In this document: in pieces, positions 1 to 42,991 of the stretch
Position numbering within the stretch: position 1 is the stretch's first letter
Layout: every line of letters starts with the position of its first letter
IMG/VR virus record: IMGVR_UViG_3300030098_004015
Span: 1 to 42,991 of that record
Reading direction: 5' to 3' (one strand)
DNA length: 42,991 bases
Source of the DNA: a virus
The notes under the pieces: generated by a model
What the model was told of the DNA's origin: nothing
Database searches by the model: none
The model's input: the letters and a program-made list of their open reading frames with translations, nothing else
Made by a program: the position numbers and the translations under genes

Positions 1-50
1 GACCCTAATTGACCGTAACTTTTCTTTACTAAATCATCTACGTTTGCCAT
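1..50 (-). CDS. Partial small structural protein, paralog of the next gene (cut by window edge)
   Basis: An ATG at 48-50 opens a minus-strand frame that runs off the left edge after 16 codons, reading MANVDDLVKKSYGQLG. This aligns almost residue for residue with the start of the 124-aa protein immediately upstream (MNVNDLFKASFGQFG), so the two look like a tandem duplication. The gap between them is 23 bases of pure AT-rich sequence, so they are probably co-transcribed. Only the first 16 residues are visible; function is unknown and is inferred to be structural from position and paralogy. Confidence 0.6.
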   Translation of the reverse strand, partial: MANVDDLVKKSYGQLG

Positions 51-73
51 TTTATTTTTATTTTAAATTAATA

Positions 74-448
74 TTAATATCCTACTGGTGCTAAATAACA
101 AATACAAGAACCAGAATTTAATTCAACATGATCCCACTTACCATATATAGTTATACCTTTTGGAAATTCATGCGATGTTGTAATAGTATCCATATTAGTA
201 TTTGTGCTTTCATTTGTTAAAGCCCCAAATGCAGTTCCTGCATCATCCTCATCTGTAGATGATGTTATAGAGCCAACCAAACCATCTAAAGTTTGTAATT
301 TTGCAAAAGTTACCACGTCTAACATTGTTATAGCAATTACAAATCTATTGGCAGATGTTCCGTCTAAATCTAATATAGCTCCATCACCAGTTAAATAAAC
401 AGAGCCAAACTGTCCAAAAGATGCTTTAAATAAGTCGTTTACGTTCAT
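74..448 (-). CDS. Small beta-rich phage structural protein (124 aa)
   Basis: The protein has no signal peptide or membrane segment and looks beta-rich. Its C-terminal part (FPKGITIYGKWDHVELNSG, then a short hydrophobic end) resembles a family I have seen in uncultured phages near virion genes, whose exact role is not established; head decoration or a small tail appendage is possible. It lies just downstream of the giant polymerase-like gene with a 32-base gap that holds a Bacteroidota-type -7 element (462-469), so it may be transcribed on its own. A paralog follows directly downstream. The coding call is firm; the function is not. Confidence 0.8.
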   Translation of the reverse strand: MNVNDLFKASFGQFGSVYLTGDGAILDLDGTSANRFVIAITMLDVVTFAKLQTLDGLVGSITSSTDEDDAGTAFGALTNESTNTNMDTITTSHEFPKGITIYGKWDHVELNSGSCICYLAPVGY

Positions 449-461
449 ATATAATTTTTTA

Positions 462-469
462 CAAATATA
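462..469 (-). promoter_or_regulatory. Candidate host-type -7 promoter element
   Basis: On the minus strand this reads TATATTTG, matching the Bacteroidota -7 consensus TAnnTTTG, 13 bases before the ATG of the 124-aa gene. No TTTG-type -33 box is seen at the expected distance, which would fall in the end of the giant gene. Confidence 0.4.
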
Positions 470-480
470 ATCAAATTAAA

Positions 481-3400
481 TTATCTAATTAAGGAACTAG
501 TTTCCTTTTTGCCCTTTGGGCCGCTATAAAAAATATTTGCTATATCTTTCTTTGCCTCTGCAAATGGAGATACTTCATACCTCATAGTTTTTATTGCTTG
601 TGACGAACCAGCTTCTCCATAAGGCCCTGTACGCCTAACCTTATCACCTCTTACTGCTTCATAAATCATTCTATTAGCATTTTTCATTGTACTATAAGAA
701 GAAGGAACAGCGGTGTAATTAACAAATCTTCTTAAATCTGTTGTAACAAATACGTCATGAGAAAGCTTTTTAAGTGTTCTAAGGGTTTGTGTATCTGGCT
801 CATCATCATCTTCCATCATAGCAATTAAAGACAATAAAGTAACTCCTATACCTATACCAGCAGCATGATTACGCATTTCTCTTTTTCTTTGATCGCTAGA
901 ATTATTGTATATATCTATTATTTCTTTTTTAGTTATTCCTCCAGCAAAATATTTTCTAAACAAGTCTGTTATGTATTCAGAGCTAGCCCTATAACTTCCA
1001 ATATTAACATCTCCAAATCTATCTATATCTTCAGCTCTAAATCTATCTTGAAATAATGTAATAAACCATTTTTTAAATTGCAACAAAGCTCTACCATAAG
1101 AATACATAGAAAGTAAACTAGCGTCTAACGCTGTATATCCCTCACCATGAAGTGTAGATATTTTGTGATTTATATGCATCACTCTTTCTTCTGATATTTT
1201 ACCAGACGTAAACTCTTGATCTGTTAGCATTCCTAAGAAAGCAGCCCCCTGTATATACCCTTCTGTTTTGTCCATAAACATATAAGACCACCTTTCTATT
1301 TTACCAAAAGGACCCTCTTTTTCAGAGAGATGTATAAACTCATCAAAACTATATTCAACAATTCTATACTTTTTTAATATATTTCTTGATGCAAAAAGCT
1401 CTTTCCAGTACCTCTCCTCTCCCTTCATAAACTGTTTTCCTCCACGTTTACGCAACTCTTGATATTTACCAGCAAGCGTATTACCAAGACCAATAGTCAT
1501 ATTAAATCCAAGCAATCGTAGTGATGTTAGTCTTACAAATCCATCTATCACCTTATCTCCTGTCTTTCCAAAGATTCCAACTTGCTCTTTCTTTTCTAAG
1601 AACCCTTCTTTCCACCATCCAGTCAAATATCTAACGGCATTTTTATTATCTAGATTTTTATTAAATCCTATAATAGAGTCTGTTAATATTGCTAGATCTC
1701 CCATTCCAGTGAAACGGTCTTCTCTTTCTACTACAACCCCATCTTCCATTTTATACAGGCCTTCTCCATTTGCAAATATATGCCCTCTAGCAAATTCTAT
1801 TAATGTATTATTAATATCATAAGAAATGTTTTGAGCCTTAACTCCTTTTCTTCTTTCGTATTCTTGTATTAATTCAGCATCAATATCACTTACCTTATCA
1901 TAGCCAATCATTCTTTTAAGTATCGCCCCATTATTTACTAAAGCATCGTATTCTGCGTCAGACAACATGATTTTACTACCGTCTTCGTGTTTGCCTTTAT
2001 CTTTAAGCTGCTTAGCCTTTCTTCTAAGCTTTTCTAATTCAAATATTTGTTTGCCAGAATCTAATGTTAATTTGCCTGTTCTTCCTTTGTAAACATCATA
2101 TTTCCATTCATAAAACGTTTTTAAAGCCCTATTTCCATTTTTATCTGTTCCGTAAACCTTAACCCTACTATAGTCGTGTGAATCAATAGAAGTGTTGTAA
2201 AGGCCGAATAAACCGCTTCTTGACATACTTTCTACATTACCCATTTGCATTCCAGGAACTATAGTTTTTCCGTCTTCAGAGCCTAATAGTATTTCAGCAA
2301 TAGCTTTATATCTGATGTAATATTCTTCTTCTTGTTTTGTTAATTCTACTCCGTTTTCTATTATTTCTTCTTCAGTAAATAATCTAACATTACCATTTTC
2401 TACAGTAGCTATATTGCCATATATATATTGATAACGAGCATTAGTGTCAAACTCTTTTCTAATTCTTTCTAATACAGAAAGACCTCTCATTTTTGATCTT
2501 ACTAAAGCTCTATTCTTTTCTTCTATTAATTGCCTGTGCTCTTTAAAACTTCTCATATACTTTCTATATTGTATCTGAGCTTCATTAATTAAGTATTGTA
2601 TTTCAGGCCTTTTAGATGTCATATTATTAGAACCCAACCATGCTTGGAAATTAGTTAAATCCTCTTGGGCAACACCGTCTTCTCCAGGAATATTATATTT
2701 ATATCCTTTACTAGCACCAACATTTTTTAAATATTCAGCTTGGTCTCTAAATGCTTTTTGTCCTATTTCTTTTTCTATTTGATAGGCTATGCCTTTAGTG
2801 GCAGAATTATCCATCTTTCTAAACTTTCTACCCACATCATATAGTCCCTCTATAGTATATTTGCTTAAAGGTTTTTTCTCTAATGTTGCCTCAAACTCTC
2901 TAACCAATCTTAAGTCTCCTCTATAGTCATTATATTTTTCAGTGAGTATTCTAAATGTTTTAGACTCTTCTTCTATTTTGTTTATATCTATACCTTTATC
3001 AGCAACCCATTCTGGGAAAGTCATAAACTCAACGCCACTTCCTAAATAATCATTATTATAAGATGTATCGGCAGTAATAATCTTTTTCGCTTTTTTAATA
3101 GGAATTTCAAAACTATTATTGTCCTTAGACCTTTTGCTTATTTTTTGCAATAACGTATATTTATTTTTACCAGCCCTACGTCTTTCAACATCTTTTATAG
3201 CGTCTTGTAATTCTACAGGAATAGCCCCTGTTGAATAATCACCTTGTTTATTTTGATTGTCTTCTATAATTCTAGACATTTCTTCGTTAATTCTTTTTGT
3301 GTATTCATTATCAAAAAATGGTACAAATGATGTTGCTTTACCAGCACCACCAGCTAAACCAAAACGATTAAATGTATGTTCTATTTCAAATATTAAATTT

Positions 3401-6400
3401 TTCTCTGCTTCAGATAATTCAGCAAACGATTCTTTAATTTGCTCTATAGCTTTATAAGAAGTGAACTCTGTTATCTCTGCTCTATTTAATACAATATAAT
3501 TACCCTTATCAGATACTTGAATAACATTATCTAAAAAGTAATTTCCTTTTCTACGTTCTTGTAGCGCTTCAAATTCTTTAATTAATTCAGTTTCCCCCTT
3601 AACATCACTAAGCATACTAAATTCTTGTCTTAAATTATTTGAGATAACCTGATTAATAACTTCAGACTTCATTTCTCCTAATTTATTTAATTCGTTTAAA
3701 ACAATAGGATTTGTCAATATGGTCTGCATATAAGGAGTATACCTTATATCTGTTCTAGAAGCCCTTTGTAATATAGAGTCAAATAAACCAGTGGCATGCT
3801 CTATAATATTATTGGTTTTGGTTTTCTCTGTAAAAGAATAATCTAATCCCATCTTACCTAACAATGGAATTCTAACTAACCCTTGCGCTTGAGCGATACC
3901 CTCTCTAATTTGCCTTAATTCTAGAGGATTTTTTTCAATACTTTGATGAACAGTAAATGCTTTAGATAAAGGATCTACAGCAGCCTTCTTAAATTTATCT
4001 AAAGTATAAAGCATTAATATGGCTTGCTTTTGTATAGCTTTAGAATTTTTTAAACCTTTTAGATCTATATTAATAGCGGGGTTTTTAACAAAGTCCTTTA
4101 TATTTATATTGCCTAAACCATTATCTTTAGCAAACTTTAATAATTGATTTTCATTCATACCGTCTTTCTGTATGAACATATCCATTATATCACTATGTTT
4201 AGATATATAGTCTTTACTACTATTTCTTTTAGACTCCATATATTTTTTAACTATAGGGGAATTAAATAAGACAGCTAAGTCATTTAGTGAGTATCCAAGT
4301 CTTCTAAGTAGTACAAACGGAAACACACTTTGCATATCTAATCCTAGCTTACTAGCATATTGATGTTTGGCGTTATCTAATGCTATATTAAGTAGTTGTG
4401 CTACACCATACCAATTACCTACGCCATTTTCTAAAGTAGCGTCATCAAAGAATGTTTCTCTTGTTACAGCTTCGCTTTCTCCTTTAATAGTAATAGCAAA
4501 AGGCAGTACATCTCTACTATTTGAAAATACATTAAATGATCTTTGTAATGCAGCAATCATACCAACTAAATGTTTTGCTGGAACATTATCTTCAAACATT
4601 TGAGCATCACCCCATGGAGTTAACTGAGAATCAGTATCTTTTAATGCCGGCACTTTAGCGATAGCATTTTCAGAATCAGAAACAAAATCAATATCAGCTT
4701 GTATTTCTTTTTGTATTTCATCTTTACTTGCTAATTCTACATACAAATCAAAGAACTCATTAGAATCTTTTCTCCATCCTTTTTCAGCAACTTCTGTTTC
4801 TGTCCATTTAAAATTCATGTGTACAGAGTCGCCATCTAAATCGGCTCCCCAGTTTTTACTCACCCATGCAGGTATAGTTACATTAGATGTAGGAGAATCT
4901 CCAATTTGTTTATGGAAGTCTTTTACTACAAATATAGAACTACTTACTTTACCGTGAGCAGGAACTCTTGTTCCAATAAATAAATCTCCTTTTTTAACCC
5001 CTTGCTTTCTTAAATATCCAGGAACTATTGCTTCAGAAGCAACTACATTTTCATCTCCTTTGTATAATCCTTTTTCATAAGATCTTAATCCCATGCCTAA
5101 ACTAGAAGACTGATACCCTATAGATCCTTTGGTATACATCTTTGTTCCTTTATGTGTAATACGTCCTGTTGCTACAGCATTATGAACAGCATTTAAATAA
5201 GGATATCTAGGATCAAGATTATCATATGTATTATCTACAAGAACATCAAACACTTCAGCAGTTACAGAAGATTTAAATGAATCTCTTTCATTAAACACTC
5301 CTTTCTCAGTTGCCTTATCATTCATAATAAGATCTCTATTTCTACTAGAATTATTAGACTCCATTACATTTCTTCTAAGCTCCAGCATTCTATTTATAGT
5401 TTCTCTATTCTCTTCATTTATATTGGTTAATAAATTATAGAATAATTGAGAAGGGAAAAATCTTTCGTCTGTTTGTTTATCTAACTCTAATTGTATACCA
5501 AGGCCTTCTCCTGACAACCCTATATATCCAGTTTCATCTGAATATATTTCGTCTTGCTTAGCCATTATATCAGCCATATTATCAGTTGTAGTTATATCAT
5601 ATATAAACTCACTTCCTCCTGAATATAATTTAGCAGCGGATTCAGATGAGGCTATAACCAAATTACCAGGAGCTAAAGCATCAACCTCTCCTTTTCTTGT
5701 TCTAAGAACTTCTCCTATATTTTTTAAATAAGGGCTTTTAGCTTCTAACTCTGGAGTTAATGTATGTACAGCAAACTTCATATAAGTGGTTCTTCCTTTT
5801 AAAGGCCCTTCTAGTTGCGTATAATGATATACAAACTTAAATACATTACCTACTTTTTGAGACTCTCCATATTTAGCTCTAATAAATTCTGCTTGTTCAG
5901 GCAATATATATCCCATTGCGTCGTTCTCAATAGCAACGTTGTCTTTCCAATTATCACCAAATTCTTTTTTAGCTTCTTCTTCTGTATAAATATTCCCCTC
6001 TTTATCTTCATAAAAATCTTTAGTTACTATAAACTCTACAGAAGAGTTTCTATCAAACACTACATGACTAGCAATTGATCCAGCAGCACGTTTAATATAG
6101 TCTACTTGATTATTAGATTGCCTATGGTCGTGTACAAATAATTGTTGAGCCATAAACTTGTTAGCTATATATGAAGTTAAAAATGCCTCTACCGCCCCAT
6201 CTTGTAATATGCCTTTATTTAAAGCGGTATTATTTATAAATAATTCTTTATTGTTTATAGCATATTCTCTCCATTGCTTTTTTAGCTTTGGCATTTCTTT
6301 TATCTTATTCTTTTCAATAGTATAAGGGAATATACGATCACCATTTTTATACTTAGCATTATAAGCAGGATTATTTTTAACTCTAGATAATAACGCTTTT

Positions 6401-9400
6401 CTACTTTTAGTATCAATAGCTGCTATACTCTCTATATAATATCTTCTACTTTTATCTGAAAATACTGCGATAGGTTGATCATATAAAATAACTTCTTGCT
6501 TATTTTTAATACCTTGATTATATTTATTTAAAAACATAAAGAAATCTCCCGCTATTAATTCATTAGGATTTACATCATTTAATACCTTAGCTCTTCCTTC
6601 TTTATTTTTAAGACCAACAGCATTGTCAATAATACGTCTCATCATGCCAGAATGAACTGTAAGATGGAATGTTCTTTTGCCTTCTGTATTTTTATTGCGA
6701 AATGCCATCTGACTATATATATTATTGTCACGATGCATAATATCGTTTTTATCTAATTCTATTTCTTCATTAAATATTCGCTCTACATTTTTAAGTCTAT
6801 TATGTAATCCATTCTCTTTATTCATTATACTAACGCCATCTTGCTCTACGTTATCTACCATTGATAAATAGTTAACACCTCTAGATGCAACCAGGCCTTG
6901 TAAAAGAATTGTTTTTAATTCTCCTTGTGTTCCGTGAAATAATCCTAATACCTTGCCATTAACATCATCAGAAAATCCTACTTTTTTATTTTTATATTTT
7001 AAAAAATTTTGATAGCGCATTATTGGGCCAAACTTTGTTTTAGTATGACTAAATAATATGTCCGTTAAAGACTGTCTTTTTCCTTTAAATAATATTTCTG
7101 TATTTAATAAAATATTTTTATCAATTAAAGATCCTCTTGGATTATCATTTAATAAAACATCTAATACTTTATAAGCAGCATTATATCTATCATTTTTACT
7201 TTTTGGGTTTCTTTCAAAGAATAACTCATTATATATAGCAGCAATTTCATCTACTTTCGTCTTATTTCCTTTTATTTCTTCAGCAATATTAGCAACCACA
7301 CCTTGCTCTATAGTTGCATTAGTACTTGCATATCTAGTCCAATATCTTTTTCCATCATCTCCAATAGTTAAGACATTATGCGCAAGAACTTCTATATTAA
7401 TACCTTCAATAGGGCCTTTAATTTCCATTAACTTAGCATTAGTAAGAACCTTATCATTCTTATATACTCTATCTAATACATTTAGCATTGCCATTATATT
7501 AGGATTAATAGAGGTTCTAAGTAGGTTAGGGAAATCCATAGGATTCTCTCTTGTATCTTTTGCTAAAGACATAAGGGTGGCTAACAAGTCTTTTGTTTTA
7601 ATCTGATCGTCTTCTCTATGATTATGTACCTCTACAATCTTTTTAATAAAATTAGTTGTAGTAGTAGGTAGCGCAATAGCTTTTGTTAAATCATCATATT
7701 TATCCACCTCATTAGTAGTGCTTTCGGATTCTCCAATTACATCATCACCAGATTTTAAACTAATACCAATCTTAGCTAATTCTTTATCTAATATAGTGTC
7801 TGCTTGTTTAAGAGTTTGTGGCCTTTTAAGTTGTGTTATAATAGCTTTAATATATTCTTTAGTATCTTTTATTAATTCGTCTTTAATATCTAAATTAGAA
7901 TCGTCAGCTATAGCTTGCATTACTCTATCAGCAATTTGTTCTGGCATTAAATTACGGCCTATAAAATCTCCTATATAAGATGATACAGCAGCATATGAAG
8001 TTGCTTTTTGAAATGGTTTTTTCTTAGCCCTATTAATATCTCCATATGCAGAGTTCATCATATATGGAACAGTTCTGTCAGCAGAATTAAAATTAAGTAA
8101 TACTGCTTTCATAGCGTTTTCTAAATCTAATGAGGCTACGCCTTCTACAGTAAGATCTAATATTTGCTTAGCTTCTTCATCTGTAGCTAATTTTTTAGCT
8201 TCTTTATAAAATTCTATTAAATCTTTTTCTAATCTCTTTTGAGTGGCAGAATCTTTTATAACAGCATCTGCTCTACCATATGAATAAGACTCTAATGCTC
8301 TTGTAAACGTTTCTTCAAGTAAATGTTTTTGTTGATCTATTCTAACATCTTTAGCACCATTAACCTTTAATTGTGTTCTTAAAGATAAAAACAATTCGTT
8401 TATTCTAGCGCTATCTCCTGCCTTTTCAGCAGCAGCAATATTATTAGTTATATCTATTATATCACTTGTATATCTTTCTCCGTCAGAGCTATTAAGTATA
8501 TTTCTATACATAGCCCCTAAAGTAGACCTCATGCCTTTAAAGCTCATTAAAATAAGCTCTGGATAATCTTGCTTGGTTTTTTGATATAACTCTGATTTAG
8601 GTAAAAGCTTTTTAATTCTTTTCATTAACGGAGTATCTTCCATTAAACCATAATAGATATGTCCAGCTTCATGAATTATATCTGTTTGTGCCACTGAATC
8701 TATATTAATAAATACAGTAGATCCTATAGCTAAAGAAGATGCTTCTTGCCCATAATCATCTATAAGTTTTGTATAAGACAATACTCCTTTTGCTCCAGGA
8801 AACTTTTTATTAACTATATCTCTTACTATAGATGCAGCCATAACTCCAGAACCATATTTATATAAAGGCCTTATATCTAAAACTGTAGGCTCATAATTAG
8901 GTATCTCTGATTGACCTCTAGTAAAATATTTTTTAATATTTTCTTTAGTCTCTTTTATGGCTCCTATTAATTTATCTATCTTACGCTGATCTTTCTTTTT
9001 AGCTTTTTTTATAGGGCCTTTGTCTTCATAAAATTCTTGAGTTGCTTGTTCCATTTCTCCAATAACTTCTCCATCAACAACAACTTCAATTTTACTTTCA
9101 TAAAGCGGAGCTCCTTTTTTAAATTGAAAATATAATTTACCGTCTACCTCAACAACATTAGCTTGACCAGCAACAGGCTCTACTAAACGTAATGTAACGT
9201 TTTGCATTTCACGAGTATACTTTTGTATATCTACTTTACGATCAGCAAAGAATTTAATTGATTTACCAGCAGCTGTTTTAATTATATAACTTAAGGCTCC
9301 TGCCTTTTTCCCCATCATTTTGGATATAGAAGCAGCGAAAGGTTTTACACCTTTTCCTTTTAATGCTTCTTCTGTGTCTTTATACTGCTTGGTTTTGGGA

Positions 9401-11916
9401 ACTACTTGAGATTTATCTTTTTTTTTTACGTCTTCTTGAGACTCTTTAGTAGTTTTTTGTTCTGCTTTTTTTTCTTTTCTTATGGCGCTTTCTGCATCCT
9501 TATTATTTATTTTGCCGCCTCTACCACTACCTTTTATTTTTTCAACACTCTCTGGAGATATATCCCCATCTTCTAAAGCTTTTATTAATCTCTTTTTAGC
9601 TCCAGAAGTCATGTTTTCATTTTCTTTTACTTTTTCTATAGCTTTATCTACTTCTGCTTTAGCTGCTTTAGCTTCTATTTCTGAAGCGGGTTTAGTCACT
9701 CTATCTACTACTCCTTGCACTCCTTTAACAGCAGCAGCCCCTACATCTTTAGCCGTTTGAAGCGCTTTTGTTCCTACTTCGGTTAAAGTTTCTCTTAATG
9801 TCTTTTTTGGTTTTGCAGCTTCTTCAGCAGCTTTTGCTTCAGCTTCTGCCTTTTCTCTTTCGGTTTTTTGTTTTTCGCCTTCTTGTGTAAAGGTTTCAAA
9901 CTCATCTTTACTCAAACCTTCTTTTTTATATCTAGCATCTCTTTTTCCAGTAGATTTAGCAGTAGGAGCCTTATCTACTTCTGCTGTATATATGTCCTCT
10001 ATTGACTGCTCAATCTCAGCTAATTCTTTTTGATGCTGCTCCATAACTTCATTATGAGCGTCTTCCATCATTTTTAATTTAGCTTCAAGTTTCTTTTTGT
10101 CTTTAATTACAGTCTTTTCATGAGCAACAGCATCTTCATATGAAGCCTTTTCTTCTGCCATTTCTCCTTCTTTACGAGTCTTTTTCATCTCATTATAAAA
10201 AGCTTGCTCTGCCCCAGCCTCAGTTAAAGATGTGTTAACGTGATGCTTTGCATAGTCTTGTTCGGCTTGCTCTATCTTTACCTTATATTCATTCCCTTGT
10301 TCTTCGGTAATTTTATTGTCTTTAACTAAATTATCCACAATAGACATAGCGGCAGAACCGTCTCCTGAGTAATTCCAAATATTAGAAGCCAATAAATTAT
10401 CTATAGCTCTTTCAAGCGCTAATTGCTGATCAATACTTGCGTCTTCCATAGATTCGGAAAGCAAGTCTATTACGTTATTATAAGAGTCTATCTTTTTATC
10501 AATTAAAGCTTGTCTTTCTGCTATTCCATCAAAATAACCTCTAACACCACCCATAGCGCCACCTAATCCAACAGAAGACCAAAATATATCTCTAAGCTCT
10601 GGCCTGTCTTCTCCGAAAGGAGCTTCTTTTAACCACACACTCATAGGTTCATAATCCAATCCTTTTGCTTCTTGTATATTTTTATATTTAGCCCACTCCT
10701 GGTATACTTCTTGATAGGCTTCTGTAACTCCTTCAATACCAGCATAAGCCCCAACAGCAGTCAGATTTGGTTTATACCTTCTAATTACACTGCTTATCAA
10801 TCCTTTTGCATTTTCTCCTATTGCTGTTTTTTGCACAGGATTTCTTAACACTCTGCCCATTATCCCTCTACCAGCTCCTCCAAATAAAATACCATATTGT
10901 AGTATGTCTACCCCCATCCATTTGGCATTATCTCTCATAACTCCAGCAGCTTGTTCTGCGGCTTCTTCTGGAGAAAACATTGGCTCTCCAGTTATTGGGT
11001 CTACTTCATTAGCCAACTCTTGATAAGCCTCACCAGCTAAGTAAGCCCCCTCAAATATATTAGCTGTAGCACCACCACCTATATATCCAGTAACATCTCT
11101 TAAAAGCTTAGTAGGTGCTATTCCTTTTTTTCCAGCATCTACTCCAAGATATCTCATAAGACCTGTTCCTTTCTTTCCTTTAAATGCTTTAGACCCAGCT
11201 CCTGTTAATTTTACTCCTTTATTCATTTGGCCTAAAACTTTTGTCCCTTGCATATATTTTAAAACTGTTGGGCCTAACCTGCCTAAAGCAAGTCCTGCTA
11301 ATCTAGCGCCTCCAGCATAAGGGATTAAAAATGAAGCAGCATAAGGAACTAGTCTTGCTACTTTAGAAGACCAGAACTCACCCTTGAACATGTCGTCCCA
11401 AGTTACATCTTGCAAGTCTTCCGATAAAATTAAAGCATTTTCATTTTGATATTCTGTTCCAACTTTTTTAAGCCAGGATCCAACAGCTGTAGTTAACTCT
11501 CCTTCTCCTGGGGTAACAAGAGCTGAAATAAAATCTACAGTATCTCCAGTTCCAGAAACCAAGTCTCCCCATCCTGCTTTTAAGGCTCTAGCAGTTCTTT
11601 GTCCTGTAGACCCTATCATAGCATGAGGATCTGTAATAGCCTGATCGGATTGACTAAATCTATCCATTTCAGAAAACAATTCGTCTTGAGTTCTTTCGGC
11701 AGCCATACCTCCAGCTATACGATCAAGACGCACATCATCTATAGTGCTGGACTGTATTGAATTTTCTATTAACCCTCCTAATCCTTGTGGGGTTTCCGCC
11801 ATTTTTTCTTCATATAAGCCTTTAATTTCTGATTCAGGAGATTGTGGTATTGGATCAGGTTTTGTTACTCCTCCCAACAATATATTAAGACTTGAAGTAT
11901 AATCGTTCTCTGCCAT
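481..11916 (-). CDS. Giant virion protein: candidate DPBB-type RNA polymerase with zincin metallopeptidase motif (3811 aa)
   Basis: Seen: residues about 180-230 and 440-470 are Gly/Ala-rich and hydrophobic; about 570-850 is a charged K/E coiled-coil region; HEAGH at 1082-1086 (bases 8659-8673) is a gluzincin-like HExxH motif; R2317-x-P2319 is followed by ADLDGD, with DLDGD at 2359-2363 (bases 4828-4842); the last ~350 residues hold further hydrophobic stretches (about 3465 and 3690). Known: the DxDGD triad binds the catalytic Mg in the beta'-type double-psi barrel, and in E. coli beta' an R-x-P motif lies 35 residues before it, against 42 here. crAss-like phages package a giant RNA polymerase of this class. 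Inference: an injected polymerase for early genes, fused to a peptidase and membrane-active ends. I could not place the beta-type barrel. The start codon overlaps the upstream stop as TAATG. Confidence 0.7.
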   Translation of the reverse strand: MAENDYTSSLNILLGGVTKPDPIPQSPESEIKGLYEEKMAETPQGLGGLIENSIQSSTIDDVRLDRIAGGMAAERTQDELFSEMDRFSQSDQAITDPHAMIGSTGQRTARALKAGWGDLVSGTGDTVDFISALVTPGEGELTTAVGSWLKKVGTEYQNENALILSEDLQDVTWDDMFKGEFWSSKVARLVPYAASFLIPYAGGARLAGLALGRLGPTVLKYMQGTKVLGQMNKGVKLTGAGSKAFKGKKGTGLMRYLGVDAGKKGIAPTKLLRDVTGYIGGGATANIFEGAYLAGEAYQELANEVDPITGEPMFSPEEAAEQAAGVMRDNAKWMGVDILQYGILFGGAGRGIMGRVLRNPVQKTAIGENAKGLISSVIRRYKPNLTAVGAYAGIEGVTEAYQEVYQEWAKYKNIQEAKGLDYEPMSVWLKEAPFGEDRPELRDIFWSSVGLGGAMGGVRGYFDGIAERQALIDKKIDSYNNVIDLLSESMEDASIDQQLALERAIDNLLASNIWNYSGDGSAAMSIVDNLVKDNKITEEQGNEYKVKIEQAEQDYAKHHVNTSLTEAGAEQAFYNEMKKTRKEGEMAEEKASYEDAVAHEKTVIKDKKKLEAKLKMMEDAHNEVMEQHQKELAEIEQSIEDIYTAEVDKAPTAKSTGKRDARYKKEGLSKDEFETFTQEGEKQKTEREKAEAEAKAAEEAAKPKKTLRETLTEVGTKALQTAKDVGAAAVKGVQGVVDRVTKPASEIEAKAAKAEVDKAIEKVKENENMTSGAKKRLIKALEDGDISPESVEKIKGSGRGGKINNKDAESAIRKEKKAEQKTTKESQEDVKKKDKSQVVPKTKQYKDTEEALKGKGVKPFAASISKMMGKKAGALSYIIKTAAGKSIKFFADRKVDIQKYTREMQNVTLRLVEPVAGQANVVEVDGKLYFQFKKGAPLYESKIEVVVDGEVIGEMEQATQEFYEDKGPIKKAKKKDQRKIDKLIGAIKETKENIKKYFTRGQSEIPNYEPTVLDIRPLYKYGSGVMAASIVRDIVNKKFPGAKGVLSYTKLIDDYGQEASSLAIGSTVFINIDSVAQTDIIHEAGHIYYGLMEDTPLMKRIKKLLPKSELYQKTKQDYPELILMSFKGMRSTLGAMYRNILNSSDGERYTSDIIDITNNIAAAEKAGDSARINELFLSLRTQLKVNGAKDVRIDQQKHLLEETFTRALESYSYGRADAVIKDSATQKRLEKDLIEFYKEAKKLATDEEAKQILDLTVEGVASLDLENAMKAVLLNFNSADRTVPYMMNSAYGDINRAKKKPFQKATSYAAVSSYIGDFIGRNLMPEQIADRVMQAIADDSNLDIKDELIKDTKEYIKAIITQLKRPQTLKQADTILDKELAKIGISLKSGDDVIGESESTTNEVDKYDDLTKAIALPTTTTNFIKKIVEVHNHREDDQIKTKDLLATLMSLAKDTRENPMDFPNLLRTSINPNIMAMLNVLDRVYKNDKVLTNAKLMEIKGPIEGINIEVLAHNVLTIGDDGKRYWTRYASTNATIEQGVVANIAEEIKGNKTKVDEIAAIYNELFFERNPKSKNDRYNAAYKVLDVLLNDNPRGSLIDKNILLNTEILFKGKRQSLTDILFSHTKTKFGPIMRYQNFLKYKNKKVGFSDDVNGKVLGLFHGTQGELKTILLQGLVASRGVNYLSMVDNVEQDGVSIMNKENGLHNRLKNVERIFNEEIELDKNDIMHRDNNIYSQMAFRNKNTEGKRTFHLTVHSGMMRRIIDNAVGLKNKEGRAKVLNDVNPNELIAGDFFMFLNKYNQGIKNKQEVILYDQPIAVFSDKSRRYYIESIAAIDTKSRKALLSRVKNNPAYNAKYKNGDRIFPYTIEKNKIKEMPKLKKQWREYAINNKELFINNTALNKGILQDGAVEAFLTSYIANKFMAQQLFVHDHRQSNNQVDYIKRAAGSIASHVVFDRNSSVEFIVTKDFYEDKEGNIYTEEEAKKEFGDNWKDNVAIENDAMGYILPEQAEFIRAKYGESQKVGNVFKFVYHYTQLEGPLKGRTTYMKFAVHTLTPELEAKSPYLKNIGEVLRTRKGEVDALAPGNLVIASSESAAKLYSGGSEFIYDITTTDNMADIMAKQDEIYSDETGYIGLSGEGLGIQLELDKQTDERFFPSQLFYNLLTNINEENRETINRMLELRRNVMESNNSSRNRDLIMNDKATEKGVFNERDSFKSSVTAEVFDVLVDNTYDNLDPRYPYLNAVHNAVATGRITHKGTKMYTKGSIGYQSSSLGMGLRSYEKGLYKGDENVVASEAIVPGYLRKQGVKKGDLFIGTRVPAHGKVSSSIFVVKDFHKQIGDSPTSNVTIPAWVSKNWGADLDGDSVHMNFKWTETEVAEKGWRKDSNEFFDLYVELASKDEIQKEIQADIDFVSDSENAIAKVPALKDTDSQLTPWGDAQMFEDNVPAKHLVGMIAALQRSFNVFSNSRDVLPFAITIKGESEAVTRETFFDDATLENGVGNWYGVAQLLNIALDNAKHQYASKLGLDMQSVFPFVLLRRLGYSLNDLAVLFNSPIVKKYMESKRNSSKDYISKHSDIMDMFIQKDGMNENQLLKFAKDNGLGNINIKDFVKNPAINIDLKGLKNSKAIQKQAILMLYTLDKFKKAAVDPLSKAFTVHQSIEKNPLELRQIREGIAQAQGLVRIPLLGKMGLDYSFTEKTKTNNIIEHATGLFDSILQRASRTDIRYTPYMQTILTNPIVLNELNKLGEMKSEVINQVISNNLRQEFSMLSDVKGETELIKEFEALQERRKGNYFLDNVIQVSDKGNYIVLNRAEITEFTSYKAIEQIKESFAELSEAEKNLIFEIEHTFNRFGLAGGAGKATSFVPFFDNEYTKRINEEMSRIIEDNQNKQGDYSTGAIPVELQDAIKDVERRRAGKNKYTLLQKISKRSKDNNSFEIPIKKAKKIITADTSYNNDYLGSGVEFMTFPEWVADKGIDINKIEEESKTFRILTEKYNDYRGDLRLVREFEATLEKKPLSKYTIEGLYDVGRKFRKMDNSATKGIAYQIEKEIGQKAFRDQAEYLKNVGASKGYKYNIPGEDGVAQEDLTNFQAWLGSNNMTSKRPEIQYLINEAQIQYRKYMRSFKEHRQLIEEKNRALVRSKMRGLSVLERIRKEFDTNARYQYIYGNIATVENGNVRLFTEEEIIENGVELTKQEEEYYIRYKAIAEILLGSEDGKTIVPGMQMGNVESMSRSGLFGLYNTSIDSHDYSRVKVYGTDKNGNRALKTFYEWKYDVYKGRTGKLTLDSGKQIFELEKLRRKAKQLKDKGKHEDGSKIMLSDAEYDALVNNGAILKRMIGYDKVSDIDAELIQEYERRKGVKAQNISYDINNTLIEFARGHIFANGEGLYKMEDGVVVEREDRFTGMGDLAILTDSIIGFNKNLDNKNAVRYLTGWWKEGFLEKKEQVGIFGKTGDKVIDGFVRLTSLRLLGFNMTIGLGNTLAGKYQELRKRGGKQFMKGEERYWKELFASRNILKKYRIVEYSFDEFIHLSEKEGPFGKIERWSYMFMDKTEGYIQGAAFLGMLTDQEFTSGKISEERVMHINHKISTLHGEGYTALDASLLSMYSYGRALLQFKKWFITLFQDRFRAEDIDRFGDVNIGSYRASSEYITDLFRKYFAGGITKKEIIDIYNNSSDQRKREMRNHAAGIGIGVTLLSLIAMMEDDDEPDTQTLRTLKKLSHDVFVTTDLRRFVNYTAVPSSYSTMKNANRMIYEAVRGDKVRRTGPYGEAGSSQAIKTMRYEVSPFAEAKKDIANIFYSGPKGKKETSSLIR

Positions 11917-13979
11917 TATCTATTTTGTTTGCCCATTATTGCTCTTGATAATTTTCTACTAGCAAAATATGTTTTTTCATCATAATTACTTCTACTATAT
12001 TCTTGGTAATTTCCTGTTTTTATAGCTCTTAGCATAGCTTCAAAGGCTGGATTACCAGATATTAATCCTTCTGTTAATATTTTTGTGCTATACGCCATAT
12101 ATTGTCCAGGAGAATTTGCTATCATTTTTTTATTAACATCTGTTTCATTTGGTGTAAAATCATAAGGATATTCTCTTTCTTGCAGTGAATCTATATATAA
12201 ATCCGACATTATTAAAGGAACCGCTTGCTGTACCTTAACAGACGGCACTTGCGACAATCCTAAGCTTACTGTTAATTTTTGATCATAACCAGATATTAAT
12301 TCGTCTACACTTTCGGGATCTTTCATATTTAGCATTTTTGCTAATTTAGCATCAGCTGCTATTTGTTTTTTCTCTTTATATTTTCTATTAGCTTCTTTTT
12401 GCTCATACGTGGATGTTTGTTCTAAAACCTCATTTAGATTCTCTGGATTTATATTTTTATTAATCCTGTCTAATACCGCATAATCACCTAAATCTAATTC
12501 TTTATAATATACCTCGTCTTGTGTAAGAACATCATCATCAAACAATTCTGCTATTATAACTGGAGTGAATTCTATATTTTTATATTCTTTTTCTAGTTTT
12601 TTTCTATCATCTTCATTTGTAACGTCAGTTAGCAAGATGTGGTCTCCGTTTCTATCAATTCCTTTAAACCCGACAAAGTAGCCGTTTAATTTTAAATCCA
12701 TTTCATCTTCTTCTCCCCATAACTCTCCCTTTCCTAACATATTCATAAACCATCCTGCGTCTGCATCTGTTTCGTCTAATGTTATTTTATGTCCTGTTTT
12801 ATCATATAATCCAGCCATTTTCACATTATCAATCATTCTGTCTCCAGAATTATACTTAGGAACTCCGTCTTCACGATCTCCAAATACAGCTCTAGTTATT
12901 TGGTCCTCTATACCTTTATCAATAAATACACCTCCAGAGCTAACCATTTGCCTTCCTTTTGTAAGACCTCCATAAGCGTCATCTGAATAATCAAACGGTC
13001 TAGCATTAGGATCATAACCACCAAATCTTTGGAAGTTTTGCCCCAAACCAAGACTATTATAATATTTTTGGAATGTTTCTTTATTGTCTAAATTAAAATT
13101 ACTAAAGTAATCTGACCCTGTAACAAGACCTGCGGCATCAGTGGCCTGTAACATATCTTTTATCTGGCTATGCGCATTAGTATCAATCTCTTTTGATCCA
13201 AACATAGCTTCGCCACCAAAAAAGCTTTCTCCAGCTTTAAGCCCTGGTGTTACTTGTAGTTCTTTAGAGAGCCATGCCTTCATCTGGCTTCTATCAAATG
13301 TAGTATTTGGATCGGCATTCATATCATTAATCATATCAGAACGAATTGCTAGTTCGTTATCATTAATTATATCGTCTAAATCTATTCGGTCAGATATATC
13401 CCTAGCTTTTATAGTTTCGTCTAAATAGTCTTTTCTAGCGCCATAAAATATAAAATTATCTGTTGTACCATCCAGAAACTGTTGATATCTTTCTTTGCTT
13501 CCCTCTGTTAGTAGTTTATCATTTCCATCCTTATCTAAAGCATAAGAATGAAACAACTCTAAAGATGCTTTATTTTTATTAACCCTTCTTGATATAGGGT
13601 TGTCTGTTAATTTAGCTCTGTATTCTGCTATTAAATAATCTAGATTTCCATATAGCCTGGCATTATCTATAGAGCCGTGTTGTCTTAACACTTCTTGTAT
13701 GTCTCCCCATCCCGACATAGTGTTATGCCAATTCCTAAAATCATCTACATCTTTTTGTCTAGAAAAATTATTTTTTGTATATAAATCCTGTTGTGCTGCT
13801 TGCACAATAGTGTTAAGCTGTCCCTGATACTGTTCTTGTCTTTGTAATTGAGCTAATTCTTGATTACGTCTTTGTTGAGCAAGCTGCATTTCCTGCAATT
13901 GCATTTGCCGTCTATTTGCTTGTATTTGACCAGCTTGAGCCAAAGGCCCAGTTAATGCCTCAAAAAGTGTTGCATCCAT
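11916..13979 (-). CDS. Candidate internal virion (ejection) protein, 687 aa
   Basis: I do not recognise a named family. The first ~75 residues are Gln-rich and helical (many QMQLQEMQLAQQRR-like turns), like the N-termini of phage internal core or ejection proteins; the rest is charged, soluble and mixed alpha/beta, with no signal peptide or membrane helix. It lies between a transglycosylase-bearing virion protein and the giant polymerase-like gene. Its stop shares one base with the giant gene's start (TAATG), which suggests coupled translation of proteins made together. In short-tailed phages, this position downstream of the tail hub normally holds the cargo proteins that leave with the DNA; that role here is inference. 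Confidence 0.75.
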   Translation of the reverse strand: MDATLFEALTGPLAQAGQIQANRRQMQLQEMQLAQQRRNQELAQLQRQEQYQGQLNTIVQAAQQDLYTKNNFSRQKDVDDFRNWHNTMSGWGDIQEVLRQHGSIDNARLYGNLDYLIAEYRAKLTDNPISRRVNKNKASLELFHSYALDKDGNDKLLTEGSKERYQQFLDGTTDNFIFYGARKDYLDETIKARDISDRIDLDDIINDNELAIRSDMINDMNADPNTTFDRSQMKAWLSKELQVTPGLKAGESFFGGEAMFGSKEIDTNAHSQIKDMLQATDAAGLVTGSDYFSNFNLDNKETFQKYYNSLGLGQNFQRFGGYDPNARPFDYSDDAYGGLTKGRQMVSSGGVFIDKGIEDQITRAVFGDREDGVPKYNSGDRMIDNVKMAGLYDKTGHKITLDETDADAGWFMNMLGKGELWGEEDEMDLKLNGYFVGFKGIDRNGDHILLTDVTNEDDRKKLEKEYKNIEFTPVIIAELFDDDVLTQDEVYYKELDLGDYAVLDRINKNINPENLNEVLEQTSTYEQKEANRKYKEKKQIAADAKLAKMLNMKDPESVDELISGYDQKLTVSLGLSQVPSVKVQQAVPLIMSDLYIDSLQEREYPYDFTPNETDVNKKMIANSPGQYMAYSTKILTEGLISGNPAFEAMLRAIKTGNYQEYSRSNYDEKTYFASRKLSRAIMGKQNR

Positions 13980-13981
13980 AT

Positions 13982-16351
13982 TTATTCTTCTTCTTGTGTT
14001 TGGTTATTTCCTCCTAAATTGCCTAATTGATCTTGATTTAATAAACCCATATTAACTAATGGATTATATAAGCTTGTTCCTCCTTGAGCAAATTGATTTG
14101 CTATAGAGCTAGAATTAGCATAATTACTCATAAGAGATGAAAAAGCTGCTGAAGTAAATCCAGCTGCCGCTTTCTTATCAGCTAACTGTCTTGCCATATC
14201 TTCAGCTCTTTGTTGTTCTGTTCTTTGTATATCAAAGTTTTCTTTAAAAAGCATCATTTTTTCATACTTATCCTGATTGGCAGCTTGTAGCTCTTCATCT
14301 TTTGCTGCGTAATCTAAAAGAGCAGCAGATCTTTGTGCGTCTAATACTCCTGACTGAGCCAAAAATCTAGCCCTTTGTCCTCCACTTCCTCTTACTGCAT
14401 TCTCTAATCCTATTTGGTAGCTCTTATCTAATTCTTTTCTAAACTTTTTTGCCTGTTCTGGATGGAATCCTTTTTTAGCCAACTCTCTAGTTTGCCTTAA
14501 ATGTTGCATAAACATAGGAGAAAGCTCTGGGCTTTTTTGAGGCTCTACTTCTTTCATTGCCGCCTCTAGTCCCTTTTTACCCATTATATATGAGATAATA
14601 GCCCCAGGACCTCCAATTTTATCTAAAAGAGCTCCAGCGCCTTGAAATACAGCGTCTGCAACTCCTGCTATTTTACCTGCGGTTGTTTGCTTTTGTTCTA
14701 CACCCGTGTCATCTGCTAAAACTGGATCTGTCTTTTGTTCAGTAATTTTTACTTCTGGGTATTCTCCACCTATAGTGATTGGGTCTTCAGGGGTTGATAT
14801 ATCTGGATCTCCAAATCCTTGTAACGTTGTTCTGGTAGAAGCTAAATTTTTTAAGTCATCTGGACCAATAATATCAGCTCCTTTTGAGCTTTCTATAATT
14901 TTATTTGTAAAATCTGGATTGTCTTGAGACGCCTTTTCTATAGCTAAGATTAAATTTTTATGGTCTTGCAAATAAACAGGATTATCAAATACAGTTTTAT
15001 AATTGTCTGTTTTTTCAAAAGTATAATTTCCTCCTTTTTCGTTAATCGTTCCTATATGAAGTTGATCCCCTGTGTTAGGATCTTTATATATAAGCTTATT
15101 GTTTTCAAGCTGAACAACCACCTGTCCTTCTTGATTTTTAAACTCAGTAAGGCCTTCTCCTATAGAGCCATCTAAAGTATAACCTCCTATAGTATTTAAT
15201 TCTTCTTCGTTTAAAGAAGTTTGCCAATCAAGCAATTCTTGACTTTTTGACCCTCCTAAAGAACCATAATCCATTATAGATCTTTTTGTAACATTTCCAT
15301 TTTTATCCACCCATAATGGATTTTGTTTTGCTATTTTACTATCAGCCCCTCCAATAATATCGTCTAATCCCATTTGTGCTGCTGCTGGATATGCAACAGT
15401 TATATATGGATCTTGACCTGCTGTGTGGTTTTCAGTAAAATACTGATCTACTAGATTTAATTGCTCTAAAGAAGACATTTCTTTAATGTCGTCTAACTTA
15501 TATTGAACACCGTTTATTGTTTTATAATCTCTTGTTTTTGTCTTTCCCTCTTCTTCATATAAATCTCCATAAAACTGAATTAATCCTGTAGCCCCTCCTT
15601 TTTTATTTCTTGCTTTAGGGTCAAAATTAGATTCCTTTTGTATAACATTTAAAAGATCAGCACTTGTAAATCCATGTTTTTTAGCTATATCATCAACTTT
15701 AGCAAGAACGCCTTCTTCTGCTAAGAATTTTTTTTGATTGTCAAGGTTTTCAGTTTTTTCAATCTTTTGCTCTTCTTGTTCTACAATATTATAATCTTCT
15801 GCATTTAAACTTTCGTTATATTCATCTAGCGGTCTGTATTGGCCATCATCAAATACATATACGATATTAGTTTCATTGTTTTTATAAAAAGCGCCTTGTT
15901 TTGCTTGATCAGGAGTAGGAATGGTAGTTGATGTGTTTGGCTCTAATTTTATGGTAGGTTTATATCCTTTTACAGGCTTTATATACTCCTGTTCTGTAAT
16001 TGGAACTTTTATATTTCCTACCTGCTCTCCCTTCCATTTAGGAGACGACATATTATAGAATGCTGGTTTTTCAGCCCCAGCGTCCTCTAAATAAAATATT
16101 TCTTTATTCTCACCTGCCAGAGCAGGGATTACATATCTATTATTTATCTCTTGATATACTGGATCATCTTTATCTACAGGTGTAGTTGACCCTGTTTGTG
16201 ATGTAGAAAGACTTACGTTTAGCTTATAGTCTGATTTATCTTCATTCCATTTAACCCTAACATAGTAATATTTTTGTTTTTTGGTATGCCAAATATATCC
16301 TTTCCAGTCTTTGGCGTCTGGATATTTATATGTAGTTTTTTCTTCTGCCAT
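13982..16351 (-). CDS. Virion protein with lytic transglycosylase (SLT) domain, 789 aa
   Basis: The N-terminal ~210 residues are low-similarity and charged. Residues about 215-345 form an SLT/goose-lysozyme-like domain: QKESNFDPKA holds the likely catalytic Glu (E240), followed by GATGLIQF, the usual second SLT motif, and a Tyr/Ala-rich helix (ITVAYPAAAQMGL). The last ~270 residues resemble phage internal proteins: a small hydrophobic Gly-rich segment (about 575-600), then a long Ala/Gln-rich helical region and an Asn/Gln-rich tail. Known: virion-carried transglycosylases open the peptidoglycan during DNA entry. The gene sits two bases upstream of the 687-aa gene and shares a TAATG junction with the gene before it, so all three are one translational group. 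Domain call is strong; virion location is inferred. Confidence 0.8.
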   Translation of the reverse strand: MAEEKTTYKYPDAKDWKGYIWHTKKQKYYYVRVKWNEDKSDYKLNVSLSTSQTGSTTPVDKDDPVYQEINNRYVIPALAGENKEIFYLEDAGAEKPAFYNMSSPKWKGEQVGNIKVPITEQEYIKPVKGYKPTIKLEPNTSTTIPTPDQAKQGAFYKNNETNIVYVFDDGQYRPLDEYNESLNAEDYNIVEQEEQKIEKTENLDNQKKFLAEEGVLAKVDDIAKKHGFTSADLLNVIQKESNFDPKARNKKGGATGLIQFYGDLYEEEGKTKTRDYKTINGVQYKLDDIKEMSSLEQLNLVDQYFTENHTAGQDPYITVAYPAAAQMGLDDIIGGADSKIAKQNPLWVDKNGNVTKRSIMDYGSLGGSKSQELLDWQTSLNEEELNTIGGYTLDGSIGEGLTEFKNQEGQVVVQLENNKLIYKDPNTGDQLHIGTINEKGGNYTFEKTDNYKTVFDNPVYLQDHKNLILAIEKASQDNPDFTNKIIESSKGADIIGPDDLKNLASTRTTLQGFGDPDISTPEDPITIGGEYPEVKITEQKTDPVLADDTGVEQKQTTAGKIAGVADAVFQGAGALLDKIGGPGAIISYIMGKKGLEAAMKEVEPQKSPELSPMFMQHLRQTRELAKKGFHPEQAKKFRKELDKSYQIGLENAVRGSGGQRARFLAQSGVLDAQRSAALLDYAAKDEELQAANQDKYEKMMLFKENFDIQRTEQQRAEDMARQLADKKAAAGFTSAAFSSLMSNYANSSSIANQFAQGGTSLYNPLVNMGLLNQDQLGNLGGNNQTQEEE

Positions 16352-17544
16352 TAAGCCATTCCGTTAGATTTCCACTTATTTATATTATTTTGTACCACCA
16401 TTGCTATTTCTTTATCTGTCATTCCTTTTTTAAATTGATCTGTAGCATGATCATAAATACCAGCTCCTTTTTTAGCTTTAAAAGGAAGCATTCCTCCTCC
16501 TGCATATATATTGCCTTCAGAGTCTACGGGCATTGGATTTCCTTGATGAGTTTCAGGACCTGGAGTTACCTGCCCCTTGTCCATGGCTTTTTTAATATAA
16601 GAAGCCACTCTAGAATAATTTTTTTTTGCTAAAGCATTTTCTATTTTATCTTGATCATTTACCACTAATTCATTGCCTGTAAATTCAGCAATTATATCTC
16701 CCTTCATTTTCATTCCTTGATCAGCATAACTTCTGTCTATATAATGACCTCCATATTGATTATCATATTGGCCTTGTTTTTGTCTGTGTTGTTCTGCCAT
16801 CCATTGAGATGTAAAATCTTCTCTACTTTCCTCAACTTGCTCTTGTCTTTTTTTAAATACATCTTGTTGCTTTTCTTCTATATCCGCATAAGCTTCTTCT
16901 CTCATCTTTTTAGCTTTTTTCCTTCCTCTTTTAGAAAGTAAATGTCCTAAAAGTAAACTACCAAAAAACAATCCTGGATGCATATTCATAATACTTGCGC
17001 CTGCAGCGCCTGTTCCGCCAGCTTGTGTTAGTGGTCCTATAAAATTAGCTGGGGCCGCTGCTGTTGTTAATTTTAGCATTGGAGCTAATGCTTGAGCTCC
17101 TAATACTGTACTACCAATAGTTCCTAGCCCCTCCATACGAGTCCAGTCATAAGGATTTGCATTTCTTGTAGCCCCATATAGCATAGCCGCAGGCCCTAAA
17201 TTACCCAATGTTCCTGAAGCCCCTAGCTTTGTCCCTAATTTTTGTAAATAAGGGCTTATTGTTTTAGCGATACCTCCATACTGTAAAGCACTAGACCCTT
17301 TACTAAGTAAGTCTTCCGTTCCTGTTAACTGTTCTTCCATAGCGGTTACAGGATTTATCACATCTCTTCCTTCTCCAGTGTAAATATTTCTAGAAGATCT
17401 TGGAGTGTAAGCTCCAGACGAGTAAGGATTAACTGGAGCATAATCCATTTGAATGTTAGCTAAATTATTGGCTTTATTGGAAAGATTTTGATTTAATAAA
17501 TTTCCATATAATTTAGTAGCATTTATTATGTCTGAATAACTCAT
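16351..17544 (-). CDS. Candidate internal virion protein with hydrophobic core, 397 aa
   Basis: Residues about 90-205 are rich in Gly, Ala and Leu with several potential membrane-inserting stretches (for example LGASGTLGNLGPAAMLYG and LFFGSLLLGHLL), followed by a strongly basic and charged helix (SKRGRKKAKKMREEAYADIEE) and a Gln-rich segment. This is the pattern of T7 gp14-like or P22-like ejected proteins that line a conduit through the envelope. After YADQGMKM (16705-16728) comes a compact C-terminal domain starting KGDIIAEFTGNELVVND. The YANKGMKM motif recurs in the 485-aa protein at the other end of the block. No family is recognised with confidence; internal virion role is inferred from composition and position next to the tail-hub gene. 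Confidence 0.7.
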   Translation of the reverse strand: MSYSDIINATKLYGNLLNQNLSNKANNLANIQMDYAPVNPYSSGAYTPRSSRNIYTGEGRDVINPVTAMEEQLTGTEDLLSKGSSALQYGGIAKTISPYLQKLGTKLGASGTLGNLGPAAMLYGATRNANPYDWTRMEGLGTIGSTVLGAQALAPMLKLTTAAAPANFIGPLTQAGGTGAAGASIMNMHPGLFFGSLLLGHLLSKRGRKKAKKMREEAYADIEEKQQDVFKKRQEQVEESREDFTSQWMAEQHRQKQGQYDNQYGGHYIDRSYADQGMKMKGDIIAEFTGNELVVNDQDKIENALAKKNYSRVASYIKKAMDKGQVTPGPETHQGNPMPVDSEGNIYAGGGMLPFKAKKGAGIYDHATDQFKKGMTDKEIAMVVQNNINKWKSNGMA

Positions 17545-17556
17545 AACTTTTTATTT

Positions 17557-20500
17557 TTAGTATGTTTTTCTATACTTTGCAAGTATTGCAAAGATATTAA
17601 ATTTTTCTGTAGTTTTTGCTGTATATTTTATTTTTGCATAAGTTCCTCTTGTTCTATGTGTGCTTTTTTCTGTTCTTAAAGGAGTTCTTAATACTCCGTC
17701 TATATATTTATGCGCCTTTAAGCCTCCTATTTCTATCCAATCAACTTCAAATTTAGAAGAGTCATCTTTTGAAAGACGAACCCATATTTGCTCAATAATA
17801 CAGTCGTCCCATCTGCCGTTAGCATCTCCAGCTCCAGACATGTCCCATTCAATAATTATAAATCCATCATCTATTTCTGATCCTGGCTCAGCTATTACTC
17901 TTGATCTTGCATTATTATTATTTAAAAATAAATAATCTCCTTGTTTTCTTCTTATAGGATCATATCCTTTCCATTGTATACGACCGTCCCATCCTACTCC
18001 TGCAACTAGTCTTTTAAGCCTCATCCTTATTATATTATTGTATTTTCCAGGAATACTCAAATGCTCTCCTTTTTCTGGGCTTAAAAACCATCCCGCCCCT
18101 GTATATTCTAAAGTTACAGAAGATCCCGTTAAAGATGTTTTTAAAAGATCTCCAACCTGCCATTGTCCAGCAGCTGCGCCAGAATTTCTTCTTCCGTGAG
18201 AGTTTCCTGTTCCAGCTGTAGGCGTGGAGTTAACATTTGTAGAATCCCACAACTTACATTCTCCTGACCACACCACAACCCCAGTACGTTCTTGAATTAA
18301 ATTTACAACAGTATTATTCCAGTCTGAATTACCCAACATAGTATTCATTGTAGACTCATCAAAAAAGAAATATTTACCATCAAACATCGCGCCCCCTATA
18401 TAATTAATACTTGTAACAGGAGTATTTAGGCCTGTATTTATAACAGGAGTAGCTGACATAGAATAATCATCAACATAATCTTCATAGAACTTCCATCCAT
18501 CATGCGTTTCATTAAAATCCCATCTTCTATTTATTACCAATTGTTCTGTTTCGTCTATTAATTCTGTTTTATTATCTATCGTATTTTTTGTTTTTATAGT
18601 ATCATGAGTGATGTCTGTAGTATAATCTATAAAGCTATATTCCACGTGCTTTGGAGTCATTACATTTTGTACGTTATCAAATATCTTACTGTTAGCTGCC
18701 TCAGAATTTATAATCTTTTCAACATAACTTTCTTCTGCTACATATTTATTTCCTGCATGCGTTGGCACTATAGGATGTATTTCAACATTACTACTGGTAG
18801 TTTCAACAGCTCCAGTTATAGGAGAGGTAAAGCTACTAAGCCTTTCATAAATATCATCTTTTTTTCCAAAGAAATTAGTTTTAATTTGCTCTTCATGTTT
18901 ATCCCATATCCATAATCTTAAAGGGTTGCATCTTCTGTTTTTGAAAAAATAAGAATCATTACTTCCGTAAGCATAATAAGGCACATTAGTCCAGGTCCCA
19001 GAAAGCCCGTCATCTTGATCAAAATTAGATATTGAGTTAACATTAATCTCATTTTCTGGAGACAATATAAAAGATCCTTGTCCTCCCGCAAGCCATTGAG
19101 GCGGAGCCACACTATATTTAGAGGTAAAGGCGTTTATAGCCTCACTATAAACTAACGTTTCTGATATTCCTACTGGCTCTCCATCTAAAGCATTACCCAT
19201 AGTGTGGTTGTCCCAAGGCCTTGCAAACACTTGTCTTTTTTTGTCTTTGCTAGCCCAAGCAGAATTATGAAAAGTAACTAATAATTCTTTATTTTTAAAA
19301 TCATATATAGAAGTTATTCCTAAAAAGTTTAGCGGATTATCTGATAAATAATTTCTACTATCTGTTGGTTTTTCTATACTGTCTAGCATCCCCTGAAAAT
19401 TTGGATGTGTAGTATGTCCGCTAACTGTACACGCCCTAAACGACCTTTGCTCCCATTCCTTAATTATGTATTTTAAATAATTTCTTTGGCCTAAAGCATC
19501 TCCTAAAGAAATAAGTTTTTCTGTATCATACTTAAATAGTCTGCCGAAATTACTATCAACAAAATATAGTGATTTTTCACTCATTGCTACGCTAAATCTA
19601 TGTCTTGATCCATATTTAGTTGATATATAAATATGATTTTCTACTGTTTCTCCTGTGCCTGTAAATAATGAAGTTCCCGCGTCATCACTTAACATAGACA
19701 TTGGATTTACAAGAAGCTTTGAAAAGGCGCTATCTTGTAATACATATATTTCATTTTTAAAGTTTATTATTCTATTAATCTCTCCATAAAGACCCTCCAT
19801 ATCATGAAATTGATTAATAGGAAATTGCCTAAAAGCGTCTGACTTTTGCCCTAGTATTTTTGTATTAGAATAAGCAATTTCATATGGCAAATTTAAACTA
19901 TCCTCAAAAGTCTCTTCGTCAACTAGTAATCCAGATTTTATATTATTCTCTTGTGAATAAATACTATTATAAAGCCAATCATTGCTATAAGGAGCTTGGT
20001 TCATATCTTTTCCTACTACTGTATCACCCGCATTTAATGTTAATCCACTTCTCATATCTGTATTTACATAAGATTCTACAGGGAAAATTTGCCATCTAGC
20101 AGCAGATTTTTTCATATACGGAGCAGATGTTTTTTGATGAGAATATAGATTCACAAAAGTATCTCCGCCAAACACTTGAGATACATGGCCTTGAGTTACA
20201 TTTGTAGAGTCTCCTACACGATGAAAATTACCACAAGGAATATATCTTGTTTTATCTATAGCTCCCTTGTTATACCCCCCATAAGGAACCACCTTTCTAA
20301 CTATAGAACATAAAAATTTAAAAGGAACTTTATCTCCTCCAGCTGGTAGTGTTTGTTTTATTCCGTTTCCTGGGTTTTCATCTCCTATATTAGTATTAGC
20401 TATACCTCTTTGTGCGTTTGCGTTTAACCATCCCGACCTTAACGGATATTCACCAGCACTATTATAACCGCCAGCCACGTTACCTCCAGAATTGTTGCTA

Positions 20501-23500
20501 TTGTCTACGCCCAGAAATTCTCCTTGCTCGCATAAAGCTGATATATTAAATGGGGCAAACCAAGCGCTATAATGTCTTTGAGGGCGGGTAGCGCTTTCTC
20601 CAAGCGCCTCAAAAAACGATGTATCAGGACCACTCTTTTTTACTACAGAACATCTATTATCTATTTCAATTAAAATACTTCTTAATCCCATTTGTAGAGT
20701 AGATACTGTGTCGTAATTATAATCTTCTTCTTTTATTGTTGTTTGCTGTCCATCGCTTGCCAACATGCCTTTATTTGCAGGAAGATCTTTTCTTACGGCA
20801 CCAAAAGCAAAGTTTCTTGTAATAAGCGAATTGTAGGAGTTATTTACATATGTGCTTTGACCATCTGGGATATTAGCATGTTGATTTACAAAGCCCAAAG
20901 TGTTATTTGAAAATCCTGAAACCAGACTTTCTTTTACTTTACGAGATATCTTAAAAAATCCATTTGGAACTATTTCTCCATCAGAAATTTCTTTTGCGTT
21001 AGATATAGGCAGGGACCATCCGTAATTCCGATTAGGTCTAGTGTTAGAATCTCCCTGGGGGTTATTACAAAAAACCTTTCCGCCTTCTAATTCCCATCCC
21101 ATACCCATATAAGGTTCATACGAATAATATTTTCCTATAAGAATACTATAATCTTTATCTATATTTTTTCTAGTACAAAAAGCCAAGCTTTTTTCCATGG
21201 TTTGATCAGTGCTAGTGGGCTTCCAGTTTTCATTTCCACTATTATAGTTCCAATGATGAGTTGTTTGCTCAGAAGTAGTTAAGTCTGATTGAGTTTTGTG
21301 CTGACAATGAGAGTAGAACGAAAAAGGATTATTACTCCCGCCAGGACGATTTTCATATCTAACCTCATCAGTTAATTTTAAAATATCATCTATTCTTAAT
21401 ATATCTCCTTCTCTAGATATGTATGGTCTTATTCCAAACGCACTATCAGGACTGTCTAAAGTAAAAACTGTGCCGCTAATGTGTTGGTGAACTTGCGCTA
21501 AATTACTTTCATTTAAAACGTTTGAGTCAAGGTGAGAAGCTCTGAATTGAGATAGCTTATCATAACTTCCAAAATAACCACTATGCCTAAAGTGATTTCC
21601 ATATGTTCCAGGTCCTCCCGCACTAGTATTAAGACCTGTAAACCTAGCGTGTCTAGCCCCGCCTGAGTTATAATATTTAGCATCTTCTCTTTCTGGCCAG
21701 TAAAACACCGTTCCGTCTGTATTTCCTCCTGCGGTTACCTTACCGTCAGTTACGCTTGAATCATAAAAAGCCATATGGGAGGTTTCGGCTAAACCTAAAT
21801 ATCCATTCAAATAAACATTATATTCAGGTTGTTCTGTAAACGTTGGATTTGGACCTGAATTAGCGCCTCCATTATCTATATATTGATTAACAAAAACAGG
21901 ATCATCTCCAAAAGCCTCATTGTCTTTTTGAGAAAATCTGGAAACTGAGTAGCCGTATTTTGGTCCTAATTTTGCATTTCCATATTGAGCCGTTTGATTT
22001 AATAATCCTTGTTGTATTATTCTTCTATCTTCTTCATTTCTTTGCGCTCTCACAACCCTAAATCCTGATATTTTTTTACAAACTTCATCTGGAATAAGGA
22101 ATTCAAAATTAACGCATAAGTCAAATAAATAGTGAATATCATCGTGTAGACCATCAGCTCCTGCTCCTCCTGTATCGCCATCCATAGCTGGAACCGCTTT
22201 CACTTTTCCAGAATAAGCATTATCTTGAGTACCATCATTAGGAAGTGTCCCTCTTGGGTTTCCATCACTTTTTACATATGCACTTAAGTCTTTGTAAGAA
22301 GTAGAAATTCTACCAGAAAACCATTCTACATCTACTGGAGGAACAGTATGGCCATAAACAAATGATAATCTAAAATCTCCTATTTTTTCATGAGACACTA
22401 TCTGTTTAGCGTCTACCAGGCTTATTGCTCCATCAGGGCTAACCGTACCGCTTGGCGTTGGCCTAAATGGCGTATAGCCTCCAGAACCTACATTAGCATC
22501 GTCTTTGATGTTAATCATTCTATTTAAATCGTGCTGATGAGGTGTTTCTATATCTCCAATCCACAATACATTACCAGGAGAACCATTTAAATCATATACC
22601 TGTACTCCAAATCTATAAACCTCCCCTCTTTGATATCCTCTTCTGTCTCCAGCTAAATGAGGGTCTTTTGATCCTCCTAAAGACATAGATGTTTTAAATA
22701 CAGTATTGCCCGAAGGAGACGGGGCTGTTCCAAAAACAGTTGAATAATCAGTTTGCAATGTCTCTCCAGTACTCACCGAAGAGATATAAGGAGATGTAAA
22801 TGCATTTTGAGAAGTATCTGCAATTTTTTCCTCTAATCCAAAAGACACACGACATCCGCCTAATCCATTGCTTGCATAATTAAAACTTTCTGCTCCTAAA
22901 GTCATTCTGTCAGAAAGATATTTATATAAAAAGAGTGTTTGATATTTTGCATGACCACCACTTGCTGCTCCTCTTTGGTTTTCTATAGCCGTTGTCCACA
23001 TAGGAGTATTTATAGTTCCATCATAATTAAAATGATCTTCATTTGATGTGGCGGGATACATTCCGTTTGGATCTCCTAATAATTCTCCATATCCACAACG
23101 AAATCCGTGCTCATCCAAAACACCGTATTCGTATTGAGCGCTATTAATTTCTACAGGATCTCCGCTGGCATTTGCTTGATAATGTTTTATTGTAGGATCG
23201 TTAGTAGTTAACATTGCGTCTAATATAGAGCTGTTACCAGCTACTCTTCTATATCTTAAAACTTTTACATTCCATTCTTTTTCAGAAATAAAATTTCTTT
23301 TTTGTCTTAAATTAGCAGCAAACAATATATTGTCTTTGATTGCAATATCTTTACATACATCAAACGTATTAGATTCTATTAATATTTCTTCTAAACCATT
23401 TTCTACTTCGTTGTTCCAGCTTGTGTGCTGAAAAGAAACAAGGGCTCCGTCTACTTGATTTCTAGCAACAATAGAAACTCTTGGAGGTGAATTTTGAGAA

Positions 23501-24486
23501 TCATAAAATAATGAATATAGCTCTACATGAGTGAAGTTTTGGTCTACATCTTCAATATTAATTTGAAATCCTTGTGTTCCTAAATTTCCTTTAGGTCCTC
23601 CCGCATACAAAGTAGAGTTTCCAAAAGATTGATCTGAAGTATGGTACATATTACTTAATGGAGAAAAATTAGATTCCCCTCCATTTTCATCAATATATTT
23701 ATAAGTGTATTGATATACCCCCACAGGTAAAGAGCCAAAAATAGTAGTAGATAAAATAGGTTGTGCAGGATTCATTAGTGGAGTTATGTCCAAAGATGTT
23801 GTCTCTAAAAGATCTAATCTGTCTTGCTTTATATTTAAGGTTCTTAATGAATTTTTATTATCTGTCCAATAAATTCTAGATATTTTGTCATTCTCAACAA
23901 TATGCTCCACTCTAACAGGAACATCTAAATCCATATTTAAATCAGGATATTGATTTCCAGATGCTCCATAACAAACCCTCATATCTGTAACTTGAGTGAC
24001 CTTCATTTCATGGTCAAAATCAACCATTAAAAATATTGTTCTGTCTTTTTCTTCTACAAAAGGCGTTCCTCCCCCTCTATTATATTCAAATCTTCCAACT
24101 ATTATTAATAACATTTGGTTAGCATAAGACACATGTCCTACAATAGAGCATCTATTAGATAGCTCTTGATTAGTCAAAAGGGCGATATCATCTTCTGGCC
24201 CTCTATCATAAAATGTTGGATATGAGGCATTCGTTTGATATTGGTCGGGAAGAGTATCAATATGATAAGTGGCTAAATCAACAAACAAACTATTACCTTC
24301 TATGTTTTCTACAGTAAATGTATCTCCTTCTGAATTTGTTAACCTAATATTTTTAGCATCTGAATAACTACCTTGTAGTTGAAAATGCGGATCAAGATCA
24401 CTTACCATTCCATGAGTGAAACTTTCTGGTTTTGAAACCCCTTTTTTAGCTGAAGATTGTTTTCTTTCTTTATTTTTTTTAGCCAT
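17557..24486 (-). CDS. Giant tail hub/stabilisation-type protein with C-terminal carbohydrate-binding-like domain, 2309 aa
   Basis: The basic N-terminus leads into FTHGMVSDLDPHF, then AKNIRLTNSEGD and VENIEGN, a pattern typical of the stabilisation or tail-hub proteins of crAss-like and P22 gp10-like phages. The bulk is beta-rich with many Asn/Gly/Ser loops. Residues about 1540-1670 (KILGQKSDAFRQFPINQFHD, then a run of short strands) fit the conserved beta-propeller part of that family. Residues about 1985-2250 begin RRWDFNETHDGWKF and end near VDWIEIGG, the layout of a jelly-roll carbohydrate-binding module, so glycan binding at the cell surface is possible. At 2309 aa it is larger than I expect for the family, suggesting inserted domains. 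It follows the connector genes with no real gap (1 base). Confidence 0.7.
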   Translation of the reverse strand: MAKKNKERKQSSAKKGVSKPESFTHGMVSDLDPHFQLQGSYSDAKNIRLTNSEGDTFTVENIEGNSLFVDLATYHIDTLPDQYQTNASYPTFYDRGPEDDIALLTNQELSNRCSIVGHVSYANQMLLIIVGRFEYNRGGGTPFVEEKDRTIFLMVDFDHEMKVTQVTDMRVCYGASGNQYPDLNMDLDVPVRVEHIVENDKISRIYWTDNKNSLRTLNIKQDRLDLLETTSLDITPLMNPAQPILSTTIFGSLPVGVYQYTYKYIDENGGESNFSPLSNMYHTSDQSFGNSTLYAGGPKGNLGTQGFQINIEDVDQNFTHVELYSLFYDSQNSPPRVSIVARNQVDGALVSFQHTSWNNEVENGLEEILIESNTFDVCKDIAIKDNILFAANLRQKRNFISEKEWNVKVLRYRRVAGNSSILDAMLTTNDPTIKHYQANASGDPVEINSAQYEYGVLDEHGFRCGYGELLGDPNGMYPATSNEDHFNYDGTINTPMWTTAIENQRGAASGGHAKYQTLFLYKYLSDRMTLGAESFNYASNGLGGCRVSFGLEEKIADTSQNAFTSPYISSVSTGETLQTDYSTVFGTAPSPSGNTVFKTSMSLGGSKDPHLAGDRRGYQRGEVYRFGVQVYDLNGSPGNVLWIGDIETPHQHDLNRMINIKDDANVGSGGYTPFRPTPSGTVSPDGAISLVDAKQIVSHEKIGDFRLSFVYGHTVPPVDVEWFSGRISTSYKDLSAYVKSDGNPRGTLPNDGTQDNAYSGKVKAVPAMDGDTGGAGADGLHDDIHYLFDLCVNFEFLIPDEVCKKISGFRVVRAQRNEEDRRIIQQGLLNQTAQYGNAKLGPKYGYSVSRFSQKDNEAFGDDPVFVNQYIDNGGANSGPNPTFTEQPEYNVYLNGYLGLAETSHMAFYDSSVTDGKVTAGGNTDGTVFYWPEREDAKYYNSGGARHARFTGLNTSAGGPGTYGNHFRHSGYFGSYDKLSQFRASHLDSNVLNESNLAQVHQHISGTVFTLDSPDSAFGIRPYISREGDILRIDDILKLTDEVRYENRPGGSNNPFSFYSHCQHKTQSDLTTSEQTTHHWNYNSGNENWKPTSTDQTMEKSLAFCTRKNIDKDYSILIGKYYSYEPYMGMGWELEGGKVFCNNPQGDSNTRPNRNYGWSLPISNAKEISDGEIVPNGFFKISRKVKESLVSGFSNNTLGFVNQHANIPDGQSTYVNNSYNSLITRNFAFGAVRKDLPANKGMLASDGQQTTIKEEDYNYDTVSTLQMGLRSILIEIDNRCSVVKKSGPDTSFFEALGESATRPQRHYSAWFAPFNISALCEQGEFLGVDNSNNSGGNVAGGYNSAGEYPLRSGWLNANAQRGIANTNIGDENPGNGIKQTLPAGGDKVPFKFLCSIVRKVVPYGGYNKGAIDKTRYIPCGNFHRVGDSTNVTQGHVSQVFGGDTFVNLYSHQKTSAPYMKKSAARWQIFPVESYVNTDMRSGLTLNAGDTVVGKDMNQAPYSNDWLYNSIYSQENNIKSGLLVDEETFEDSLNLPYEIAYSNTKILGQKSDAFRQFPINQFHDMEGLYGEINRIINFKNEIYVLQDSAFSKLLVNPMSMLSDDAGTSLFTGTGETVENHIYISTKYGSRHRFSVAMSEKSLYFVDSNFGRLFKYDTEKLISLGDALGQRNYLKYIIKEWEQRSFRACTVSGHTTHPNFQGMLDSIEKPTDSRNYLSDNPLNFLGITSIYDFKNKELLVTFHNSAWASKDKKRQVFARPWDNHTMGNALDGEPVGISETLVYSEAINAFTSKYSVAPPQWLAGGQGSFILSPENEINVNSISNFDQDDGLSGTWTNVPYYAYGSNDSYFFKNRRCNPLRLWIWDKHEEQIKTNFFGKKDDIYERLSSFTSPITGAVETTSSNVEIHPIVPTHAGNKYVAEESYVEKIINSEAANSKIFDNVQNVMTPKHVEYSFIDYTTDITHDTIKTKNTIDNKTELIDETEQLVINRRWDFNETHDGWKFYEDYVDDYSMSATPVINTGLNTPVTSINYIGGAMFDGKYFFFDESTMNTMLGNSDWNNTVVNLIQERTGVVVWSGECKLWDSTNVNSTPTAGTGNSHGRRNSGAAAGQWQVGDLLKTSLTGSSVTLEYTGAGWFLSPEKGEHLSIPGKYNNIIRMRLKRLVAGVGWDGRIQWKGYDPIRRKQGDYLFLNNNNARSRVIAEPGSEIDDGFIIIEWDMSGAGDANGRWDDCIIEQIWVRLSKDDSSKFEVDWIEIGGLKAHKYIDGVLRTPLRTEKSTHRTRGTYAKIKYTAKTTEKFNIFAILAKYRKTY

Positions 24487-24487
24487 T

Positions 24488-26035
24488 CTAGAAATCTATT
24501 AAACTACTTCTATCATTTGTTATAGGAATTAATGTATTCCACATATTTCCAATTTGTTTTAGCTCTTCTGATGTAGGCATGCTGTCATCTCCTCTTGCCT
24601 TACCACACAACACATACCATCTTTTTTCTAATTCTTTTGTAATATACTGAGGCAATTTACCATTATAAAACTCTATTAACTTCATTTGCCACATTATATA
24701 TTGAGCTACAGCTGTTTCATGCCCTTCTTTTATCATAGGCCATCCCCTTACATCTGTAGGATAAGCCAAATATACAATTGTTATTTCATCTAAACTATCA
24801 TGCTGTATGTTTAATCTATTTCCTTCTAAATAATATCTAAACGCTCTTTGTTGAGAATCGTCTATCTCTTTACCTACCCTGCCTCTATGCACCGCTGAGG
24901 TTTTTTTAATAGAGGCGTGTTCATAAGTAGAGTCATCAGTACCCACTCTAACGCCCAACAATTTAACAGTATTTTCTGGCAATACTATTTGTTGGTTTCT
25001 GTATATTCCTTTTCCTCCTGTTAATGTCAATCCGCTTACTTTAGCATTTGAATTATCGGAAGACAGTGTGTAATTATTGCCTTGCGCACCTATCTCTTTT
25101 GCTGTAATTGTTAATGTATTTGAAGCAATATCTGTAACATCTTTTAATCTAACCGCATCAATAATAATCTTATCATCATCATTAAAAGTATAAATTCTTA
25201 TTTCTATACCTCCTGTTCCGTCAGAAACAAAAGTAGAACTTATAACACCGTTATACCCGTGGGTTATTACAAAATTTCCATCCTCATCTTTCATTTCATT
25301 TCCTGGAGCTCCAATATATAAACTATCTGAAAAATTATATATTTTTATACCTGAACCAACCGATAGAACATTTTGAGTGGTTCTAAAAGACAATTCATAA
25401 GTTCTTCCAGCCGTTAGTGTTTCTGATTGTATAAGCCTAGAATATCCGTCTGTGGCTCCGTCTTGCTCAACAGTAAAAACTCCTCCGCTTATAGTTCCTG
25501 TTGTGTCACTATCATTAATAACAGTCCAGTCGCTTGAAGATGAAAAAGTACCATTTTCAATAAGATTTTCAGCAACAGCATAATTAGCAATATTTAAAGA
25601 TTCTGGATAATTATAGATTGCTGATTTAAGATATTTCCCCTCTTTTTCTTTAGGAAAAATAAACCCCGTTAAACTTTGTATCAAACCATATTGCGCTAGT
25701 GAATTATCTAAAGTCTCGGATAAACTATTTCCTATCTCAACTTCATTAGGAGATTTTGCTTTGCCTAAATCTGAAGAATTTCTAAAATATAATTTTGTTC
25801 CATTTAAACTTATAGAGTCTCCAGAGCTTGGATTAGATGCAAAAACTATAGATCCTGTGGCTTTTGATCCAGAAGCATTATATGTAGCTTCTTTTTGAAC
25901 AAAAGTATCCCTGCTTCCTATAAGCTTTTCCGCTTCATAAGCCCACTCTATCCAATTATTTGTATATCTAGAAAAATCTTTTAAACCTAGATTTCTAGCC
26001 ACAGTTGTAAAAACTCTATCTATATGTATATGCAT
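24488..26035 (-). CDS. Tail/connector protein with nested inserted domains including a CBM-like jelly roll, 515 aa
   Basis: The outer parts (residues 1-50 and about 344-515) read as one helical/beta connector domain: RVFTTVARNLGL at the start, and EITIVYLAYPTDVRGWPMIK followed by a helix-rich end. Between them is a domain known from many phage tail proteins, split in two: ATGSIVFASNPSSGDSISLNG (57 on) and TLTITAKEIGAQGNNYTL to the LTGG at about 341. Inside that second domain lies a third, residues about 156-302, starting ENLIENGTFSSSSDW and ending KIIIDAVRLKD, a CBM4/9-type jelly roll. So the chain looks like a domain within a domain within a domain. Role: ring or tail-adaptor protein with an exposed sugar-binding module. 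The architecture is read by eye; the coding call is firm. Confidence 0.7.
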   Translation of the reverse strand: MHIHIDRVFTTVARNLGLKDFSRYTNNWIEWAYEAEKLIGSRDTFVQKEATYNASGSKATGSIVFASNPSSGDSISLNGTKLYFRNSSDLGKAKSPNEVEIGNSLSETLDNSLAQYGLIQSLTGFIFPKEKEGKYLKSAIYNYPESLNIANYAVAENLIENGTFSSSSDWTVINDSDTTGTISGGVFTVEQDGATDGYSRLIQSETLTAGRTYELSFRTTQNVLSVGSGIKIYNFSDSLYIGAPGNEMKDEDGNFVITHGYNGVISSTFVSDGTGGIEIRIYTFNDDDKIIIDAVRLKDVTDIASNTLTITAKEIGAQGNNYTLSSDNSNAKVSGLTLTGGKGIYRNQQIVLPENTVKLLGVRVGTDDSTYEHASIKKTSAVHRGRVGKEIDDSQQRAFRYYLEGNRLNIQHDSLDEITIVYLAYPTDVRGWPMIKEGHETAVAQYIMWQMKLIEFYNGKLPQYITKELEKRWYVLCGKARGDDSMPTSEELKQIGNMWNTLIPITNDRSSLIDF

Positions 26036-26046
26036 AATTTATTATT

Positions 26047-26511
26047 TTATACAGAAGCTATAAATACTTCTAATTGATGATTAGCAACACCCTTTACCTT
26101 TAATGCTGTTGCATTATCTAATGTTGTTCCGCCATTACCCCCTTCTACAGTTGTTCCTGTATACATAATGCTAGTATTTGGAGCAACAGATGTATAAGCG
26201 GCATCAGACGCCTCATCGTCTAAACCAACCTGTAGAGCATCTGTACCGTCTAAATTAGTTACTCTTATATATCTTACGTCTGCTCTCACAAAGGCGCCAT
26301 CTGCCGTATCACTTCCAAAAGTAGCAACCTCAGTCAAATTTGTATTTGCTAATTTTATAATTCTTTTTGAAGTATTAATAATACTCCCAAAAGTATGTGT
26401 ATAAGTTTGAGCAAAATCTAAACTATCTGAAGATCCATTATCGTGACCTATAGCTAAGGCTTCTGTTATTGTTACCGTAAGGGTGGCCGCATTTAAATCA
26501 GTATCTGCCAT
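26047..26511 (-). CDS. Small beta-rich structural protein, 154 aa
   Basis: A short protein rich in Thr, Ala, Asp and Val, with alternating strand-like segments (ATLTVTITEALAIG, RYIRVTNLDGTDALQVGL) and no membrane segment. It resembles small phage structural proteins of unknown role; I cannot name a family. It lies 11 bases upstream of the 515-aa connector gene and 5 bases downstream of the HU-like gene, in the same transcript. A minor tail or decoration role is possible but is only inferred from neighbours. Confidence 0.7.
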   Translation of the reverse strand: MADTDLNAATLTVTITEALAIGHDNGSSDSLDFAQTYTHTFGSIINTSKRIIKLANTNLTEVATFGSDTADGAFVRADVRYIRVTNLDGTDALQVGLDDEASDAAYTSVAPNTSIMYTGTTVEGGNGGTTLDNATALKVKGVANHQLEVFIASV

Positions 26512-26516
26512 AATTT

Positions 26517-26909
26517 TTAATTTTTATTTATTATTTCTTTTAAATACCTTAAAGGCATTATTTTACAACTTCTATATTTTGTTGGTCTAACCCAAACTAA
26601 TTTTTTATAATAATCATTTAATATAGGAACTCTATATTTAACAATTTTACCCGCTTCTTTAGTGGCTTTATTATCAACTCTAACATGAAACGCTCTTTTA
26701 TGAGGCTTCTCATCTACATAAACATAGCCCATGTTATTTGGAAGAAACACTTGATGATTTCTTTCAGAAGCATCTCTTATGAGTATTTCAAAAAACCTTT
26801 TAATTATACTATAATATATTTTATAATTTATATTTTTATAAAATACACTTTTAATATTTTTATAAATATCTTTTAAAGATATATATTTATCTTTGTGCTT
26901 GTGCCCCAC
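26517..26909 (-). CDS. Possible HU/IHF-like DNA-binding protein, 130 aa
   Basis: Very basic and aromatic (many Lys, Tyr, Ile). The layout suggests the HU/IHF fold: two N-terminal helices, then FFEILIRDASERNHQVFLPN, which parallels the helix and 'G-x-x-V-x-L' strand before the DNA-binding arm, and a closing KIMPLRYLKEIINK helix like the C-terminal helix of HU. Known: crAss-like phages carry IHF-like genes in this part of the genome. The start is GTG at 26907-26909 and overlaps the upstream gene by 23 bases; no upstream ATG is available in frame. The fold assignment is tentative because the glycine-rich turn and the arm proline are not clear. Confidence 0.6.
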   Translation of the reverse strand: MGHKHKDKYISLKDIYKNIKSVFYKNINYKIYYSIIKRFFEILIRDASERNHQVFLPNNMGYVYVDEKPHKRAFHVRVDNKATKEAGKIVKYRVPILNDYYKKLVWVRPTKYRSCKIMPLRYLKEIINKN

Positions 26910-28053
26910 GTCTTTTTATATTATCATCTATCCCATCAGTTACTTCGTCTGCTTGGGTTTTTAATTCTGTTTGCATTTCTATTTGTATAACTCTTTGTAT
27001 TAAATCGCTTACATATTCCATAGGGATTGGATAAGGATTTTCTGAATCATCCCATTTAATTCTTTTTATTTCGGATAAACTAACATCTACAGCTAGATTT
27101 TGAAGAGCAATGTTTCTAATGTCTTCAAGGGACCACATTGTGTCAATATCAGTTGGATTTTCTAAAATTGCACTAACCTTACCCATATATTTCCAATATA
27201 CATTATATTCGCCAGGAGAATTTAGTCCCCCATGATAATTAGGAGTTACTTGTAGTTGCTCTAAAGATAATACACATTTATTAGAAGTGTCAAAAATTTT
27301 AGGCTCCAAAGTTACAGGGTTTGCAGTAGTAGTGACAATTCTTGTACTGTCTGTCATTACTTCTTGAGTGTAATAAGGATGTTTTCTATTTGTAAATTTA
27401 TTATATTTATCATAATCATTAAACTCTTTACGATATAATGATATAAAGTTTGTTTTATATGCCGTATCAGTATCTCCATCTGTAATGTCAGTTCTATGCA
27501 TACCTCTTGTAATCCTAACATCTTTTATTCCTGCATCATTTTTTAACTGTAAGGGTCTTGGTATAAAAAACTTATGATTCCCAAAATTTCTAAAATCACC
27601 TTTATTTTGCGAAGAGGTAGTGTTTTCTCCATACCAATCATTTATATGAGAGAAGCCGTTATCAGGATAGCCTGGATTATCAGGATTAGATATTATAGAT
27701 TCTGCCAGCCATTCTCCATAAAGATAGAGTGTGCTTCTCGGATGTTTTCCCACAAAAGATCCGAAGGCAGAGGTGCTTAGCACTCTATACATTTCAGTGG
27801 TAGCGCCACCAATAAATTTTAACCAATATTGAGCAATATTTTTATTAACTGAATTTGCCACTGTTAAATCCATATTTTGATAAAGAGACTCGTTATTAGT
27901 AATGCCTTTATCAATATTATCTGCAATTAATTTTGCCCTATGATAATGTATCCAATGTTTTATTTGAGATGTGGTAATATTGTTTTCTGAAGAATTTTTA
28001 CCTCCATACGCAAGGTTTTTAATATTATATGCTATTTCATTTAATGTAATCAT
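26887..28053 (-). CDS. Candidate ring/adaptor (head-tail connector) protein, 388 aa
   Basis: The frame stays open to a TTG at 28060-28062, but the ATG at 28051-28053 (MITLNEIAYNIKNLAYGG) is the better start, because it lies 21 bases after a well-matched promoter element. The N-terminal helix pair with TTSQIKHWIHYHRAKLIAD is a pattern seen in the ring or adaptor proteins of crAss-like phages; the rest is mixed with no membrane segment. It overlaps the HU-like gene by 23 bases. Its own promoter and the upstream terminator mean it can be expressed separately from the head genes. The connector role is inferred from order: capsid, head auxiliaries, this block, tail hub. Confidence 0.7.
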   Translation of the reverse strand: MITLNEIAYNIKNLAYGGKNSSENNITTSQIKHWIHYHRAKLIADNIDKGITNNESLYQNMDLTVANSVNKNIAQYWLKFIGGATTEMYRVLSTSAFGSFVGKHPRSTLYLYGEWLAESIISNPDNPGYPDNGFSHINDWYGENTTSSQNKGDFRNFGNHKFFIPRPLQLKNDAGIKDVRITRGMHRTDITDGDTDTAYKTNFISLYRKEFNDYDKYNKFTNRKHPYYTQEVMTDSTRIVTTTANPVTLEPKIFDTSNKCVLSLEQLQVTPNYHGGLNSPGEYNVYWKYMGKVSAILENPTDIDTMWSLEDIRNIALQNLAVDVSLSEIKRIKWDDSENPYPIPMEYVSDLIQRVIQIEMQTELKTQADEVTDGIDDNIKRRGAQAQR

Positions 28054-28074
28054 TAGGCGCAATTTAGGTAGTTA

Positions 28075-28106
28075 CAAAATTAGTTAATTTTTCTTTATAA
28101 AACAAA
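28075..28106 (-). promoter_or_regulatory. Full host-type promoter (-33 TTTG, -7 TAATTTTG)
   Basis: The minus strand has TTTG (28103-28106), 20 bases, then TAATTTTG (28075-28082). This matches the Bacteroidota vegetative promoter (TTTG, about 19-21 bases, TAnnTTTG). Transcription would begin around 28068, about 15 bases before the ATG at 28053. The -33 box overlaps the end of the terminator hairpin of the preceding gene. Confidence 0.7.
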
Positions 28107-28144
28107 AATAGGCCTCAACTATTTCTAGTATCAACCTATTCTTG
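28103..28144 (-). terminator. Rho-independent terminator after the 260-aa gene
   Basis: In the minus-strand RNA, CAAGAAUAGG pairs with CCUAUUUUUG (10 pairs including one G-U); the apex contains ACUA-GAAA-UAGU, a GNRA tetraloop. The stem runs into UUUUUGUUUUAU. On the plus-strand RNA the G-U becomes an A-C mismatch, so the structure favours minus-strand transcripts. Confidence 0.65.
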
Positions 28145-28182
28145 CAGCAGGGAGCAAAAGAACTCTCTTTAAATATCATTTA

Positions 28183-28965
28183 TTAGGACGGTGGAGTCAT
28201 AAGACCCACATCAACTTGCGTCATTCTTTTTACGGCCATTTGAATTATTTGCTTTTGATGGTGCTCTGAAAAAGAAAGCTTATTATAAAACGTATCGTCA
28301 ATATCTTCAAAAGCCTCTTCCAAGGTAGGAAGCGTTATGGCTCTTATTCGCACCTCACAAATAGACTGCTTGTTATTATTAAATACAATCATGTTTTCTT
28401 CGTAAGCCCAGCGTATTTCATCTTTATTTCCAGAAGAGTTAAACGGATCGTTGTCGTCTTCATAAAACTCTCTAATTGAAACATTTTTAACTGGCTTTAA
28501 AGGATATCTTGCAACATCGTTGCTATCTAAACTGCCATAAACACCCGCTGGATATCCTACATACGTTTCTAATATCTCGTCTAAATTCCAAGTACCAGCA
28601 GAAATTTGCAAAACATATAAATGTTGTTTAGGTAATTTATAATATAAATATTTAGCATACCCAGCCTTATTCTGAAAGTTGTTAGGATATTTATTTGAAA
28701 GCATAGGATATGTTTTGCCGCCATTAGTGCCCTGATAAGTATGAGCTTTTAATTCAACATTAGTCATGTTAAACTTACGCTCATCTATACATCCAGCCAA
28801 GGCTCTTCTAGAGTCCTCATCAGCAGTCATCTTTTGATAATGCATATTAACAAAATCAGAGATAGATAAATTTAAAAATTTATTTTTCTCTGTAGTCGTA
28901 AAATAAGGCTGATCTGCTTTATCTAAAAGCAAATCTATTAAATCGTATGCCTCACTTAAATTCAT
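28183..28965 (-). CDS. Candidate head-tail connector/ring protein, 260 aa
   Basis: The N-terminus is helical (LSEAYDLIDLLLDKADQPY, then LNLSISDFVNMHYQKM), followed by a beta-rich middle and a C-terminal helix rich in basic residues, which fits the small ring or adaptor proteins beneath phage portals, although I cannot name a family. It is 7 bases downstream of the 259-aa gene and is followed by a convincing terminator and then a new promoter, so it closes the head-gene transcript. No signal peptide, membrane segment or enzyme motif is seen. Confidence 0.65.
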   Translation of the reverse strand: MNLSEAYDLIDLLLDKADQPYFTTTEKNKFLNLSISDFVNMHYQKMTADEDSRRALAGCIDERKFNMTNVELKAHTYQGTNGGKTYPMLSNKYPNNFQNKAGYAKYLYYKLPKQHLYVLQISAGTWNLDEILETYVGYPAGVYGSLDSNDVARYPLKPVKNVSIREFYEDDNDPFNSSGNKDEIRWAYEENMIVFNNNKQSICEVRIRAITLPTLEEAFEDIDDTFYNKLSFSEHHQKQIIQMAVKRMTQVDVGLMTPPS

Positions 28966-28972
28966 ATATTAT

Positions 28973-29752
28973 TTACGATTTTTTATTACCAAACCAACCT
29001 TTTTGTTTAGGCGCTTCATTTTCTAATTGATTAATAGTGCTAGTAGACATAGTTTGTGGTTGAGACGCTTCTTCAACCATCACCTCTTCTACTACAGGAG
29101 CCTCTTCTACAGCTGGCTGACCAGTTCTTAACTGTCTTCTTAATAAAGCATAGATGTCAGCATTTTCTTTTAACCAAACAATTGCTTGTTCGTCAGCTAG
29201 TCCTATATTAAGCGAACCATGCTTCCAAACACCATTAACATTTGTTAATACTTTTTTAGCTAATGCTTTCTTTAAAAATATTCTATACTCTTGATCTATA
29301 TCATTTATAAGTGATAAAAATTTATCTGGAGAACTATTGGCAAATTGAATAATTTTAGCTTTTAACATAGTGTCTTCTATATCAGAATCCATACCCATTA
29401 ATATAGCTAGATCTTTCATAGCATTCATAGTTAATTCTGTAGCTTTAGTAATTGCCTCCGCACTCTTTAAAGCTCCTTCAGCATTCTTTTCATCATTAGC
29501 TCTTAAGTCTTCTATTTCAAATTTCCCCATTAATAATGGATGTCCTTTTAAAAACTCATAAACTCTTTTGTCTTGTTTTTGATTAATATCCAAAGACACA
29601 ACAGCATGAACCATTTCATAGCCATCAGTCATTTGATCATTAATATCTACTAGATTTACATTTCTTCCTTGCCTGTCTTTATAATTACCAAATTTACAGT
29701 AATTAAATTTATCAGGTCTTTTTGATTTGATTAATACAATGTGTTTTTTCAT
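28973..29752 (-). CDS. Conserved-looking structural-module protein of unknown function, 259 aa
   Basis: Starts with a short beta unit (KKHIVLIKSKRPDKFNYCKF), has a long helical middle (about residues 90-180) and ends in a Glu/Val-rich, then Gln/Pro-rich disordered tail (about 215-259). No enzyme motif is visible. It sits between the head auxiliary genes and the connector genes. Its start is preceded by a 16-base element (29763-29778) identical to one in front of the scaffold gene. An assembly or connector-associated role is plausible from position only. Confidence 0.6.
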   Translation of the reverse strand: MKKHIVLIKSKRPDKFNYCKFGNYKDRQGRNVNLVDINDQMTDGYEMVHAVVSLDINQKQDKRVYEFLKGHPLLMGKFEIEDLRANDEKNAEGALKSAEAITKATELTMNAMKDLAILMGMDSDIEDTMLKAKIIQFANSSPDKFLSLINDIDQEYRIFLKKALAKKVLTNVNGVWKHGSLNIGLADEQAIVWLKENADIYALLRRQLRTGQPAVEEAPVVEEVMVEEASQPQTMSTSTINQLENEAPKQKGWFGNKKS

Positions 29753-29762
29753 TTTCTTTCTT

Positions 29763-29778
29763 TTTAGTTAATACTCCC
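29763..29778 (-). repeat. 16-base leader element, copy 1
   Basis: Plus strand TTTAGTTAATACTCCC, identical to 33666-33681. It lies 10 bases upstream of the ATG of the 259-aa gene; on the transcript it reads GGGAGUAUUAACUAAA. It could act in translation initiation or RNA processing. Confidence 0.6.
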
Positions 29779-29780
29779 TG

Positions 29781-29981
29781 TTATTTATTATGTACTTCTC
29801 CTCCTTTTCTTTCTTTTATTATATTGCCATTTTCTATCCAAGTTTTATTAGCAGATTCCTTTTTCCATTTAAATCCAGACCTTCCGCCTATTGAAAAAAC
29901 TTGTTTAGTTGGCTCTTTTAACAACTCGTCTTCTTTTAACTCTATTACTTTCCCGTCTCTTACTACTAATCTTGTTCTCAT
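29781..29981 (-). CDS. Small basic protein of unknown function, 66 aa
   Basis: A short, charged protein: residues 1-25 form strands and a charged helix (MRTRLVVRDGKVIELKEDEL), and the C-terminal half is Lys/Trp-rich (GFKWKKESANKTWIENGN). No recognised family. It is preceded by a -7 element only 5 bases before the ATG and by a strong hairpin, so it may be made from its own very short-leader or leaderless message. It lies 28 bases before the 259-aa gene. Confidence 0.6.
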   Translation of the reverse strand: MRTRLVVRDGKVIELKEDELLKEPTKQVFSIGGRSGFKWKKESANKTWIENGNIIKERKGGEVHNK

Positions 29982-29985
29982 TTTA

Positions 29986-29993
29986 CAAAGATA
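29986..29993 (-). promoter_or_regulatory. Candidate host-type -7 promoter element
   Basis: Minus strand TATCTTTG matches TAnnTTTG. It ends 5 bases before the ATG at 29979-29981, so a start site about 7 bases downstream would give a leaderless transcript. No clear TTTG -33 box: the expected place is inside the G5/C5 hairpin. Confidence 0.4.
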
Positions 29994-30001
29994 AGAATTT
30001 T

Positions 30002-30021
30002 GGGGGAACCGAAGCTCCCCC
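30002..30021 (-). promoter_or_regulatory. Very stable UUCG hairpin after the 166-aa gene
   Basis: The minus-strand RNA GGGGGAGCUUCGGUUCCCCC forms 8 pairs (one G-U) capped by a C-UUCG-G tetraloop. No U-tract follows (AAAAUUCUU), so it is not a classic intrinsic terminator; it could stabilise the 3' end of the upstream message or pause polymerase. Confidence 0.65.
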
Positions 30022-30046
30022 GAAACTCAAATTTACATATTACAGA

Positions 30047-30547
30047 TTATCCTGCAAAAGTAATAGAACCTACAGCGTTTTGGTGTACATAGCAAAACCA
30101 GTACGTACCATCAGCTATCCATTCAATTCTTTCTCCTCCTATTGAAGCCGCTTCTACAGTTACGGTATCAGCAAGTAAATTACTTGCACCATCTGCACCT
30201 GAATCAGCAGAACTCATAGCCACTATTGTATCAGCAGTAGGAGAGCTAATAACTATATCACCAGAACCTGATGGAGTTGCCGCTACTATCATAGTTAAGT
30301 GGCCCCCTTCTGTTGGTGGCGGTAAAGTAATAGCTGAGTCAGAACTTCCTGATTGAGTTAGGAAAATTACCTTTCCAAAGTCATCATCTAATAATACTGT
30401 AGTCGCATCTGTACCAGCAATTCTCATTGTTGGTGGACAGTATTGTAATTTTGGAAGGTGTTTTACTTCGCTTCCAGCAGCATCTGTAGTTTTTACAAAA
30501 CCTAAGATAGCTGTTCTTAATCTGTTAAAATCAAATTTTATTGCCAT
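30047..30547 (-). CDS. Head auxiliary/decoration-type protein, 166 aa
   Basis: The N-terminus (MAIKFDFNRLRTAILGFVK) leads to a Ser/Ala/Thr-rich beta domain with SAITLPPPTEGG and closing IEWIADGTYWFCYVH, a layout typical of small phage head decoration or head-fibre proteins. It lies downstream of the capsid gene in the same orientation. It is bracketed by G-tract hairpins in both intergenic regions, which may protect its message, as would suit a highly expressed capsid accessory protein. No named family can be assigned by eye. Confidence 0.7.
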   Translation of the reverse strand: MAIKFDFNRLRTAILGFVKTTDAAGSEVKHLPKLQYCPPTMRIAGTDATTVLLDDDFGKVIFLTQSGSSDSAITLPPPTEGGHLTMIVAATPSGSGDIVISSPTADTIVAMSSADSGADGASNLLADTVTVEAASIGGERIEWIADGTYWFCYVHQNAVGSITFAG

Positions 30548-30571
30548 TTTTTTATTTGTTTTACGGTATTT

Positions 30572-30596
30572 GGGGGGTTTTAATTTTTAACCCCCC
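30572..30596 (-). promoter_or_regulatory. G6/C6 hairpin between head auxiliary genes
   Basis: GGGGGGTT and AACCCCCC form 8 pairs around a 9-base A/T loop, on either strand. On the minus strand it lies 25 bases before the ATG of the 166-aa gene. No T-run follows on either strand. It may control processing or translation of the downstream gene. Confidence 0.6.
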
Positions 30597-30617
30597 TTCT
30601 ACCAAGTTATTTACTAA

Positions 30618-30652
30618 GGTATCCCAGCTAAGCAAAATCTTCTGGGTATACC
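30618..30652 (-). promoter_or_regulatory. Bulged hairpin between head auxiliary genes
   Basis: On the minus strand GGTAT-A-CCCAG pairs with CTGGG-ATACC: 10 pairs with one bulged A and a 14-base loop that can itself close with AAG/CTT. It follows the stop of the 105-aa gene by 13 bases. Together with 30572-30596 it makes this 118-base gap a two-hairpin element; no promoter is seen in it. Confidence 0.6.
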
Positions 30653-30665
30653 AATTAATTAATTA

Positions 30666-30983
30666 TTACGATCCAGGTGTAATAGTACCTAGCGCAGTAA
30701 TATCTGCATGACAATATTGTGATTTAACATCATCAGCAATTGTTATTACAGACTTATTACCTTCAGCGCATAAACGAGCAATCTCTTTTACAACGTCATC
30801 TTCTTTACCATCAGTAACAGTCATTTCTGCAACACCAATAACACCACCAGCGGCACCAGCATTTTCAAAACTAACATGTACAGAGCCATCACCATCATTC
30901 TCAATACTTCTAATTTGAGAAACAGCTACAGCCATACAGTCGTTATCTCCAGTTTGAAAGAAGAAAAATCTATTTTTATTCAT
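30666..30983 (-). CDS. Small head-associated protein, 105 aa
   Basis: Begins MNKNRFFFFQTGDNDCMAVA and alternates short strands and one helix (DDVVKEIARLCAEGNKSV); soluble, acidic, no membrane segment. Directly follows the capsid gene (27-base gap), the usual place of a decoration or capsid-stabilising protein in phages of this type. I recognise the general kind but not a named family. Confidence 0.65.
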   Translation of the reverse strand: MNKNRFFFFQTGDNDCMAVAVSQIRSIENDGDGSVHVSFENAGAAGGVIGVAEMTVTDGKEDDVVKEIARLCAEGNKSVITIADDVKSQYCHADITALGTITPGS

Positions 30984-31010
30984 TTTTTCTAAATTTTTAA
31001 AGGTTAATAA

Positions 31011-32549
31011 TTACGATGCACTTAAGATACCACAAGACAATGGGTTTCTAACAACGATTCCAGTTTCTGAAAGCACGTGGCATTCAAATTTGTCATCAGC
31101 GTTAGCAGCCAACATTGCTTTCTGGTCATAAGGATTCACCATTCCAGCTACGTACTTCTTGATCATACTTCTGTTAACTCCTTCAGCTCCTTTAGTAACT
31201 AACTCAACGTTAGAAATTCCAGAAGTTTTTCCGAAGTCCATAAATACCATCTTCGCAGACTCTTTTAATCTGTTGTCACCAAATGAATTAGTTCCACCAG
31301 CAGTAGAGTGTAAATTAGGATCGTCAAATACAGGACAGTGAGCAACAGTAATTTTGTTACCAAGCGCACTATAAGAAACGAAATTAGCACCTAAGCTAAC
31401 ATCACCACTTGTACCTTTCATTGTACCACCAGCCATTGCACCAGCAGGAGCAACGATAAGATCTTTCATAGCTCTGTGAAAAGCAAGACGACCTTCAGTT
31501 CCAGTAAATACAACCCACTCATTACCTTCAGCAGAAGTTGCGTTTAATGAAATCTTAGCGATAAACTCAGTAATGATATCTTCAGTTAAAGACCCCATTG
31601 AATAAGAGGCTTGATTAGAAGAATCAATTTGAGCTAATAAACCGTCTCCAGTTACCACTGAAGTCCCCATAGCACCAGAAGTACCAAGTACAGATGAAGT
31701 ATAAGCTCCTGGTCTTTGTACTGTAGTATCAGTAACTGATTTTCTACCATACCATCTTTGAAGCTCTTGTTGATACATAAACTCATCCATCATTTGTTGC
31801 TCTCTAGTAAAGTACCAAAGTTTTGAACCATTATTTTCAATCCAAGTTACATCAGTAAGGTCTTTACCAGTTACAGAACACTTCTTACGCATTGTAGTCA
31901 GCCAGTTTTGATGAGTTGATGGATATACCCAATTCTCACCTACATCAGCACCGTCAGACCCATTAGGGAATGCAGAACCAATAGAAGCGATAATAGCCTC
32001 ATCAGCCACATCAGTTGTTTGTACAGCTTGAGCAGTAGCATCTATAATTTCAAATTTTACAATTCTATCAGTAGAAGCGCCTTGACCTGAATCATTAGAT
32101 CTTGGGTCTTCAATTACAATTGCAGTAGCTCCAGATTGGAATCTTACCATATCCCATTTATTTAGGAAATCAGGAGTTCTTGTTGGAGAACCGCCTGTTC
32201 CGTCCATAAGGATTTCAAATACATCATCATTCGCATCAGCAGCTGTCCAGGCTCCAGATGAACCAGTTGGTGAATTAGTCCAAGAAGTATCAGCAGATAC
32301 ACCTTTAACATAACCAGTAGAATATGATGGAGCATTGTATCTACCCATCACTTTCCATTCAAAAGAGTTGTCACCCAACACTTTTTCAGCTGCATAACGA
32401 CCTGTTCTTTCTAACAAGTAAGTTGCAGCATAACGAGGATACTGTTGAATAAGAGTTCTAGCAATCTCTGGGTATTGCATTAGAGCTGTATTCAAAGCAT
32501 TCTCGGCAGTTGTCCCAGCACCATAAGTACCAGTATATAATTTTGCCAT
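31011..32549 (-). CDS. Major capsid protein (HK97-fold expected), 512 aa
   Basis: Position directly after the acidic scaffold gene and before the small head proteins, length near that of crAss-like capsid proteins, and composition (Ala/Gly/Thr-rich, few Cys) all point to the major capsid protein. The N-terminal helix carries LIQQYPRYAATYLLERTGRY; the C-terminal third has the mixed strands and long helix segment (VNRSMIKKYVAGMVNP) expected of the A-domain. No protease or delta domain is fused, in keeping with a separate scaffold. The 86-base gap upstream (32550-32635) holds no recognisable promoter on the transcribed strand, so it is probably read from further upstream. Fold is inferred, not shown. 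Confidence 0.75.
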   Translation of the reverse strand: MAKLYTGTYGAGTTAENALNTALMQYPEIARTLIQQYPRYAATYLLERTGRYAAEKVLGDNSFEWKVMGRYNAPSYSTGYVKGVSADTSWTNSPTGSSGAWTAADANDDVFEILMDGTGGSPTRTPDFLNKWDMVRFQSGATAIVIEDPRSNDSGQGASTDRIVKFEIIDATAQAVQTTDVADEAIIASIGSAFPNGSDGADVGENWVYPSTHQNWLTTMRKKCSVTGKDLTDVTWIENNGSKLWYFTREQQMMDEFMYQQELQRWYGRKSVTDTTVQRPGAYTSSVLGTSGAMGTSVVTGDGLLAQIDSSNQASYSMGSLTEDIITEFIAKISLNATSAEGNEWVVFTGTEGRLAFHRAMKDLIVAPAGAMAGGTMKGTSGDVSLGANFVSYSALGNKITVAHCPVFDDPNLHSTAGGTNSFGDNRLKESAKMVFMDFGKTSGISNVELVTKGAEGVNRSMIKKYVAGMVNPYDQKAMLAANADDKFECHVLSETGIVVRNPLSCGILSAS

Positions 32550-32635
32550 TTTTTTTAAATTTATTAATTAAACATTATTTTACTTTTGTTCAATTAACTT
32601 TCAACTATGAGCAGACTTTGTCTTACTTTTTAAGC

Positions 32636-33655
32636 TTACTCGCTCATGAACGCTTTAGGATCAAACTTGCCTGACTTCACTTTGAAGTTAGACTTGCTTT
32701 TTCCTGAGTTAAGGTTTGGCGAGACTATGCTATCCATGATAGCGGCTTTGCCGTCTTCTAAACCTTGAGAACGAAGAATCTTTTCAATCTGCTTACGATA
32801 GAGCATAAACATAGCAACATCAGCAACATTGGCATGATTAGCATATATTTCTTTCATCATATCGCCTGTAGCATATCTATAGACCTCTTCTTTCTGTTTT
32901 TTTGTTACCTTCCCTCCCATGAACTCATTCATGTTCTTGATTTGATTTTTTAACTCTTTCTTTGCGTTCTCTGCTTGTTCTTTTCTTTTTTGATTTTCTT
33001 GTGCAGCTTTATTCTTAGCTTGAGCGGTTTGTTGGTCAATAGCATTATTAATCACCCTTCTAATACTTTTAGCTTTCATTTTCATCATTCCAGAGTCCTC
33101 TAGTTTATCTAAAGACTCTTCTATTTCGGAGTCTTCAATACCGTCAGCCTTTAATTCTTCAGCTACTAAATCTCTATCTGAAAAATTTAAGTAAGATCTA
33201 AGCTCTGTTACTTGATCATTAACTGGAGCTTGTTGTTGTTGTGCTTGTTGTTGCAAAGAATTTATTGCATTAACAAACTCATCTTTAGAAGTTATTTCAA
33301 TTCCTAATTCTTTACCAACTCTAGACCAATTTAATGCCTCTTCAGCAGTTGGAGCTTCTTCAGTTTTTTCAGCTGAAGTTCCTTCCCAGTCATACTCCTC
33401 TTCGCCTTTTTCTTTTGCTTCTTCTTTTGTAGAATCCCAAGACCACCCTTCTTCTTCTGTTTCTTCGGTTGTCTCTTCTTTACTTTCTGCGGCCTCCGTG
33501 CTTTCTGCCTCTTCTGTTTCTTCTGTTTCTTTTTCCTCTTCTGCATTGTAAGGTTGATCTGAATTAAATGCTAGCGGATTAAACTTATCGTTACTTTCTT
33601 TAGTTTCTGTCGTATTATCTACAACTTCTTCTACTAATTTTGATTCTTCTGACAT
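32636..33655 (-). CDS. Capsid scaffold-type protein, 339 aa
   Basis: The first ~110 residues are extremely acidic (Glu/Thr repeats), the middle is a Gln-rich and Lys/Glu-rich helical coiled coil (about 135-260), and the C-terminus is basic (KSKSNFKVKSGKFDPKAF), the classic profile of a scaffold that binds capsid protein through a basic tail. It lies between portal and capsid genes, the standard position. Preceded by a -7 element (33688-33695) and by the 16-base leader element (33666-33681), so it may start its own transcript. No protease motif is visible. Confidence 0.75.
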   Translation of the reverse strand: MSEESKLVEEVVDNTTETKESNDKFNPLAFNSDQPYNAEEEKETEETEEAESTEAAESKEETTEETEEEGWSWDSTKEEAKEKGEEEYDWEGTSAEKTEEAPTAEEALNWSRVGKELGIEITSKDEFVNAINSLQQQAQQQQAPVNDQVTELRSYLNFSDRDLVAEELKADGIEDSEIEESLDKLEDSGMMKMKAKSIRRVINNAIDQQTAQAKNKAAQENQKRKEQAENAKKELKNQIKNMNEFMGGKVTKKQKEEVYRYATGDMMKEIYANHANVADVAMFMLYRKQIEKILRSQGLEDGKAAIMDSIVSPNLNSGKSKSNFKVKSGKFDPKAFMSE

Positions 33656-33665
33656 TTTTATTTTA

Positions 33666-33681
33666 TTTAGTTAATACTCCC
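33666..33681 (-). repeat. 16-base leader element, copy 2
   Basis: Plus strand TTTAGTTAATACTCCC, identical to 29763-29778, 10 bases upstream of the scaffold start codon. The two copies lie the same distance from their start codons. Confidence 0.6.
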
Positions 33682-33687
33682 AATTTG

Positions 33688-33695
33688 CAAATATA
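33688..33695 (-). promoter_or_regulatory. Candidate host-type -7 promoter element
   Basis: Minus strand TATATTTG (TAnnTTTG) 32 bases upstream of the scaffold ATG; the 16-base leader element would lie in the 5' untranslated region. No good -33 box at 19-21 bases. Confidence 0.4.
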
Positions 33696-33706
33696 CAAAA
33701 TATTTG

Positions 33707-36022
33707 TTATATTTTCTCAGCGGCTCTTTTCAGGTCATCAGCTGTTGTTTTTGATCCAGAAGACCTAAGCCTTTCTTCTCCAGCTCTTTTGTCTTCTTTA
33801 TCATCATCTTCTTCTTTATTTTTTCTCTCTATATAATAATCAACAGCTTTTTTATCCATCTCATTTTTTTCTTTAGTATCGTGAATATCTCTATCAACAT
33901 CAGCTTGAATTTCTGCCACCTTAAGTCTAGACTCGGCACCAATTTTAGCAACCTCTAATTTAGCCTCATTATCCATTTGCTTAAGCTGTGCTTCAGCTTG
34001 GAATTTAGCTTGTTCAGCTTCAGCAGCAGCTTGTTGAGCTTGTTGCTGTTGTTCCATTGCTTGCTGTTGTTGTTTTTGCATTTCAGTCATAGCTTGTTCT
34101 AACACTTTTTCAGCTTCTGTCATTGTATCAGCTCTTAATACTTTAATAACGCCTAACATATCAATAGTACCAGCTTGTAATGCAGATTGTGCTAATTGTT
34201 GTACAACTTGCTTCATAGAATCATCTTTACCGCTATCACCAACATATATTCCGTAGTCTTGAAGAGCTATATTTGGCATAACATTTAAAAACTTATAAGC
34301 GCCATCACCCAATATCATTCCAGCTTTTTTCCCTCCTGCCCAAGCAACCTTCATTAAATTACACAATCTCTCTAATATTCTTTGCTTGCATTCTGCGTGA
34401 GAATAAAACCAACTTTCTGTAATAGTTGCAGACTGCACAACACTTCTTTGTACATTACCAACATACTCATATTGATCTACAGCCCCTTCTCTTTGTCTAG
34501 TAACACCAGAAATCTGACCAGCCATTTCTTCAAGCATAACTTTAAGATTAATTAATTGCTGAACAGACTGAGACAAAGTAAAATCAACTTGCTGAAATTG
34601 ATTAAACGTTTGCATTTGATTTCCTTCATCTTTAGAATTAATAGGAATAATACCATCTGTCTTTAAGTGATATAGCACCTGTTGTATATCCATACCAACA
34701 TTAGTAGGTAATTGAGAAACATCATATACCACCGCTTTACCTCCTGAACGAGCCATAGCAAGTTCTATTTGATAAACTACAATATTGTATAACATTTGTA
34801 TATTATCAAGCATATCCACTAAAGAATTACTTTCTCCTGTGGTATTTCCTTTTATACAGCCAACATAAGAAAGTGGAGTTTTTCCTGGATCATCTACACT
34901 TCTAACTTGATTATCTCTTCTTCTTGCATTCACTAATATTTTTCCACCTATTAGTGTTGCTTCCCAAATATCATCCACCCATTTAGTTTCTATTTTTTCT
35001 CCTTTTCTTTTTCTATATGTATCTGAAACTAATTTTCTAAAAGGTCTAGACGGATCATACTTATTGTCTGATAATTTAAATTTAAGTGCACGTAATGATT
35101 TCCATTCAGCACTTACCACACGAATCCTAGCCTCTCTTCCATGAGCAACGTCCACCCATTCAAAACTACTATTATAGTTTGATAAGTCTCCGCCTAAATA
35201 TAAATTTCTCATTTTATCTAACTCTAATAAATCGTCTGTAGATAAACTATCTTTATATTCATCATTAATTTCGTTAATAGAAAGCCATCTTTCTTCTCCC
35301 ACCCATCCTGCATCATCTAAAAAGTCCGAATGAAAAGAATCATCAAATACTATATTTCTTGGGTCCACTCTTCTTGCGTAAGGGTCTCCATTTTTTATAC
35401 TAACTTTATAAAACTCTTTACCTGTTACAAGCAGATCTCTAAAACCTTCTTTAAACACGTCTTTAAGATTATATCTATTAACAACATACTCTAATCCATC
35501 TTGAGCTGTTTCTTCTATCATTTCACGATAGTTATATTTCATATACGTTTCAATATCTTCAGGAACGGGCATTCCCTGGCCTTCATTTAAAACATCAACA
35601 TTCATTTTTTCCTTCATCTCTTTATGAAGATCGCCCAAAAGCTCTCTCATCATTAAAGCTACTTTATGATCATGCTTTCTAATAACAGCAGCTTTATTTA
35701 CTGTAGTAACTTTCATGTCAATAGGTCTTCTCAATTCTTCTCCAAGTAATAAATCAATTTTAGGGGTTATAATAGGATAGTTAACTAATCTTGCTGGATA
35801 TGTTAAACCATATTGTTCTGTAATATAAGAATAGTCTCCCTGACTTAATACGCCATTATATATTTGATAATTTCTAATATCCTTCACTCTTGCAGAATGA
35901 TGAGAGCCTCCCTCAGACCCCATATAACTTGTTATAGCGTTTAAAACTTGTCTACACCAATCTTTATTTTTTTTCTTTTCAGAAACCACCATTGAAGGCA
36001 TTGATTTGTACCTATTTTCCAT
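33707..36022 (-). CDS. Portal protein, 771 aa
   Basis: The protein fits the large portals of crAss-like and P22-like short-tailed phages: an N-terminal helical wing (about 25-120, with LVNYPIITPKIDLLLGEELR), a central section with EEMAGQISGVTRQREGAVDQ typical of the portal crown-stem region, and a long Gln/Ala/Glu-rich C-terminal helix (about residues 645-735) that would form a barrel or coiled coil. It follows the terminase by 4 bases. The polyglutamine-like stretch (KQQQQAMEQQQQAQQAAAEA) is unusual in being so pure. Portal role is established for the family and well supported here by order and length. Confidence 0.85.
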   Translation of the reverse strand: MENRYKSMPSMVVSEKKKNKDWCRQVLNAITSYMGSEGGSHHSARVKDIRNYQIYNGVLSQGDYSYITEQYGLTYPARLVNYPIITPKIDLLLGEELRRPIDMKVTTVNKAAVIRKHDHKVALMMRELLGDLHKEMKEKMNVDVLNEGQGMPVPEDIETYMKYNYREMIEETAQDGLEYVVNRYNLKDVFKEGFRDLLVTGKEFYKVSIKNGDPYARRVDPRNIVFDDSFHSDFLDDAGWVGEERWLSINEINDEYKDSLSTDDLLELDKMRNLYLGGDLSNYNSSFEWVDVAHGREARIRVVSAEWKSLRALKFKLSDNKYDPSRPFRKLVSDTYRKRKGEKIETKWVDDIWEATLIGGKILVNARRRDNQVRSVDDPGKTPLSYVGCIKGNTTGESNSLVDMLDNIQMLYNIVVYQIELAMARSGGKAVVYDVSQLPTNVGMDIQQVLYHLKTDGIIPINSKDEGNQMQTFNQFQQVDFTLSQSVQQLINLKVMLEEMAGQISGVTRQREGAVDQYEYVGNVQRSVVQSATITESWFYSHAECKQRILERLCNLMKVAWAGGKKAGMILGDGAYKFLNVMPNIALQDYGIYVGDSGKDDSMKQVVQQLAQSALQAGTIDMLGVIKVLRADTMTEAEKVLEQAMTEMQKQQQQAMEQQQQAQQAAAEAEQAKFQAEAQLKQMDNEAKLEVAKIGAESRLKVAEIQADVDRDIHDTKEKNEMDKKAVDYYIERKNKEEDDDKEDKRAGEERLRSSGSKTTADDLKRAAEKI

Positions 36023-36026
36023 AATC

Positions 36027-37844
36027 TTAATTTATTTGCATGGGAACACCATTGTAGCCCATTTTATAATATTTAAATCCTATATCTTTTACTTCGGCTT
36101 CTTTTTCGCTAGCCTGTATTCTATAATTATCTATATTATGAATTAAACAAAGACCAAACGCCATAGCGCGGTCCGTATTTTGTAATCCATAATTAGCAAG
36201 CTCATCTATTAGGTCTATAAACCATATATCCTCTACGCTTTCTCTCAAATAATCATCTATCAAATCTTCTAATAGAGCCTTTACTTGCTTGTTCATGTGC
36301 ACACCATATCTATTTCTAGTTTTCGTACCAGGGTTGTGTGCCGACTCTGGTTTTTCTTTTAAATATTTTAAAGCATTCATACGCTTAAAATAATCTAAAA
36401 TACCTATTTTTGTATATTCTACCAACATCTTTGCGTTGTAATATACTGCAAGTTTTAAACAACCATCCCAAAAATCTTCTTTTTTTCTAGGACGATCTGT
36501 ATACTCAGCAACCACGTAATCGCTTGACATATTAGTATTTGCAAATCTACGATAAATTATCGCACTACCCAAAGAATCTGACGCTCCAGCTTCATCTTGG
36601 TCATAAGAATCAATGCCTCCTATGTCTAAATTCTTATATTCTGGCTCAGGATGAGTGAGTATTTTGTAAGGACCATTTGGATGAGGCCTCCATTTTACAG
36701 TAGGATCTGACTCTCCTAACTCCCAATCTAAGTACCCTCTTTGTATTTGACTTCTATGGTCTTTACTTGATAATATTCTAGATCTTTGTGCGTTTAATAA
36801 GGCAATATCAAATCTTGCTGAATGCGTATTTAAGAAAGCTTCTTCTATAGTTAAAGGATAGTTTTGTATATGTAGATTATAAGCCTCGTTATCTCCAGAC
36901 TTTTGTATATCTTCTCTATCGGCTATAAGTTTTTCTCTAGCCCCTTTCTCGTCTTCTTCTCCAGACTGTATATTAAAGAATCCGTAATACGCTTTTGAAG
37001 CTGGAATAAATACAGGAATCAAATTATAGGCGTCATGACTATAATACATATCCATAAAATCTTTTGAGGCCTTAGATATATCTCCTCCTGTTCCTCCAAC
37101 AATAGGCACTCCAAACTGTATATCTCCATCCATAAAGCACGCTTTAGATGACATATATGCATTCTTAAGTTTTTTAAACTCCCCTGCTTCTTCAAACACC
37201 ATAAGAGAAACCCTTTCTCCTTTAAATACCTCTGGATTATCCATCGTTCTACAAATTATAGTAGATTGATATCCGCCTATCTCCCACTTGCCATCTTTAT
37301 TTTTTTGTTTATACCCAGATCTCATTATACCATCAGTGTCCTTAAGAACAGAGTGTTTAAAATTGGGGTGTATACCATTAAGTCCTTTTCTGGTTTTATC
37401 AAAGAATGCATCGGCTGTAGCTTGCAGTCCTGCTGCCACGCCCACATCATTAAAAGGGAAAAATGTATATTCATGAGCAACTGCTCCAGAATTCATATAA
37501 GAGAATCCTTTATCTCTGGCTTTAATAACAATCATGCCTTTACCCTCTTCTTTGCAAAGCTCTATAGTATCAAAATACTCGTGATCCATAGTTCTATACC
37601 AAGGATGTATTAAAGTCTTACGATTTCCAGAAGTTCCATCGTTACCAAGTATCATATAATAATTTAAATAAAAATAATACTTACCAGATATTTTTTTCAT
37701 ACCTTTAGGCTTAAACCCATGAAGGCATCTATCCGTTTCTTTTGCCCAATATTCTTCATAAGCAACAGAATCAGGATTTAGATCTGGATGTCCGTTATTA
37801 GGAATTGGGCGATATTTTTGAGGATCAAATTTAATCTTACCCAT
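36027..37844 (-). CDS. terL: Terminase large subunit, 605 aa
   Basis: This is the DNA-packaging motor. Residues 108-115 (KARDKGFS) form the variant Walker A, 214-221 (LMVFEEAG) the Walker B with catalytic Glu, and 250-254 (GGTGG) the likely coupling motif. The C-terminal RNase H-like nuclease is marked by IDSYDQDEAG (D412, D415, D417), a mid Glu (E477 in MLVEYTK) and the late acidic cluster in FIDLIDELANYG. Length is normal. The start overlaps the 72-aa gene by 8 bases. The opening (PDLNPDSVAYEEYWAKETDR, then LNYYMILG) matches the crAss-like type of terminase. Confidence 0.92.
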   Translation of the reverse strand: MGKIKFDPQKYRPIPNNGHPDLNPDSVAYEEYWAKETDRCLHGFKPKGMKKISGKYYFYLNYYMILGNDGTSGNRKTLIHPWYRTMDHEYFDTIELCKEEGKGMIVIKARDKGFSYMNSGAVAHEYTFFPFNDVGVAAGLQATADAFFDKTRKGLNGIHPNFKHSVLKDTDGIMRSGYKQKNKDGKWEIGGYQSTIICRTMDNPEVFKGERVSLMVFEEAGEFKKLKNAYMSSKACFMDGDIQFGVPIVGGTGGDISKASKDFMDMYYSHDAYNLIPVFIPASKAYYGFFNIQSGEEDEKGAREKLIADREDIQKSGDNEAYNLHIQNYPLTIEEAFLNTHSARFDIALLNAQRSRILSSKDHRSQIQRGYLDWELGESDPTVKWRPHPNGPYKILTHPEPEYKNLDIGGIDSYDQDEAGASDSLGSAIIYRRFANTNMSSDYVVAEYTDRPRKKEDFWDGCLKLAVYYNAKMLVEYTKIGILDYFKRMNALKYLKEKPESAHNPGTKTRNRYGVHMNKQVKALLEDLIDDYLRESVEDIWFIDLIDELANYGLQNTDRAMAFGLCLIHNIDNYRIQASEKEAEVKDIGFKYYKMGYNGVPMQIN

Positions 37845-38055
37845 ACTTTATTTTTTTTACTTTTCCTAACCCAAAAATACCAGCATTCTCTTCTTTTTTT
37901 GCTAACTTTGCATGATATCTATCTCTTAAATCTACGCCATGTAGTTTTTGAGCTAAATCATTATATTGATTGGCTTTTTCCATATTGACTTTCTTATAAT
38001 GCTTTTTATAAGAATTATATAAATATTGTAAATCGTATTTCTTTTTTTCAGCCAT
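37837..38055 (-). CDS. Small basic protein upstream of terminase, 72 aa
   Basis: A helical, Lys/Tyr-rich protein (YDLQYLYNSYKKHYKKVN) with a Gly/Lys tail. It overlaps the terminase by 8 bases and shares a TAATG junction with the 176-aa gene, so it is tightly coupled to packaging genes. A small DNA-binding or packaging accessory role is possible; it is shorter than usual small terminases. Function unknown. Confidence 0.6.
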   Translation of the reverse strand: MAEKKKYDLQYLYNSYKKHYKKVNMEKANQYNDLAQKLHGVDLRDRYHAKLAKKEENAGIFGLGKVKKIKYG

Positions 38056-38585
38056 TACATTTCTTTAATCTCCTTTCTTCTCTCTAAAAAGGACAGTCCT
38101 TTGTCTCCAGCAATCTTTTGTCTTTCTCCACGTCTATCAATAGCATCTAAAAGAGACTGCCTTGTTTTTAATATCTTTTCCACCCCTATCATAAGTTTTT
38201 GTAGTAGCTCGGCATTCTCTTCATCAAGATGCATACTATCAATGAGAGCAGTAAACTGATTAATCTTTTTATTAAAAGCTATAAGCTGTTCATCTAACGG
38301 ATCAAATTGCAATTCATTATATTTATCACAAGCAGCTTTTAATGTAGCGTCTTTAGTTCCGCTCCAATTATAAGTATCATATAAATCTTTTGACACGGCC
38401 TTTAGTCTTTCATTCTCACTATAATGTCTATATGGGCTTTCGTAGTCATAGACTAACGCAACCCATTTGAGGGCCGTAGGCCCGAATTTTTCTTTCTTAA
38501 TGAGTGTAAGAAATTCAGGAACTGCCGCTACTCCATCGTCATCTTTAAATATGTCTCCCTTTCTGTTTAATTTAAGTAAATACAT
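38055..38585 (-). CDS. Unknown protein upstream of terminase, candidate small terminase, 176 aa
   Basis: Mainly alpha-helical: LTLIKKEKFGPTALKWVALV, then a Tyr-rich turn and two long helices at about 100-155 that could be oligomerising, ending with a charged RRKEIKEM. Position two genes before the large terminase and helical character would suit a small terminase subunit, but no helix-turn-helix is plain. TAATG junctions on both sides. Confidence 0.55.
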   Translation of the reverse strand: MYLLKLNRKGDIFKDDDGVAAVPEFLTLIKKEKFGPTALKWVALVYDYESPYRHYSENERLKAVSKDLYDTYNWSGTKDATLKAACDKYNELQFDPLDEQLIAFNKKINQFTALIDSMHLDEENAELLQKLMIGVEKILKTRQSLLDAIDRRGERQKIAGDKGLSFLERRKEIKEM

Positions 38586-38857
38586 TATTTTGTATATTCA
38601 AGTTTTACTTTAAATATATACCTTAGTTCGCTTAACCCTTCAGTGTTAAAGTCGTTTATTATTGTTTGAACATAATAATGAGGATTGGGCTCAAGGTGCC
38701 AACTAGTGTTTATCACTTTAAAGCCATATTTTTTTGCTCTTTTTTTAATAACAGGCTCATCGTCCATTAATCCTCCCAAATCTTCATATACCTTTTCAAG
38801 ATAATAATAATCATCTTTATGGTATATTTTTCCTATATTTTCATCTAGTTCTTTCAT
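38585..38857 (-). CDS. Small unknown protein, 90 aa
   Basis: Charged and Tyr-rich (IYHKDDYYYLEKVYEDLGG) with a C-terminal strand pattern (HYYVQTIINDF, LRYIFKVKLEYTK). No family recognised. It overlaps the preceding 764-aa gene by 4 bases (ATGA type) and abuts the next with TAATG, so translation is coupled through the cluster. Confidence 0.55.
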   Translation of the reverse strand: MKELDENIGKIYHKDDYYYLEKVYEDLGGLMDDEPVIKKRAKKYGFKVINTSWHLEPNPHYYVQTIINDFNTEGLSELRYIFKVKLEYTK

Positions 38858-41148
38858 GCTATATATGGGTTTTTAACTCCTCCTTCATCAAATCGTTTAA
38901 TAGGCTGGAATTCAGTTTTAATAGGCTCAAGTATTTGGGTTCCTCTTTTACCACGATATAAACCAGGCACATTGTAGTGTTCAACTGGCAAATATTGTTT
39001 CAAATCCATATCAAATATAGATTTAAAATCATAAGGCACTTCTCCTTTGTTAAGACCCCAAAAAGCATCATCACTATATAAAAGAGTTTCCTCTGGAGAC
39101 TTTACAAGGCTGCTCTGAGAATATGGTGCTCCGCTATAAGCTTTGTATGCATCATCCTGTATATTTGTTCCGAATTTAAATCCTTGAGGTTCTTTGGTAA
39201 GCCAGTCCTCCCACGTTCCTTTTGAAAAATCAGGCTTAGGTCCGTGAGGTCTTAATTTAGTTATATAGTCACCATATTTAGACTGACTTATTATACCAGC
39301 ATCTGTCTGTCCTTTCTTTGGTATTGTATTTAACCAGTCTATCTCATCAGTGACATCATATGGATTTAAACTAGCTCTTGATCCAGTGCCCGTCCCTTTA
39401 AGCGGAACATGACTTGACATATATTGTGCAACAGCAGTCGGATTATTTATATCTACACCCGCTTTTTTTAAGGCATTTGCTGTCGCTGGATTTGCTAATC
39501 CTCCCTTAACATCAACAGCTCTATATACCATTTGATTTTCTTTTACAGTACGCTGAACAACACTGTTTAATAGATTAGGATTATTGCTTAAAATATCTAC
39601 CTGATTATTATTTAGCTTTCCAAGGGTGGAGTTAAAATAGCCATCGTCACTATATTTTTTGATAATCTTTTTAATTTCTGTATTAGATTTACCTGCTGTA
39701 TTTTTAGTAAAAGTATTTGTAGCTTTAGTTGAGTTTGATAAATACGGAGCGTTTACTATATTTTTTGATGAGGTTTTAAATGTTTTAGACAATGCTGCAC
39801 GACCCAGTCCAATTCCGCCAGCAATATTTGCAGGATCTCCAAGCACATCCATCCAAAAATCTTTTGTTTTATCTCCAGTGCTCCACACATCAGAAGGACG
39901 TCTTTGAGAATCAGGATCAAATATATTTTTATAATCAGCATAATTGCCTTTCAGCGCCTCCACTCCTTCTATCACAGCCGCCTGTGGCGCGCTTAAAGCA
40001 GTTAAGGCAGGATCCATAATAAGATTCTTAGGGGCATCCAATGTAAATGCTCTAACAAAACGATTAAAGTCTTTCATATAGTTGGGCCCATATTTTGCTT
40101 TTGATCTAACGCCCTTGCCTAAAACAGTGTCATTATCAAACCACTCCCTTTCATCTTCTCTTAACATATGAAAATAGGGGTATTCATCCGCTACATTTTC
40201 TCCAGATTCCTTATCATATATAACATTAGCCTCACCTAAATTCCTTACCGCCATCCAATCACGAAACAGTTCATCCCAATAAGCCCGATTTATTGTCTCT
40301 CCTGTTTTGCCCTGAGCAAGATAAGCTTCTTCGTATTCTGGAGTTCCATATGGCGCTAATAATTGCGTCTGGGCTTCATACTCTTTTTCCGTTAGCACTC
40401 CTCCATCAGAATAACCTAACCACCAAGGAGATTTTTTCTTTGACTCTTTATCAATTATAGAAGAGTTTTTTAAACTTTTAAATAAGAAATCAAAAGGCCC
40501 TCGTTGTGATGCGCTATCCACAAGCTCTTTATTTAACACAGGAGATAAATTTTCTTCTAATTCTAATTGTTGCTCTTTTAATTTTCTAAGATCTGAAGAA
40601 TCTTTAGCTGCCATGCTTTGAGTGAAGGCCTCTATATGTTTTGGAATATTTTCTGTTCCTGCCCAATGATAATCAGCCCACCATTGCGGTTTGTCTTTTT
40701 TTTCTGACCATAATTCACTAAAATCAGACTTTGGATGCATTCTATGATATGCTAAAAATAACATTTTTTGTTGATCGGCTGTCAGCTTACTAGCGTCAAC
40801 ACTCTTTGTTCCCTCCCATATATCACGATGCCATTGAGGCATTTCCACCCCTTCCTTTGTTAGTATATTTTCTAGCCAGTTAGAAGCCATATTTCCTCCA
40901 GCTCCAGGATGAGATTCAAACATAAACAAACCCTTTCCTGTCCCTATTGGAAGATATTTTTTTGTTTTTTGATCGTAAATGTATTGTTGTGCGTCAGGCT
41001 TCATTCGTTGATCAGGAACACTATGATGTACGGGTCCTGTTTCGTGATAGGCAATATAATCCATAAGATCATAATAATCTTGTGGTGTACCTCCCTTATC
41101 TCTTATAATAATTTGGAGTAGTTCGTCAAGCGTTATTTCGTCTTCCAT
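38854..41148 (-). CDS. Virion-like protein with N-terminal lysozyme-like domain, 764 aa
   Basis: Residues about 25-175 look like a transglycosylase/lysozyme-superfamily domain: YIAYHETG offers the catalytic Glu (E36), then GKGLFMFE (71-78) parallels the 'GRGLFQFE' motif of phage murein lyases, with a Trp-rich end (QWWADYHWAG). The middle (about 370-470) has small Gly/Ala-rich hydrophobic segments, and the last third is Pro/Gly/Tyr-rich without a clear domain, ending RFDEGGVKNPYIA. It carries YSDGG and RFDEGG motifs like those in the adjacent 485-aa protein. The content is of an ejected or tail protein although the gene lies before the terminase, unlike the other muralytic protein at 13982-16351. 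Fold call is moderate. Confidence 0.65.
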   Translation of the reverse strand: MEDEITLDELLQIIIRDKGGTPQDYYDLMDYIAYHETGPVHHSVPDQRMKPDAQQYIYDQKTKKYLPIGTGKGLFMFESHPGAGGNMASNWLENILTKEGVEMPQWHRDIWEGTKSVDASKLTADQQKMLFLAYHRMHPKSDFSELWSEKKDKPQWWADYHWAGTENIPKHIEAFTQSMAAKDSSDLRKLKEQQLELEENLSPVLNKELVDSASQRGPFDFLFKSLKNSSIIDKESKKKSPWWLGYSDGGVLTEKEYEAQTQLLAPYGTPEYEEAYLAQGKTGETINRAYWDELFRDWMAVRNLGEANVIYDKESGENVADEYPYFHMLREDEREWFDNDTVLGKGVRSKAKYGPNYMKDFNRFVRAFTLDAPKNLIMDPALTALSAPQAAVIEGVEALKGNYADYKNIFDPDSQRRPSDVWSTGDKTKDFWMDVLGDPANIAGGIGLGRAALSKTFKTSSKNIVNAPYLSNSTKATNTFTKNTAGKSNTEIKKIIKKYSDDGYFNSTLGKLNNNQVDILSNNPNLLNSVVQRTVKENQMVYRAVDVKGGLANPATANALKKAGVDINNPTAVAQYMSSHVPLKGTGTGSRASLNPYDVTDEIDWLNTIPKKGQTDAGIISQSKYGDYITKLRPHGPKPDFSKGTWEDWLTKEPQGFKFGTNIQDDAYKAYSGAPYSQSSLVKSPEETLLYSDDAFWGLNKGEVPYDFKSIFDMDLKQYLPVEHYNVPGLYRGKRGTQILEPIKTEFQPIKRFDEGGVKNPYIA

Positions 41149-42605
41149 TAGATTCTGCCCCCATTAGTATATCTTTTTCTCATTTTCATACCTCCATACG
41201 CCTGGGGATACGTACCAAAATTACCTTCTACCTCTGAAGTCTTATTAAACATAGTTGAATCATGCCATAAAGATTTAATAGCATCAATAGCACGAGTGTC
41301 TGTAGCTGTTTTCCAATCAGTGATTCCTTTAGGTCCTGATTTATACTGATACGATATATTTCCTTTTCCATCATCAAGCATTCTATATTGATATGTATCT
41401 CCTTTTCTGCCGCCAAAAGTATAAGAATACGCTTTGCTTGCCTGTTCTTCTGGCTTTGCTTCAGGTTGTGGGACTACATAGTTTTCGTCTATAGTGGTTT
41501 GATTCTTAAATATACCAGCTGGAGGTCTATTTGCCTTCCATTCTTGATGTCTTTTTCCCCATCCTTGTAATGAATTATGTATATTAGAAAGCAATGCAGC
41601 TAATTTATTTTCTGTTATAGCTCTATTTGCTTTATTATGATAATAATTAGGACCAAACATAGTTTGCCCTCCTTCATCGTATTTAGGCATTTTCATTCCT
41701 TTATTAGCATAAGCTAATTCTTCTTCTACATTTGGGGTTACATAAGGGTTTGGTTTATCTCCCACCCAATCTCCTTCTGCTAAACCACTTGGATCTGCTG
41801 CTTTTTTAATCTGAGACATAACATTTTGACCTTTCATTTGCAATCCTGAAGGACTGCCTGTTTTTGGATCTGCTTCTTTAGGCGATCTTAAATTTTTAGG
41901 ATCAGGAGCTGTATATGGATTAAACTCCATATCTTGTCCAAAAAGAGCATCAACTGCCCCCCAAACAAAATCACCAAGAAAATCCACAGGTTGAGAAATA
42001 ATATTCCCAAAAGCATCATCAAAGCTTTGCACTCCTTCTATTGCTGTTTCTCCTAAGTTTTTAGCTCCTCTTAAACTGCCCTCTATAACGCCTCTTGACA
42101 CATCTGTTACGGCCTGCCCTGCTGCGCTTGCAACATTACTCACCCCTTCCAATGCAGGGTCTACTACATTTCCAGCTACATCAAACACGGGATTTATAAG
42201 ATCATCAAGCGGATCTGTAACTGATCCAAGGATATCAGATGCAGCGCCAAATGCTTTTTTAATCCATCCTCCTAAAAAATATTTTGGAACCCCATAAGGA
42301 CTATGCATTCTCCCTCCTCCTTTAAAGCTAGTAACATTTTCTCCCATATAAGGATTTAAAGCAATTAAAGGATTGGCGTCTTGATTTCCCTCTATTTTTT
42401 CAGATCCTCCTCCTTTACCTCCTTCTCCTGACCTTCCTCGTAAACTTATTTGATTTAGAGTTCCAAATAGATTCTGTAAGTTCTGATCAGCCATATCCAT
42501 TTGACCAGGAATATAAAGAGATGTGGTAGGCAGACCTGTATACCCAACACCTCCTCCTCCTTGGACATGTTTAGTTACTAATGGGTTATTGTTAACGTTT
42601 GGCAT
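41148..42605 (-). CDS. Glycine-rich candidate internal virion protein, 485 aa
   Basis: First gene of the minus-strand block. The N-terminal ~115 residues are Gly/Asn-rich and unstructured (RGRSGEGGKGGGSEKIEG); residues about 115-220 are a run of amphipathic and hydrophobic helices (DPLDDLINPVFDVAGN and similar); the rest is polar. The repeats YANKGMKMPKYDEGG (41667-41711) and YGGMKMRKRYTNGGRI at the C-terminus match a motif in the 397-aa protein at the far end of the block. No family is recognised; an ejection-type role is inferred from the hydrophobic stretch and shared motif. A -7 element lies 31 bases upstream. Confidence 0.7.
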   Translation of the reverse strand: MPNVNNNPLVTKHVQGGGGVGYTGLPTTSLYIPGQMDMADQNLQNLFGTLNQISLRGRSGEGGKGGGSEKIEGNQDANPLIALNPYMGENVTSFKGGGRMHSPYGVPKYFLGGWIKKAFGAASDILGSVTDPLDDLINPVFDVAGNVVDPALEGVSNVASAAGQAVTDVSRGVIEGSLRGAKNLGETAIEGVQSFDDAFGNIISQPVDFLGDFVWGAVDALFGQDMEFNPYTAPDPKNLRSPKEADPKTGSPSGLQMKGQNVMSQIKKAADPSGLAEGDWVGDKPNPYVTPNVEEELAYANKGMKMPKYDEGGQTMFGPNYYHNKANRAITENKLAALLSNIHNSLQGWGKRHQEWKANRPPAGIFKNQTTIDENYVVPQPEAKPEEQASKAYSYTFGGRKGDTYQYRMLDDGKGNISYQYKSGPKGITDWKTATDTRAIDAIKSLWHDSTMFNKTSEVEGNFGTYPQAYGGMKMRKRYTNGGRI

Positions 42606-42800
42606 AGTATCGTAAATGTTAATTTATAATTAAATACAAAGATATAAAAAAAATTTTTTATTTTTCTGAGGGAGTGAGGCTATATGCTTAATCCCCCCTT
42701 TGCTTTTCAAAACTTTGGATGCCCTACCCTCTTTTCTTAATTACCATTTATTTTTCAACTTATTCATAGATAATTACTATATTAACTTAAACTATTTATT
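42606..42800. other. Divergent intergenic region between the two transcription directions
   Basis: 195 bases without a gene between the minus-strand late block and a plus-strand gene. It holds a -7 element for the minus strand (42637-42644), an A/T-rich tract (42646-42665) and a short G/C-richer part (42669-42730). I see no TAnnTTTG on the plus strand, so the rightward gene may use another promoter type, for example one read by a phage polymerase. Confidence 0.5.
42637..42644 (-). promoter_or_regulatory. Candidate host-type -7 promoter element heading the late block
   Basis: Minus strand TATCTTTG (TAnnTTTG), 31 bases upstream of the ATG at 42603-42605. The -33 region is an A/T tract with no TTTG. 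Confidence 0.45.
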
Positions 42801-42965
42801 ATGGACACATTCATCATCGTTTTAACAGTGCTACTAATGTTTGCTAAACTATTCTTATACGTTGCACTAATCATATTTGCTTGGGTATTAATTAAAAAGT
42901 ACAGCCCATCTACTGCAGATGCAATACAAAATGCTATACCTAAATCTAAGAAGGGAGACAAATAG
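42801..42965 (+). CDS. Small membrane protein, 54 aa
   Basis: The only convincing plus-strand gene. Residues 4-32 are almost wholly hydrophobic (FIIVLTVLLMFAKLFLYVAL and onward), giving one membrane helix, followed by a basic, polar tail (IKKYSPSTAD ... KSKKGDK). No signal peptidase site. The stop codon overlaps the loop and stem of a perfect terminator, which supports it as a real, separately transcribed gene. Size would allow a holin-like or superinfection-type role, but nothing specific shows that; it may belong to the opposite transcription module that continues beyond the window. Confidence 0.65.
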   Translation: MDTFIIVLTVLLMFAKLFLYVALIIFAWVLIKKYSPSTADAIQNAIPKSKKGDK

Positions 42966-42979
42966 TCTCCTTTTTTTTT
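42954..42979 (+). terminator. Rho-independent terminator after the 54-aa gene
   Basis: GGAGAC (42954-42959), loop AAATA, GTCTCC (42965-42970), then nine T (42971-42979): a perfect 6-bp stem, extendable by G-T and A-T pairs, with a strong U-tract for plus-strand transcripts. Confidence 0.9.
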
Positions 42980-42991
42980 ATTCTTTTAACA

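Follow-up and report, generated by a model that had tools for sequence, protein, structure and literature searches.

A giant protein of an uncultured crAss-like phage with the predicted features of a virion-packaged two-double-psi-barrel RNA polymerase

The window analysed here, the 42,991-base IMG/VR virus record IMGVR_UViG_3300030098_004015 (a fragment of about 43 kb), encodes a 3811-aa protein that is very probably a virion-packaged, single-chain RNA polymerase (RNAP) of the two-double-psi-barrel class from an uncultured crAss-like phage, acting as a whole by the mechanism proposed in the last section. The open reading frame (ORF) of this giant multidomain protein starts at an ATG, occupies positions 481–11916 of the minus strand and has full-length relatives in IMG/VR. 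Its residues ~1880–2603 are a catalytic core homologous to phi14:2 gp66, as shown by computation. We infer that the protein is packaged in the virion and active as a polymerase, and the phage probably injects it along with its DNA; the terms virion and injected are used here because of the gene neighbourhood and the homology.

Sequence conservation of the catalytic core

An earlier note, made from the DNA sequence alone, had proposed a two-barrel RNA polymerase on account of an R-x-P motif and a DLDGD motif separated by 42 residues. Translation of the minus-strand ORF confirms R2317-V-P2319 (positions 4960–4968, minus strand) and D2359-L-D2361-G-D2363 (positions 4828–4842, minus strand), with exactly this distance between R2317 and D2359. 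The latter is the predicted motif binding the catalytic magnesium, and the protein has no other DxDxD. Taken alone, D.DGD would be weak evidence for a polymerase and occurs in 6.75% of composition shuffles of the protein, while R.P(25-60)[SA]D.D.D turns up in 0.4% of them; none of 2000 shuffles had the family-style pattern R[IV]P..G..S...[SA]D[FL]D.D. Conservation of the motifs in relatives is stronger evidence than these shuffle statistics.

Scans of IMG/VR revealed 25 contigs with close relatives (about 43–84% identity) and one distant relative, L064 (23%). The full-length relatives have ~3700–4110 aa, counted stop-to-stop, and carry an upstream HExxH as well as DLDGD, and R[VI]PxHGK...WGADLDGD is kept in every close relative covering the motif region. 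L064 is an intermediate lineage that retains R-L-P and DHDGD. Its ORF (1218–12095, plus strand, at least 3626 aa) has DHDGD in place of DLDGD and is devoid of HExxH. In another contig (L027, 3300030012_002541) a frameshift around positions 2205–2227 interrupts the RNAP ORF and ~12 residues are missing, possibly an assembly error. The ORFs following the RNAP ORF in three further contigs (L020, L026 and L033) begin with secretion-type signals of the MKKI...AQ kind, which are reminiscent of Bacteroidota proteins. No relative was found in bacterial and archaeal genome contigs, so that no hint at the host comes from there.

Neither the 3811-aa protein nor its core produced a single-sequence or profile match above threshold in Pfam, PHROGs or the PDB sequences, and tblastn of the protein against phage records gave nothing better than E 0.1. 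Among these matches, the one to p-crAssphage (KP06_gp44, annotated as RNAP catalytic subunit; E of at least 0.1) spans the stretch from R-x-P to DLDGD. The profile search against crAss-like RNAPs that the earlier note had suggested was more telling. When the window-family profile was compared by hhalign with a set consisting of phi14:2 gp66, Kolpuevirus 'frurule', DAC15 and p-crAssphage gp44, it matched with Prob 96.9 and E 1.3e-10 over 654 collinear columns, pairing D2359 with gp66 D1361, and none of the control crAss proteins g065, g067 and gp45 matched the RNAP core significantly. Likewise, hmmsearch with the window-family HMM retrieved several crAss RNAP ORFs at E 1e-5 to 1e-6.

When the crAss RNAP alignment served as query, 80 crAss-like RNAP loci were retrieved, the phi14:2 genome among them. 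An alignment of 62 RNAP regions was assembled from the window family and crAss-like phages including phi14:2 gp66, the crAss-like rows being 15–18% identical to the window protein. Thirteen columns are invariant over all 62 rows (D1999, K2027, K2047, K2096, Q2142, Q2157, G2264, R2317, P2319, G2357, D2359, D2361 and D2363), and in each of the sequences the DxDxD is preceded by R-x-P in register. The conservation of the three aspartates anticipated in the earlier note is thus found, along with that of the upstream lysines. R2317 and P2319 align with gp66 R1322 and P1324, and the three aspartates with D1361, D1363 and D1365. K2027 (positions 5836–5838), K2047 (5776–5778) and K2096 (5629–5631; all minus strand) align with gp66 K1012, K1027 and K1065, respectively. 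All three lysines are placed tentatively in barrel B, K2047 and K2096 as candidate barrel-B lysines because of their alignment with K1027 and K1065.

It is scarcely credible that the acidic DLDGD motif arose by chance or is of a calcium-binding type, and that the protein is a structural or polyvalent virion component and no polymerase. Such a reading would be in keeping with the frequency of D.DGD among the shuffles and with the lack of a matching family in the sequence databases, but the D/D/D, R, P and K residues are invariant over 62 sequences, the profile matches crAss-like RNAPs and the predicted fold matches several groups of two-barrel polymerases. A chance motif was therefore rejected, as fold and conservation both contradict it.

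Predicted fold of the core

The RNAP catalytic core, comprising barrel B, barrel A and the helices that follow (residues 1880–2603; positions 4108–6279, minus strand), is supported by AlphaFold2, by Foldseek and by the profile match at E 1.3e-10. AlphaFold2 modelled these residues from the 62-row alignment with a pLDDT of 81.4 and a pTM of 0.79. The best Foldseek match of this model was 6vr4, the phi14:2 virion RNAP (E 1.9e-17, TMq 0.62), followed by QDE-1 (1e-7), RDR2 (1e-4) and the phage RNAP P74 gp62 (5e-4), and weaker matches included P23-45 gp96 (8h2n, E 5e-3) and the largest subunit of Pol II. Since the alignment includes the phi14:2 RNAP and its relatives, this model is not fully independent of them. 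A model predicted from the window family alone (14 close relatives) is independent of the crAss alignment; it was poor, with a pLDDT of 53, and its only significant PDB match by Foldseek was again 6vr4 (E 1.9e-6). Judged by the Foldseek match, the core is predicted to have the 6VR4 fold with two double-psi barrels. Structure prediction thereby bears out the RNAP-class fold that the earlier note had proposed, with phi14:2 gp66 as best match and QDE-1 next, and the reading as a two-barrel RNA polymerase is supported by fold, profile match and invariant residues together. Barrel A is followed in the model by a helix of 32 residues according to DSSP (residues 2436–2467; positions 4516–4611, minus strand), which lies in a region aligned with crAss RNAPs and is a candidate bridge helix.

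The fold also bears on whether a core descended from a crAss-like RNAP might no longer serve as an early polymerase and instead have a role in ejection or structure, or act as a primase or an RNA-templated enzyme. The variant DLDGDS in place of DFDxDK and the RNA-templated nature of the nearest cellular folds, QDE-1 and RDR2, could be read in this way. However, every invariant catalytic residue is retained, and DxDGD is the motif used by cellular RNAPs. The nearest solved relative, phi14:2 gp66, is a DNA-dependent virion RNAP and resembles QDE-1 as well. A loss of the original function is thus very improbable, and an early polymerase remains the preferred reading.

The chance that the protein is instead an N4-type virion RNAP, with the T7-like single-subunit fold, is practically negligible. 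N4-type virion RNAPs are similar in size (~3,500 residues) and are injected (PMC12633501), but the fold and motifs found here are those of the two-barrel class and no T7-like polymerase is among the significant matches. An N4/T7-type polymerase was rejected, as the fold search returns two-barrel polymerases.

Other parts of the chain

Outside the core, the C-terminal domain (residues ~3455–3775; positions 592–1554, minus strand) is common to the RNAP-associated proteins phi14:2 g065 and crAss001 gp49, with hhalign E values of 9.6e-9, 5.7e-11 and 6.2e-13 against g065/gp49. The N-terminal part (residues ~173–450, extent approximate; positions 10567–11400, minus strand) resembles the N-terminal part of crAss001 gp47 and phi14:2 g067, an RNAP-associated protein, at E 3e-4 over 253 columns; this likeness is weak (E 0.013 for g067 alone), and a gp47-like identity is suggestive only. 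Between these two parts and upstream of the RNAP core lies HEAGH, a zincin-like metalloprotease motif (residues 1082–1086; positions 8659–8673, minus strand). HExxH is present in all relatives covering the motif region, in contrast to the distant L064. The region around HEAGH matches DAC15 and gp49/gp65-like proteins weakly, and no Pfam zincin domain was matched. HExxH is located near the C-terminus both in crAss001 gp47 (residue 2157 of 2341) and in p-crAssphage gp45, a zincin (residue 1743 of 1957).

Because the C-terminus matches g065/gp49, the N-terminus weakly resembles gp47/g067 and HEAGH is found in between, the chain can be read as a fusion, collinear but shortened, of the gp47-, gp50- and gp49-like parts that crAss001 encodes separately, the gp47 step being the weakest. 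A bolder proposal, that this clade has a self-processing injected polymerase uniting the complete crAss transcription apparatus, with the gp47-, gp50- and gp49-like parts and a zincin, in one polypeptide, whose protease would cut it into working subunits during maturation or after ejection, appears rather unlikely.

Gene neighbourhood

Upstream of the RNAP gene and on the same strand, the window encodes a large terminase subunit (positions 36027–37844; phrog_6681, E 4.7e-93), a portal protein (33707–36022; phrog_6547, E 1.9e-120), a major capsid protein (31011–32549; phrog_11589, matching crAss-like capsid proteins) and a relative of tail stabilization proteins of 2309 aa (17557–24486; phrog_28748, E 1.7e-59, with tblastn matches to crAss001 and others), all on the minus strand and with Crassvirales matches. 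The stabilization relative is much larger than the 1371-aa crAss001 gp44, and its best crAss matches cover 22–29%. A 789-aa protein encoded shortly upstream of the RNAP gene (positions 13982–16351, minus strand) contains a lytic-transglycosylase-like stretch (residues ~190–360), has PHROG matches to transglycosylase and baseplate-hub families and is perhaps an ejection protein opening the cell wall. Neither this protein nor the 687-aa protein upstream of the RNAP gene significantly matches the crAss001 cargo proteins C1/C2. Upstream of the terminase, ORFs of 764 and 485 aa (38854–42605, minus strand) have either no PHROG match or a weak tape-measure-like one.

Relation to known RNA polymerases

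The closest solved counterpart, phi14:2 gp66 (PDB 6VR4; Crassvirales, Steigviridae), shares with the window protein the catalytic core, the motif spacing (39 versus 42 residues from the arginine to the first aspartate), the invariant Asp, Arg-Pro and Lys residues and the position of its gene after the structural genes. It differs in length (2180 versus 3811 aa) and in its DFDIDK as opposed to DLDGDS, and the identity of the cores is ~16%. In phi14:2, the partners g067 and g065 are separate genes (g065–g067 are annotated from MS/MS proteomics), whereas their putative equivalents lie within the window chain. p-crAssphage KP06_gp44, in turn, likewise joins an RNAP to a C-terminal part of the gp65-like kind; in that phage HExxH is also found upstream of the RNAP, but in the separate gp45. 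The same set of parts as in the window chain is present in crAss001 gp47, gp50 and gp49, which are RNAP-associated cargo detected in virions by mass spectrometry (PMC10172136); there, they are distributed over three genes on two strands with a total of ~6100 aa, as opposed to one chain of 3811 aa.

Outside the Crassvirales, P23-45 gp96 is a virion RNAP fused to a tape measure protein, and another part of its chain holds a metallopeptidase (PMC10770324). It is similarly a giant virion protein that includes a two-barrel RNAP, but it belongs to another phage lineage, has its RNAP at the N-terminus and scores weakly in the fold comparison (8h2n, E 5e-3). The eukaryotic RNAi polymerases QDE-1 and RDR2 share the single-chain two-barrel fold (E 1e-7 to 1e-4), but they are cellular, are RNA-templated in RNA interference and come without virion domains.

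The earlier note had also stressed a very large, multi-domain chain. The added parts in a chain of 3811 aa bear this out, but its size is unexceptional. A review names giant RNAPs, of up to ~6000 aa, as a hallmark of the crAss-like phages (PMC10136315), and an unprecedented size was rejected in view of p-crAssphage gp44 with 4070 aa and of RNAP ORFs in other environmental crAss-like contigs, which have at least 3600–4091 aa and in some cases HExxH upstream in the same chain (for example L097 and L108). As giant RNAPs are established, with gp44 and these HExxH-bearing ORFs as precedents, the 3811-aa protein is a deeply diverged member of the known family of crAss-like virion RNAPs and no new kind of enzyme.

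Proposed mechanism and meaning

In the proposed mechanism, one barrel would bind the catalytic magnesium through D2359, D2361 and D2363, and K2047 and K2096 on the other would contact the substrate. By homology, the protein would be packed in the capsid, pass the tail partly unfolded and refold in the host, where it would transcribe early phage genes without the host RNA polymerase. A single chain would carry the equivalents of the crAss001 gp47, gp50 and gp49 parts, and the zincin-like motif may process the chain or help its maturation.

Taken together, these results extend the family of crAss-like injected RNAPs to a clade missed by Pfam, PHROGs and PDB sequence searches, and the 13 columns invariant in 62 sequences indicate which residues survive under deep divergence. 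The union of RNAP-associated parts in a single chain supports the view that these parts act together in one ejected complex.
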